Of a DNA stretch of 64,000 nt, positions 1 to 64,000 are shown piece after piece. The DNA is from Incurvaria masculella (Eukaryota; Arthropoda; Insecta; Lepidoptera; Incurvariidae). The notes under the pieces are model-generated. The model was not told the DNA's origin. It did not search any database and saw nothing but the letters and a program-made list of their open reading frames with translations. The position numbers and the translations under genes were made by a program. Location: positions 7,649,001 through 7,713,000 of the forward strand of contig OX335652.1 in assembly GCA_946894095.1 (NCBI GenBank). The letters are read 5' to 3'. Numbering within the stretch: the stretch's first letter is position 1; each line of letters begins with the position of its first letter.

Positions 1-566
1 AAGGCACATTTTTTTACTGAGACAATGATGTCGTAGTGTACAGTTCCAAACAACGAACTTTTGTAATTATTTGTTGTCGAACTATTGAAATAGAATGTAT
101 AGAATACATATAATGTTAGAAAACAGTGCAGGTATGTTGATAAATTTGTGCGTTCCGTATGAACAATACGAACCATTTTTCGTTCGTAAGCGTCGCCGAC
201 AAAGACACAGCATTTAGCACATAGTGACCTATAGTACCAAATTGGCATGTGACAGTGTCACACAAACGGACCCTTGTGTAAACGCTCTCTGGAATGTAGC
301 GAAAAGGTGCAAGCAATGTTTCAGATGATGTGCCATGTTGCTTTGGAGGATGTGGCTTCCAAACACATGGTTAGTAGGAGTAGGTTAATATAAAAAATCA
401 GACTATACCTACTTTTTATTCTGCATGTTAGTCGTCTCTAAGCATACTGACCCGATCAGCCGTAGTGGTGAAGTAAACACAGTTTATTGTAGGTGTCGCA
501 TAAGCGACCTCACCTTAGAAACGTCGTGTCATGTTTGACAAGTTTTATTAACGAGTTTAAGATTAC
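1..566. other. No gene recognised
   Basis: AT-rich sequence. The short open frames here have no domain or splice structure that I can recognise, and I see no repeat boundary. Confidence 0.5.
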
Positions 567-726
567 GGGCCGAGTGCACGAAAGAACAAAAAATCAAAAT
601 CAACGTCAAAGTATGATCAAACACGTCACTTTGTGTGGACAGTATAGAAGGAACTCTATGCGGATCACTAAAAGTGACGTGTTTGAACATTGATTAACTC
701 GGCCGTCTCTTCGTGCAACCGGGGCT
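567..726 (+). mobile_element. MITE family A, copy 1
   Basis: About 160 bp. It begins GGGCCGAGTGCACGAAAG and ends with a roughly inverted copy (GGCCGTCTCTTCGTGCAACC). Inside it are the inverted words GTCACTTT and AAAAGTGAC. Other copies lie at 2489-2653 (opposite strand), 41527-41645 and 42341-42503. It has no coding capacity, so it is a non-autonomous DNA element of unassigned superfamily. Confidence 0.75.
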
Positions 727-756
727 ACATCTTGCATCTGAAAACTCATTAATTAA

Positions 757-1113
757 ACTTGATCCATGATGCAAGAATAAGGTTTGGAAGAAAAGAAGAG
801 CATTTGTTTATATTCCAACAAATTTTAATGTAATAGAACCAGCACACAGTTCGAAATAAAATATTATGGGTTATGTTATTGTGATATTTTCTTTCCTACG
901 ACTTCATTTCATTAGCATAGTTTGGAACAAATATATTTCAGAACAATAACGAGAAAAATTTGTCATTTCAACTATCTAGTTTGAGTAAATCAAATTTTAA
1001 AATCTATTCTGTTTTATTTTATTATATTATTTTGTATGGTATCTAACAGATTTGACAAATCTTCTATGTGAGCTCGCTTAGACGCCACCTGTCGTGATAA
1101 GTGAGCAGTTTTC
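757..1113 (+). repeat. Dispersed repeat, copy 1 of an inverted pair
   Basis: About 350 bp, running from a CCATGATGCA word to ACGCCACCTGTCGTGATAAG. It matches 3510-3828 in opposite orientation with many substitutions. The family is not recognised. The two copies could pair as arms across about 2.4 kb. Confidence 0.7.
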
Positions 1114-1700
1114 TTCCCCATTGCCGAAACATATGTTCCTTTACATTGCGGGTTGTCTTCACACACTACCCCTGGTCGAGTGACAGTTACGAGACTACCA
1201 ATGTTTTTTTTCTGTCTTCTATTTCTCTGACTCTAATGTAGGCCAATAAAAAATCGCTTTCAAGTAAGTTAATGTAAATAAATAATATTATTGATTTTCA
1301 TTGGTTTGTATTTAAGGTATTCTGAAATGTGAACTGGTATGACGTTGGCAATCTATCCCTATCTTTAATCTATGCCCAAACCTACATTTCTCAACAGAGC
1401 GAATGACAGCCACCCAGTCGAAAAGTTTTCGTGTTTGTTCCACGAGCACAAGAGCTGAATGTAGAATGTTAGAATGAACTGTTTTCGATTGTGTAAAATA
1501 ATTAGGATAAAGAAAACTTAATTTATTTTTTATAATCTATAAGTTATCGTAATCAATACATTAAAATATCTTGTAAATATAATAATGTTAATAAAAACTC
1601 GGATGCCCGTATCCTGTACTCTTGAATTTTCATTATCAATCCCATCCTATTCATATCAATATACTTGAAGGCCCGCTTTCAGCGTTCCTTAAAAGGACAC
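1114..1700. other. No gene or clear repeat seen
   Basis: AT-rich spacer between a repeat and a small hairpin. No open frame of note. Confidence 0.45.
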
Positions 1701-1710
1701 TGCCCAAAAT

Positions 1711-1760
1711 AAAAGACGTATCTAGCTGATGAGTTGGCCCATCAGCACGATACGTCTTTT
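1711..1760. repeat. Perfect-stem hairpin
   Basis: AAAAGACGTATC (1711-1722) is mirrored by GATACGTCTTTT (1749-1760). CTGATG (1726-1731) is mirrored by CATCAG (1740-1745). The loop is about 8 nt. It is probably the core of a small palindromic element; the sides (AAGGACACTG, AGGGTGACAA) show no clear terminal repeat. Confidence 0.7.
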
Positions 1761-1892
1761 TTAGGGTGACAACGAAAAGTATATACATAGGTTGTACCAA
1801 ACGGAAGGGCGATTTGCCAACAGACGGATGATTGTATAAGCATGCTAGGCCTGTGGTATAAGCGGGATCCCTCTTGCCCTCTCGCCATGTAA

Positions 1893-1966
1893 AACTGTAG
1901 GTCCCCTTCCCCTACTAGGTGGTTTCCAAATGATCAGTAAACTATGTTGTATGAGGAGCATAATTT
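1893..1966. repeat. SINE fragment joined to a foldback-element fragment
   Basis: The first part (TGTAGGTCCCCTTCCCCTAC) is internal SINE sequence. It runs at once into a piece (TTTCCAAATGATCAGTAAAC) of the foldback element seen whole at 46956-47326. Confidence 0.6.
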
Positions 1967-2204
1967 TTCATAATTCAGGCCCCAAGCTTCTCCGTAGGTA
2001 GTCTCTGTTGGTCTCCGTGGAAGAAAAAAAATGGAGAAAAAAAAATGGGTTTTACTGTTTAAAGGTGGAATAAGTTTTTTTAGAAAATACTCTCTTACCA
2101 TATCGCACTTAAAACTATAAAACATATTTTTTGTTAAAAAAATGAAAAAACTGTTCTTTCTAAAGTTTTCAGACACGCTGAAAATTGTATTGTTAAAATT
2201 GCAC

Positions 2205-2335
2205 AATCTCTAGTTATATAGTGATAATTTTAAAATAAAAATATATCTGTCCATACTTTTCACCTGAAGAAGAAAGAAGAGAGATCTAAAATAATCGTAA
2301 CTATAATACTAATCAGAGATTGTGCACCCCAACCT
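2205..2335. mobile_element. Palindromic MITE with GTGCACAATCTCT ends
   Basis: About 130 bp. The ends read as inverted copies of GTGCACAATCTCTGGTTA. The inner part has GAAGAAGAAAGAAG and matching TATAA-type arms. Related copies are at 6505-6645 and 33375-33510. Confidence 0.65.
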
Positions 2336-2488
2336 TAACACTTATATTACTGATTAAAAATGTCCTGTCAAGCTGACATTATTCGTTATTCCACTCATAC
2401 CTTGCTGTAATTGCAACTGAACGACTAGTAGCTCAGAAGCGCGCTGGGGAAACGCTTTCTATGTCAGAGGCTTTGGGATTCTCTTTCT

Positions 2489-2653
2489 GAGCCCCGATTG
2501 CACGAAGAGACGACCGAGTTAATCAATGTTCAAACACGTCACTTTTAGTGAACCGCATGGAGTTCATTCCATACTGTTCATACACATTGACGCGTTTAAT
2601 CGTACGTTGACGTTGATTTTAATTTTTTGTCCTATCGTGCACTCGGCCCTTGT
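2489..2653 (-). mobile_element. MITE family A, copy 2
   Basis: Reverse-orientation copy of the element at 567-726, with the same terminal words and the same central GTCACTTTTAGTGA palindrome. It abuts a SINE fragment. Confidence 0.75.
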
Positions 2654-2870
2654 CACGAATGCGAGCAGTTCCGTGGTTCGGATTCCATCCTCTCCCCCAT
2701 CCTACCATCGCATTTCATGAAAAGATGGTCGCAGCGGCAATGAAAAGTTGTCCGTGTTTCCGATCTACTTCAATGTAGGAAGATCCTGGCAGGGCACCTT
2801 CGGGAATGCGGTGTTGAGCTAATGTGACGGAAGTTGGGGTATAAGCCATCCATGTCAAATTACATGAAAA
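2648..2870 (+). mobile_element. tRNA-type SINE, 5'-truncated
   Basis: Body and tail only: GAATGCGAGC, then ATGAAAAGATGGTCG, AATTGTCCGTG-like words and the terminal GCCATCCATGTC. The head with the Pol III promoter is missing. Confidence 0.75.
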
Positions 2871-3509
2871 CTAATTACGCCCTGCATTGTCTCATAAAAG
2901 TCTTGTGATTATTTTTACGCGTTAGGCCACTTTTTTCATACATACATACTGAAAAAAAAGTCCAACAAAAGTAAAGTGATCGCCTTCCTGAAAACGAGAT
3001 AACAAATCTGGTCGCCAATAGTTGAGTTGCGGGTATAAAGCTTCTGCAGAAACGCTTCGAGATAAGGACGAATGTCCTTTTGAGAGCCCCTCTGGAGTGA
3101 CGTCCTTATCGCGACAACGGGACAGAGCCAGACATTCCCGCAGCGAACCCGACGGCAGACGTGTCATGTGAACGCCCGTTGAACTCTAGGTATATACGTA
3201 CCATGTGTACTATATTACATATAGGTATGGGTCTATGGGCATATGATTTGACAGGTGACTGGCTAGAGCAACGACAAGGAATACAACGGGAAGGGCGGGA
3301 ATCGTCAGCGTAGGCACTATTTAGATAATACATACACTGACGGTAGCGCCGTTCAGTCAGTTCGCTTGCGAATAAACTCACTCCTTTTGAGTTCCAACAA
3401 TACGCACGAACACCTAATAACTGCACAGGCCGCTATTTGGTGCGATGAATATTCGATGTTGCACTTTCCGAATTCATAAGCAATCAATGGGGAAGAAAAG
3501 TGCTTATTT
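2871..3509. other. No gene; weak repeat at 3285-3370
   Basis: The stretch AAGGGCGGGAA...ACACTGACGGTAG (3285-3370) resembles 54340-54420. GAATATTCGATGTTGC near 3446 recurs near 16008. The open frames show no family features. Confidence 0.4.
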
Positions 3510-3828
3510 ATCACGACAGGTGGCGTCTAAGCGAGCTCACCTAAAAGATCTGTCAAAGCTGTCAGATACCATACAAAATCAAACAGAATAGATTTGAAAA
3601 TTTTATTTACTCAATCTGTGTAATTTTCTTCATATTATTCAGAAAATAAACTGTTCTCAATTATGCTGATCAAAAGAAGTCTTTGGAAAGAAAATATCAC
3701 AAAAACATAACCTATAACATTTAGATTTTTACTTTGTGCTAATATGGTATTTAAATTTGTTTAAGACAAACTAAAGCTCTTCTTTTCCTCGAAACCTTAT
3801 TCTAACTGCATCATGGAGTTTATCTTTT
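3510..3828 (-). repeat. Dispersed repeat, copy 2 of the inverted pair
   Basis: Reverse-orientation relative of 757-1113. It begins ATCACGACAGGTGGCGTCT and ends near GCATCATGGAG. Confidence 0.7.
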
Positions 3829-4266
3829 ATCTAAAATCTCGCAAATCAAACTTGAAAGGAATGACAGTTCTGGCGTTGTCAAGGTCGCTCATGCGACATC
3901 CACAATTAGTTTTGTGTCTTCTTCCGTTATAATAAATGACGTGGCTAGGCTGCCAATATACGTAAGAGTTTCTGTCGCTGCTCTCGTTCTTGCTTCCTCG
4001 ATGGCCGATGAATAGTAAAGTACAGTCAGCCACAGTCCAAAGTACGCAGATTTGAAGTAAAAAATAACAGTCAAAGTATCTACTCTGACTTCCAGCAACA
4101 ATTACAGAGTCGTATTTCTACTATGAGTGGGTGTCTGAGCAGCGAGAGGTAAGTGTAGAAGTGCCCAAATGTTTGGGCGAAGAGAAATGTATGTCTATTA
4201 TTTTGAAATGTAAAACAATCTGATACGTGCTACGGGAGTTTAAACGGTTAATTTTTACGTATGTAA
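3829..4266. other. No gene recognised
   Basis: Two overlapping short minus-strand frames occur, but neither has recognisable domains or coding bias. Confidence 0.4.
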
Positions 4267-4380
4267 TGTTAAGCTCTGGGGGTTACCATTGTACATTAAC
4301 TATCATGGTACGAAATGGAACTAAACGTCAGATTTAATCACTCACTTGCCTATTTACATGGTAACCGCCCTGGACTGTGG
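4267..4380. repeat. MITE family B fragment
   Basis: GGTTACCAT near one end and ATGGTAACC near the other, around an inner segment with AAACGTCAGATTTAATCAC. Related pieces are at 13720-13815, 16965-17150 and 41455-41725. Confidence 0.55.
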
Positions 4381-4539
4381 TCGACTGTAATAAATAGGAA
4401 ATAGCTCGCAAACGCTCAAGCACGGAAACTTGCTGGCAGTACTGATACCGGTAGGTGTACCTATGTTCTATTCTATTCTCTAACCGAATGTACGGTCACG
4501 TATTGATAATCATTAATTTCAGAGCCGGTAGTCTCAGTA

Positions 4540-4820
4540 CTCACCTAAATTGGTGTTTACGTAACTTCGAAGTTCCGTAAAAACGTCAAACTCCATACAA
4601 GTTTTTACTAGATATTCTGTGGTTTTACTTCTTCAAGCTGTCAAAGTCAGACTCGGACTTCCGATTTGTATGAAAACGCGGAGTGGACGTAAACCGCAAC
4701 GTCGACGTATTTGCGTTGAGTAAGCTGTCAAATCAAACTCGGACTCGCAAATGTTAGTTGGCTTAACGCCCACTGTAAACGCCAGTCGATCGGTTTGCCG
4801 TAAACGTCAATTTAGGTGAG
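4540..4820. mobile_element. MITE with CTCACCTAAATT terminal repeats
   Basis: 281 bp. CTCACCTAAATT and GTTTACG at the left are mirrored by CGTAAAC and AATTTAGGTGAG at the right. No coding capacity. I could not settle the target duplication. Confidence 0.75.
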
Positions 4821-4996
4821 AACTCAGACTGCCCACTCTGAAGCTATCTCATCGGGCAGATGTGTTCCATCTCCCTCTAACTCGCGGTAGTGATACGTTA
4901 AGTTGACATCTCACTCCCATGCTTCGTTCGTCATGTAAGCACAGCGCGCTATCCTAAGTCTATGTGTTCGTCATTCAGTAAATTGTGGTATTTTGT

Positions 4997-5237
4997 TAGG
5001 TTTCCGTACCCAAAGGGTGCCAACAGAACCCTATTACTAAGACTCCGCTGTCCGTCCGTACGTCCGTCGGTCACAGGGCTGTATCTCATGAACCGTAATA
5101 GGTAGGCACCTGAAATTTTCGCAGAGTGTGTATTTATTTTGCCGCTAAAACAACAAATAGGTAACATTTTAAAATAATAAAAAGATAAAAATTTAAATTC
5201 GTGTGCGAGTCCGACTCGCCCTTGATCGGTTTTTTTG
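4997..5237 (-). repeat. Lepidopteran TCCG-microsatellite repeat, copy 1
   Basis: Read on the minus strand the family runs from CCGGCCAAGTGCGAG to GGGTACGGAACCCTA. It has an inner near-palindrome (GCGAGTCGGACTCGC), a (CGGA)n microsatellite and a terminal hairpin (GGTTCCGT...ACGGAACC). This copy has a short microsatellite. Twelve copies occur in the window. The superfamily is not certain. Confidence 0.85.
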
Positions 5238-5275
5238 TAGATGCTTATGTTGAAAATCCTCAATCGCACATTTCA

Positions 5276-5505
5276 GTTGCACCACTAAGTTTGTACCATC
5301 GCATTCACGAGATAGATTGAATGAAAAGATGGTCGAAGCAACAGTTAAAATTGTCCATGTTTTCCATCCAGATCAATAGCCGTGCATTATAAGGAAGGCC
5401 CTGGCCTGGCATTTAGTTCCTTTGTGTTTTTTGGGCGAATAGCATGACTGAAGGGTATTAGCCATCCATGTCGTTACATTAAATATCGTAAGATATGTTC
5501 ATTTT
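5276..5505 (+). mobile_element. tRNA-type SINE, 5'-truncated
   Basis: Body and tail: GTACCATCGCATT, AAAGATGGTCGAAGC, CCATGTTTTCCATCCAG and GCCATCCATGTC. It is diverged and internally shortened. Confidence 0.7.
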
Positions 5506-5789
5506 TGTGTAGAGAGTCACCCCCTTTCGCCTCCACACAATTTACACGCATGCAAGACCCCGCTGCGAGAAGGCCGCACATGATGGCGCTAGGCCGGGGC
5601 GGTCAGCACACTTGATTTACGATGCCCGCGTGATGCTGCGGGCCTTCTGAATTTATGAAGGCGCTGCGACGACCTAGGAAGATGAATTATAAATATTCCG
5701 CAGGACCTAGTTCCTAGGCAAGGATGAAGGTCGTAGGACTTTGATGAAGTGGACCTAGCCACAACTGGCACATTCTCGACTCGGACAGT

Positions 5790-6193
5790 TCGTGGTTTAG
5801 GGGCTAGAGGCCTTGCCTTTCATCCGAGAGGTCTAGGTTCAAATCCTCGCCCGGTCATGCACCACTTTATGTATCTTTCTGAGTTTGATAAGTGCATTTC
5901 GTTACGAATGCGAGCTGTTCCATGGTTCGGAACCCACGTAAAACTGTGGGTCCCCTTCCCCTACTAGGTGGTAGGGTTAAGCCCGCCCGGGTTGGTACCA
6001 CCGCATTGGATAAAACTATGGTTGAAGCGGCAATGAAAAATTGTCCGTGTTTCCATCCAGTTCAATGTAGCCGTGCTCATAAAGGTAAATTCCTGGCATG
6101 GCACCTAATTCCTTCGGGAATGTGGTGAATTAGGCTAATATCATAATGGTAATTGTGTGGTATTAGCCATCCATGTCAGGTTGCACAAAAAAA
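5790..6193 (+). mobile_element. tRNA-type SINE, near full length
   Basis: About 400 bp. The head has a weak A box (TGGTTTAGGGGC) and a perfect B box (GGTTCAAATCC, 5836-5846), followed by CACTTT...CTTTCTGAGTT, the family body, GCCATCCATGTC and an A-rich tail. This fits a Pol III SINE mobilised by a LINE in trans. The head is a degenerate tRNA. No protein is encoded. Confidence 0.88.
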
Positions 6194-6394
6194 CATTCCG
6201 GGAGATTTGACACAATCCCTTTTACAGCTGCGAGCAATCACCTCCCCTTATTTTATTTGCCGCCTTTTCTTAAAAAGTTTTTAAATGGGTATCATTCAAT
6301 CGTTTTATATATTTTTTTATTGAAAAAAAAAACTAGCTGAAAAAGCTTAGCTAAAAATACCTAATATAAACACAGACAAATGTCGAATAATCAC

Positions 6395-6645
6395 AAGTGC
6401 ACAACTTCTGATTAGCGATAATTAAAAAAAAAAAGTAATCCGTCATTCGAAGAAGAAAGAAGAAGAAATGTATAAATCCACCCTAATTTTTTTAAAAATA
6501 ATTTTAAGCCTGAAGTGCACAATCTGTGGTTAATATTATAATTACGGTTATTATATATCTAAATTTTTTGTTTCAGTGGAAAAATAAGGACGGATATATT
6601 TTAATTTTAAAATGTTCACTATTAAGAGATTGTGTACTCCATGTA
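6395..6645. mobile_element. GTGCACAATCTCT palindromic MITE plus a diverged half copy
   Basis: A clear copy at 6505-6645 has inverted ends (AGTGCACAATCTGTGG and AAGAGATTGTGTACTC). A poorer relative (AAGTGCACAACTTCTGATTA) lies just upstream at 6395-6480 with the same GAAGAAGAAAGAAG tract. Confidence 0.6.
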
Positions 6646-6969
6646 AAAAAATCCGTAACTAAAGTTCTGCGGTATTTTTTTTAACGATTTGTGTTTTATA
6701 CATTATACAATTCAATAAATATGAAAATTTGTCGAAATATTAAAAACACAGAAATGTTTCTCATTTTCTTATTAACATTTTAAACATTAAAATGAACACG
6801 GATTTATTTGCCATTGTATGATCATTCTCCTTTTGAAGGTAAAATGTGAGGAATTGCAAGAAATCTCTTTCGCCTGCGTTTTTTTAAACAGGTTAATAAT
6901 CGACACAGATTGTCCTGGATTGATCCAGGGATCTGGAGGAACGAAATCAGACAATTATATCGCAACCAG

Positions 6970-7150
6970 GTTTGAGCGGCTCGTAACTCAGGGGCGCGGG
7001 GACTTGCCTTACATTTTATTCCAGAAGTCATGGGTGCGATCCCTGCCCATTTCATGCATCACTTACGTTCTCTTTCTGAGTAGGATAAGTGCATTTCGTA
7101 ACGAATGTGATGTGTTCCATACTTAGGAATCCATGTTAAACTATAGATAC
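6970..7150 (+). mobile_element. tRNA-type SINE, head portion only
   Basis: Has the head with GGCGCGGGGACTTGCC and a decayed B box (GGTGCGATCCC), then the CTTTCTGAGTAGGAT segment and the start of the body. It stops at about 7150. Confidence 0.7.
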
Positions 7151-7219
7151 ATTGGTGTAATTAAAATATAATGTAATTATAATCGCTTCGAAATATAGCA
7201 TCCGTAATCCGTAAAGCAT

Positions 7220-7260
7220 GTTTGGACGATTCGTCCAAACGTTGGAGAGCGTTGGAGAGC
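7220..7260. repeat. Short palindrome followed by a direct repeat
   Basis: GTTTGGACGA and TCGTCCAAAC form a 10-bp stem with a 1-nt loop. GTTGGAGAGC then occurs twice in a row. Confidence 0.75.
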
Positions 7261-7554
7261 GGGGATCCGGAGTAAGCGCTATACATTAGACGCTCAGTAT
7301 AACCAAGTTAATCTATGGTATAACTCGCAATAGCAACAAACCCCTTATTATATTTTAACGAAAAATATTGCATTTGTAGGATTCATGTATTATCTATATT
7401 TAATGGCAAAAAAATATTGATTGACAGAGTTGTGACCTCCGTTAGAGTTTCTGTTTGTCATCGAATTCATGAAAAGAAACTAGCGCTAGTAGTTTGTACC
7501 TACCCATTTTTTTTTACTTTTATTCAAGCCTTAGTTTAGAACTACTTATCACTA

Positions 7555-7612
7555 AAAGAAAAGGTTCCGACGAATTGAGAACCTCCTCCTTCTTTATTTT
7601 TGTAGTCGGTTA
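7555..7612 (-). repeat. Fragment of the ACCGACTTC...AATTCGTCGG repeat
   Basis: TTCCGACGAATTGAGAACC with AGTCGGTTAAAAAG is the reverse complement of a repeat common in moths. Other pieces lie at 27640-27850, 34660-34712 and 61861-61885. Confidence 0.65.
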
Positions 7613-8214
7613 AAAAGTGAAAGAAGACGGATCTTCACACATCCTTACGAGGCGCTAGATAAACAAAACTTCAAGTCGCCGTTGTCCCTGGGAAGCCAAG
7701 CACTAAACTTAACCGTAAAGTAACTACTAAGCTAAAGAAAGAAAAGTGAAGAAAAGCGGGTAGAGCTCCGCCTGGAGAATATATTCTGCTGAAGTCGCCA
7801 CAACTCTCAGCGGACGGGTAATTAGGTTTTCTGATGACGTCGCATGAAAACCGCGCGCCGCCGCCACGCAGCTTCACCGCCCATCGGAAGCTCCACAGCC
7901 CGCTCGGAGAAGCGCGCCCTCCGCCGAGGAAACGAACTTCATTACTTACGCCCTGGAAGTCTATTCTTGGATTTGCGTGCTCAGGAATCGGGAAACTTGC
8001 AGGCGAAAAAACCGCTTTTATAGCAGTTGCCGTAGCGACCGTTTTTAAATCGCTAATATAGTTTAATAATAATAATAAAAAAATATATAATAATAAATCT
8101 TAATTTCACTGATTAAGCAAGTTCAGTACATGTACAGGAATAATAAACAAAACAATAGGTTTTGAGATAGTGTCGGTTTGTATGTGTATGTAGGTGTATA
8201 TGTATGTATCGTGT
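7613..8214. other. GC-rich island without an assignable gene
   Basis: 7830-7950 is GC-rich against an AT-rich background and holds a 75-codon plus-strand frame rich in Pro and Arg. I see no splice pattern, family motif or promoter that would make it a gene, so I leave it unassigned. Confidence 0.35.
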
Positions 8215-8310
8215 TCATTCAAGATGGCTACTAACTTCCTATGTTTGAGGAGTTATAGCAGAAATAACTACGAACGACTGTGGCGCCATCTACTTGACGT
8301 ATACACCCCC
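8215..8310 (+). repeat. Repeat fragment shared with 30420-30690
   Basis: AGGAGTTATAGCA and GGCGCCATCTAC-like words occur here and, on the opposite strand, near 30430-30480. It is a diverged copy of an unnamed dispersed repeat. Confidence 0.5.
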
Positions 8311-8374
8311 TTAAACCGGTTGTTTAATAAAACGGTCACCATTAACGGATTTGATAACAAAATATTAATCGTAG

Positions 8375-8885
8375 TTAAGGTGGGCGTTCGCGCTCAACTC
8401 CCCATACAAACGTTGAAAGAAGATTATGCCTATATTTCTTGTCAGAGATCCAAAATTTTGCTCAAAATTGATATTTGATCAAACTAGATGTCTGATGACC
8501 GTTGGCATGGTAAAATTGTGTTTGGTTTCTCAGTTTGCGAGTCCGAAAGTTTGAATTTTTCGCGCGATTTGAATTTGAATGATAAGATAAAAACATCTTA
8601 ATAAGATTAGTCATGAGACGTAGCTTTTTCATGAAGATTTATAATCTATTTGGTTTTTGTTAGATTTTTTACTACAGCGGTCGTGGTTTACTGATAGCTA
8701 TAAGTCGTTTTGTAATTAACATTTTCGTAAATATTACTAAATCAAACACTAAGCGCATTGTCTGCTTTTTGAACATGATGCATCCTCCTCATCAGTTCCT
8801 CATCACAGAGAATAACAGAGCGCAATAACACGGCTTAGTACCGTGCCCGGGAATGAGTTTGTCCCGCCGGGAAGGGCCACCTTAA
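8375..8885 (+). mobile_element. TTAA-flanked MITE, copy A
   Basis: 511 bp including TTAA at both ends. The terminal repeat reads TTAAGGTGGGC at the left and GGCCACCTTAA at the right. The inner sequence includes TTGTCAGAGATCCAAAATTT and AATCTATTTGGTTTTTGTTA, shared with 13885-14638 and 29401-29950. TTAA target sites are the hallmark of the piggyBac superfamily; this is a non-autonomous, non-coding relative by inference. Confidence 0.82.
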
Positions 8886-9538
8886 TGAATCTTATGCTTC
8901 CGAATGCGTTCATTCCATGATAATTCAAACACAAAACATATTTAATTTTTTTAATTGTTTCTTTCTTTTCAGTTCCTTTGCTAAGTCTATTTTAAGTTAT
9001 ATTTTTTTACGCTGTTGGGTTTTTTTATATTTTTAAATAATTTGTTTTTTTTTTTCGTTTTTATTTATCTTGTCCTGTAAACAATTTTCAAATAGTTTGG
9101 TCAGTATGGTTGTAAACTAGTCGGTCTGCCAAATGACTTTCATGATTTCAGCCCATCGATCGAACTACATGGAAACTAGATGGCAAGTCATGTACTTCTT
9201 ATAATTCCTGAAAAAAGGAAATTAAAAGAGTTGGGCTGACAAGAAATACTCAAGAAAAAGCAATCCCTTTGGCTGATCAGCGTATCCTTCAATTCGCTTT
9301 CTAATATTAAATTCCTACAAACACATCCGTTGAAACAAAGCCAATTATTTGGTTTACATCGTACAGTGGCATCGGAGGAATTTTCAAATTAGGAAAATAA
9401 ATGATTGTTACTTAAAAAAAATGTAGGTCGACGGAAAATTCGGGAAAAGTTGGGAGATGGCGCTGAGTTTCAGCCCTTGATATTTTATGTTGTTGAAACT
9501 TGTGGTGATAGAAGGATGACATATGTTTTAGGTACTAG
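8886..9538. other. No gene recognised
   Basis: AT-rich sequence with T runs. No clear repeat ends. Confidence 0.4.
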
Positions 9539-9806
9539 ATACCCCATTACTAGGACTCCGCTGTACGTCCGTCCGTCCGTCCGTCCGTCTGTCTGTCCGT
9601 CCGTCTGTCACAGGGCTGCATCTGATGAACCGTAATAGAAGACAGCTGAAATTTTGACAGAGTGTGTATTTGTTTTGCCTCAATAACAATAAATAGGTAA
9701 AATAATAAAAAATAAAGGAGACCCTCGTACAAAAAACATGTTTTTTTGTGTTAAATCTTGTACGATGTTACGACCCGACGAGCCCGACTCGCACTTGGCC
9801 GGCTTT
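9539..9806 (-). repeat. Lepidopteran TCCG-microsatellite repeat, copy 2
   Basis: Minus-strand copy. The tract has about six CCGT units followed by mixed CTGT/CCGT units. It lacks the outer terminal hairpin, starting at CCCATTACTAGG, but keeps the GCCGGCCAAGTGCGAG end. Confidence 0.82.
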
Positions 9807-10061
9807 TTACATGAGTGGCTGTGCTGAGAGATTCAGAAAAGCAAAATCCACCTCACCTCGGGAAAACTACGCTCAGTGAGGCACTATACCAGCGTATTTG
9901 CCAAATATCGCTTGGCTATGGATTTGTTTGATATACGTTTGAAGACTCTCTCTGAGGAAAGACACCAGCCGGCAGACAGTTCCATATTCGCGGCAGAGAA
10001 ATTAGTTTGAGAAACGGTTCGTTCTCAAAAATCTAATATCAATCACAAGGTACTCTGATTC

Positions 10062-10175
10062 TCTGCGGGGCGGTTATAAAGGTTGGATAAAGAAATAAGG
10101 GATGCAATTTTCGCAGAGCAACGTCCTTCTTCACACCATGTTTGAAGGATCCCAGATTAACTTTGCATTCCTACA
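10062..10175 (-). pseudogene. LINE reverse-transcriptase C-terminal scrap
   Basis: The minus strand encodes VNLGSFKHGVKKDV in one frame. That is the end of a Jockey/R1-type LINE ORF2, where the usual ending has F-K-x-x-V-x-K. The plus-strand fragment at 40528-40735 has almost the same words. It is truncated and inactive. Confidence 0.5.
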
Positions 10176-10466
10176 TGTTCTGCGTTAAGCAATAAGATGT
10201 TCGTAATTTTCAGAATTTTTCAGTAAAATAAAATCGAAAACGGTCTTAAAAAAAGATTTTTTTTTCCAAAGTTTATTAGACAATATTTTCCAATGTGAAT
10301 AAATAAAATAAAGTGCAGACGTAGATTTTGACAATTTATTTTAAAACCGAAAATTACCTTGTATAACATTAAGGGCATGTACACAGTTATTCGTAGCATC
10401 GGTAAAATAGATCGTAAATCGGGTAAAGACACTCTTAAGAATTATTAGGATTTCGATCGTTTTTTT

Positions 10467-10563
10467 GGGTTCCGTACCCAAAGGGTGCCAACGGAACCCT
10501 ATTACTAAGGCTCCGCTGTCCGCTCGCCCGTCCATCCATCCGTCCGTCCGTCCGTCCGTCCGT
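10467..10563 (-). repeat. Lepidopteran TCCG-microsatellite repeat, copy 3 (truncated)
   Basis: Only the terminal hairpin and microsatellite remain. The TCCG tract ends directly in a SINE head at 10564. Confidence 0.85.
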
Positions 10564-10840
10564 TCTCGCCCCGGCCATGCACCACTTTCTTTCTCTTTCT
10601 GAGTTGGATAAATGCATTGCGTTACGAATGCGAGCTGTTCAATAATTCGGAACCCATGGGTTTCCTTCCCCTACTGTAGATGCCACTGCGTTAGATGAAA
10701 GTATGGTTGAAGCGATAATGAAAAATTGTCTGTGTTTTTCATACAGTTCTGTGTGGCCGTGCTCATAAATGGAAGGTATTGGGCGGTATGATGGTAGTTG
10801 TGTGGTATTAGCCATCCGTGTCAGGTTCCATAAAAAACGT
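10564..10840 (+). mobile_element. tRNA-type SINE, missing its first bases
   Basis: Begins inside the head at CGCCCCGGCCATGCACCAC, then follows the family: CTTTCTGAGTTGGAT, GAATGCGAGCTGTTC, the body, and GCCATCCGTGTC plus an A tail. Part of the body (the piece holding the GGCATGGCACC word) is deleted. Confidence 0.8.
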
Positions 10841-11489
10841 TTTAGTACGCATAACTGCTCGTGTATTAGGATATGATGATTCAATATATACGGCGTATAG
10901 TATACGCGGACACACGGATAGAGATAAACATTTACAAACATTGAACCATTTCAATGAGGAATTGAAATCTAATAATAAATATTATAAAGGGGAATGTTTG
11001 TAATAATGGATGGATGGATGGATGGATGTTTGTTACTCTTTCACGTAAAAACTACTGAATGGATTTTAATGAAACTTTACAATAATATAGCTTATACATC
11101 AGAATAACACATAGGCTACAATTTATAAGCATATTGTGCCCATGGGCTTTAGAACTTTCACGGGGCTGCGAAAACGATGCCGGTAGCGCTACTTCACACC
11201 AGGGGGAGCGGGGCCGGGGGCGGCGGCGGGAGCGGGGCCGGGGGCGGGGCGGGCGGTGCTTGGTATTTCCCTCAACTTTAGGACTACTTGGCAAAATCCT
11301 TGAGAACCAATTACTCGATTTAGATGCGGATTGTATCTACGTCTAGCCTGATTCTACTCAAAACTTATAGGCTACATAATATAACGCTTCATTACCTGAA
11401 GGGTGAGTAGAGAGTGTTAAATTCTTATAACTTGCGAACCACTAACCCGATTTATGTGCGTATTTTATCAATGTATAAGATCTCTGGGA

Positions 11490-11565
11490 GCACTCAGGTT
11501 CGAGATGGGTTACTGTTTTCGATGTTGAGGCTAGCTGTGGGTTGGAGTCCACGCAAAACTTACCT
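11490..11565 (+). repeat. Captured 5S-type SINE segment inside the Helitron
   Basis: AGATGGGTTACTG, GTTGAGGCTAGCTGTGG and GGAGTCCACG match, in order, the 5S-type SINE at 32837-33226 read on its own strand (GGATGGGTGACC, GTTGAGAGAGGCTGGC, GTGGTTCGGATTCCACG). The same segment lies in the two other Helitron copies. Confidence 0.7.
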
Positions 11566-11594
11566 ACATTACACGTTACTTACTTACTAGGTAA

Positions 11595-12725
11595 TAGTCG
11601 TGGGCGTTTCCACGGGTTTTCGAAAACGTTAGTAACTGTTAATGCTGACGCCGATAGCCGTTAGCGGAAACGGTTTCAAAAAGAAATGAAAGAAAACTCC
11701 CTCTCCCTTCTTCTCTTTTTTTTTTTTTTTTGGCTGGACATGAATGAGTATAATGACATCTAGCACGGTTCGATCATCTCACATGAATTCTGAATCTCGA
11801 GTGCAGTGACCTGTATTCAAAAACCGGCCAAGTGCGAGTCGGACTCGAACACGAAAGGTTCCGTACCATCGAACAAAAAAATCACGTTTTTTGTATGGGG
11901 GCCCCCTTAACTTTAAATTATTTTATAATCTTACCTATTTGTTGTTATAGCGGCAAAATAAATACACAATCTGTGAAAATTTCAACTGTCTATCTGTTAC
12001 GGTTACTGAGATACAGCCCTGTGACAGACGGACAGACGGACGGACGGACGGACAGCGGAGGCTTAGTAATAGGGTTCCGTTTTCACCCTTTGGGTACGGA
12101 ACCCTAACAAGAAAGAGAGGAAAAATCCAAAAATCAAAATCAAGAATGAGGTTTTGTTACTATGTAGTTATCGCAAACAATTAAGAAGTCAGACAAAACT
12201 TTTTATCCTCGACAAAATAATCCCCAGAAATAATATAACACAAATGATAAATAAACATATTTATATTTTATTTCATATGCCTATTAGCATTTAGAAATAC
12301 TAATCGTTGGACTTTTTCTGTAAGCAAACCACAACGGCGGTCGTTAAGAATGTAGCCCCTCTTCGACTACAGTGCGCACTGCGCGCGCGCATTACAGTTT
12401 CGGCGGTAACCCCAGTTGCGAGAGTCGCCGGCTACAAGCCGCAACGAAGTAATTATTAATATTACTAAGTATTACTTGTAACCCCAGTTACGAAAGTCGC
12501 CGGCTTCGAGCCGGTTACGGTTACATTGCGCGAGCGAGACAGTCGCGGCTGGCGGGTCGTTGCGTCTAGACGTCTCGCAACGGGGTTTCGTTGGCGCGCC
12601 GCGTGCGCGATCCAGTGCGCTACAAGAAACGTGTAGCGGCCATACTGCTCGGCGTAAAATGAATACTTCGTTTTTACACTAGTAACAGTTTACAAACCCA
12701 TTTCTCATTTCTCGTCCCACGACTA
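11595..12725. mobile_element. DNA element with 8-bp target duplication, nested in the Helitron
   Basis: Ends TAGTCGTGGG / CCCACGACTA. It is flanked on both sides by CTAGGTAA (11587-11594 and 12726-12733). The Helitron copy at 50587-51721 has a single CTAGGTAA at this point, an empty site that proves the insertion. An 8-bp duplication suggests hAT, although the terminal repeat is short and not a classic hAT one. It contains GC-rich repeated words (AACCCCAGTT near 12412 and 12482) and a later TCCG repeat. Confidence 0.82.
11819..12107 (+). repeat. Lepidopteran TCCG-microsatellite repeat, copy 4
   Basis: Near full-length copy from AAACCGGCCAAGTGCGAG to GGTACGGAACCCTAA, with an ACGG tract. It sits inside the element at 11595-12725, so it is the youngest layer of the nest. 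Confidence 0.88.
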
Positions 12726-13120
12726 CTAGGTAAACAATGTTGCAGTGCAAGTGCAGAAAGGTTCTGGCGACAAATGCTTTTTTTAAATAGCCACCAAATG
12801 TCAACGAAGCTCTAAATGGGAATTATTGGATGTTTCTCAATTAAATCATGCTATTTCATCTCGAACGATATTGATTAAATTTGGTAGATGGATACATTGT
12901 CCTGGACCAGTTTGACCCTATTTTGGATCAGCCATGTCGGATACTTTTTATCCATGAAATAATTTAGCCGACACTAACCCGAGCAGAGCCGGGTACCGCA
13001 GCTAGTATACAATATTTTTGACCTCGTGTGCAGTATGTTTTTAAACAAATACGCATCAAAGTAAGTAAGGTTAAGTTATTAGGAAGAGTCAAAACTTCCG
13101 GAAAAATTGCTGTCATGAAC

Positions 13121-13400
13121 AAGGAACAAGATGCCACACAAGGGCCTTCCTATTGTTGAACTGGATGGAGAGCACGGACAATTTTCATTGCCGCTTCGAT
13201 ATTGTTTCATTCAATGCGACGGTATCACCTGGACGATTAACCCTATAAAGGATGGAACTTACAGTTTTACTTGGAATTCTAATCGCAGCCAGCTTCAATG
13301 GACGAAAATGGTCACCCATATATAACTCGACGGCTCCCGGAGTTGCTTCAGCTCGATTATCAAATGGCAATGCGTTTTGCTTCCTTTATGGTCATGTTCG
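13121..13400 (-). mobile_element. 5S-type SINE, diverged
   Basis: On the minus strand the body reads ACAATAGGAAGGC upstream to GGTGACCATTTTCGTCC, with CTGAAGCAACTCCGG beyond. These are decayed 5S box C and box A words as in the copy at 32837-33226. The family body words GAAGCGGCAATGAAAATTG are intact. Confidence 0.65.
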
Positions 13401-13719
13401 TATCTCGGCGGAGCTATCGGATAACCTTATGCCAAGTGCTAAGCATATTAGGACAGACGTAGGACAGAGTATTTTTCTCTTTAGTATTATTGGTAGTAAG
13501 AATGGATATGCTGAAATGTTGTAGACTTTTATTTTTCTGGCAGATATCGACACGCATTGACGCGGGGGAATCGACTGAAAGTACTGAAACATGTAGAAAG
13601 TCCCAAGGGGGGTAATTGTGTACATCAATAGTTTTATCTTTCTGTTCGGCGAAGAAAAAATATATTTCGGGGAGTCCGAAGAGTATCGTGAACATATGAG
13701 TACATGCATTACCACTTGT

Positions 13720-13815
13720 GAGGTTACCATGGTTACATGCCGGTTGAACAGACAAGTACCTAAGTGGTTAAATCTGATCTTTAGTTGAATTTCGTATCAC
13801 GCTAACTGTTACACA
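13720..13815. repeat. MITE family B fragment
   Basis: GAGGTTACCATGG and GGTTAAATCTGATC...TTAGTTGAATTTCGTA match the family seen at 4267-4380, 16965-17150 and 41455-41725. Confidence 0.5.
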
Positions 13816-13884
13816 CATAGTAACTAAATGATTAAAAATATATAAACAAGAAACAAAGATCTTTTAGGGCTTAATGTTTAAAAC

Positions 13885-14638
13885 TTAAGGTGGGCCATCC
13901 CGCTCAACTCCCCATACAAACGGGGAAAGAAGATCACGCCCATATTTCTTGTCAGAGCTCCCAATTTTTCCTCAAAATTGCTTTATTTGATCGAATTAGA
14001 TGTCTGATGACCGTTGGCATTGTAAAATTGTGTTTGGTTTCTCAGGGGGTCCATTCAGAGCAAGAGTGAGTTCGAGTTCGGGAGTGAGTTAACCTAAAAA
14101 TAGCTGGGAAATATATTATTATTTAAATCACGGAACCGTTATTTATTCTTCCAACGTATTTACGGGACAAACCAGATAACCTAACTTTACCTAACTGTAA
14201 TGATGTTCTAGAAGTGTGGAAACATTAACTATTTAAAAAAGTGAGTTGATATTTAGTTGCGAATTCGAACTCACTCTTACTCTGAATGGACCCCCAGTTA
14301 TAAGGTCCTAAAGGTGGATTACGCAATGATAAAGTAAGAACATCTTAAAAAGATTAGTCATCAGCTTATTTAATCAAGATTTATAATCTATTTGGTTTTT
14401 GTTAGATTTTTGAAGCGGTCCTGGTTTACTTTTAGCTATAAGTAGTTTTGTAATTAAAATTTTCGTAAATCGTACCAAATCATACACTATGCACATTGTC
14501 TTTTTTGTGGACATGTTGCATCTTCTTCATCATGGAGCCTGTCTTTTTCTTTGAAACATAGAAGGACCCAGAGCGCAACAGCACGGTTTTGTACCGTGCC
14601 CGCGAATGAGTTAGTCCCACCGGGTTGGGCCACCTTAA
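13885..14638 (+). mobile_element. TTAA-flanked MITE, copy B, interrupted
   Basis: TTAAGGTGGGCC at the left and GGGCCACCTTAA at the right, each including the TTAA target. Same inner sequence as copy A, plus the insertion at 14046-14294. Its right end lies in a SINE. Confidence 0.85.
14046..14294. mobile_element. MITE with GGGGTCCATTCAGAG ends and CAG duplication
   Basis: 249 bp. Left end GGGGTCCATTCAGAG with AGAGTGAGTTCGA; right end the inverted match. CAG lies on both sides (14043-14045 and 14295-14297). Copies A and C of the host element have no such block here, giving an empty site. A 3-bp duplication and G-rich ends hint at PIF/Harbinger, not proven. Confidence 0.82.
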
Positions 14639-14639
14639 G

Positions 14640-14795
14640 TTTTACATGGATTTCGAACAATGGAACAGCTCGCATTCCTGAAGAATGCACTTATCCATCT
14701 GAGAAAGAGAAAAAAAGTGGTGCATGAATGGGATAGGGATCGAACACATGACCTCTGTCATATAAGGCAAGACCCCGGACCACTGAAAGTGCTGA
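14640..14795 (-). mobile_element. tRNA-type SINE, head portion
   Basis: The minus-strand read has a degenerate B box (TGTTCGATCCC), ATGCACCAC and the CTTTCTC/AGATGGAT segment, ending in TTCGAAATCCATGTAAAA where the TTAA MITE interrupts it. Confidence 0.7.
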
Positions 14796-15382
14796 AAGAC
14801 AAAAAAAGGTTATTCGAAAAGCTCGCTAGTCGCTAAACAGGGAATGCTAGATAACGCCATTCTCTGAAACTCTGGAAAAATAGGAATAGCTTCATGCATC
14901 AACTTAATTTTACAAACACAATTCCGGAATCCTTTCACATAGTTTGACCGCGCATTGGTATTGGGCAGCGTTCTGCCAATTATGTTAAGTTTCATCATAG
15001 ATTAAGCAACCTATGGTTTCGTAGAACATTTTATATTCGACGATAATGGAGCTTTATTTTTAAATTAAAATTCGTGCCGTCTGGCCCGTTCAGGACTTTT
15101 CGAATGATCTTAAACGCGAATTCTGCAGGCAATAAATAACATCACAGCTAAAAGGTTGTCAGACGAGCTTCTGTCTGAGGCGTTTTTAATGACATTTTGA
15201 TAAGGATCGCTTTTTCTTCTTGAATAATAAATTGGACCGTTGTTGAGCTCTTTGTATGACTATCTATGTCGGAACGTGGACGCGTACACGAAGTGTTAAC
15301 GACAAGTGTCGTCAACATTTTGTCCTCTGCAATCTCCATAAAAAATGGGAACCAATGAAACCACAATATTTTCAAAAAGTAT
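14796..15382. other. No gene recognised
   Basis: Mixed-composition spacer. Two short minus-strand frames without domains. Confidence 0.4.
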
Positions 15383-15702
15383 TTTTAGGGTTCCGTACCC
15401 GAAGGGTGAAAACGGAACCCTATTACTAAGCCTCCGCTGTCCGTCCGTCCGTCCGTCCGTCCGTCCGTCCGTCCGTCTGTCCGTCTGTCACGAGGCTGTA
15501 TCTCAGTAACCGTAACAGGTAGACAGCTGAAATTTTCACAGAGTGTGTATTTATTTTGCCGCTATAACAACAAATAGGTAAGATAAAAAAATAATTAAAA
15601 TTAAAGGGGGCTCCCATACAAAAAACGAGATTTTTTTGTTTTTTTTTCTACGATGGTACGGAACCCTTTGTGTGCGAGTCCGACTCGCACTTGGCCGGTT
15701 TT
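15383..15702 (-). repeat. Lepidopteran TCCG-microsatellite repeat, copy 5
   Basis: Full-length copy with one of the longest tracts in the window (about eight TCCG units), both terminal words and the GCGAGTCCGACTCGC near-palindrome. Confidence 0.9.
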
Positions 15703-15774
15703 ATTTAATGGCAAATATAACGACTTCTGATATGATAGCTAGAACCCCCCGGCAATAGCAAAACGCGTACAATT

Positions 15775-15905
15775 TTTCATTCAGGTTTCGACTATGTTTT
15801 ATCCAATTCGATGGCATCAATCCGGGCGAGCTAACCCTACCACCTATATAGTAAGGAAGGGACCTACAGTTTTAAATTGGTTCCGAACCATGGAACAACC
15901 ACAAC
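15775..15905 (-). mobile_element. SINE body fragment
   Basis: TCCAATTCGATGG, CGGGCGAGCTAACCCTACC and GACCTACAGTTTTAA are body words on the minus strand. Both head and tail are missing. Confidence 0.65.
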
Positions 15906-16269
15906 CATTATTCTTAACGGAAATGTACATTTCTGCGAATAAGAAAGAAAGAAAGAGACGCATACCTTGGGACTCAATCGAGCCAGCGGTCATTGACACA
16001 AGTGCAACGAATATTCGATGTTGCGCGTCCCGAATTTGTAAGCGAAGTAACTATAGGTAGACATTTTTCACTAACTAGTGGCTAAAGAATAAGAAACTAC
16101 CACTGAAGATAAAGGCAGGAGAAGTGGCATGCGCGGTGTATCATCAGGTGAGCGACCATCTGATATAACATTGCTGAAAAAATTGCATGGTATCGTCATC
16201 AGATCAGCGATTATGACCCTCCTTGAATAGTGCCAGATATTATATCGCTGAAAGAGCATGGTGTTATAC

Positions 16270-16521
16270 CAAGGGCGTCACCGCGGGGGCAGGGAGGGGC
16301 AGCTGCCCCCCCCCTAGAGATTCTAAAAAAGTTGCCAAATATAATGCAACCAAAGTTGCAAGTAATCTGTTTGAGTTGATTTGCTTGAAGTTCAAGCCTT
16401 GAACAATCATTCCCGTACGTCGAAACTCGAATGAATTCACCAATGAGAATGAGAAAAGTATGAATTGTAGCAGGTAAAGTCAACTTGCCCCCCCCTGCGC
16501 CATCGGCTGGCGACGCCCTTG
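16270..16521. mobile_element. hAT-type MITE
   Basis: 252 bp. Terminal repeat CAAGGGCGTC / GACGCCCTTG, then C/G-rich inner ends. Flanked by an exact 8-bp duplication TGTTATAC (16262-16269 and 16522-16529). The 8-bp site and a CA-GGG start fit hAT. No transposase. Confidence 0.88.
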
Positions 16522-16964
16522 TGTTATACGAACAACGTGTAGGCAACAAAATGCCCTGTGCGTCCAACGGTTGCACAGAGCACAACAGTCGCTTCAGTGA
16601 CTAATAGTAAGCGTTAAGATGAGCGAGCTATAATGGTATGCCTCGGCGTTGATGTCTTCCCTGGAGTCAAGAATCTCCAGATATTTCGTTACTTTGTAGA
16701 CCCAAACGATGAGATTACGTCGGGAGATAATAGCGCTTCTCTCTGTTGATTTATCGCGGAAGAGAATAGCCGGGCGGTATTAAAACGGAGAGCTATGTAT
16801 CCATTACTTGAAATTGCTCGTTTACAGCATCAAACGACTCAAAATATCGATCTATCACTGAAATAAATTTATTTCACTTGTAAAATGCTTGAACTGCGTT
16901 TGAAAACTCATTAGCTTGAGATAGCATGGGTTATCTGTAACAGGGGACCGGAGTAAATAACTCG

Positions 16965-17150
16965 CCAGGTTACTAACAGGTGACAGTCAAAAGAGTGATT
17001 AAATCTGACGTTTAGTTGCATTTCATATCATGCCAAACGGAATATTGCAGTTCTCTTGGCGGTACACTTCGTTTGACAGTTAGCAAGGTACGAAATTCCA
17101 GTTGCACGTCAGATTTTATAACTCTCTTGCTTGTTCATCTGCTATTATTG
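16965..17150. mobile_element. MITE family B, palindromic copy
   Basis: AAATCTGACGTTTAGTTGCA and its inverted counterpart (GTTGCACGTCAGATTT) lie about 70 bp apart. The outer ends include AGGTGACAG and GTTCATCTG. Family members are at 4267, 13720 and 41455. Confidence 0.65.
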
Positions 17151-20100
17151 CTGCGACCTTAAAATTAACACTTAATTGGGGAGTTATCAAATTACCCTAA
17201 GCGTTGTTTAATTTTTATTAATTAATTACTTAAAATTGTAAAGTGTTTCTGTTCGTAGGAGTTGAAATGGATTTTCCATAACTTTTAGAATTTGAAATAT
17301 TCAAAATTCCTGTTATCGTCCACTATGTTCTGGATTAGCCAATCGTTAAATCATTAGAATAAAATTTCGTGACATTATTGAAAGAACTAAGGCTTTTTGG
17401 AAAGCCACAAAATATATGTTTTTTTAACATCGCTGCTTCCTCAAAACTTTTATTAAGAGAAAATAAAACCCAATTCAAATTCAGATGATAATTATTTTAT
17501 ATTATCCTTTAACTTATTACATTCTAAATGAATAAATATGTATGTTATCTACTGATATTCGCAAATTGATATGTACGAAATTATAACTGAAACATGCACA
17601 GGTGGACGTCTAAAGTAAAATTTCCATTTCATTATGATATAATACAAAATGTTTGCTTATAGACAATATTTCCTCACATAAATTGTGAATAAATGATTTG
17701 CTCCGCTGAAATACACTTTGTTTGGATACATCTTTGACAATAATTTGTTTTAATTTCTCTAAAATTTTGTATAATTGCTATGATTTTACTAGTGTGGTCG
17801 TCGACGCACGTAAGCATACAATTTAGGCACGAATTAGATTCTACTGACTTACCCATCTTTCATCTGACCACAGAATAGCGTATAAGCATATATCTTTTTT
17901 GTACAAATATGTCCATTCTTTGTTTATTTATAAATATATTTTTCTATTTTAATATACGTATCTACAGCTAATTAATATTTTAATAGGGTAAATATTGGAA
18001 ATGTGCCTGTAATATTTTATTTTAATACAATTTTATATTCACTAATTATTTCAATAAAGATTTTACTTTATTTTCACTAATTATTAACTATTCCGTAATA
18101 TTTAATTTTCCTACTGTTTGCAATTCATCAAGCATTGCAATTTTCTTTTAAAGTTCTAAATAACTTTAAAAGAACATTAAATATATATAATAAAAAAGGA
18201 AAATTAAAAAAAAAACTCTTTCTGCCGGAATAAAATCCAAAGTCGGCAGACCCTCGTCTTATATACCTACATATATTTTAATAAGTACCGTCCAACAACC
18301 TCGTTACAATTACTACGATTATATAATATATATATTAGATTCATTGTTTTGCGACTTATTATGCTAACATTTTACACGTTTTTGATAAAATATTATCTAT
18401 GTTCCACATTTATCTATACAATCAAAGCTTTAGCTTTTCTCGGGACTAATTTTCATTAAAATCTATTAAAGTGTTCCCAAATTATTTTATTGGACCAGAC
18501 CGAATTCATAACGAATCGTTTGTATATATAACACGGTTGAACATCTACATTACACCCTGTCCTAAAAATGAAGTAAATACGATAAAGTGCTTTTGGGCGA
18601 AAATTCAAATTTAAAGGAACATTATTTGTGCCCATTATCTGGAACAAAGAAGCCATCTAAAAGATAAATCTAAAGATCTAAAAATACAAAAATTGTGGAA
18701 TATATCTTGCAATGCAGAGCTGCATTTCTACGATCAGGGTACACTCGGACCGATGCTTGCACGGAAGCAACTCGGATGACACGGCGTCCGACATGACTCG
18801 GACCCTGTGATGCCGTTATGAAAGGCGAAATTAAACGAAAATCTAAGATAACAATTAGGGACAAAATTCTTGTGATCGATAGACACCAGAGCCAGACGAA
18901 CAAGTCCCTTTTTTTGATTTTTGCGACGCGACCCTACACGGAAAAAAAGAGCATTTGAAATGAGAAAACAGTGTTTCTTGGATTTAAATTTAATTGATTT
19001 GAGAAAACACCTCCTTAACGAAAACGATCCTTTACGTTTTCTCGTAATTATGTGCTCATTTTAAGAAAATATCTTCTTCAGACTCTTCAAAACAATATTT
19101 TCTTAATCCAAATGGCTTTTTTTCGTTTAAAAAAGCAGCAGTGGGATTTCACGATTATGCTCCCAAAAGAAACAAGCGATATAACCTATTCCCGAGAAAC
19201 AAAATATCGGATGATGTAGCAATTGTATTAAAATAGATGGCGCTTGCCACTTGGACGTAAAAACATAAAAGGCTGCATCGCACTATTGACACACTATCGA
19301 CGTACCTACACCATCCAAATCACGAATAGAGGAGAGCAGCGCTTCACAGCCGTGGATCTCAAGACGTGATCTACCTTTTCATCTCTATTTCAATCGTTTT
19401 CAATTCTCTTGTGATGTTGAATGAAATGAAAGCGAGTCTACTCGGATGTGTATACACCGAATTCACCTAAACTAGTATGAAGCCAACTCTGACGAGAGCA
19501 CTCAGTACTACCGGGCATACTCTGGTAACGTAATAAAAAAATGTTTACGTTAAAATTCCATAGCTTCGAGAGAATAGAAACATTTGCAACAACAATTCCT
19601 AGACAAGAAAATATGTTTGTATTCATTTTTCGACTCTATAAGCGCTAAAAATAAGTTTGATATTCTTGATTGTACATTTGGAATTGTCATAATGAAAGAT
19701 TTTATTTTAAAGCACTGGGAAAATATTGTGGTTTTACATTATTGAGCTTAATCTTTATCGGAAACTGACGTTTACAATGCATTATTGTGACCAAACAAAT
19801 TCTTTCACATGTGCAAGAAATAAACAAGACAACACTTTGTTTTCTTTTTAATAAGCTTAATACAACTTCAAACCGATTCATCAGATTTATGTATATCTTT
19901 ATTAGCTAACAACATCGTTGTTTTGTTTGTTGGTCGCATAGAAAAGACCCTCTGCATGCTTTCATTGATTGGTACATTAATTTCGAAAGAAAAATATTTT
20001 GTGGCCTCCCTTAAATTTTGAAAGGCCCCAATTTTAAATATTAAAGCCTGTATCCATGCTATACTCCGCAGGGCAAAGGATTTAAGTTTTTTTGCAACTA

Positions 20101-20299
20101 TTGTCAACACTCCAGGAGAATAATAATTTACGATTGAATATAACGTGTTTACTGTTATTACGTGTTTTTTGCTCGCAGCCTCGAAGATGTTCTCTGGATG
20201 TGGCATAAGATATTATCCTTTTACTTACCTTTGTGTCGTGCTGATGGATATGTACATACTTAGTCATTCGTACATCCTGTTTATTAATTAATATGTATA
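17151..20299. other. Long AT-rich stretch without an assignable gene
   Basis: About 3.1 kb with T/A runs and small palindromes (near 18955-19110 a weak foldback with CGAAAACGATCC / ACGTTTTCTCG). An open minus-strand frame at 19868-20206 (112 codons) has AT-rich codons and no motif I know. Confidence 0.45.
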
Positions 20300-20336
20300 T
20301 CTGGTTTGATACCAAATACAATAAATAAATAAATAA
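20300..20336 (+). repeat. AATA-rich tail, possible LINE 3' end
   Basis: GATACCAAATAC followed by (AATA)n resembles the end of CR1-like LINEs; compare the inverted tail at 37146. No coding part is visible upstream. Confidence 0.4.
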
Positions 20337-22090
20337 ACTTCCGAAACTTAATTTTCTCGAACTAAGCCCTATTTTCCTAATGTTTATTTTGTACTTTCTA
20401 ATTACTTTATAATATTGCAGAGAAATTTAAATCTTTTGCCCGAGACCTACACATTTAATTTACGCTAAGTTCGTATGAAAATAATTCATTTTTCGTTTCT
20501 TTTATTTAAACTTCTGGGTGTCTGCAGGTGAAGTCACAAACTTGATTGATCGCATTGTGGACCAATGCGAATATCAACAACCTTAAAAATGAATGAACTA
20601 GAGACGTCTTATATTAATACCAGCGTCGTGTCGCCATGATCGTTCATTTGGGTCTTACACGAAGTAATATATAAGTCAATGGGTTTTACGAAGGAATAAA
20701 GAAAATGATTTATTGAAAATTGAGTTTGTAATACACCACAACGAGTAACGCGCGCGAAATACTGAGCTTTTAGAACGTACGTTTGCGAAGGTACACCTCC
20801 CCATTTTGTCCAAAACACTTGTATAATTATCGAAATAAAAATTCATAAAAGGACCTTTTTACCTTTGAAAGCCATTTTTTCTGTTATCTTTATATTTAGA
20901 CGAATGAAATAAAAAATCTTATACCTTTCAGCCATAACGAGGTACATCCCCCTTGCTTTTAAAAAAACTTCTTTTTTTATTTTTTTGACAAAATCAGACG
21001 ACTGGTCTGCCGAGCGGGGACGGAGCGCGCGAAACGTGCGTACCCCCTCGCTGACATGATGGCACTGGCTAGATTCCGCCGCGCGCATTCTTGACTTTAC
21101 GCTATGGGATTGGCCTTAAGCAAAGGTTCGGGCGCGGTATGCATGCATGTATCTAGTTCATTCCTTTTTTAACGTTCCTGGCGCCAATCTTCCATGAATA
21201 AAATTGAAACTAGGATAAAACAACTACTTATGTACATAAAAAACTTCTAATATTACAATGGCGTGGCAGGTATCTAACTACATTATACAACGAAGAAGAT
21301 AAAATCTCGAATCTAAAAATTGTATTCCAATTAATATTAGAATACAGCGTTATCGTTACGATAAAAAAAACTTTCTAACTTACAGTACAATTACAACCTA
21401 TTTCCGCGGATGGTTCTGTAAATTTATAAAATCAAAGCCTTTTTGTGTAACTTGTTCTTGTTTGCGACAATTCACTTTGAAACTATTATTAATGATTGAA
21501 TTACTCGCATTTTCCTGTCGATTATCTTTCGCTTAGCGCTTTTTGCTGCTAAAAGTTAGTTTATTTTGATATAGGATTATTATTTATTTTTTACACTATT
21601 GGTCACATAAAATAAATTTGTAATACACTTCATTGGTTCTGGATTTGGTTTCTTCAAAGATTTAGGATCAAAATAACGCTTTTTCAATCCAAAATCTTTG
21701 GATTCACCAATTAAATACATGATTTCACATACATGCATAGAAAATTACAAATTTATGACGCAACAAAGTAAAGGCGGAACGATTATAAACATTTAAGTTT
21801 TAATAAACAAAGCGAGTTAGGAATGAATAAAATAACGTGTTGAAAATAAAAATTACGTTTGGTAAATAACATTTATCTCCCCCAAAATTCATAGCCTGCT
21901 TGACCAGATAAACTTTCAGCTTATTTTTTATACCATGCGCCCAGCACCAACCATAATGTATTCGTACCACTAGGTCAGCAAAGAAAGGATCTCTCTTGTT
22001 TGCCAAGATCAGTCCACCTATGTATTTATTAAAAAAGCCTGTACCGTGTAATCCCAAAAGTAAGCGGATCCTGTGCCTAATATGCTGGTC
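20337..22090. other. No gene recognised
   Basis: AT-rich, with one GC-rich patch (21000-21090) that carries no clear exon. An 85-codon minus-strand frame at 21800-22057 is not recognised. Confidence 0.4.
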
Positions 22091-22103
22091 CTGTGCAAAA
22101 TAA

Positions 22104-22322
22104 GCTGGTCATGTCAGCCCAAGAGACGACGACCGTTGGAGTAACCGTGTCCTACACTGGCGGCCGTGGACAGGAAAACGGAGTGTGGGAAGACCACCCG
22201 CCAGGTGGGACGACGACATCAAGTGCGTTGGCGGAAAGCAGTGGTTCCGTACCGCTGAAGGCCGGGAGGACTGGAGGAAAATTGGAGAGGGGTATGTCCA
22301 GCAGTGGACGCAAACACGCTGA
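22104..22322 (+). pseudogene. RTE-type LINE ORF2, C-terminal fragment
   Basis: 73 codons ending in TGA, starting with AGHVSPRDDDRW and continuing through SVGRPPARWDDDI, TAEGREDWRKIGE and YVQQWTQ. This is the end of an endonuclease-reverse transcriptase of the RTE kind, where GRPxxRWxDDI and a final W-R-x-x-E-x-Y-V are typical. A TAA replaces the codon before AGH, and nothing upstream continues the frame, so it is 5'-truncated and dead. Confidence 0.75.
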
Positions 22323-22437
22323 CTGACTGTGCCCAATATGTAAGCAAATCTTTCCAAATACCCACCGAATTGGGAAAACGGCCGAACCGTAATGTTTGCT
22401 GGTGGTTCAGGAAATGCCTATTTTCTCGCTTCTCTAC

Positions 22438-22972
22438 TGCAGACCTATTCCTGGAATTTCGTAATCAGGAATTAGGAATCCTGAGTCTAGTCAACCGCAT
22501 TTATAGAGGTTTTCAAAGCGGTTTTTGCGACGGAAAACCTTGATTGATTAAAAAACCGACCAAGTGAGAGTGCCATGGTGCAAGATTTCAAATTTACGTT
22601 TTACTTTCATTTCTACCCCTTTTATTGTTACCCTTTAATTTCTATTATTTTATTTTATTTGACCTATTTGTTGTTATACCGGCAAAATGAATACACGCTC
22701 TGTGAATATTTTAGCTGCCTACCTAGGTATTACGGTTCACGAGATACAGCCCTGTGACAAACAGATGGACGGATAAACGGACAGACGGACGGATGGATGG
22801 ACGGACGGACGGACAGCGGAGGCTTAGTAACAGGGTTCCGTTGGCACCCTTTGGGTACGGAACCGTAAAAAACTATGTAATAATTTCTCATAATATTTTC
22901 TCAAAGTAAATCGCTTTGAAAACCGCTATAAGAGCAGATACTACGGAATACCAGGAATTGGACTGCAGCCCG
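22438..22972. mobile_element. Foldback element carrying a nested TCCG repeat
   Basis: The left arm (CTGCAGACCTATTCCTGG ... GAGGTTTTCAAAGCGG) is mirrored by the right arm (TCGCTTTGAAAACCGC ... CCAGGAATTGGACTGCAG). The repeat at 22551-22869 fills the middle. Arms are about 90 bp and partly diverged. Superfamily unknown. Confidence 0.7.
22551..22869 (+). repeat. Lepidopteran TCCG-microsatellite repeat, copy 6
   Basis: From AAAAACCGACCAAGTGAGAG to GGTACGGAACCGTAA, with an interrupted ACGG/ATGG tract. It is nested in the foldback at 22438-22972. Confidence 0.85.
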
Positions 22973-23109
22973 CTTGTCACTCATCTTGCATTCGAATTCC
23001 ATACAAATTGAGTTGTGTAGGTTGCAAGGGCACCTAGTAAATAATGGAGGCACGCACGTTAGGACAACTTTGAAAAAAAAAAATGGTGAAATGTTCTAGT
23101 AATCACAGT

Positions 23110-23330
23110 TCTTGTTGAAAAGATACAGTCGCATTTAAAAGTTCAGTGGCACATTCCAACGCGATTGCTATGAAGCGCTCGCATCGCGCGGAGGTGAAGT
23201 GGGAGGAGGGAATCGCACCAACCGCCCAAGAGGCTAGCGGTAGGACGCCGCTCCTGAAGATCGGTCGGCGGGGGAAGGGGCACGCCACATGTGCAATACG
23301 AACCCGACCGTAGGGTGCTACTAGACTTAT
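23110..23330 (-). repeat. GC-rich dispersed repeat, copy 1
   Basis: GAAGCGCTCGCATCGCGCGG, GCGGTAGGACGCCGC, GGTCGGCGGGGGAAGGGGC and GCCACATGTG words. Copies lie at 25155-25300 and 35330-35450. One minus-strand frame stays similar between copies (GVPLPPPTDLQ and GVPRPPLTGLQ), so it may be a decayed coding or structured piece of a retroelement. Family not recognised. Confidence 0.6.
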
Positions 23331-23538
23331 GTCGTCGATGGACAAGTAATTCCAAAAATTGTAACATATGAATATAAAGAAGAGACAAGCACGAGGTAGC
23401 GAAGAGAAAACATAGGTATATCTAGCCTGTGTCTCAATTTTATGGTTCAACCTGAGCCAACACATTACGATTGCCCGCGGATACAACTGTTTTCAACGGA
23501 AACGATACCCGTTCACGAAAAGAATTGCCATTGACATA

Positions 23539-25121
23539 CAGGGTGTCCCGTAAGTAGTGGATCAAACGAATAGTGGGGATAGAAGAGGTCAGTGCCTATC
23601 AGAAACACCTACTTTAGATTCTAAGTCATTCCTAGTTTAGAAGTAATTAATTTATTTCTGATTATTTTTAAATTTTCAGAATGTAAAATAAAAAAAATAT
23701 GTTTAAAAAAAGTTCATAACTTTTTCTAATTTTTATTTAAATTTATTGTTGCCGAATATCTTACCTTTTTAATAAAAATACATTTGCATCTAACTAATAC
23801 ATTATTTTAAATTTTAAATATGTTTTTCGTAAAAAGTTTCAAATTTCAATAAATTCAACGCTAATTCCAACATTCCTGGTGCAAAAAAAATGTACTACCA
23901 AAAGTTTGCCCATAATATCAAAAACCTGTACACTTTATTGCGCTTCTAAAAAAGTATAATACCATTTTACTTTCATTTAAAAAAGTATTTTTTTCAAGTG
24001 AAGAACCGAAATGAGTGGTAATTTTCGAAATATCTGACTGCACAATATTCTAAGAAATATTAATATTGTTTATCAGACACTTATTGTATGCTTGATGATA
24101 GTTCTGAAAATATTTAAAATACTGGTATTTGTGTAAAAACAAATTTTTACATGACAATCGACCATTATTTAGCCTGCAATTAAAATTAAATAGATTTTGT
24201 TAGTTCAAAATTTCAAATGGATTTTATTATGAATAAAAACAAAAATGCCTGTTCTCTAATCCATTTATTCATCGACTACAACAAGTACTTAAAATATTTT
24301 ATTAGAAGATGTCGGTAGTATTTTATTAGAAGATGTCGGTTGTGCATTCGGGTTGGTGGGAGAAATTTTGAGCACTTGTTGTAGTCGATGAATAAATGGA
24401 TTAGAGAACAGGCATTTTTGTTTTTATTCATAATAAAATCCATTTGAAATTTTGAACTAACAAAATCTATTTAATTTTAATTGCAGGCAAAATAATGGTC
24501 GATTGTCATGTAAAAATTTGTTTTTACACAAATACCAGTATTTTAAATATTTTCAGAACTATCATCAAGAATACAATAAGTGTCTGATAAACAATATTAA
24601 TATTTCTTAGAATATTGTGCAGTCAGATATTTCGAAAATTACCACTCATTTCGGTTCTTTACTTGAAAAAAATACTTTTTTAAATGAAAGTAAAATGGTA
24701 TTATACTTTTTTAGAAGCGCAATAAAGTGTACAAGTTTTTGATATTATGGGCAAACTTTTGGTGGTACATTTTTTTTACACCAGGAATGTTGGAATTAGC
24801 GTTGAATTTATTGAAATTTGAAACTTTTTACGAAAAACATATTTAAAATTTAAAATAATGTATTAGTTAGATACAAATGTATTTTTATTAAAAAGGTAAG
24901 ATATTCGGCAATAATAAATTTAAATAAAAATTAGAAAAAGTTATGAACTTTTTTTAAACATATTTTTTTTATTTTACATTCTGAAAATTTAAAAATAATC
25001 AGAAATAAATTAATTACTTCTAAACTAGGAATGACTTAGAATCTAAAGTAGGTGTTTCTGATAGGCACTGACCTCTTCTATCCCCACTATTCGTTTGATC
25101 CACTACTTACGGGACACCCTG
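23539..25121. mobile_element. 1.58-kb near-perfect palindromic element
   Basis: Two 748-bp arms (23539-24286 and 24374-25121) are inverted copies with few differences. They flank an 87-bp spacer in which TATTTTATTAGAAGATGTCGG occurs twice. The terminal words are CAGGGTGTCCCGTAAGTAG and its inverse, and TA lies on both sides. There is no transposase gene. The TA flanks fit a Tc1/mariner-like or related foldback element. RNA from it would form a very long hairpin. Confidence 0.92.
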
Positions 25122-25154
25122 TATATTAAAAGTACGGTCGCAGTCCAATGTCCA

Positions 25155-25300
25155 GTACTTCGCAGAAGCGCTCGCATCGCGCGGATGGGAAGCGGGAGGA
25201 GGGCATTGCATCGTCTGTGGGTAGCGGTAGAACGCCCCGTTTGAAGACCGGTCAGCGGGGGTCGGGGCACGCCACATGTGCCAAACAAACCCAACGTTCA
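25155..25300 (-). repeat. GC-rich dispersed repeat, copy 2
   Basis: GAAGCGCTCGCATCGCGCGG, GGGAGGAGGGCATTGC and GCCACATGTG match 23110-23330. It lies just outside the other end of the palindrome. Confidence 0.6.
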
Positions 25301-25469
25301 TACGTGCGTTTCTTTACGCTCACCCAGCACGTTAAACAAAAGCGGCCATCTCAAACGAAACGTTAACAAAGTTTTTCGGTAAGTTACGTCAAATCGCCAA
25401 TAATCCACAAAAAAATCCCGCGAAAATAACAGAAAAGCGAGGCACCATGCTCGAGCGGCACATCGTCCC

Positions 25470-25670
25470 TCAGAAGTAGTACACCTGATCCGTTCCCCGG
25501 TCGAAGTGCACGCGTTTCGCGCGCAGCCATCAGGGCGCGTCGCGGTCGGGGGGCTCGGGCGCGGACAGCTGGAAGGTGGGGGGCGCGGGCCGCGACACCG
25601 GCAGCACGGCCACGTCCATGGTGTCGTTGATGTTCTTGTGCCAGAGCTCGAGCACGACGCTGCGCCGGTG
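25470..25670 (-). other. Coding-like tail beyond the exon 6 stop
   Basis: In frame with exon 6 after its TAG come 46 codons, every one ending in G or C, including HRRSVVLELWHKNINDTMD and QLSAPEPPDRDAP. Then come a TGA, 19 more codons ending RVHFDRGTDQVYYF, and a second TGA. This looks like a once-translated C terminus. Whether it is lost, read through, or spliced differently cannot be told from this window. Confidence 0.6.
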
Positions 25671-25712
25671 CTACTTGTAGCGAGGCGGGCCCAACCAGCC
25701 GCAGCCGAATAC
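25671..25712 (-). CDS. Exon 6 (last) of the TMEM272-like gene
   Basis: The acceptor GTGCTGTCGCAG precedes GTATTCGGC. It encodes VFGCGWLGPPRYK and TAG. It joins exon 5 in phase 0, giving LAFCQ-VFGC. The neighbouring tandem copy at 25780-25900 has the same words and the same TAG but no AG acceptor, so this copy is the usable one. Confidence 0.65.
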   Translation of the reverse strand, partial: VFGCGWLGPPRYK

Positions 25713-28700
25713 CTGCGACAGCACGTACCATGTCACACTTTTAATATACACTAGGGTGCATGGTGATTGGAGGGGTCAGGCACGAACAGCTGGGAGGAGG
25801 GAGATGCCAGAGCTCGAGCGCGACTTTGTGCCGGTGCTACTTGTAGCGAGGGGGACCCAGCCAGTTGCAGCCGAACATTAGTGATATAACGTAACATGTC
25901 ACACTTTTAATATACACTAGGGTGCATCGTGATTGGAGGAGTCAGGTACGAACATCTGGGAGGAGCCTAGAGATATGGGAATCGGTAAAAACTGGGCTAT
26001 TCGTAAGTGATTCGCCACTTGCTCCGGTGCACCCTGTCATTTCTAGGACGTGTCACCAGACAAATGGCTAGCGGGATCGGCAGCAGCGACGACCAGGATA
26101 TCTCACCCCCACACGATAAAGAGCTAAATCAGAACGAACACGTTTAGCGTGCGGTGGCACCACTTGTTCGACTCAAATACAGTTGGCGTCAAGTCCGGCT
26201 ACTTGATCCACAGCACCCAGTACTTTCTAGGAGCTCTCACCTGACAAAACGCCAGTGCGACCGACAGCAGCGACAACATGGACACCATGCCCCCAGGATG
26301 CCAAGTTTAGGCAAAGCGAACACGTACATCTTCCGGTGGTATTATTTGTTTGGCTCGAACAGAGCGGGCGTGCAGTCCGGCCTCTTGATCCGCAGGATCC
26401 AGTAGTTTTTAGGAGCTCTCATCTGACATAAGCTAGCGCAACTGACAGCAGCGACAGCAAGGACACCATGCCCCAGGATGCCGAGTTTAGCCGGAGCGAA
26501 CACGTACTGCGTCCGGTGGTATTATGTGTTCACCCGGTACAGCACCCGGTAGTTTCAAGGAGTTTTTACCTGACAAAAGGCGAGCGCGACCGTCAGCAAC
26601 GACAACAAGGAAACCACGCCCCACACGATGCAGATCTGAATGAGAGCAAACACGTACACCATATGGCGGCACAACTTGTTCGGCTCGAACAGAGTTGGCG
26701 TGAAATCTGGCCACTTGATCCGCAGCAGCCAGTAGTTTCTAGGAGTTCTTACCTGACAAAAGGCCAGCGCGACCGACAGCAGCGACAATAAGGACACCAC
26801 GCCCCACACGATGCAGAGCTGAACCAGAGCGAACACGTACAGCGTGCGGTGGCACCACTTGTTCGGCTCGAATAGAGTTGGCGCGAAATCTGGCCACTTG
26901 ATCCGCAGCACCCAGTAGTTTCCAAGACCGAACCTGCACCAAGAATAAATACGGGATCTACAAGATCAGAAGTGCCATACGTTTACTAAGAATGCAATTG
27001 AATAGGACAGACGTTTTATTCTATCAGACATTCCAAAGGGTTGTAGGGGGTCGTCTGCACCATGAAGAACGATCTTTCGGAGCTTAATTTTATTTTCATA
27101 CAATTAAATGAACTCTGTAGGCCATTTACAACTGCACCGGGTAGAAGCCACAAATATTGTTTTTTTTTTACAAATATACCATTCAATATAATTCTATTAT
27201 TACGAATTGAGTCCCGACTAACAAAAAGGCAAAGGCCACAAACATCTCTTAAGACATGATTTTGTGTAAGGAGTATTTCTTTTTATTTGGCAAGATAATC
27301 CTATGATATCCTTTCAATGTTGTACATTTTTTGTACCATCGTTAACTTCTTACGATTTAGATTCAATGCTTACAATATCTTCAGAGCACAAAGTCGGAAA
27401 AGATTGATTTATACAATCCTCGACAATGATAGAGCTGCAGTAAGACGTTTGCGTTGGATGCAATGCATCTCAAAGTCCTTCAAGAAAACTTTAAGCTATA
27501 ACAGAAACACAGTTGGGTGCTATCAGATGTCGGGTAGACACAAAGAATAGAATAATATTGTGGAAATGCCTATCTCCCGCCACTAGCTACTCCGTGCTTG
27601 TCACCGTCATAAATTAATTTCATAAAGGGTTGCCAGATCTTTTTTAACCGACTTCAAAAAAGGAGGAGGTTATCAATTCGTCGGAATCTTTTTTTTTAAT
27701 GTATGTTCACCGATTACTCGAAGACCCCTGGACCGATTTGGAAAATTCTTTTTTTGTTCGAAAGGGTATACTTTCTAGTTGGTCCCATTGTTTTTTTATC
27801 AAAATCGGTTCAGTAGTTTGGTACTTAACTATAACAAACATCGAATTTCTTAACCCCGCGAACCCAGAAATGTGATTTTTTAGTTACAGTTGCTTTCTTT
27901 TCGGGTGAGATTGCTCAGTATGATAGGTTTTTTTTTACTTCAACTGTTGGGGGTATTCAAGGGGGGTAAAAGAGGGCAAATTGTACACATTTCTATATCT
28001 AGAGCCGCTGAACCCAGAAATGTCAGAGTATGTTTTGTTTTAGATGGGAATGCTTAAGAAGAAAATATTTTTGGAAATTATACTATTAGGGGGGTAAAAC
28101 AGGTCAAAATTAGCACATTTAGGCGCAAACCACTCATGTTGAGATCTCTGAAACCCATTATCCTCGAAACTTAAAATTTTCAGTGACTTCTTGTTAAGAC
28201 GAAAAGGCTCGCTCACAACGGATTTTACAAAATTCAACTGTTAAGGGGGTATAAACGAGGCCGATATGTACACATTTTCATACAACTTAAACTTACGCAA
28301 GAAACAGACTATCCGGAACGATGGAAGGATGAGAAATTCAGAAGCTCAGCGGTTCCGGTCATTCGTTGTTTTGTCTTTTTAGGGTTCCGTTCCCAAAGGG
28401 TACCAACGGAACCCTATTACTAAGCTTCCGCTGTCCGTCCGTCCGTCCGTCTGTCACAGCACTCTATCTCACGTGATCTCATCGTATCAATTATCGTACG
28501 TATCAACCGTGAACTCATGAATCAAGATAGTTACCGGTCTACCTTTCGTCAGAAATGAGATTTCTCAATGGTTTCATTTCTGCTAATGCTCGTTCATTGT
28601 ATTGTATTGTATTGTATATCTTCTTTCCACTTTGTATGTGAAGTTAAGCAGGAGGGCTCGCCCACCTTGAGTCAAAAGTTACGCCACCACTAAAAAGCAA

Positions 28701-31700
28701 AAAATAAAATATTTTTAAATAAAAAAAGGACCGCCTTCAAAAAAACCGGAACTAAAAAGCAAAAAATTATTGGTTACTTTTAATTAATGTACGAAAAGCT
28801 ATTTTAATTCTAAATAATTATGTACAATTTCTTAATTTTTAATCATCTTTCGAAGTCGGTGCCTTGGGTAGGTTTACCAAGACTTTTATGCTGTGGACAT
28901 GCAGGAAGTCGGCGTTCCAGTCACATAGCTCGGGTGGAAGGCCATAAGAGGGCTGCTTGGAAAGCAGTGCCTTGTGCTGGACCCGGATTGATTTTCTGCG
29001 CCCAAATGTATTTCCAATCACTACCGTATTCTGCGAAATTGTAGCTGTTAGAATGAATCACAGTATCATAACGGTACAAAAACTAAAAGTAAGACATAAT
29101 ATAATATAATAACATATAATGTTTAGTATCTTTTGTACAATCTGCAGTTCACCCCGCCTCACCTGCTCCGCACAGATGAGGGGCGGCGCTCAATTATTAG
29201 ACAATTACCAACATCTGCGGAGCGAGGGATTTTGAGTGGATTTGCGGGACTGTTCCGAGCTTCCGGGACAATTTTCAAGCGTCCTTTTACACTTCTGGCT
29301 ACTTTTTTATCTTGAAGTTTGCATGGTAACTTCTATTTTTCAGGCTAGAACTACGAATTCAGAGCTATTACGAGTTACTAATCACCGATCGATAAATCGC
29401 TTAAGGTGGCCCAACCCGGCGGCCTCAACTCATTTGCGGGCACGGTACAAAACCGTGCTGTTGCGCTCTGGGACCTTCTCTGTTTCTAAGAATAAGACAG
29501 GCTCCGTTATGAGGAAGATGCAACCTGTCCACAAAAAAGACAATGTGCATAGTGTATGATTTGGTAAGATTTACGAAAATTTTAATTTCAAAACGACTTA
29601 TAGCTAAAAGTAAACCACGACCGCTGTAGTCAAAAATCTAACAAAAACCAAATAGATTATAAATTTTGATTAAACAAGCTATGTCTGATGACTAATCTTT
29701 TTAATATGTTCTTACTTTATCATTGCGTAATCCACCTCCAAAGTAATTGTATAAAACGCGCGAAAAATCCGAACTTTCGGACGTTATAACTTGGAAACCA
29801 AACACAATTTTACAATGCTAATGGTCATCAGACATCTAGTTCAATCAAATAAAGCTATATTGAGCAAAATTTTGGATCTCTGACAAGAAATATAGGCGTG
29901 ATCTTCTTTCCCCTTTTGTATGGGGAAATGAGCGGGTTGGGCCACCTTAAAATATCGATTTCGCCGGTTTACACCATTGAATAGAGCATCTGAGGGATAC
30001 ACTAAATTGCTCGTTCGTGGATTTTTATGTCTGTGTAGATACATATTTTCAACGCATTTATATTATTTTTCATTTCTACACACATATAGAAATCCTTGGA
30101 AAGGTGATTTTGCGTAGTAATTAAAATGTGGTGTTAATGGAGGCTTTGGAGCAGGTTGTCATTTTGTCAAACTTGTTCCAACGTGTGTGCGCACGTTTCG
30201 GCACTATTTACTACCGTTCGTACGATCGGCCCTACTCAATTTATAGTGATTTTGAATATTAGACGGCCACAAGCGCGGTGAAGCGAGAAAATAGGCATGT
30301 CTGGCATTTTACCAATTCTGTGAGTAGACTAGACTCGCCCGCCTCGAGCTATTCAATTTCATTCGGATTTAAAGGAGACCGGGAGCATTTTACATTTCAG
30401 CTGTAGAGCTTAAGGGGGTTCTCGTTCATCACGTAGATGGCGCCAAGATCGTTCGTCGCTATTTATGCTATAACTCCTTACTATAACAGAAAACGAGCAC
30501 ACCATACCAAATAATTGAGCATGATGCCTGTACCAACAGAAAATATTCGGGGCCTGCCAGTCCCGAGCACACAAACCCGTTTCTGCCACCGAACCCGTTT
30601 TCACTGCGCGCCTCATGGATTTCTTCTTTGACACAAAAGGTGGACAGCCATTCGAACCAACTGATAAGCTATATAGATAGACCGGACCCATTTCTTTGGA
30701 AATATTTTGTGGAAATATATGAAAACATATATTTATAGATATACTTATTGTAATACAAAAAGAGCTAGAGTTTGAAAAGAGCTGAACGTAAGATTAAAAA
30801 AAAATGCAAAATTTTGCTCACTTTCTCACAATCAGTTATGCAACCATTTGTTGTAAATTCTTCATGAGATTAAACACATTACTACCTCATGAGCCACTCC
30901 AGTATAATTAGTAACTTTTTATTTATGGGAAGAAACGACGAACGACCATTTTGCACAAATCTCAGACTTGGAAGTGGCAGTAAAATATTTGCGACATCTC
31001 TACTCTAGTGGAGTATTTCGGTAGCGTAATCGAAATTCCCAACACTATGGTGAAATGGATTCCTTCCATCTTTCAATAAGTTGTGGAAAAAGTTGGTTGA
31101 GTTTTCTTCTGCTATCACCGAACAACCAATTCAGAACTGGGCCTAATAGTAGAGTTAAAGAAAAGTTATGCGTCATCAAAACTTTTGCGACGCACTCAAA
31201 AGTAGCTAGCTGATTTGAAAATAATAAACAACTGAGCAAACAAATCCCGTTATAATCTAATCAGTATTTTTGTTAATAGTTAAAGAGAAGGTCCATTGAG
31301 CAACGTTTTCTCAAGCATCTAATGTTTCGCACACAGCAAAGTTACACATGCACTTTAGGCGCCTGCAAACACTACAATGGAAAAATGAAACATACAAAAG
31401 GAAAATAGGATGATCTCTAGACAAGGAATCATTATATTGTAATAATGAAAATTCCAATCGTCAGACTTAGCTATAAGCTTACTCGGGGTGCCTGGTAAAA
31501 CTTTGCGATTTAGCTAGTACCAGGGTCTTAAAAATCGCCACCCTTACCAGGCTACAATGAAGATGGTGAGAAGCCAGGAAGCGACGCGCTCGGGCACGCT
31601 AGCGGGCTGCGCGGGCACGGCGCGGCTCGCCAGCTGCGACCACAGCAGCCAGCCGAGCCGCGCGCCTCCCGCCACGCCGCCAACCACCATGTACACGGGC

Positions 31701-34700
31701 AGGTGGGGCTCCGCCGGGCAGTCCCGGATGTACTGCACGCCTGCGCATTCAGTGCTGATATATCGTCGTTGCGTAGCGTGGACTAATCTAGACGCCAGAG
31801 GACGACGCGCTCGGGCACGCTAGCGGGCTGCGCGGGCACGGCGCGGCTCGTCAGCTGCGACTACAGCAGCCAGCCGAGCCGCGCGCCTCCCGTCACGCCG
31901 CCCACCACCATGTACACGGGCAGGTGGGGCTCCGCCGGGTAGTCGCGGATGTACTGCACGCCTGCGCATTCAGTGCTGATATATCGTCGTTGCGTAGCGT
32001 GGACTAATCTAGACGCCAGGACGACGCGCTTGGGCCCGCTAGCGGGCTGCGCGGGCACGGCGCGGCTCGTCAACTGCGACTACAGCAGCCAGCCGAGCCG
32101 CGCGCCTCCCGCCACGCCGCCAACCACCATGTACACGGGCAGGTGGGGCTCCGCCGGGTAGTCGCGGATGTACTGCACGCCTGCGCATTCAGTGCTGATA
32201 TATCGTCGTTGCGTAGCGTGGACTAATCTAGACGCCAGGGGACGACGCGCTCGGGCCCGCTAGCGGGCTGCGCGGGCACGGCGCGGCTCGTCAACTGCGA
32301 CCACAGCAGCCAGCCGAGCCGCGCGCCTCCCGCCACGCCACCCACCACCATGTACAGGGCAGGTGGGGCTCCGCCGGGCAGGCGCGGATATAGGTACTGC
32401 ACGCCTGCGCATTCAGTTCGGTCTACGCACCGACTAACCGTAAGATAATACGTAAAAGCTATTTAATGGGTTTTAATGAAACGTTACAATAATATAGATT
32501 TTACATTACAATAACACATAGGCTACAATTTATAAAGATATTGTGTGAATTTTTTAAAATTTGTTAAAATCTATTTGCTCGGTTTACATAAAACAATGGC
32601 AGAAAGGAACACTTAATACCAAATGGCATTCTCTACCAGTATACCTTAGGGATATCACGAAAACATATTAGGTAGCAAAGAAAAGTAACAGAGAGTGTAA
32701 TAAAACTTAACTAGTTGACAAATTTGTAAATATTATAACATACAAATATAATAAATATGTTATTACATAAACTATAATATAATACTATTACATATAAAAG
32801 TACATACACATATTTATATAAAATATATACTTCTACTTTTTTTTTTTTTTTTATGTGACTGGACATGGATGGCTAATACCACAAGTTCTGTCATGGTATT
32901 AGCCCAACACACCACATGGGAGCTAGGTGCCATGCCAGGACCTTCCTTATATTGCACGGCTACATTGAACTGGATGGAAAACACGGACAATTTTCATTGC
33001 CGCTTCGACCATCGTTCATCCAATGCGATGGTACCAACCCGGGCGGGATAAACCCTACCACCTAGTAAGTAAGGAAGGGGACCTACAGCTTAACGTGGAA
33101 TCCGAACCACGGCCAGCCTCTCTCAACGGTCTAATGGTCACCCATCCAAGACCAGACCGGACCGAGCGTTGCTTAACTTCGGAGAGCGATCGCCGAAGTG
33201 TCGCGCCACTGGGCCACTGAGGCTGTATACTCTACTCTATATTTATTGGGACATAAAGTGGTTAATTTACTTAAAATGTAAAAATAACCTTCTTTTAAAA
33301 ATAAGCAAATAACAGTAAGTAGGAAAACAATCTAGCCTTTTGGACCACCCATTTAACTTAATTTCCAACACTTAGGGTGGAGTGCACCAATCAATAGTTA
33401 ATGTTATCGTTATGGTTATTATATATCCGTTCTTGTTTTTCGCCCAAAGAAAGAAGTAGATAGATCTATAATAACCATAAGGATAGCCCTAACCAGAGAT
33501 GGTGCCTATATTTTTGCACTTCGATAAACGAAAATGCAAGAAAATATAAGTTTTAATTACTCAGGATGTAACCAAAGTAATTTAAGTGAAAATTATATGA
33601 AATTTCTAACTCCAAACACACAAATTGATATAGGGTACTTTTGTAGAACTAACGTGGGTGTGACCATTATTGGAGCAACCAAAACTAAATATATGTGTGA
33701 ACGACGTGAAGCATTGCCGTTTGACAATCAAGGTGAAGCAACTCTGGGCACAATCTGGTTGACCGTTGAAGCTGACCGCTGGTAGGGTTAATCCCGCCGT
33801 GCCGTATTTTTTCTATATATTATTCTGTAACTGGACATGTATGGTTAATACCACACCTGCTGTCATGATTTTAGCGACCCAAAAATCTACTTCTGAGCAG
33901 TGTTTCGCCTTGGGTTCTGGTCCACTGCCGCGAATTGTACTTTGCTTGTATGATTTCAGGAAAAAAACTTACCCATGATGAGCATGATGAGTGGAAGAGT
34001 GGATAGGCAGGCCAGAAATACAGTCATGACAACTGCGGAAGAGAACATTGCTTAAATATGAGGACCGATATTATACTAGTGAGTAGTTAGTATACAGGTG
34101 ATTGGAAATTCATTCGTTCTAAGGGGTCATTCTAGAGTGATTTGCAACTTGTTTTTGAGTTATTTAAGATTTAAGTTTTATTTAATATTTTGTATTATTA
34201 GGAAAAAGTTATAATTGTAAAATAACTACTACACTCTGGGAACTTCATCAGCGATTTTTTTAAAGCTGATGAATGAGAGACTACTTTAAAAAAAATATAT
34301 ACATTCAAAATGTCCATAATCTCATAAAAAAAAGTAATAAATTACAGTTGATGTAAAAAAAAACTACAACATATTTATTCAATTCAAAATGGATTAAAAA
34401 AAAAATTATTCACACTTGTCATGATGACACTTAAAGGGCCTGTATTACTAAAGTGCTGATTATCTTGCACTGGTATTGATTGCAAGCTGCTAAGAAAGGC
34501 TCTTAATATGTGGCGATTAAGCTAATCAGCGGTAGGTGAAAAAGGCCCTAAATTACTTAATTATTTTATAAGCTTCCAGAAAATGTAAGAATGTTGTCCA
34601 CTTTCACCTAAGTTCGATTTTTTTTTGGTTGTTTCGGTTTTATTGAAGATAAAAAAAAGATTCCGACGAATTGAGAACCTGCACCTTTTTTTTGACGTCG

Positions 34701-37700
34701 GTTAAAAAGGGTCCTCATATTTAGCGGTAAAATTTATTTGTACACATAACTAAACGTTATTTCATTGTTGACTGGGCTTGACTTTCACTGGGCCAAATTT
34801 GTTGGACGCCTTATGCCCCCTGACCCCTTAATATTGACCCCTTAGAAGGGATGTATCGAATTTACAACCACCCTGTATGTTTGTCAAGTGTTTGTGAATA
34901 ATGCTAGTAATACGAATAATTTTAGTATTTTTTTAAGGTTATAAAAATGTTACGAAAAAGGATGAAGCTGAAAGTCCACAAGTAATGTCTTAGACTTGTT
35001 TATACTAAAACCATACCCATACTTAACACGATGTATGACAAGATGAACGACACCCATACACTTGTAGATACATCCGAACGTTTTTGATCCCACATAGGTC
35101 CTAGCTGAAAACCAGCAGCCTGTAAAGTTTATGACTAGCATGGCAAGCTGAACTAACGAATAAGTACTACAAATATGATTAACTTTACCAAATAGACAAA
35201 TGTTAGAATCAGCATTTGAACGTTAAATGAGCCAATATACAGACTGTTGCAACGGCCTCGTGTTTTTCCAAGACAATAAGTTTTTTTTTCTCTAAGGTGT
35301 CTAGTTACTAAGTTATGAATTTCTGCAGTTTATTTGCGGGTAGTGGTAGGACGCCCCGCCTGAAGACCGGTCGGCGGGGGAAGGGTCACGCAGCACGTGA
35401 CATCAAACCCGACCCTAGGGTGCTACTGGACTTGTGTCGTCGATGGTGTGGCTAAACTAATGAATAACTTTTTATTTAGAGGATATTCAGAAACATCTAT
35501 TACACTTTTTGCTAATGTCAATCCCAATAATCATTTTCTAAATTGTATGTACTGGCCGTTGCAACAGCCTGTAGAGTTTGAGTCGGATGCACAATCACGG
35601 AGGTCTCCGTGTCCATAACTAACACGCAACGTTCTACGATCGGAAATAATAGTTATGCGACGTTCTACGATCGGAAATAATAAACATGCAACGTTCTACG
35701 ATCGGAAATAATAAACATGCGACGTTCTACGATCGGAAATAATAAACATGCGACGTTCTTGGATCGGAAACAATAAACATGCGACGTTCTAAGATCGGAA
35801 AGAGACCTACTGGTCCGATTGACGATCCTGACCGCGCGGCAGACGAAGTCGCAGGTGCCGGAGGCCTCCATGTTGGCGTCCTTGAGCTGGTAGGCGACCG
35901 AGCCGTACGTGGTGAGTCCGAGCCCCAGCCCGTGGCCGAGCCCCCCGGACTCGACTCCGTACTTGGACTGCTCGCCGCACAGCCGCCGCTGCTCGTCGCC
36001 GGACACCTGCGCCGACTTTACGTTACATTAAAACCGCTCCGCTTCATGCCTCCCGTTCGTTATGCTGCTATCTCGGGTAAAAGAATCCGGCCAAGTGCCG
36101 GACTCGTACACGAAGGGTTCCGTACCATCGGACAAGATTTAACGCAACAAAATCACGTTTACTATTTTTTATTTAACCTATTTGTTGTTATAGCGGCATA
36201 ATAAATACAAACTCTGTGAAAATGTCGGCTGCCTATACCTATTACGTTTCATGAGATACAGCCCTGTGACGGACGGATGGACGGACGGACGGAAAGACTG
36301 ATGGACGCACGAACGGACAGCGGAAGGCTAGTAATAGGGTTTCGTTGGCACCCTTTGGGTACGGACCACGGAGGATAGAGGTAGAGAGATGGTCTAAGCA
36401 AACTGGGTCTGTGTCCACCAAGTGGGTCGCTACGTCACAGCCCACGTGATAAAGAAGGCGTGGCTTAGCGACATTCGCGACATGGCGCTAGCGGTGAAAG
36501 AAAAGAAAAAAGAAAAGGTAGGTATTTGTCAGTAAAACACCTCATATTTTATAATTTGAGTCAATATACAAGATACAATGCTCGATTGTATCGATGTATC
36601 GCTCATGCTATGTGCCGATAGATGGCGCGCAATAATTTTCGTTTTACGGTAAGAAATGTTGATCTCATGATGCAAATTTTAATGACATTTTTAAATTAAA
36701 ATTATTTGAATCCGCGCGAAGGCATAGATTTAAATTTCTAAGGTTTTTTTTTAGAAAAAACACTTAGTAAAATTTAAAAGGGACCATCTAGTTGTAGTCT
36801 TGTAACCACTAAGAATAGCTCTCGGAACAGCTGCTACCAGTATATCGATTCTTCCGGTAGATGGATTTCGCAAAAATGGGCGGTGCATGACCCCACCATG
36901 AAACGATTTTCCCCCCGCTTCCCCGCACAGTGTCACGCTCCGATCCTTAGTAATATGAGTTAAAAACATCTCCTCTCTCCCTCTATCCTTTCTTTTCGGT
37001 TATGTGGCTGCTATCAGAACGTTAAACATAGGCTAGAATCTGCAACTGCGCCCTTAATATATCTTTCGACAACAAAAATGTCATTGAGGCTTATGCAACT
37101 TTAAAAAAAAGAAAAATTTTTTGTTTGATCTTGATAATGACGTATTTTTATTTATTTATTTATTTGGTATGCCAACAACATTATACACAAAACAGTTTCA
37201 TATTTCACTACTAAAAATAACAAATTAGTGTGTACATGTTAATTATAGGCCTACACAGCTTCCTTACAAGTAAATATAACAAATCAATTTAATTTAATTT
37301 GCTTGAAGAAGAACTATAAAATATGCAAAACAATTAATAATAATAAAAGAGATGACAATAACCAATAAGCAAAATAATAAGATTTCCAAAAAGTGATACA
37401 GGTACTACTGTTCCTTGAATTTTCTACTCACTGTAACTATATTTATGGTTTAAAAAAAAGAAAAATAACAGAGATATTAAAAAATAATAAAAAATATCCA
37501 CTTATGCTTATATAAAAATCTTTTTAATATCCTGAATGGAACAATAAAAAAAGTCGATGGAGTTCCTATTTGATAGTTGGGAAAGCCTGACAGAAGGTGA
37601 GTGTGATCCAATGTTTGTTCGACATCTTCTCACCGAGAAAGTTTTTCTGTCTTTAAGCCTGCAACTGTTTCGAGGAATTTGTATTTTGATTCTTTGTAGA

Positions 37701-40700
37701 AGGTCCTCACAGTCTATTTTCCCATTTAAAACTCCATGCATAAAACATAGATCTATCCGATCGCGCCGTTTCTCCAGATCTTCAATGCCATATAAATCTA
37801 ATCTATCCTGGTAGTGAGTGATACGCTTACTTATTTGGTCCTTAAAGCATAGATGGTACAAAAATCTTTTCTGAATGCGTTCGATTCTGGCAGCATGTAC
37901 GGCGTAACAAGGTTTCCAGGCTGTGCTACAGTACTCCAAAATGGGTCTCACGAGACTAAAGTAAAGTGATTTTAAAGTGTTAGAATTTCTAAATATTTTA
38001 AACTGTCTAATAACAAATCCCAATATTTTGGATGCTTTTTTTATTATTATATCATAGTGATCAGTAAATTTCATTTTTTTATCTAAAACAACTCCGAGAT
38101 CACGAAGGCATTAATTAATTAAAGGGTTTACATCTTCAAATGGTCTCCAATCATAATAAGTGAACTGATAAAAAATGGTTCTAGGTTCCCTGTATAAACA
38201 TCCACCCCAGAAAACAAACAAGAACATTAAAATACGATTCATCATCATGGCTGTAGCGCTGACGAGTGACTAGACCGGTGTACGAGTGCCGTACCTGGCT
38301 CACGGAGCTGCTGGCGCGGCGGGAGCCAGCCTCCGATACGCTGCCGGAGTAGCCGTGGTTCACCTGCGTCCCTCGCCCGCCCGCGCCGCCCGCGCCTCCG
38401 CCGCCGCCCAGCGAGCCGCGGTACGGCGACACGCTGCGGCCGCGCGTCGTCGCTGCACACGGACACATTATGAGCAATCTTTCCGTTATATTTTTCCGTT
38501 TCCGAGACCTCTTTCCGTTATATTGACGCCAAGCGTAGAGTAAAAGGGACATTAGGAACTGTTTCTCCTCTCAGTGTATACATTTGAAAGTAAACGACCG
38601 TACTGCAGAATTGTGTCACCCCTCTGCGAGACGGGCCTAGCACAGTGCAGAGTAGGTGAGCCTAAAACAACACGCTCCTACGTTACGAATGTCTGTAATA
38701 ATACTTATTAATTAAAAAAAAATGCCGCGCTAATTGCGCTAGGTTTTCTTGGCAAAAGCCAGGCCGTCGTATGAAAGTTACCCGATGCCGCCCATGGACT
38801 TTCGAAATTTCACGGGGCTGCGAAAACCATGTCGACATGTTTGAAGGGTTTGTAGGTTGTACTTTGACATTTAATTTCACAGTTAAACGACCCTAATATT
38901 AAAGGATCTCGAGGATTGGTTCGTTCTTATTTTGGGGATGTATAAAAGTGGTGCATTGCCTGCCTGTTCCGCGTTGAATGATGGTAGGTAGCTCCGTCGA
39001 GCGTTCTCTATGTGTACAGCTCCGTCGAGAGTTCTCCATGGTAGACACAATAGAACACAGAAAGAGACCCAACATTCCTTTGGAGTTGGAGGATCTCTAA
39101 ATGAAGGGATACGTCGGGGTCACTGACGAGACGCACGCCATGACGCTGTATCGAGTCCAGAGAGCAAAACAGGCACTTTTTTTTTATGCGACCCGACATG
39201 GATGGCTAATACCACACAACTACCGTTATGATATTAGCCCAATACACCACATTCCCGAAGGAATTTGGTGCCATGCCAGGACCTTCCCTTTATGAGCACG
39301 GCTACATTGAACTGGATGGAAAACACGGACAATTTTTCATTGCCGCTTCGACCATCTTTTCATCCAATGCGATGGTATTAACCCGGGCGGGCTTAAACCC
39401 TACCACATAGTAGGGGAAGGGGACCTACAGTTTTACATGGATTCCGAACCATGGAGCAGCTCGCATTCGTGATGAACATGCACTTATCGAACTCGGAAAG
39501 AGAAAGACAGTGTGGTGCATGTCGGTATTGAACCCAGGTCTCTGGTACGCTAGGCCAGTCCCCGCGCCACTAGGCTACGAGCCGCTCAAAATTAAGCTGA
39601 ACACTTAGCTGAGTTCCTTTAGAAGCCCTTTAGAGTTCTCAATAACCAACAGTTAACAAGCAAGAGAAGCCGCTGTTCCCAATATCGTGAATCGCAAGCA
39701 AACCGCCATGCTGGTGGTTTGTCATCTTGGCGAGTGCCACGTCGATGCAGTCCATTCAACGAGAAAAAAATATTAACACATAGAATTTCTAAAGAATAAC
39801 CCTAGAATTTCTGCACCAATTACAAAGCACAACATTGTTTTATTCCAATGTAGCACTTTTAAATTTAATGGCTGGAACTCGCGGAATACTTTTTGAAATA
39901 AAATTATAATCAACTAAAAGGATGTGGATACTAAAGTAAATGCTATAATAAATGAATTGACTGAATTCGCACTTAACGCATATCCTTCGGTTGGTAAATT
40001 GTATTAACGATCCCATTCTCTTCTTTTATGTATGCTGGATACACAATCCCGCTGCCGCCTCCGCCGCCCGCGTCTGCCATGATAACAAATGACGGCTGGC
40101 TCAGGACTTGACGCCTCTCTCTGAGTTTGCTATTATGCGGGTATCAGGACGGGCTTAAGATACAACAAATTTGGCACGGAATATAATGTTTGTTAATTGT
40201 GCATTGCTTCGGAAACCTGTTACAGGCATTAACCCGTTCGTTTCGATGAAATATTAACGTAATTGCTGTGACGCCACCGTCTACCCAAAATCAATTTAAT
40301 TATTTTAGTAAAATATGGTTGGTTCTTGAGCAAAATTAAAGGTCAAGGATTTTACAACCTTGGAAAACTTGAATATAGAATGGTGTTTATATTTGGTCTA
40401 CGTTTCTTTCTCGCCATTTCGAGACCAAGTCTGGTCTGTCTCTTCAGATATCTCTCTCGACTAAATTTGTTTATCTTGCAAGAGTAGCTTGCACACAAAA
40501 AATATTACATTAATGATTGTAAGTTAGAATAAACCGTGGAACTCTCTCCCTGCCATGGCATTTACTCCAAAGTACATACTATCTGGGGTCCTTCAAACAT
40601 GGCGTGAAGAAGCACCTGACCGGCCGGCATGGTTTACGTAGCCCTCATGTAAGTTCGTAGCTCATGGGCATCGTCGAGCACCTCTTTTCTGTGAGGGCCT

Positions 40701-43700
40701 GTAGTATACCAAATGCCGCGCTTAACAAAAAACCGGCCAAGTGCAAGTCGGAATCGCGCACGAAGGGTTCCGTACCATCGTATATTTAAGGAAATTACGG
40801 AAGCTCGGTTGTACCTTCTGAACTTCGCCTCTACCCGCTTTTAACCTCATTCCCGAAGGAATTAGGTGACATGCCAGGATCTTCTATTTACGACCACGGC
40901 TACATTGAACTGTATGGAAAACATGGACAATTTATTATTGCCGTTTCGACCATAGGTATTATCATCTCATGCGATGGTACCAATCGTAGGGAAAGGGCAC
41001 CTATAGTTTAACATGGATCCAAACATCTCCCAACAAACTCGCATTCATAACGAAATTCATTTATCCAATTCTGAAAAAGAAAGAAAGTGATTCATAAACG
41101 GGGCGGGGATTTGAACCCGCTACAAACATTTCCAATGCTGAATGTAACGATGAATATAAAAAAATAATCATTAAATTGTTTTTTTTTTGTTCACATTAGA
41201 AAAAAAATATTTTTTTTTTATTAAAAGAGAGGAACTTCAATCAAGAATTGATACATGAAGAATAATGTAACTTAAGCAACTTGGATTTTTTTTTATTTTT
41301 ATAATATGCATTACAAAGCCTATTTCAAAAAAAATAACAACAGTCGTCTCGATATGACAAATGATCAGATTCTGAAGGTATTATGTGAAATCAACATAAA
41401 TGTGGCTCATATCATGAACATAATTGTATCATTTTGAAGCCCTTAAAATATACAGGGTGGTTTGGTTACCATGATAAATCATTTGCTAGGTGCATAGCAG
41501 GTGAACAGGCAAAGGAGGCAAAATCAGGGCCGAGTGCACGAAAGGACAAACAATCAAAATCAACGTCAACTCCATGGGGTTCACTAAAAGTGACGTGTTT
41601 GAACATTGATTAACTCAGCCGTCCCTTCGTGCAATCGGGGCTAAGTTTGACGTTTAGTTGAATTTCGTACCATGCCAACTGGTAAATTTTAGTTGACTTG
41701 ACCGAATAACTCAATACCTACCAGCGAATGGTATGTTTTGCTGGTTCGGTTCCAGCCTTGCATTTTATTCGTAAAGTAGTTCTTTTTACTGGGTTCTTTC
41801 TTTAATTAAAGTGTCCTTGCTTCACGGTCGATTATACGTACATACAAAACACATTCCTTGGAAAAAGATATGTTCTTCTTTTTTGTTTCTTATTTTTATA
41901 ATGATTGTAATTATTCATTGTTTAGCCTTGAAAGTACCTTACAGTAGGTTTGTAGGTTACCAGGTTTGCAGGTTCCATAAAAAAAACTAACGTTGAAACT
42001 GAAAAAGCAATAATAAAAATATACGTATTTGAAAAATATGTTTTTTAATTTTTCTGTAATTTTTTCCTTCATCGATTTGTGATTTCCCACCATAGACTTG
42101 CATGTGGATAAAAAATTGTTACGCATAAGTGCATATATACGATAATATATCACTTATTGTTAATGTCTCTAGGCCAAAAACGTCCTTTGCGTTTTTTTAA
42201 ACAGAAAATGTATATAAACATTTTACGATAAATTTTTTTGCCTACCTACCCATTGAAGAGATTGATAAAGCATTTTGAAAGCAAAAACACAATTTCATTT
42301 CATTTATTTATTCTACTTCTGGTAGTCAAACTACACTAAGGGTCTAGTGCACGAAAGCAAAAAATAAAAAAATCAACATCAATGTACGTTTAAACGCGTC
42401 ACTTTGTATAGACAGTTTGGAAGGAACTCTATGCGGTTCACTAAAAGTGACGTGTTTGAACATTGATTAACTCGGCCGTCTCTTCTTGCAACCGGGGCTA
42501 AGTCATGTCACAATTTGATTGATCCGCGGATTCGATCAACCAGTGAAGAAGAACCCGCAAAGAAACTTCATACTCGCAATGTCATGCTTGCAATATTTAT
42601 GTATGTTACTTGTTATGTTAACCCGCAAATATTGCGGCTTGTAGCCGTGGCGCGGGGACTGGCCTAGCGTACCAGAGGTCTGGGTTCAATTCCGACATGC
42701 ACCACGGTCTTTCTCATTCCGAGTTCGATAAATGCATTTCGTCAAGAATGCGAGCTGCTCCATGGTTCGGAATCCATGTAAAACTGTAGGTCCCCTTCCC
42801 CTACAAGATGGTAGGGTTTAAGCCCGCCCGGGTTGGTACCATCGCATTGCATGAAAAGATGGTCGAAGCGGCAATAAAAAATTGTCCGTGTTTTCCATCC
42901 AGTTCATTGGAGCCGCGCTCATTAAAGGGAAGGTCCTGGCATGGCACCTAATTCCTTAGGGAATCAGGTGTATTAGGCTAATATCATAACGGTAGTTGTG
43001 TGGTATTAGCCATCCATGTCTGGTCGCATAAAAAAATAGCTTAGATATTTTTTACAAAGCTTCTCTGTTCCATTACAGCAATAATGTAATATTTCTAAAA
43101 ATGCAATATTGGGTACGTTCAAAATATGTAGAGAGAGATTTTTCCATCCAGTTTAACGTAGCCGTGCAGCATAAGTGAGGTCCTGGCATGGCACCTAGTT
43201 CTCATGTGGTGAGTTGGGCGAATATCATGTTAATAGGTGTTATATTGCGATCCATATACATGTACTTACTAAAAAAAACCATATACTATTTGTATATTTC
43301 ATAAAAGTCCTGATTTGACATGTATTTATATGTAAATATTATATAATTTTATTTACAAATTAGTTAAAGCTATGCTATACGTTTGCTTTGTATATTTTAA
43401 AAATATATGTTTTTAAATATATTCTTAAGTTCTATTATATTCAATCTTTAGTTTGCATATGGCGTTAATACCTACACACCGACTTCATGAATTAATGACG
43501 AAGCATCGTAAATACATCGCGCGTGCATAGAAGACGCCGCGCCTAGTGCCACACCAAAAAAAAGCGGACGGAAGAATGGTCCGCGACCAACTGCCGACAC
43601 GAGGCGAACGTCCATCTATATAAAGTCTAGCACGTGTGAGCGAGAAGACTATCGAGCAGACGGGCGCGCGGGGCGGCGCGCGTCGCGGCGCGGGGGCCAT

Positions 43701-44920
43701 ACGCCGGGCTCAGCGTATTGAGTGCGAGCGGGATAGACAATATTGACGTTTGTTGTATGGGCACCCCCTTTAATTCTAAATATTTCGTAATGTCTATGAT
43801 TTGTTGTTCTAGCGGCAAGGGAAATACACACTCTGTGAAAATTCCAACTGTCTAGCTATCACGGTTTCTGAGATACAACCCTGTGACAGACGGACAGACG
43901 GACGGACGGACGGACGGACGGACGGACGGACGGACAGCGGAGGCTTAGTAATAGGGTTCCGTTTTCACCCTTTGGGTACGGAACCCTAAAAAGGATCGTC
44001 TCTAAATTCTGGGATATCTTGGCGTCGTCGACGAGATACCTACACGGTATGGCGTCGTATCGAGTAGTAGGAGCAGGTACTCAGTCTGAAGTTTAGGTCA
44101 TGCGTCAGGTCGACACCGATAGTCGATGTTAGCTGCTCCCGTGATAATCGGCAGATAGGTGTTATAGTAATTGGCACTTTAATGCTGGATTGCGTCTTAA
44201 ATTGGTACAAGTTTGGAATTATTGTGCTTGCCGGTCTAGGAATTTACCTTGAGTTGTGCTGTCATCGCTCGCTCTTCGCTCGCGCGTCACCAGCGGCTCC
44301 TGGAAAGTGAGGGTGAGGCTGCCGCGCGGACTGACGCGGGTCGTGTCCAGGGCGCCACCCGAGCCCGGTGCCAGAGAACCCCGCGGACTGCGCTGCGTGC
44401 CGCCGCCTGCTTCGCCCGCCAGCGACCCACGCGGGCTCCTGTTGCTCTCCGAGTAGCCCGCGTCGGGCGCGATGCTGCCTCGGGGGCTCGTGCGTGCCCC
44501 CGCACCCCCCTCCGCCTTCTGCGACCGCCCCGAGTCCAGCTGAATGCTCGCGACCGAGTGGCGCGGGCTTCGGCCGACGTCCGGCACGAGAGAGTTGCGC
44601 GGCTGCCCCCAGCCGGCGGCGTCCGGAACGAGGCTGCGGCGCGGCGTGCGCGCGCTCGCGTCCGGCGTGATGCTGTTGCGCGGGCTGCGGTTGAAGTCCT
44701 GCGGGTTGAGGCTCAGCCGCGAGCCGTACGCGGCGTCCGGCGCGAGGTTGTTGCGGGGCGCGAGGCTGTTGCGGGGCCCGAGCGCCGAGTCGGGCACTAT
44801 CGAGTTGCGGCCGCTCCTGCCGTCCGGAGCGAGGGAGTGGCGCGGGCTGCGGTGAGCGGCGTCGGGCGCGGGCGCGGGCGCGGGCACGAGGCTCGCGCGG
44901 GGCGAGCGCTGGCGGCTCAT
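25671..44920 (-). CDS. TMEM272-like multipass membrane protein, six exons
   Basis: Joined on the minus strand: 44920-44248, 38452-38295, 36006-35811, 31740-31548, 26933-26753, 25712-25671; 1,443 nt, 480 residues, all exon phases compatible. Residues 1-224 are a basic, Ser/Pro/Arg-rich repeat region starting MSRQRSPRAS. Residues 225-342 are Gly/Ser-rich and then a short linker. Residues 343-467 form the membrane part: CPAEPHLPVYMVVGGV (about 350-365), a second hydrophobic segment ending AWFGLGNYWV (about 396-415), and a long third segment (about 437-466) after PNKWCHRTLY. This order resembles, from memory, insect TMEM272-like proteins, whose function is poorly known. The inferred topology is a long cytoplasmic N-terminal tail on a small membrane domain. 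An in-frame upstream ATG at 45028 could start a longer form. Exons 4, 5 and 6 have tandem broken copies. The family name is inference; the exon model is better supported. Confidence 0.72.
25780..25930 (-). pseudogene. Tandem copy of exon 6
   Basis: 166-bp unit repeated from the true exon 6. It keeps FGCNWLGPPRYK followed by TAG and then HRHKVALELWH, and the flanking word GTCACACTTTTAATATACAC. The acceptor position reads CACTAAT rather than CGCAG, so it should not be spliced. Confidence 0.7.
25931..26056. other. Intronic spacer with a partial exon-6 unit flank
   Basis: GGTGCATCGTGATTGGAGG and CTGGGAGGAG repeat the flank found after the first exon 6 unit. No exon here. Confidence 0.5.
26057..26752 (-). 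pseudogene. Array of four exon 5 copies
   Basis: Copies at about 26570-26752, 26423-26569, 26241-26420 and 26057-26238 follow true exon 5 head to tail; the unit is 183 bp (61 codons). The nearest copy is open and in frame with exon 5 (NYWLLRIKWPDFTPT, then ALAFCQ) and has its own donor-like CAG|GTAAAAAC. The next lacks about 40 bp of its middle, and the last two carry substitutions that break the frame. None has an upstream acceptor of its own. Confidence 0.8.
26753..26933 (-). CDS. Exon 5 of the TMEM272-like gene
   Basis: The acceptor ATTCTTGGTGCAG precedes GTTCGGTCTTGG; the donor is TGTCAG|GTAAGA. 181 nt. With TG from exon 4 it makes Trp, then FGLGNYWVLRIKWPDF, PNKWCHRTLYVF and a long hydrophobic stretch to LAFCQ. 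It supplies the end of the second and all of the third membrane segment. Confidence 0.8.
26934..28378. other. Intron 4, proximal part
   Basis: No exon seen. Contains the ACCGACTTCAAAAAAGGAGG repeat (27640-27850) with the usual follow-on GTTCACCGATTACTCGAAG and ATCAAAATCGGTTCAGTAG, then AT-rich sequence. Confidence 0.55.
27640..27850 (+). repeat. ACCGACTTC...ATCGGTTCAG lepidopteran repeat
   Basis: The most complete of several copies in this window. It is a common moth repeat by memory. No ends or duplication could be fixed. Confidence 0.7.
28379..28470 (-). repeat. Lepidopteran TCCG-microsatellite repeat, copy 7 (truncated)
   Basis: Terminal hairpin (GGGTTCCGT...AACGGAACCC), three to four TCCG units and CTGTCACAGC, then unrelated sequence. 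Confidence 0.85.
28594..28618. repeat. ATTGT microsatellite
   Basis: Five tandem ATTGT units. Confidence 0.85.
28839..29010 (-). pseudogene. Non-LTR reverse-transcriptase fragment (Jockey-like)
   Basis: The minus strand encodes VQHKALLSKQPSYGLPPELC followed by W-N-A-D-F-L and S-I-K-V. This matches the conserved RT block preceding the catalytic motif in Jockey-type LINEs (usual form: kaLLsKLpsyGlpxxlcxWxxsFL). Both ends run into unrelated sequence. It is an inactive scrap in intron 4. Confidence 0.7.
29401..29950 (-). mobile_element. TTAA-flanked MITE, copy C
   Basis: 550 bp with TTAA at both ends, TTAAGGTGGCCCAACCCG and its inverse. It is in opposite orientation to copies A and B and has the best-preserved terminal repeats of the three. 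Confidence 0.85.
29951..31379. other. Intron 4, distal part
   Basis: No exon seen. 30420-30690 shares words with 8215-8310 (GGCGCCA, ATAACTCCT) and holds a 93-codon minus-strand frame that I take as repeat-derived, not a gene. Confidence 0.5.
31380..31545 (+). repeat. CTAGTACCAGG repeat, partial copy
   Basis: AATCGTCAGACTTAG, GCGATTTAGCTAGTACCAGG and GGAAACATAC-like words. Fuller copies are at 46640-46960 and 55618-55968. It abuts the donor of exon 4. Confidence 0.65.
31548..31740 (-). CDS. Exon 4 of the TMEM272-like gene
   Basis: The acceptor CTGAATGCGCAG precedes GCGTGCAG; the donor is GTAGCCTG|GTAAGG. 193 nt, entering in phase 1 and leaving in phase 2. It encodes VQYIRDCPAEPHLPVYMVVG, GGARLGWLLWSQLASRA and WLLTIFIVA. 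Only this copy of the four keeps the donor and the second hydrophobic segment. Confidence 0.8.
31741..32425 (-). pseudogene. Array of three partial exon 4 copies
   Basis: Units of 219-221 bp each contain about 60 bp of upstream intron (with TATATCGTCGTTGCGTAGCG on the plus strand), the acceptor GAATGCGCAG and the first ~160 bp of exon 4, then jump to the next unit before the WLLTIFIVA part and donor. Two copies have TAG where the true exon has the Trp codon of WLLW. The outermost copy has a 1-nt deletion after GTGTAC-like sequence (TGTACAGGGC). Confidence 0.82.
32426..32545 (+). repeat. Helitron 5' region fragment
   Basis: TTTTAATGAAACGTTACAAT and ACACATAGGCTACAATTTAT match Helitron positions 11065-11135. 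Both ends are missing. Confidence 0.65.
32546..32836. other. Intron 3, AT-rich
   Basis: No exon or repeat boundary seen; TA-rich runs. Confidence 0.45.
32837..33226 (-). mobile_element. 5S-type SINE, best copy
   Basis: On the minus strand the head has a tRNA-like A box TGGCCCAGTGG (33206-33216), then a 5S rRNA internal promoter: CCGAAGTTAAGCAACG and TTGGATGGGTGACC (33136-33182 region). Next come GTTGAGAGAGGCTGGCC and GTGGTTCGGATTCCACG, and the same ~300-bp body and GCCATCCATGTC end as the tRNA-type SINEs, with an A tail. A 5S-derived Pol III promoter makes it a SINE3-class element by definition. The mixed head is unusual. Confidence 0.82.
33375..33510. mobile_element. Palindromic MITE, GTGCACAATCTCT family
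   Basis: AGTGCACCAATCAATAGTTA at the left and TAACCAGAGATGGTGCC at the right are diverged inverted ends. The inner parts (ATCGTTATGGTTATTATA and its inverse) pair well. Confidence 0.65.
33655..33880 (+). mobile_element. Rearranged 5S-type SINE pieces
   Basis: A plus-strand head piece (GCATTGCCGTTTGACAATC, GAAGCAACTCTGGGC, TGACCGTTGAAGCTGACCG) resembles 13250-13370 inverted. It is followed, in the opposite sense, by a SINE tail (CTGGACATGTATGGTTAATA). Both are old. Confidence 0.5.
33881..34427. other. Intron 3, no feature recognised
   Basis: AT-rich sequence with A runs. Confidence 0.45.
34428..34556 (-). mobile_element. Short MITE with AAGGGCCT ends
   Basis: About 125 bp. AAAGGGCCTGTATTACTAAAG at one end and GTGAAAAAGGCCCTAA at the other. 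The copy at 52298-52425 is inverted and has the same loop (TATTGATTGCAAGCTGC-like). Confidence 0.7.
34557..35239. other. Intron 3, repeat scrap only
   Basis: 34660-34712 is a fragment of the ACCGACTTC repeat on the minus strand (TTCCGACGAATTGAGAACC). Nothing else recognised. Confidence 0.5.
35240..35571. mobile_element. TA-flanked element with CAGxCTGTTGCAACGGCC ends
   Basis: 332 bp. CAGACTGTTGCAACGGCC at the left, GGCCGTTGCAACAGCCTG at the right, and TA on each side. It contains the GC-rich repeat copy (35330-35450). A larger relative is at 60718-61403. Non-coding. Confidence 0.78.
35330..35450 (-). repeat. GC-rich dispersed repeat, copy 3
   Basis: GTGGTAGGACGCCCCGCC, GGTCGGCGGGGGAAGGG and GGGTGCTACTGGAC match 23110-23330. 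Confidence 0.6.
35625..35806. repeat. 31-bp minisatellite, about six units
   Basis: GTTCTACGATCGG starts at 35631, 35662, 35693 and 35724; slightly changed units start at 35755 and 35786. The spacing is exactly 31 bp. The last unit touches the exon 3 donor. Confidence 0.93.
35811..36006 (-). CDS. Exon 3 of the TMEM272-like gene
   Basis: The acceptor AAAGTCGGCGCAG precedes GTGTCCGGC. The chosen donor GGACCA|GTAGGT gives 196 nt and the phase that exon 4 needs (A+GC = Ser). It encodes VSGDEQRRLCGEQSKYG, LTTYGSVAYQLKDANMEA and CDFVCRAVRIVNRT. The donor is not a strong consensus, so the 3' edge is the least certain of the model. Confidence 0.7.
36083..36366 (+). repeat. Lepidopteran TCCG-microsatellite repeat, copy 8
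   Basis: From AATCCGGCCAAGTGCCGG to CCTTTGGGTACGGA, with an impure ACGG tract. It lies in intron 2. Confidence 0.87.
36367..37145. other. Intron 2, no gene feature
   Basis: Purine tract at 36500-36520 and a pyrimidine tract near 36965. No exon or repeat ends seen. Confidence 0.45.
37146..38112 (-). mobile_element. 5'-truncated LINE with reverse-transcriptase C terminus
   Basis: An open frame from about 38108 down to the stop at 37508 encodes LRDLGVVLDKKMKF, then LYFSLVRPILEYCSTAWKP and ARIERIQKRFLYHL, the conserved post-catalytic part of Jockey/CR1-type ORF2. A ~360-bp 3' region ends in (TTTA)n at 37146-37164, equal to a TAAA tail on the coding strand. The RT core and endonuclease are missing. 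The ~200-codon frame has no stop, so the insertion is fairly young. It lies in intron 2, same strand as the gene. Confidence 0.85.
38295..38452 (-). CDS. Exon 2 of the TMEM272-like gene
   Basis: The acceptor CCGTGTGCAG precedes CGACGACGC; the donor is GAGCCAG|GTACGG. 158 nt. With G from exon 1 it gives Ala, then TTRGRSVSPYRGS, a Gly-rich run and NHGYSGSVSEAGSRRASSSV. Ser-rich and basic, likely disordered. GC-rich codons stand out sharply from the AT-rich intron. Confidence 0.8.
38780..38835 (+). repeat. Helitron internal fragment
   Basis: GCCCATGGACTTTCG and CACGGGGCTGCGAAAAC match Helitron positions 11140-11180. Confidence 0.6.
38885..39060 (+). repeat. Diverged repeat, partner at 61680-61850
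   Basis: GATCTCGAGGATTGGTTCG, GCCTGTTCCGCGTTGAATG and AGAGTTCTCCATGGTAGACA have counterparts at 61680-61850. It is probably an old LINE piece; no clear frame. Confidence 0.45.
39177..39589 (-). mobile_element. tRNA-type SINE, near full length
   Basis: The minus strand has TAGCCTAGTGG (A box), CTGGGTTCAATACC (B box), ATGCACCACAC, CTTTCCGAGTT, the complete body, GCCATCCATGTC and an A tail. About 410 bp, lying in intron 1. Confidence 0.88.
39973..40080 (-). CDS. Small ORF, possible alternative first exon
   Basis: The ATG at 40080 lies in the good context ATCATGG. 35 residues: MADAGGGGGSGIVYPAYIK then EENGIVNTIYQPKDMR, and TAA. The start is GC-rich in an AT-rich intron. If a donor were used at ATATGC|GTTAAG, the phase would fit exon 2 of the surrounding gene and give a short alternative N terminus. 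The donor is weak. I do not recognise the peptide. It could also be chance. Confidence 0.35.
   Translation of the reverse strand: MADAGGGGGSGIVYPAYIKEENGIVNTIYQPKDMR
40081..40527. other. Intron 1, no feature recognised
   Basis: AT-rich sequence without repeat ends. Confidence 0.4.
40528..40725 (+). pseudogene. LINE ORF2 C-terminal fragment, frameshifted
   Basis: WNSLPAMAF in one frame continues in another as YYLGSFKHGVKKHLTGR and RSPHVSS stop. W-N-x-L-P followed by a short F-K-x-x-V end is the usual close of Jockey/R1-type ORF2. One frameshift and no upstream part, so it is dead. Confidence 0.7.
40726..40780 (+). repeat. Lepidopteran TCCG-microsatellite repeat, copy 9 (first end only)
   Basis: AAAACCGGCCAAGTGCAAG to GGTTCCGTACCATCG, then lost. 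Confidence 0.8.
40848..41145 (-). mobile_element. tRNA-type SINE
   Basis: The minus strand keeps the B box GGGTTCAAATCCCC (about 41106-41119), CTTTCTTTCTTTTTCAGAA and the body as far as CACCTAATTCCTTCGGGAAT. The last tail segment is missing. Confidence 0.8.
41146..41454. other. Intron 1, T/A-rich
   Basis: Long T and A runs; nothing recognised. Confidence 0.4.
41455..41725. mobile_element. MITE family B split by a family A insertion
   Basis: GGTTACCATGATAAATC and AGGTGAACAGG on the left, TTTGACGTTTAGTTGAATTT on the right, match family B. The 119-bp family A copy at 41527-41645 divides it. Confidence 0.65.
41527..41645 (+). mobile_element. MITE family A, copy 3 (internally deleted)
   Basis: GGGCCGAGTGCACGAAAGG to TGCAATCGGGGCTAA. 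About 45 bp shorter than copies 1 and 2, lacking the GTCACTTTGTGTGG stretch. Confidence 0.78.
41726..42291. other. Intron 1, no feature recognised
   Basis: AT-rich. The 80-codon minus-strand frame is Phe/Tyr-rich and looks like chance. Confidence 0.4.
42292..42575. repeat. Repeat interrupted by MITE A copy 4; partner at 56580-56700
   Basis: GGTAGTCAAACTACACTAAG before the insertion and TAAGTCATGTCAC...GATCCGCGGATTCGATCAAC after it. The partner at 56580-56700 has these two parts joined, so it shows the empty site. Confidence 0.75.
42341..42503 (+). mobile_element. MITE family A, copy 4
   Basis: GGTCTAGTGCACGAAAGC to GCAACCGGGGC. TAAG flanks both sides, where the empty site has one TTAAG. The duplication is therefore about 4 bp. 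Confidence 0.78.
42634..43036 (+). mobile_element. tRNA-type SINE, full length
   Basis: A box TAGCCGTGGCGCGG, B box GGGTTCAATTCC (42682-42693), the complete body and GCCATCCATGTC followed by an A tail. With 39177-39589 it defines the family. Confidence 0.9.
43140..43262 (+). mobile_element. SINE tail fragment
   Basis: TTTCCATCCAGTTTAACGT, GTCCTGGCATGGCACCTAG and a diverged end (GCGATCCATATACATG). Confidence 0.7.
43485..43743 (+). promoter_or_regulatory. GC-rich island with a TATA box (tentative)
   Basis: TATATAAAG at 43617-43625 is followed within 30-60 bp by a very CpG-rich stretch (GGGGCGGCGCGCGTCGCGGC). This could be a plus-strand promoter inside intron 1. No clear initiator, exon or protein start follows, and a TCCG repeat begins at 43744. 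Confidence 0.3.
43744..43991 (+). repeat. Lepidopteran TCCG-microsatellite repeat, copy 10
   Basis: Lacks the CCGGCCAAG end, starting at TTGACGTTTGTTGTATGGG. Has one of the longest ACGG tracts of the family (about nine units) and the final hairpin GGTTCCGT...ACGGAACC. Confidence 0.87.
43992..44247. other. Start of intron 1
   Basis: Ordinary sequence next to the exon 1 donor (CTCAAG|GTAAAT). Nothing else seen. Confidence 0.5.
44248..44920 (-). CDS. Exon 1 of the TMEM272-like gene (SPR-repeat region)
   Basis: 673 nt from ATG (44920) to the donor CTCAAG|GTAAAT. It encodes about a dozen imperfect repeats of the form R-S-P-R-x-S-L-x-P-D-A, e.g. RSPRHSLAPDG, GPRNSLAPRNNLAPDA, RSPRNSITPDA and TPRRSLVPDA, ending REEE-like in RERRASDDSTTQ. 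Likely disordered and rich in R-x-S phosphorylation sites (inference). Two other frames are also open through GC richness, but only this one shows repeats and the right donor phase. An in-frame ATG at 45028 would add 36 residues (MLHRSSSSRRRRAS). Confidence 0.8.
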
Positions 44921-45180
44921 GTCGCGGTCGGCGGCGGGCGGGGAGGGCGGAGCGGGGCGCGCGGCCGGCGAGGTGGCGGCGCTTCTCGAGGCGCGTCGCC
45001 GGCGGGAGGAGGAGGAGCGGTGCAGCATGCCGCGACGGCCGCCTCCCCGCCCGCGCCCCTCCGCCGCGCGCCCCCCGCTGCCCACTCACATCGCCGGCGT
45101 CGCCTCCGCCGCGCTGTCTGCGCGCGCGTTCTCAACTCTTCAGTTAGCCTGCAACAACATTGTACACTGCTTATTTTCAC
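44921..45180 (-). promoter_or_regulatory. CpG-rich 5' region of the gene
   Basis: Very GC-rich up to about 45125, then AT-rich. GTGAGT, a strong donor word on the minus strand, sits at 45084-45089, so a 5' untranslated exon may end here. No TATA box is obvious. The transcription start is not fixed. Confidence 0.4.
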
Positions 45181-46639
45181 TTCATTTCATACGTTAATAG
45201 CACCACTCGGGCGATTGTTGGTGAAACAAAGGATTTTTCCTGATCATTATTTGAAATGAGAATAAAAAAGATTTGAACATGACTTAACCGTGCAGAACCT
45301 CGGTGAATGAATAAGTAGAAGAGACAAATTAAACATATAATACACGTGGTAGAAAGTACTTAGGTACCTACCAAGCTCAATTCGCGAAGAGGAATCTAAT
45401 AATTTATTTGCCCAAAAGAGGGTACAGCAAGTTTACCGTTTTATTTTGCAAGAAGTCCATAAAACATACAATACAGCACGTACATGATCTAGATCATTTC
45501 AGACATTCCAGACTTAAATGTTGTGGAGGTAAATGTCGCACGACCTCGAATTCATTCGAAATTTTGTTATTATTCCAAATATCAATGAAATACTGGATCC
45601 AATTCCAGATTTGTTTGCCGGTCATCGGAGTTATTCCATTCCGGAGTGAAATTATATACGTTACGGAGCTTCAATTTCCACCATCCCGGATTTTCGGATT
45701 TTAGCGGGTTCTTGAAGTACCATTCCCGATTTGTGTTCATCTGGGGAATGTATTCATCTTTGGAGTTTAAATTATCCATCGCTAGTACATAACTCAAGAG
45801 AGAGACCTTGAATAGGTTAAAAATAAATACTAGACTAATCTATCATATATAGTCGAATCCTGAAATATCGAAGGGAAAATTATATCCCGTATTTACTTTA
45901 TAAATTAATTATTAATATTAAAATTAATATAATATAATTAATATTAATTAATAAAACACTAATTTCTAGGAAGTTGTGTACCACTTCAATTACTATGTAA
46001 CAGCATAAATGTTTTTAGTATTAATTATGAAATGAATTGAATTAAACCAAACATACGGCCATCAAACTTCAGCGTATCTCGTGTGCTAAGAAAATGTTCT
46101 TTCGAATTAAATGCTTGTCCACATTATGGTTTCAAAATTGTGTAATTATCCTTAATAGGAATCTCATAACGAACAAACAGACTGTAATCAGGAAATACTA
46201 TCCTTATACCTCAATACTTATTCAGTGCCTGAATACAATCGTTATCGCACGAATCCTTGTGTCCGTGACTTATGACAGAGGGTTCTTTCCACTAACGAAG
46301 CCGCAAACAAAATAAGGGTTGCCTCAAGTGCGTCGAAAACGAAGTGACACAGTTAACACCAGGGTTGCCAGCTGATTCAGGCAAACAAGCGGACATTTAC
46401 GTTAACGACAATAAAGAGAAAGATAAATTGGTGTTTATGTAATGTGAATATTTAGGAGCTGTCCAGTTGGTTGGATTATTTAACGCAGACAGGCGTTAAG
46501 GCGCTAGGACTAGCCAACTACTCGCGTCATTCAAATGCACCTTTAAACAAATGTAATAATATGTAGTGAAACGCCTCAGCAAGTCCTAATAGAACTCCAG
46601 ACTAATAATGGATTATTAATATTTTTTGATGCCATCATT
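45181..46639. other. No gene recognised
   Basis: AT-rich. Includes an A/T palindromic patch (ATTAATATTAA type) at 45900-45955. A 98-codon plus-strand frame (45408-45704) has no motif and no coding bias. Confidence 0.45.
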
Positions 46640-46960
46640 TATTTAAATGATAATAATAATAAAAAAGTCGATTTTTCACATTAGAAATCTGAAAGTAATA
46701 TGATTTCTGGATATAAGCAAAAACCAATAAATCCATTTGCTTTTAGATTTCTACATTTAGTAAAAAAAGTTCGGAAATTGACACCATTTCCGCAATGTAT
46801 TTTGTATAGAAAAAAGGAAACATACATTAACAAAAATAGGATGATTCCTAGATAAGGAATCATATATTCTAAGAATGACGCTTCTAATCGTCAGACTTAG
46901 TTAGTTAACTTGGGGTACCTCGTCTAACTTTTCGATTTGGCTAGTACCAGGACCTTAAGG
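46640..46960 (+). repeat. CTAGTACCAGG repeat, full copy 1
   Basis: From ATTTAAATGATAATAATAAT through TTAGAAATCTGAAAGTAAT and TTCGGAAATTGACACC to GGCTAGTACCAGGACCTTAAG. Nearly the same as 55618-55968; partial at 31380-31545. Family unknown. Confidence 0.75.
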
Positions 46961-47326
46961 TCGGCCCGTAAGCACCTGAAAATTTCGCCTCCCATACAAA
47001 CGTAGTTTACTAATGATTTGAAAACCACTCTTCCAACTTACTTGATATTTGGTATCTAATATTAGGCTACAAATATCTGTGTCTGCATGCCTTTGTTTTT
47101 TCGGTAAATGTATTCTGGGTCAAACCACAGAGAAAACAAAATTCGTATGAAGATTTTCTTTTTGCATTCATTTCATTCGGTTTGGATTTTTCAAAAAAAC
47201 AAAAGCATGCAGACACAGATATTTGTTACCTGATATTAGATATTAAATATTAATTTAATTGGAATAGCGGTTTCCAAATGATTAGTAAACTACGTTTGTA
47301 TGGGGAGCATAGCTTACGGGCCGTTC
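46956..47326. mobile_element. Foldback MITE with GGCCCGTAAGC ends
   Basis: Left CGGCCCGTAAGCACC and CCCATACAAACGTAGTTTAC; right GTAAACTACGTTTGTATGGG and GCTTACGGGCCG. Inner inverted words (ATCTGTGTCTGCATGC and GCATGCAGACACAGAT) make almost the whole 370 bp self-complementary. Confidence 0.85.
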
Positions 47327-47807
47327 TTAAGAACAGACGTATGTCAACCCTATTGAGCGGACTGGGGCATTGGGTTCGCATCGATACGCGGCCGGATCAA
47401 ACAAACAGAATCGTAACTCAGGCCTGACGCCGGCACCGGTAGATAAAGTTAGGGCCGGGGCAGAAAGGTCAGGTGAATTATCAGAAATCCAAGAGTGCGT
47501 GAGCGAGTGGCTTTGTTACCGCTCGCTGACTGCTTCCCGCCTCCGCACCCCAGCGCCACGCGCCGAGACGGAGATCGCTCTCACAAGTATGATGAGTTGG
47601 TACTGGATTTATTAGATATTCTTTGGGACTAGAAACCAAATTGTTTGCTACTAGAATCTTTAAGCATTAAGCTATGAACGAATGAAAAGGTATTTCTGAA
47701 CAGAATATTTAATAATTTTCAACTCATCCAAAATTATTTTCCTATCCGAAATATTAATATTTTTTTAGCTATCGCTTTTGCTATGATTTTACAAATAATG
47801 CTTAGGC
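47327..47807. other. GC-rich patch without an assignable gene
   Basis: 47440-47590 is GC-rich with an 81-codon plus-strand frame. No splice pattern or family motif. It could be an untranslated exon or promoter upstream of the gene, but nothing fixes that. Confidence 0.3.
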
Positions 47808-48255
47808 TTGGATAAATAGTCGTAGCACAAACTAAGGCTGAGATAAATAGTCGTCACCGAAACAAATGCTAACGCAAAGTAGTACTTTGTGACGTCACAT
47901 TGATACATTTTGTATGGACGAAATCTCATAGTAATGCCAATTGACGTCACAAAATACTACTTTTAGTTAGCCTAAGACTAACGAAAAGTGGTACTTTGTG
48001 ACGTCACATTGCATTACTTTCACATTTAGTCAAAATTTGTCAAAGGTTGAGATAAATAGTCGTAACAGAAACTAAGGCTGAGATAAATAGTCGTAACGGA
48101 GACTATTTAACTCAGCCTAAGACTAACGAAAAGTAGTACTTTGTGATGTCACTTTGCATTACTTTGAAATTTCGTCCATACAAATGTGTCAGCGACGTCA
48201 CAAAGTACCACTTTTCGTAAGTGTTGGTTTCTGTTACGACTGTTACTCAGCCTTA
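47808..48255. mobile_element. Complex foldback with repeated TGACGTCA words
   Basis: Ends GGCTGAGATAAATAGTCGT-like and GACTGTTACTCAGCCT. GTACTTTGTGACGTCAC and GACGTCACAAAGTAC recur in both orientations, about 70-100 bp apart, with CTAAGGCTGAGATAAATAG twice. It looks like two nested or tandem palindromic MITEs. Confidence 0.75.
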
Positions 48256-48907
48256 CAGGTACAAGAGGATGATTTAACTAAAGGTAAAAATGATTTAAAA
48301 AAATGTGTCTACCCGCATTGTTAAAAAGTTTTGGTGAAAGTTAAATTATGGTTAGTGTTTTTGCCAATTTCTATTTTCACAATGTTTTTTATAGCTGAAT
48401 TAATAATCATTTAAAAAAAGTTTCATCCTTTTATTGTGTAGCTCCTTAAATACATATCAAACGCTTTAAGGTCTTGTCTTTGAATATGGTTCCCGGTCCC
48501 TTTTATCCCTCAAAATTAAACTCCTTCACATTTAAATATTTTTGTTAACATAAATACGGTTGAGTTTTATTTTCAATGCATAAAAAAACCATTAAACATT
48601 ATGTTTTTAAACATTGTCATTGAAAATAAAGACAATCCAAAATGCATATATACGCTAATACATTTGTTAGATAAAAAAAGAATATACTGTGGCCTTTTCA
48701 AAATACGTATTCAAATCAAAGAAGAAAAATAATCCATTCACATGCGCGCGACACGGCAAGCATTGCATATCAAAGCGAGTATAAGAAGTTTGCGGGATAG
48801 GGGTCGCTGTGCCGAACACAAAGGAACAAGGAATAGATACTGGGAATAATGATGTATGTGAATATATAAACCCTTATCAGTTGCAAGATACCATAAAGGT
48901 GATATAC
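48256..48907. other. No gene recognised
   Basis: AT-rich spacer. Confidence 0.4.
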
Positions 48908-49275
48908 CAGGTGCGGATCTAGGATTTCGCTCATGAGTGGACAAAAGTGGGGCAATTTTCGGATGAGCCAAAAAAGGTCCTTCTGCGATGTACGATTGAA
49001 TGGCCTGACAATTGAATGAGCATCCACCGATTTTCGATGAAATAACCCCCGAAAAATTCTGACTTTCGAAGAAATAGTCTAAATATTTTCAGTGAGCAAA
49101 AAACAAAGGCCGTGGAAGGCATTTTCAGTTCACGTCAAGGCTTTGCGATGCTCAATAAACGACCCTAAGGTTGGGGCTATTCCTTCCCATCATGGTAGTA
49201 ATTGCTTTGGAATTAATCGAAACAAAATGAAATAATTAGCGATTGCATCAATTTCCTCTCCTGGAACCGCCCCTG
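48908..49275. mobile_element. hAT-like MITE
   Basis: 368 bp. CAGGTGCGGATCTAGGA at the left and TCCTGGAACCGCCCCTG at the right. This start (CAGGGGCGGATCCAGG in its usual form) is a familiar hAT terminal repeat. The flanking octamers TGATATAC and TACTGTAC agree at 5 of 8 positions. Confidence 0.7.
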
Positions 49276-49757
49276 TACTGTACATGCATGCGTTTGTGAT
49301 TAGAAGCAGAGCTTCTCAGATAATACACGACACAATCAATGGTTTCTCTGAAGCATACATTCGTATAAGGCTTAGTGACTCGGTAGTGGAGGACCCGGTC
49401 TAATATAATCGATACGATATCATAATAGACTTATAGCGGTCCTCCTACATACATATATATATCATTCGTGATATTGTACGGGTGCTACGTATGTACGGTG
49501 ATGTTCTTTAATGTTCTTATGTCCATACCGAAACCGACACCGGAAATAGAAACGAATTCGTGGGATATCGAATTTTCGAATTTCAGTTTCAGTTTCTTTA
49601 TTTCCTCCATTTTTACACACACTGATTAGTATTTTGTTTTCTTTTTTTACAGGTTCGATTACTTCTGGCGAAGAAGAACCAACATGAAACTTAGAAGGTT
49701 TCTCATTGATTTTTTTTATTGATACTTGCAATTTGAGTTGAAAATTAATTGTATTTG
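49276..49757. other. No gene recognised
   Basis: A 103-codon minus-strand frame (49462-49773) is Lys/Glu/Phe-rich and overlaps a SINE at its start; I take it as chance. Confidence 0.4.
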
Positions 49758-50040
49758 TCAAGAATACGAGCATGGTTCGGAATTCGGAATAAAATTGTAA
49801 GTCCCTTTCTACGACTACCTTCTACTACTAGGTGGTAGGGTTGATCCGCCCGGATTTGTCGATACCATGGAATTCGATGAAAAGATGGTCCAAGCGACAG
49901 TTAAACATTTTGTTTTCCATTCAGTTCAAAGTAGCCGTGGAACGTACAGGCATGACACCTAATTCCTTCGGTAACGCTGTGTGTTGGGTTAATACCATGC
50001 CGGTTGGTTCAGTATTAGCCATCCATATTCAGTCATATAT
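49758..50040 (+). mobile_element. SINE body and tail
   Basis: AGAATACGAGCATGGTTCGG, GGTGGTAGGGTTGATCCGCC, GATGAAAAGATGGTCCAAGC and AGCCATCCATATTCAG. The head is missing. Confidence 0.75.
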
Positions 50041-50586
50041 AAACCATATTATGTTGACGTTAAAGTTGTAGTTAAGGGACGTTAGATGTTCTATGTAAAG
50101 ACATGGAAATCGTTACTGTACTTGACCATATATTGTTGAAAAGTGAAGTATTCTAATATTATAAGAACGCAATACGACCAACACTCTCAAGAGGCGAGGT
50201 TTTATTAGATATAATCAAACTAATTTCTCAGTTCGCCTAAAGTTGGAGGAGCTGCTTCTAACACGAACTTAGTTCTCGTTGCCAGAGTTCGTTAATATCC
50301 GATTTTAACGAATACGTATTACATCTTTAACTAGGATGTCTCAAAGTTTGTTCTTGGTGGATTAATTTTGTTCGCAAATTATCTGAACTGAGGAAAGAAA
50401 ATTGTGTTCTGATTAAAAATGGCAGAAGTCAATTAAATGTTTTAACTAAATTAGTTTAAATGCTTTCCTATATTAACATATTTATTTGTCTGTGCACTAG
50501 GAATTTGCAGACAGGTAAGGTATTTTATTTTTTGGTTAAAATAACCTAACACATGCATTGCATACTCGAAAATGTATATTTAAGAA
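50041..50586. other. No gene recognised
   Basis: AT-rich spacer up to the Helitron. Confidence 0.4.
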
Positions 50587-51721
50587 CTAGCTGCGGTACC
50601 CGGCTCCGCTCGGGTTAGTGTCGGCTAAATTATCTCATGGATAAAAAGTAGCCCACATGACTGGTCCAAAATAGGGTCAAACTGGTCCAGGACAATGTAT
50701 CCATGTACCAAATTTAATCAAGATCGTTCGAGCCGAAATAGCATGATTTAATGAGAAACATCCAATAATTCCCATTTGGAGCTTCGTTGACGTTTGGTGG
50801 CTATATAAAAAAAAAAATTTGCCGCGAGAACCTTTCTGCACTTTCACTGCTACATTGCTTACCTAGTAAGTAACGTGTAACGTAGGTAAGTTTTGCGTGG
50901 ACTCCAACCCACAGCCAGCCTCAACATCGAAAACAGTAACCCATCTCGAACCTGACTGTTCCCAGAGATGCTATACATTGATAAAATACGCATATAAATC
51001 AGGTAAGTGGTTCGCATGTTATAAGACTTTAAGACTCACTAATTACCCTTCTGGTAATGAAGCGTTATATTATGTAATCTATAAGTTTTTAGTAGAATCA
51101 GGCTAGACGTAGATACAATGCACATCTAAATCGAGTAATTGGTTCTCAAGGATTTTATTCTGTTGGTCGCTCCTCCGGCGATTTAGCGTGATGCCAAGTA
51201 GTCCTAAAGTTGCAGGAAATACCAAGCCGTACTTCAGTAAAAGTAAGCGCTGCCGCCGCAAAGCCGAGCCGTGCATAGCATTGCAGTTTGTATGACAGCC
51301 CCATCTTAGCGTAAGCGGAACTGAATTCTATTTAGCCAATCCTAATTCCCGGGTAGTTAAATGTACATGTACTAAGTTTTACAAATCGCTAGTGCCTTGA
51401 AAATTCGCCAAACGGACACCAAACTGTCACGACGTCTGCCCTCCCCCCGCCGCCGCTCCCCGCCACCGCCCCCGGCTCCTCTCCCCCTAGTGTGAAGTAT
51501 CGCTACCGGCATCGTTTTCGCAGCCCCGTGAAAGTTCTAAAGCCCATGGGCACATAAATTGTAGCCTATGTGTTATTCTGATGCATAAGCTATATTATTG
51601 TAAAGTTTCATTAGAATCCATTCAGTAGTTTTTACGTGAAAGAGTAACAAACATCCATCCATCCATCCATCCATCCATCCATCCATTATTACAAACTTTC
51701 CCCTTTATATTATTTATTAGA
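50587..51721 (-). mobile_element. Non-autonomous Helitron, complete copy
   Basis: 1,135 bp on the minus strand. A|TCTAATAAATAATATAAAG at the 5' end; CCCGAGCGGAGCCGGG hairpin, GTACCGCAG and CTAG|T at the 3' end. Contains (GGAT)n, a GC-rich core (51440-51490), AACTGAATTCCGCTTACG-type sequence (near 51310) and the captured 5S-SINE segment (50885-50960). No protein. It is the reference copy for the nested one at 10968-13005. Confidence 0.92.
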
Positions 51722-51839
51722 TGTATAGGTTTTATATGAATTGGGTTTTATATTTTCAATAAAAACGTCTAGAATGTAGAGTTGTGTTGAACATTGTTTT
51801 ATGTACATCCTACGTACTAATGACCTATTACTGTCAAGA

Positions 51840-52030
51840 TGTAAGCCCAAAACACTACGAAGGAACAAGGTGCCATGCCGAGACCTTCCTTATATTGCAC
51901 GGCTAGTTTTTTGGTTTAATTGGTTGGAAGAAATTGGAAGGAATTGCTGCTTCGATTATCGCTCATTCAATGCAACCCTACCGGCTGGTAAAACTACAGT
52001 TTCACAGAAAATCAGAACCACGAACGATGA
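51840..52030 (-). mobile_element. SINE fragment, old
   Basis: AACAAGGTGCCATGCCGAGA, CTTCCTTATATTGCACGGC and TGCTGCTTCGATTATCG are diverged body words on the minus strand. Confidence 0.55.
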
Positions 52031-52297
52031 ATTCCCTAGTCACCTCTTACGACATGCACAGGAAGAAATGCAGTGAGTTCATTGTATGCATTCTTGTACC
52101 GGAACTCACATATTTACTTAAATTGTTTAATAACTGCATTTTATACATTTAATAACTAGTGCATTCGCAATTAGAAGAATATCATTAAAAAATTGCCTTA
52201 GTATCAGATAAGCTATTGCTTAGTGTTTTTAGTTTTCTTAATAAATACTTTTATGCAAATATGGTTATGGAAAAACTTGGTATAAATCTATTTCATG

Positions 52298-52425
52298 ATT
52301 AAGGGCCTTTTTCACCTACTGCCGATTAGCTTAATCGCCACATATTAAGGGCTTTCTTTAGCAGTTTGCAATCAATACTAGCACAAGATAACCAGAACTT
52401 TAGTAATAAAGGCCTTTTAAGTCTT
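52298..52425 (+). mobile_element. Short MITE with AAGGGCCT ends, copy 2
   Basis: TTAAGGGCCTTTTTCACCTA to TTAGTAATAAAGGCCTTTT. Inverted relative of 34428-34556. Confidence 0.7.
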
Positions 52426-53134
52426 GATTAATATAAATCAGCACTTGGTGAAAACCAGGCAAATACTAATAAGCTGGTACTTGCCGTTAAAATTCAAGCT
52501 CTAAATAGATTTGAAAAACGTTGACACGCGTTAACTTCTACAACATGAGCGGCATAATATCCCCAGTATTTAATTTTGCTTTAGAAATACTTTTTCTTTT
52601 GGCTATATACGAATTACAATTCATTAAAACATGAGCTATTCTGAGCGAATCGAGGACATCCGAAGATTTGAAGATGCGTGAAGATGCGAACGACAACATG
52701 GTTTAGCGGCGTCCCCGAGAGATTTCTTCGGAACGCCTACTGGGTGAATTTAGCTCATTTCCTGAAGGGCTGAAGAAATACTGCTGTAATCATTTCGGTC
52801 CATTTCCGCGGTCGGGAAGTGGCAAGAGTTCGTGCTTGGGGAATGGAATTTATCTTCGGCGGGAGCAGGAAACAATCTCGGCGCTGCCGTGACGAGAAAA
52901 CACTCTTTCACTTTGACTTCTGCGTGGTATCATTTCGTGATCTGCGACATTTCAATTTGAAACCTGTCGGAACGTTTTGTTAGATGAAAACACCTGTTAT
53001 GAAGAAACTAGAAGGTGAACTGAATATGTTTGAAAAACCGTAACATTTTTCAAACATGTCTAACGACCACAGTAATCTCGAAAGTATCATAAACTGAAAA
53101 TGAATTGAATTTTTAATATTTTCGAACAAACGTA
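52426..53134. other. No gene recognised
   Basis: Mixed composition; no frame or repeat of note. Confidence 0.4.
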
Positions 53135-53441
53135 TTTTTAGGGTTACCCAAAGGGTGAAAACGGAACCCTATTACTAAGCTACCGCTGTCCGTCCGTCCG
53201 TCCGTCCGTCCGTCCGTCTGTCACAGGGCTGTATCTCGTGAATCGTAATAGGTAGGCAGCTGAAATTTTCACAGAGTGTGTATTTTTTTATTTTGCCGCT
53301 ATAACAACCAATAGGTAAAATAAATAAATAACAAAAATTAAAGGGGGATCGCATACAAAACACGTTATTTTTTTGTGTTAAATCTTGTACGATCGTACGG
53401 AACCCTTCGTGTGCGAGTCCGACTCGCACTTGGCCGGTTTT
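53135..53441 (-). repeat. Lepidopteran TCCG-microsatellite repeat, copy 11
   Basis: Full length from GCCGGCCAAGTGCGAG (minus strand) to the hairpin, which here has lost part of one arm (AGGGTTACCCAAAGGG). Confidence 0.88.
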
Positions 53442-55617
53442 TTTTCAAATGATTAAGAAATTGGCTGACTTATGTTGTAATAAAAATAAAATATTTATGA
53501 TTATTATTATATTTCTCAAACTTATTAGACTTAGAAAACACAAAAACAAAAAGATATAAGTTGAACGCTGAAAGGGCATGTGTACTACATACTTAAACCT
53601 AATCCCCGTGGAAATGAAAAATGTACATGCAGGTGTAATAAAAACACTTGATCATATTGACAGCAGCAACGTATATTGCAAATTGGACAGGTCTACGACT
53701 CGAACTAACAGTTTTATTGCCTAACACATTTTCGCAAAGGACTTAGAACAAAAAAAATCAGCTTGAAATACTTGAACCACTTCTGGGAATTTTATTGATT
53801 TCTAACTTCCTCCTGTATTAGATGAACCTGACGTTAGTCATAAATAAGTGATTTTGTATACGACATTGAACACATTATCTTCAACTACTTTTGCATTGTA
53901 TTGTGATATTTATTTATGGAACGCAGGGAAAAGGCTTGGAATTGTCAAATAATTAAATTTGATCAAATTGTAAGCATACAAAGTTCATTATCTGTCGTTA
54001 TCATGGAAAGTTGTAGCAAGCATATTTTAAGGGATATAGTTTTTTTATGGAAATAATTTACTTTCAACAAAACTAAATGCGTTCCTAAATTGTTAAAATA
54101 AACAACAAACTGCCAAACAATCTTCGCTATACTTTGAACGAAGATCCATTTCATTTGAAAAATATGGCAATAAGGGCGAGCACTGTGTCAAGGTTTCCGT
54201 TCGTGTAAAGATATAAGAGAGCTCGTTGAGGGTATATCGGTGCAATATTTCCCGCTTTATAGGACGACTTGTCATCGGCTATCTCGATCCCCCAAGGGCG
54301 GTGCCGCCAGCTTCGTGCTGGGCTGTGATCATAAAGTAAGGAAGGGCGGGAACCGAAACTAGACACTTTTTAGTGATAATACAAACACTGACGATAGAGC
54401 CGTCCAGTTAGATCTTCTATTAATTAGCTCACTTCAGCGATAGAAACCGGACCCCCTGCTAAGGGCGCCACTAAGCATTCTTAGAACTGGCCACTTGTAA
54501 ACGAAATAATAACAAAATAAGTACACATTTTGAAAATGGAATTCTTTGCCAATATTATTGCGCATGTATTTCATTCATTTGTTATCTGTTTTACGATTTG
54601 GCGGCAAACTGAAAATTGTCTGTGTCACGTCAGCATAAATTTATCGCAAAAAAATTTTCGTGCAATGTTTTTTTAAGAATTTCATTGTAATTGAAGTCAA
54701 CAAGAAATGGTTAAAAGATTTAACGTAGGTGATTCAAATGCTGTGTTCTCTTACTTAATCTGTGGCTGTGTTTGACATACTTACGGGTGACGAAATTGGA
54801 TTCACTGTTATGATCCCCAAACTAAAAGACAGTGAGTGTTTTCTTCAGAGGTGTTTCCAACAAAAGTGAAGAGAGGTCGAGATTCCAAAGGTGTCAAGAA
54901 AAACTTCAGATGTCACGGATTCAAATTATAAGCGACTTAATTAGGCGATTACATTCGTGTTGGAAAAAAACTACATTTTGAAATCTAATAATAATAAGAC
55001 GACGAGATTTTAAGCTTGTATTTTCCGCTTGAGAAAAGGCAGACTTTCCTTCCAAGTGGAAGCAAATTTGCATGATATATATGTGAACAAACTCGTTCAA
55101 GCAGAGAAGCTCGTAGATCCTTCATAAGATTACGGGAATACGGCAGAAGACGCCTGGGCAATCTCTACCAACGAGTTTGTCTCAGCAGTAATATCCATAA
55201 AAATATGTGTGAAAATATTCCAGCTACATACATTATGTGACAAAGAAACCCCCCATTACACCTCAAGTGGTCCCCGTGATGAAAACAAACCTAACATAGC
55301 GCTAAGCTTACAAGGCGAACACAGAGTCGCGAGTTAGAGAGAGGTGGAACATACCTACCCGATGGGTCAATTTTTTGTTTATATAATTATCTCATCGGCA
55401 AGCGTCGTGAGTTATGTAAGTATGGGTGTTCGTTGTGAGAAATCTCGTTGTATTAGTTTTTACGAGCAAAATCAGATTTTGAAAATAATCTGATCACAAT
55501 GCTTCACATGTAGATGTCGCTGAAACTCTAATTAATGAGATAACGGCAATTTCGCATCCATTAAATACATAAAATTATCAAAGAAATATATTTTGACATA
55601 ATGGCCGATTTCCAAGT
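53442..55617. other. Long stretch without a recognised gene
   Basis: AT-rich. 54340-54420 resembles 3285-3370. 55310-55450 shares weak words (CCCGATGGG, ATCTCATCGG) with 4840-4960. No domain in any frame. Confidence 0.45.
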
Positions 55618-55968
55618 CCATCATTTATTTAAATAATAATAAAAATAAAAAAGTGGATTTTTCTCATTAGAAATCTGAAAGTAATTCGATTTCAAGATAT
55701 AAGCAAAAACAGCATATATGCATAAACAAAAAAATCCATTTGCTTTTAGATTTCTACATTTAGTCAAAAAAGTTCGGAAATGGACACCGTTTCCGCAATG
55801 TATTTTGTATAGAAAAAGGAAACATACATTAACGAAAATAGGTTGATTTCTAGACAAGGAATCATATATTGTAAGAATGACACTTATAATCGTCAGTCAG
55901 ACTTAGTTAGTTAACTTGGGGTGCCTCGTCTAACTTTGCGATTTGGCTAGTACCAGGGCCTTAAGTGT
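55618..55968 (+). repeat. CTAGTACCAGG repeat, full copy 2
   Basis: ATTTAAATAATAATAAAAAT to GGCTAGTACCAGGGCCTTAAG, with about 20 bp extra (GCATATATGCATAAAC) relative to 46640-46960. Confidence 0.75.
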
Positions 55969-56579
55969 ATAACTCTGCGGAATATTCCGCGCTTTTGCTG
56001 TTTGTCTCCACGCGCCCACCACCACTGAGCGCGGCTGTTTGTCATCCATGTTTTTGACAGGGACTTAGCGTTAAATTTAGTGTTATTGCTCTTTCCGAAG
56101 TTTCATTAAGACCTCTCCAGCACTTACTCACTGTATGATCGTGTATTAAGTGAGATCGATACACCCAGCATCGATCGGTAACATTAATGGTGCGAAATAT
56201 AACAAAATATAGTCCATAGCATGTCCGCAAGACAGCTAGCGGAAAATTATATCATTACTGTTGGCGACCGGGCCTCACAGATTGCTTCATAAAATATTAA
56301 AAGGGTTTTAAAATAAAACTTTGCATTCTAAAATGAAATTTGTAAGAAAATATGTATGTTTTATAAGATTTATGAAATAAATGTGGTTTTAGTAGCTTAG
56401 CTTAGTAAAGAATTATGTGAATTGTTAACTTCGTTTTTCTGAAATAAAATCCATGTCCTTAACTGAGATGAAGGTGTCGGGGATTTTGTGCTTTATGACA
56501 AATAAAGAGACAGAGCCTGACTGATGGGGAAGCATACATGTTGACGAAGGAAATCATGCCTGAAGGCCATTTCTAAACA
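55969..56579. other. No gene recognised
   Basis: AT-rich spacer. Confidence 0.4.
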
Positions 56580-56700
56580 ATTTCATTTATTTAAAATGTT
56601 TGGTAGTCAAACTACACTCAGTTAAGTCATAAAGATCCGCGGATTCGATCAACGCAGTAAAAAAGAACCCGCAAAGAAATTTCGCGGGTTTACATAAGAT
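56580..56700 (+). repeat. Repeat partner showing the empty site of MITE A copy 4
   Basis: GGTAGTCAAACTACACTCAG joins directly to TTAAGTCAT and GATCCGCGGATTCGATCAAC, as in 42292-42575 without the insertion. Confidence 0.75.
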
Positions 56701-56852
56701 ATTTTTCCATCCACAATTATAATATACACACTTAGATCTAAATGCTTTTGAAGTGAAATCTTCTTGAGCACCGTGTTGAAACTCGATGAAACTAAAAAAG
56801 CGACAGTCAAAAGAGACAAACACATACACCTATAGGACTTAATATGCGAACA

Positions 56853-57540
56853 TCTATACTAATAATAAATCTGTAATGGGTGTTCATTCAGTAAGTTGCT
56901 TTGTTTTCTAAGATACTTCGTTTGTAGACTTTATGTAAGACTAAAACTAAATTGATGATTTTTAGAAATCAGTTGTGTATGTATGTCTGTATGTTCCTCC
57001 ATAACTCTTAAACTGATCATCCGAATTCGATGAAACTTACTACACGTATATGTAAATACACGGGACACAGGATAGGCTATATATAATTCAGTTCCGCTTA
57101 CGTTAAGATGTAGCTGTCATACAAACCGAAATGCCCCGAGGCGGCGGCTTGGGGGGTAATCACTATTATTATTATTATTAAATTTTTTTTTATTAAATTT
57201 TTTTTAATAATAAATCTGTAATGGGTGTTCATTCAGTAAGTTGCTTTGTTTTCTAAGATACTTCGTTTGTAGACTTTATGTATGATACTAAAACTAAATT
57301 GATGATTTTTAGAAATCAGTTGTGTATGTATGTATGTATGTTCCTCCATAACTCTTAAACTGATCATCCGAAGTCGATGAAACTTACTACACGTATATGT
57401 AAATACACGGGACACAGGATAGGCTATATATAATTCAGTTCCGCTTACGTTAAGATGTAGCTGTCATACAAACCGAAATGCCCCGAGGCGGCGGCTTGGG
57501 GGGTAATCACTATTATTATTATTATTATTATTAAATTTTA
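56853..57540 (+). mobile_element. Tandem duplication of a Helitron 5' half
   Basis: Unit 1 starts A|TCTATACTAATAATAAATC at 56853. Unit 2 restarts at about 57206 with the same words. Each runs through GAAACTTACTACACGTATAT and AATTCAGTTCCGCTTACG to GGCGGCTTGGGGGGTAATC and (ATT)n. The units are nearly identical (about 310 bp). The sequence resembles part of the Helitron at 50587-51721. A CTAG occurs shortly after (57549) but is not followed by T. Confidence 0.75.
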
Positions 57541-57610
57541 TATACACTAGCAGCTACAAGCTGATGCGTGTATTTTAATTATTGAGTGCACTGTATGAAT
57601 ATTTTTGCAA

Positions 57611-58340
57611 GTAAAGTTTTTTTTTTAGTTTAGTTTTTATTTATTGCTTCTCGTTTTTGATATTTGTCCAATTTGTTTTTAAAACTGTTCACTGAGTTAG
57701 CACTTATCACTTTTTCTGGCAATTTATTCCAAGTGTCAACAACTCTGTTAGATAGGAAGTGCTTTCTCGGGTTTGAAGTAGTATTATTGCGGTTAAGTTT
57801 CAAGGAGTGTCCTCGAAGTCTCTCATTAGTATTTTTTGTATACGTTGATTTAAGACTCGGTACATCGTAGTGTTCAGTCAGGATTTTGTAGGTCTCAATT
57901 AGGTCTCCTCGCTGCCTTCTTTTTTCCAATGTATTAAGACCAAGAGTGTCAAGGCGATCTTCATATGATTTGTGCCTTTTTTTTGTTGCGCGTCTCTGAA
58001 CCTTTTCCAATATATCTATATCCTTTTTGAAGTAGGGGCTCCATACTTGATATGCATACTCCAGGAGGGGACGTACATATGACTTGTAGAGCTTAAGAAA
58101 CAGGTCAATGTTTATGCAGGAAAAGGATTTCAGAATCATATAAAGCAGTGAATTTGCTCTCTTAACCACTTCGATTATATGGTTATCCCATTTGAGGTCA
58201 TTGGACACCGTTACGCCGAGATCGACCTGTGAGGAAACTGCATTCAAGGGGAGTCCATCGATGGAGTATTGAAGGTGAGGATTTTTGGGGCCTATGTGCA
58301 GCACAGTGGATTTGTCTGCATTTAAGGAGAGCAGCATCTG
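57611..58340 (-). mobile_element. 5'-truncated CR1-like LINE
   Basis: An open frame of 235 codons (58337 to 57630) encodes LSLNADKSTVLHIGPKNP, DLGVTVSNDLKWDNHI, LYKSYVRPLLEYAYQVWSPY, YEDRLDTLGLNTLEKRRQRG and a W-N-x-L-P end (VVDTWNKLPEKV). This is the post-catalytic part of a CR1-type reverse transcriptase, complete at its C terminus. Catalytic motif and endonuclease are missing. A short A/T-rich tail follows at 57600-57640. The lack of stops suggests a fairly recent insertion. Confidence 0.85.
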
Positions 58341-58500
58341 CTTTTATTTCTTCGTTTACTTCTTCTAAGCCACGCAACTTTTTGATACAGTTTTCATTAA
58401 TATAAGGAGCGATCAATGAGCAAGGATTGCGTGTGTAATGTTTTAATATGTAATACAAACCTTAAGAGAAAAATTAAAACTATGTGCCTAAAAATTGTAG

Positions 58501-59004
58501 GTTTTAAAAAGGCCTACAGAAAAGTTCCACGATATTATGTAGAGCGATAACTTCGAAACATTCGCCCGATTTATTTGCGTATTTCATCAACGTATAGTAA
58601 CTCTGGGCGCAGTCAGATTCCGGATGGGTTACCGTTTTCGATGTTGAAGGTGGCTGTGGTTCGTATTCCTCATAAAACTTTTTAAAAGTAAGGAAGGTGG
58701 TAGGGTTAATCCCGCCTTTGTTGGTTTTGTATACATTTCTATGTAGCAGTGCCAGTGCAGTAAGGGTCTGGCGACACATGCTTTTAGAATTCGCTCCCAA
58801 ATGTTTACGAAGCTCTAAATGGGAATATGTCGATGTTTATCAATAAATCATGCAACATCGGTTCAAACAATTTTGATTAAATTTGCTAGATGGATGGAGT
58901 CCTGCACCAGCCTTTTGGTGGGTTACTTTTTATCCAGGTAATAATTCAGACTGAAATCAATCCAACACGACATTGACCCGAGTGGAGCCGGGTACCGCAG
59001 CTAG
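58501..59004 (+). mobile_element. Helitron 3' part with the longest captured SINE piece
   Basis: Ends CCCGAGTGGAGCCGGG, TACCGCAGCTAG|T. Its inner part reads GGATGGGTTACCG, GTTGAAGGTGGCTGTGGTTC and GGTGGTAGGGTTAATCCCGC, keeping SINE body words lost from the other two copies. The 5' half is missing. Confidence 0.8.
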
Positions 59005-59370
59005 TTCTAAATAGTTTCCTGAAGGGTATAAGAAGCGACCTCCGCTTGACCTTGAGAATGCGTCGATCCGCCCCGGCGCGACACGTCGCTGCAAGCCTGG
59101 CTTGAAGGTTCACGTCTACTGCGTGTGAACTGCACACATCTTTTTGTAATAACAATTAATCGAGTCGATTAGAGAATTGCTTAATTTGTAGTTTAGGTTG
59201 TAGGATATAGGGAATGCCGTTCTGGAACCTGCTATGAGGTGCAACGTGGGTGCAACACTCGCGAGAGAGATAATGATACCGTGAGGGCTATATTATGCCG
59301 AATGTCAGACCGTTTGCGACTCGTAGTTATATTTTATTTTATAAGTAGACCTCGCGAGTCTGTCTTTTTG
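59005..59370. other. No gene recognised
   Basis: Spacer of mixed composition. Confidence 0.4.
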
Positions 59371-59850
59371 AACATTTGAATATTTTTTTTACTTTAAAAT
59401 TGTTGAAATATTTTAAAAAACTGGCTCGACAAAAATACTATAGAAATATGGAACCTGCTCGCAACAGAGTAGAGGATCGGTTGAGAAAAGCGACCTGTAG
59501 AGGAAAACCGCTTTTGTCGAAATTGCTCCGCCATTTTGATTTTTTTTTAAAACTGGTTCGCCTAACAAATTCTATCTCTTATATAAATATCGATCATGCT
59601 TACAAACTTTCACGAGAATCGGTGAACAAATGCGATCTGTCGAGGAAACGATCGGACGGACATGCCACATTTGAACATTTTTGTAAATTACTCCGCCATT
59701 TTATAAAAAAAAATAAAAAACTGGCTCGATAAAAAAAATATGTAAAAATATCAAACCAGCTTACAACATTTTAAGCGAATCGGTTGAGACCCAACCTGAA
59801 GACAAACTTGAAACGGAAACCTTCGCCACCCTCCGTCAAAAATCTTGAAT
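59371..59850 (+). repeat. Imperfect tandem repeat, three units of about 160 bp
   Basis: AAACTGGCTCG (or GGTTCG), ATCGGTTGAGA-like and CTCCGCCATTTT words recur about every 140-180 bp. The 118-codon frame across it is a by-product. It may be a degenerate satellite or retroelement 3' region. Confidence 0.55.
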
Positions 59851-59949
59851 TATTTATTTGTTTTTAAAGTATAATTAAACATTTATTGCAAATATAGAGA
59901 ATATACAAGGTTAATAATAGAATAAGAAATTAAAATTAAATTAAATAGA

Positions 59950-60209
59950 AAAATTCATTAAATTTATCCGAGGCTGCCATTGTCCCTAATACACTTATGG
60001 CATTACCTCTTTGAATTTCCACGCTTATGCGGCGAATAAAGAATGCTTTGGAGCGTTCCATGCTCACCCGATGCTTCACTTAACAGGTTATCAAGTGCAA
60101 CTGAAACGGATAAAGCATCGGGGGACCACGCGCCAAGGGTTTCCACCGCAAAAGGTAGAAACTCAAAGAGGGGTAGTAGGGATTCGTACTTTTTTCGCTT
60201 ACGTAGCAA
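59950..60209 (-). pseudogene. Degenerate retroelement ORF C terminus
   Basis: The minus strand has LPLFEFLPFAVETLGAWSPD, then after a frameshift ISVEIQRGNAISVLGTM. P-x-A-V-E-T-L-G-x-W and A-I-Q-R-G-N-A are words I associate with the end of some non-LTR polyproteins. Stops and a frameshift show decay. Confidence 0.5.
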
Positions 60210-60264
60210 GGCGGAGGCCGTTTTATAGTATTGAATAATTAAATACTATAAAACGGCCTCCGCC
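60210..60264. repeat. Perfect 23-bp inverted repeat
   Basis: GGCGGAGGCCGTTTTATAGT plus ATT (60210-60232) and its exact inverse (60242-60264), loop of 9 nt. It lies at the edge of the retroelement remnant. Confidence 0.93.
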
Positions 60265-60717
60265 AACAAATTCATGCAAAATTTCAGCTAACTGAACTAA
60301 CTTTTTCTTGCAACATAAAGAGAGTTTCAAAGTTTTTTTATACGAAAAAGTCGATGCTCGCATGCGCCAGTTTTATCGAAATGATAGAAAGTTATTACAT
60401 TTGCGTCGTTAAAAAAACACTTAAGAGCCCAAAACTTCTCGGCTCGGCCGAAAGTTCTGTCCTTACATGAAAGCAGTTCGAATTCATAAGCATTCCATCT
60501 CGGAATGTTCGCTAGAGGTTCCACTCCGCCGCGGGCCGCACCGCACCGCGCGCGTCAATATTTCTCTAGCAGAACTCGCCGAGGCGCCAGTCGTAAAGTT
60601 ATACGCAGAAGAGGCTAAGGCAAATATTTATAAGAGAGCACAGGGGACGGATAAATACTGGATGTAGGCGTGCTCGTAACTCGCATATGTTCATTTTAAC
60701 TTTGACCTCCGTTTATA
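60265..60717. other. Unassigned region with a 66-codon frame
   Basis: The frame 60467-60667 has a GC-rich centre (VPLRRGPHRTARVN) and an acidic end, but no start context, splice site or family evidence. ATTTATAAG near 60628 could be a chance TATA word. Confidence 0.3.
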
Positions 60718-60729
60718 CAGGGTGTCGTA

Positions 60730-61027
60730 ACGGCCAAGTGCGAGTCGGACTCGCACACGAAGGATGCCGTACCATACCATCGCACAAGATTTAACTCCAC
60801 AAAATCACGTTTTTTGTATGGGGTCCCCCTTAATTTCTTATTATTTATTTATTTTACCTATTTGCTGTTATAGCGGCAAAATAAATACACACTATGTGAA
60901 CATTTAAGCTGCCTACCTATTACGGTTCATGATATAAAGCCCTGTGACAGACGGACGGACGGATGGACGGACATCAAAGGCTTAGTAATAGGGTTCCGTT
61001 GGTACCCTTTGGGTACGGAACCCTAAA
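60730..61027 (+). repeat. Lepidopteran TCCG-microsatellite repeat, copy 12
   Basis: ACGGCCAAGTGCGAGTCGG to GGGTACGGAACCCTAA, nested in the element at 60718-61403. Short tract. Confidence 0.87.
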
Positions 61028-61111
61028 AGTTTTTTTTTCTAAAGTGTCTAGTTACCGAGATATACATTTTTGAAATTTATGTTTTCGTCCAGTGTAATTT
61101 AACGCGACGTT

Positions 61112-61222
61112 GTAACTGTGCATAAGGAAGGTCTTGGCATGGAAACTAGATCCCACGTGGCGAGTCAGGCTAATGTCACGACAGTAGGTGTGATATTAGC
61201 CGTCCATGTCCGAGTACATACA
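61112..61222 (+). mobile_element. SINE tail fragment
   Basis: AAGGAAGGTCTTGGCATGG, CACGTGGCGAGTCAGGCTAA and TATTAGCCGTCCATGTCCG. Confidence 0.7.
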
Positions 61223-61403
61223 ACGTTCCCACGTTCTTACGGATCATTAGATTCTTTTTACACTAAATTATTGAATTACTTTGTATGGAAAGTCTAACTT
61301 TTTATTTAGAGGGTATTCAGCACAGAGTTTTTAAACTGTTTTGTTTGTTTCAATCACAATTATTATTTCACAAATTTAATGTACTTGCCATTACGACATC
61401 CTG

Positions 61404-62284
61404 ATAACGCCGTCGAATTAACGATGTGCGAATGCAGGAATTTTTTACACAACGGCGCAAGAAGGAGGGTTATGTTTTTCGAGTATTTGTATGTATGTTT
61501 GTGTTACGTGTGGCCCACCTGGACATAGGATAAGCTCGAGAACGCTCATGGTCTTTTGAACTTTGGCTCGGCTTGGCTTTTGAACTTTGAACGGTGGCTG
61601 CGAAGACCTTGTCGGCCGGCCAGATGCTTCTTACACTATGTTTATACTTTTTATGAAATTAGTGCATTCCACAGTTTACCGAACTGTTAACATAATAGAT
61701 CTAGAGGACCGGTTGGTTCTGATTTTGAGAATGTTAACTGTGAATGTGCGTTCTCAGCCTGCTCTGCATTGAGCAATGGTAGAAAGGAGTCGGAGGGAAG
61801 ACGTTATGCAGCTCCGAAGAGACTTCTCTATCGTAGACACGATATAAAAAAAATAACAAAAAAAACCGACTTCAAAGAAAAAGCACTAAAAAGTAAAAAA
61901 ATTATTGCAATTTTTGTAGTTACGATTATTGTTACTTCTTGAGTCGAGTGGCGACTGAAACTTACCCGTATAGAGGCAGCGTAACCACGTTGTCACGGCG
62001 GTGCGCCGGCAGTTTGGATAACTTACAATTACGGGACGCGCAACATCCAATATTCGTTGCCCTAATGGCATCCAGTTTTTGACGTGTTCGTACTCGTTTT
62101 CCGCCTTACTCGATGACGAATGATAGGAAGGTCGGACGTTTGTCTCGCGCGGATTTATAGGTCATGAATTCTGCTCACGAATCTATGTTGTGCGTGATTT
62201 ATCTGGACTTATATGTCGGTTTAAGCCAACAGAAATGACATTATGTTCTAGAATGACGCTGCAAATATTACTGTCCAAAAAAGC
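61404..62284. other. No gene; old repeat at 61680-61850
   Basis: 61680-61850 pairs with 38885-39060 (TTCTCAGCCTGCTCTGCATT, GTAGACACGATA). AAAAACCGACTTCAAAGAAA at about 61861 is a scrap of the ACCGACTTC repeat. Confidence 0.45.
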
Positions 62285-62510
62285 TATTGGATTGGTATCG
62301 TCGCATTGAATTAACAATGATAGAAGCGGCAATGAAAAGTGTTTTCCATTAAGGGTAAAATGTTTGGGTGTTAAATGACCCACTCTTGCGTCGACTGTAG
62401 CTATGTAACCAGGGATGTCTTGGCATGGCATCTGGTTCCCACGTCGTGTGCTGGGCTAATATCATGACAGTCTAGGTGTGATTTTAGACATTCATGTTCA
62501 ATAAAGTGAT
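62285..62510 (+). mobile_element. SINE body and tail, diverged
   Basis: GGTATCGTCGCATTGAATT, GAAGCGGCAATGAAAAGTG, TGTCTTGGCATGGCATCTGG and TTTTAGACATTCATGTTC. Confidence 0.7.
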
Positions 62511-63771
62511 AACGTTTACTTAGGTTCAAAACAGCTTCTCACAAAGTCCCAAGTGATGTAATGTAGCATTTAAGCGAATATCCGTACCCTGCGGGTAAAA
62601 CACGAAGATCTCCGTGGGTTAAAACATGTATTGTGTATTCGCGCTAATGCTAGCTACAAGCGGAATAGGCGTTAAGAATGGGCATTGTATGGTGCTTTCG
62701 GCGGAGGTGAAATTTATAGCTTGTGCTTCTCCCATTATTCCCCCGAAACGCATTAGCGTGATCTCACAACATGAGCCCGCATCCTTTGTAGATCGAGTGA
62801 AGTAGGGTGAAACGGTGCTGCCTTAGATGAGAAATATATCATTAGAATACATGTCACGGTTAGTTTAAACACTTAATTTCTATAAACACCTATTTACCCT
62901 GTCGCCAAACGTCTAGTCTATGCTATTACATTGAAAGTTTCTCGCATATACTCTTACTTTATAAAAGTTGTTACATTAATCATAATAATTGATTGAAACA
63001 GTTCTAAACGCCTTATTCAAACAGTCTTAAATTTTAATTAGTAAAGAAGACATACTGAACACACATTTTGTGAGAATACAACTAGGCAAACTAAAAATTC
63101 ATGTCCAACATGACGTAACCATTCAATGCTGTGTGATCTCGTTCCTTCTCTGGGAACTTGTGTGTGTGCTAACGGGTTTACGGGCTCATCTCGTTCATGA
63201 TTCATACACGATGACGAAAGTATTTCTGTTGTGATTGTTTTCTATGAATTTATATAAAGTCTGACGATCGGATACGAAAGACCGTTTTGAAAATAATCTT
63301 ATTTTTTTTGGTCTGGACATTTGTATGAACCAGCAGCCTTCGGTCTTATTTAGAGTTCGCAAGTTAGAATCCCGCTTTCACAAGCCTCTGGTTCTGTCTG
63401 CAGAATGTTTGCAGTTATTTAATCAGAAACCCGCGCATGGACATATACAAACACAGGGTCCTTATCTCCGCCAGTATTGTTTGCGGGTCATATTGTTTTG
63501 CGGCCTCTTGCCACATGACTCGACAGTAGCTTCGCGTTCATACATAGTATGTCTTTGTCAGTTTGCGAAGCAATATCTTCCCACATTGGAACTCAGTTGG
63601 TCTTTGACTGGGACCTCTAGCTGGAGAAGTTATTATTTATCATTCCGGTGACATTTACGTACCCTTTTGAAGTATAATAAAGTGCATCCCAAGATTGATA
63701 AATCTCTGTTTTCTCCCCTTAAACCCGCTGCCACTAATAATATGATTATTTGAATTTGTGGATTAATAATA
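62511..63771. other. No gene recognised
   Basis: AT-rich up to 63300. A 108-codon plus-strand frame at 63325-63651 has no motif, Kozak support or splice context. Confidence 0.4.
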
Positions 63772-64000
63772 GGTTGGGGAAAAAGTTTCTTCGCATTTTT
63801 TAAGAAAATTCAAAACATTTTTTAATATGGTTTATTTACATTTAACTAAAGTATGTAGGTACCATTTTGTTCGATAACTTTTTGCCATCTTGTAGGTAGG
63901 GACATGATCCCATTGCTATAGAAATATTGGGACTTCTGATCAATATACCGCGACAAGTGGTTTTGGCAGTCCTCTCGTGATGTTAATCTGACACTGCCTA
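63772..64000 (-). mobile_element. mariner element, 3' end, cut by the window edge
   Basis: A terminal repeat starts at about 63772 (AGGTTGGGGAAAAAGTTTCT, then TCGCA), the pattern of mariner ends. On the minus strand an open frame enters from beyond 64000 and ends at TAG (63846-63848): CCQNHLSRYIDQKSQYFYS, NGIMSLPTRWQKVIEQNGTY, IL. F-x-x-G-I-x-x-L-P-x-R-W-x-K-V-I-x-x-N-G is the usual close of mariner transposase. The catalytic region lies outside the window, so activity cannot be judged. Confidence 0.88.

What the first reader, a model, noticed from the sequence alone, without database searches (positions are those of the whole stretch)
25671..32425. Three exons of one membrane-protein gene each carry a private array of tandem partial copies
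Exon 4 has three extra partial copies (about 220 bp units), exon 5 four (183 bp) and exon 6 one (166 bp). The arrays have different unit lengths and break points, so they arose separately, yet all sit in the last three exons of the same gene. In each array only one copy keeps the splice signals needed for the 480-residue product. Repeated local amplification in one gene suggests an unstable structure, copy-number selection, or an assembly artefact confined to this gene.
Basis: partly seen in the sequence, partly recalled or inferred. Interest (0 to 1): 0.75.

Follow-up and report, generated by a model that had tools for sequence, protein, structure and literature searches.

The report
Genome-wide tandem exon-fragment arrays in moth
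In this moth genome, pieces of exons have been copied in place over and over, leaving rows of broken exon copies that mostly keep only one of the two splice signals; it happens in many genes, not just the one first noticed, and may show how splicing decides which duplications survive.

Summary
The minus-strand gene (7 coding exons, 536 residues to its stop, not 480) carries private arrays on its last three exons, here 5, 6 and 7: 3 extra copies (219-221 bp), 4 (about 183 bp, one shortened) and 1 plus a fragment (166 bp). No copy was found elsewhere in the 552-Mb genome. Within each array only one copy has both splice sites. Extra copies show stops, frameshifts, lost splice sites or changes at conserved residues, so they look like neutral pseudo-exons.

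Such arrays are genome-wide. Of 30 randomly drawn 7-kb kinase-exon regions, 7 held 8 exon arrays, against 2 comparable non-exon clusters (6 if minisatellites are counted). GPCR, ion-channel and, by match positions, kinesin exons have them too. Copy identity runs from 99% to about 71%. The 19 arrays I could classify repeat one exon edge: donor 14, acceptor 5.

Best reading: continuing in-place duplication of one-edge exon segments, tolerated because splicing ignores copies with one splice site. Exon enrichment is likely but rests on few arrays; its cause is unknown. Reads, RNA and related moths could not be examined.

The parts
44248..45028 (-). coding exon 1 (ATG at 45028; SPRxSLxP-rich)
   Evidence: open frame, GT donor; 23 of 25 lepidopteran orthologue proteins also begin MLHR
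38295..38452 (-). coding exon 2
   Evidence: AG/GT, phases 1 and 0
35811..36006 (-). coding exon 3
   Evidence: AG/GT; matches orthologues
33973..34032 (-). coding exon 4 (hydrophobic, first membrane helix by inference)
   Evidence: AG/GT; matches orthologues
31548..31740 (-). coding exon 5, functional copy A: the only copy with both acceptor and donor; last in gene order
31790..31961 (-). exon 5 partial copy B: acceptor kept, donor absent, in-frame TAG
   Evidence: 94% identity; stop
32011..32180 (-). exon 5 partial copy C: acceptor kept, donor absent, in-frame TAG
   Evidence: 94% identity; stop
32230..32404 (-). exon 5 partial copy D: acceptor kept, donor absent, small insertions/deletions shift the frame; its upstream flank is not that of the unit
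   Evidence: 91% identity
26753..26933 (-). coding exon 6, functional copy A: the only copy with an acceptor; first in gene order
26570..26739 (-). exon 6 partial copy B: donor CAG|GTAAAA kept, no acceptor; frame open and continuous with copy A
   Evidence: 89% identity; open frame; 5 of 10 residue changes at columns invariant in 25 orthologue proteins
26423..26519 (-). exon 6 partial copy C, shortened; GT of the donor lost
   Evidence: 82% identity
26241..26408 (-). exon 6 partial copy D: donor GTGAGA, no acceptor, stop and frame shift
   Evidence: 81% identity
26059..26227 (-). exon 6 partial copy E: donor-like GTGACA, no acceptor, stops
   Evidence: 82% identity
25530..25712 (-). exon 7, functional copy A; coding to TAG at 25671-25673, then open to TGA at 25530-25532
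25805..25875 (-). exon 7 partial copy B: acceptor destroyed, middle deleted, TAG shared with copy A
   Evidence: 87% identity over 71 bp; alignment
25918..25972 (-). tail fragment of a further exon 7 copy (approximate bounds)
   Evidence: alignment

Best explanation
The arrays are in-place, head-to-tail duplications of exon segments that reach across one exon edge: part of the exon plus one splice site and a short stretch of intron. Extra copies carry a donor without an acceptor, or an acceptor without a donor, so the spliceosome can still join the one acceptor-donor pair that encloses the intact exon; the copies leave with the intron and decay. The process is genome-wide and continuing in this moth (copies 99% to about 71% identical); the window gene, labelled stum-like, is a strong case. 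Shown: anatomy, one-edge build, decay, occurrence in several gene families. Inferred: exon definition as the cause of tolerance, selective loss of two-edge duplications, slippage or unequal exchange as the duplicating step. Not explained: why exons are over-represented among tandem arrays.
For: Window arrays: one splice-competent copy each; stops or frame shifts in exon 5 B, C, D and exon 6 D, E. Functional exon 6 departs from none of 25 columns invariant in 25 orthologue proteins; copy B differs from it at 10 residues, 5 of them at such columns. No match outside the window for exon 5 DNA or for exons 4-7 as protein, at those search depths. Genome-wide: 8 exon arrays in 7 of 30 sampled regions (detail), all eight exons matching a kinase profile, two weakly. 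Tandem same-position matches: 5 groups in PF00001, 5 in PF00225. Of 19 arrays classified, 14 repeat the donor edge and 5 the acceptor edge. Exon versus other clusters 8:2, p=4e-5 against the 18.4% of 180-bp windows that are as GC-rich; 8:6 with minisatellites, p=0.0014.
Against: The enrichment rests on ten (or fourteen) clusters in regions chosen to centre on exons; clusters were called exonic by eye on translations, then the eight exons, not the two others, were checked in Pfam. For target exons alone, 2 of 20 had copies against 39 of 459 same-size tiles, and 3 of 30 in the full sample; the tile count includes transposon copies. Parts of three exon clusters also match elsewhere in the sample (L024 45%, L051 35%, L043 11%). 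Myosin-head exons show no evident pseudo-exon array. A kinesin pair (C4:11941102-11941677) matches the same profile span twice in one open frame and may be a two-edge duplication. In acceptor-edge arrays, copies keep apparently good acceptors that could be used. The functional copy of L047 lies outside the stretch, and its copies' donor (GTCTCT) is poor. No RNA evidence.
Confidence: 0.75

Rival explanations
1. Mutually exclusive or alternative exons (Dscam or Mhc kind): copies encode variant segments chosen by splicing.
For: Exon 6 copy B is open, in frame with copy A (183 = 3 x 61) and keeps a donor, so a longer exon 6 could add 61 residues. Several other arrays have open frames.
Against: In the window arrays every extra copy lacks at least one splice site; exon 5 copies hold TAG or frame shifts; unit lengths are not biased to multiples of three (7 of 19); exon 6 copy B has changed a W, an H, a T and two L that are invariant in 25 orthologue proteins.
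Confidence: 0.08
2. Assembly artefact: stuttered or collapsed haplotypes produce false exon copies.
For: No reads could be seen, so it cannot be excluded directly.
Against: Copies differ by 1-29%, some with shared changes (exon 5 B and C); contigs are chromosome-sized (31 contigs, 552 Mb); arrays of many unit lengths occur in many genes.
Confidence: 0.04
3. An exon-targeted amplifying process: some property of exons or splice sites (GC step, transcription, chromatin) makes them sites of tandem duplication beyond ordinary background duplication.
For: Non-transposon tandem clusters with units of 100 bp or more are 8 exon to 2 other; Tandem Repeats Finder rows of period 100 or more in the 30 regions fall on exons at 5 of 5 loci. 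Units end close to an exon edge in the arrays inspected.
Against: Small sample; survivors only; coding sequence is easier to recognise; GC and coding status were not separated; the tile test shows no excess.
Confidence: 0.3

Closest known systems
Tandem exon duplication with mutually exclusive exons (Dscam, Mhc, nAChR alpha6; recalled, and seen in search listings)
   Same: Head-to-tail exon copies inside a gene, near the original exon
   Different: Here copies are partial, mostly have one splice site, often have stops, and reach at least 16.7 copies (L047)
Intron gain by tandem genomic duplication of an exon segment bearing AGGT (passages read in PMC3443670, and PMC2891723)
   Same: Partial tandem duplication of exon sequence with splice signals involved
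   Different: Here existing splice sites are copied with exon parts, amplification repeats into arrays within an existing intron, and no new intron is evident
Minisatellites / satellite DNA
   Same: Tandem units with turnover and a spread of copy identity
   Different: Units are exon-edge segments of about 130-290 bp tied to the gene's own exon; for the window gene no copies were found elsewhere

Membership tests
Mutually exclusive exon cluster | each copy has its own acceptor and donor | tested here: not met
   window arrays: exon 5 copies B-D lack a donor, exon 6 copies B-E lack an acceptor, exon 7 copy B lacks its acceptor
Mutually exclusive exon cluster | each copy keeps an open frame of compatible phase | tested here: not met
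   stops or frame shifts in exon 5 B, C, D and exon 6 D, E; exon 6 C shortened; exon 6 B open; exon 7 B open to the shared TAG but with its middle deleted
Mutually exclusive exon cluster | copies alternate in mRNA | not testable with these tools
   no RNA data held
Partial tandem (internal) duplication of exon sequence | head-to-tail copies beside the source exon on the same strand | tested here: met
Partial tandem (internal) duplication of exon sequence | copies local, not dispersed | tested here: met
   own-genome searches returned only this locus, for exon 5 DNA and exons 4-7 protein
Intron gain by AGGT tandem duplication | duplication creates a new intron position | tested here: inconclusive
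   arrays lie inside introns; intron positions of orthologues could not be seen
Insect orthologue group labelled 'protein stum-like' (NCBI label of Tenebrio protein P0048) | homology over the membrane region, ending ..YK | tested here: met
   69-78% identity to 25 lepidopteran orthologue proteins, 24 ending in YK; 55 of all 76 proteins returned end in YK, and 7 further lepidopteran models, partial or differently predicted, do not. No Pfam or NCBIfam family passes its cut-off. The name is a label, not a test of function

The most novel reading that the evidence does not exclude
This moth lineage has a continuing process that amplifies exon-edge segments in place across the genome, affecting perhaps a tenth of exons, so that thousands of introns carry arrays of decoy splice sites; splicing rules, not only mutation, decide which duplications persist, with donor-edge arrays favoured over acceptor-edge ones.
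Probability: 0.35. Interest if true: 0.75.

Novelty: new variant of a known kind. Interest (0 to 1): 0.6.

Why it matters
Arrays of one-edge exon copies are natural experiments in splice-site choice: many near-identical donors or acceptors beside one correct partner. If a full scan confirms that they concentrate on exons, they would point to a duplication mechanism linked to exons, add to how introns grow, and confound gene prediction in such genomes.

Tried and rejected
One block duplicated once: rejected, since units and break points differ. A second, intact gene copy elsewhere: none found. Premature-stop pseudogene: rejected, because 24 of 25 lepidopteran orthologue proteins end at the same place. 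RNA structure after that stop: none beyond shuffles (z +1.16). Selection for in-frame units: 7 of 19 are multiples of three. The tile control did not separate exons from other sequence; it counts transposon copies, so I then marked clusters by hits elsewhere in the sample. Turning BLAST's low-complexity filter off left the same clusters. Families without evident pseudo-exon arrays in the match lists: myosin heads (77 matches), ABC transporters (19), kinases at list level (137; only 128 of 629 candidates scored). A last protein search for the extension after the stop returned only its own query. Literature: searches, seen as listings, showed nothing describing genome-wide one-edge exon arrays; one search returned no paper; only open-licence PubMed Central papers are searched.

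Dropped before counts: from the 8:2 count, four transposon-like clusters (L017 168-506, L035 3849-4794, L046 1993-2634, L051 101-448) and four minisatellites (L018 6305-6717, L034 17-333, L042 98-576, L049 5591-5801); the minisatellites are put back in the 8:6 count. From the list of 19 unit lengths: L019, L043 and L051, which have no single period. Not classed by edge: L039, L041 and the kinesin pair on C4; other close match pairs (C26:25865809, C22:7344130, C17:12889288, C19:16882261) were not looked into.
Full report
What is there. The window is C12:7649001-7713000 of a 552-Mb, 31-contig genome. The gene lies on the minus strand. Its seven coding exons have consistent AG/GT borders and phases and give 536 residues to an in-frame TAG. 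Twenty-five lepidopteran orthologue proteins (24 species, one with two isoforms) are 526-587 residues long, 23 begin MLHR as here, and they are 69-78% identical over the conserved half; 24 end in YK. Seven further lepidopteran models returned, partial or differently predicted, do not end in YK; of all 76 proteins returned, 55 do. One beetle orthologue is labelled 'protein stum-like' by NCBI. Of the proteins scanned, none passes a Pfam or NCBIfam cut-off. I use stum-like as a label only.

The three arrays. Exon 5: copies D, C and B stand upstream of functional copy A; each keeps the acceptor, none the donor; B and C share an in-frame TAG, D has insertions and deletions. Exon 6: functional A is first; B, C, D and E follow, none with an acceptor; the donor positions read GTAAGA (A), GTAAAA (B), ATGAGA (C), GTGAGA (D), GTGACA (E). 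Exon 7: functional A is last; B has lost its acceptor and its middle, and a tail fragment of a further copy precedes it. Copies differ from the functional exon by 6-9% (exon 5), 11-19% (exon 6) and about 13% (exon 7). Exons 1-4 have no such array; a 31-bp minisatellite (35621-35801) ends 10 bp from exon 3.

Are the copies functional? Functional exon 6 departs from none of the 25 columns (of 56) invariant in 25 orthologue proteins; copy B, the only open copy of that exon, differs from A at ten residues, five at those columns. Functional exon 5 itself departs at 2 of 24 invariant columns. Pairwise dN/dS is 0.36 (exon 6 A-B), 0.74 and 0.92 (exon 5 A-B, A-C), 0.55 (exon 5 B-C) and 0.56 (exon 7 A-B), from few changes: what a conserved copy against a drifting one could give, though constraint on exon 6 B is not excluded.

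Not private to this gene. The genome returned no other match to exon 5 by DNA or to exons 4-7 by protein. But a PF00001 search returned groups of adjacent matches to the same profile positions: six at C22:12593458-12594815, eleven at C20:1131788-1134254, three on C11, two each on C14 and C9 (148 matches in all). The DNA shows tandem exon fragments: 220 bp x6.1, 223 x11.8, 132 x4.6, 249 x1.9, 188 x2.4, and for an ion-channel exon 179 x6.2 at 99%. A kinesin search gave five groups among 95 matches. In four of them the longest match is first in gene order and the others share, or nearly share, its downstream profile end; in the fifth (C4:11941102-11941677) both copies match the same span in one open frame, so it may be a two-edge duplication. 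No kinesin DNA was fetched. Myosin heads gave only three copies about 440-530 bp apart in one gene, which I take (recalled) for known mutually exclusive exons.

A random sample. Self-comparison gave 18 tandem clusters: eight on exons, in seven of the 30 regions (L018, L019, L024, L043, two in L045, L047, L051); four mostly covered by hits elsewhere in the sample (transposon-like); four minisatellites; and two others (L017 3780-3993, L035 6713-6955). Three of the exon clusters are partly covered by such hits too (L024 45%, L051 35%, L043 11%). All eight exons match a protein-kinase profile, two weakly (E 3.7e-4 and 5.6e-3). The L043 copy lies 548 bp away rather than adjacent. L047 has at least 16.7 copies of 174 bp at 99% and runs off the stretch. 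L045, like the window gene, has two exons each with its own array. The exon searched for had a nearby copy in 3 of 30 (95% limits 3-26%).

Exon enrichment. GC of at least 0.50 occurs in 18.4% of 180-bp windows outside the arrays. Against that, 8 exon clusters of 10 gives p=4e-5, and 8 of 14 with minisatellites p=0.0014. Tandem Repeats Finder rows of period 100 or more in the 30 regions fall on exons at 5 of 5 loci. Against this, a cruder tile test in the first 20 regions found copies for 2 of 20 exons and 39 of 459 tiles, transposon copies included. I regard the enrichment as likely, not proved.

A rule of build. Of 19 arrays classified, 14 repeat the donor edge (L018, L019, L024, L043, L045 second, L047, L051, window exon 6, L037, L038, four kinesins by profile position only) and 5 the acceptor edge (window exons 5 and 7, L036, L040, L045 first). 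The second copy of the L045 second array is cut by an inserted repeat before its donor; L047 copies have a poor donor and its functional copy is off the stretch. Where the full exon is visible it is first in donor-edge and last in acceptor-edge arrays, which follows from the geometry of a one-edge duplication. The donor excess is weak (14:5, p=0.064; 7:1 in the random sample, p=0.07) and would fit a first-donor advantage in co-transcriptional splicing; that is inference.

Mechanism. Most likely ordinary in-place duplication (slippage or unequal exchange), repeated within arrays, with splicing filtering the outcome: two-edge duplications change the message and tend to be lost, one-edge ones are removed with the intron. 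Identity from 99% (L040, L047) to about 71-74% (L051, L019, L043) points to a process still running, with old arrays decaying. Why exons are hit so often is open.

Compared with what is known. Partial exon duplication as a route to new introns is established (passages read in PMC2891723, and PMC3443670), and full-exon duplications used as alternatives are well known (recalled). I found no paper describing genome-wide arrays of one-edge exon copies in the searches named under Tried and rejected.

Noticed in passing
25530-25673 (-): After the conserved TAG (..RYK*) the frame stays open for 46 codons to TGA; its start (RRSVVLELWHKNINDTMDVA) matches the Leptosia nina predicted protein (25 of 51 identical, E 1e-11) and the Chilo suppressalis one, whose models skip the segment that ends RYK. 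Candidate stop-codon readthrough, or an alternative acceptor at TAG|C. No RNA structure beyond shuffles.
   Followed up: partly
24001-24295 and 24365-24659: A 295-bp inverted repeat, 99% complementary with 69 bp between the arms, downstream of the gene; looks like a young hairpin element.
   Followed up: no
35621-35801: 31-bp minisatellite (5.8 copies) ending 10 bp from the donor side of exon 3.
   Followed up: no
56860-57527: AT-rich 347-bp tandem duplication (1.9 copies, 98%), no coding sequence noticed.
   Followed up: no
L036 2059-2801: Beside the 220-bp GPCR exon array lie three more tandem arrays (units 135, 112 and 134 bp, 97-98%), not interpreted.
   Followed up: no
L047 1-2894: 174-bp kinase exon-edge unit in at least 16.7 copies at 99%; the unit is 3 x 58 and the frame stays open until the last copy seen.
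   Followed up: partly
G000:C4:11941102-11941677: Two kinesin matches to the same profile span, 294 bp apart in one open frame: possibly a full or in-frame duplication, unlike the other arrays.
   Followed up: no
G000:C4:6754006-6755170: Three myosin-head exon copies about 440-530 bp apart, probably the known mutually exclusive set (recalled).
   Followed up: no
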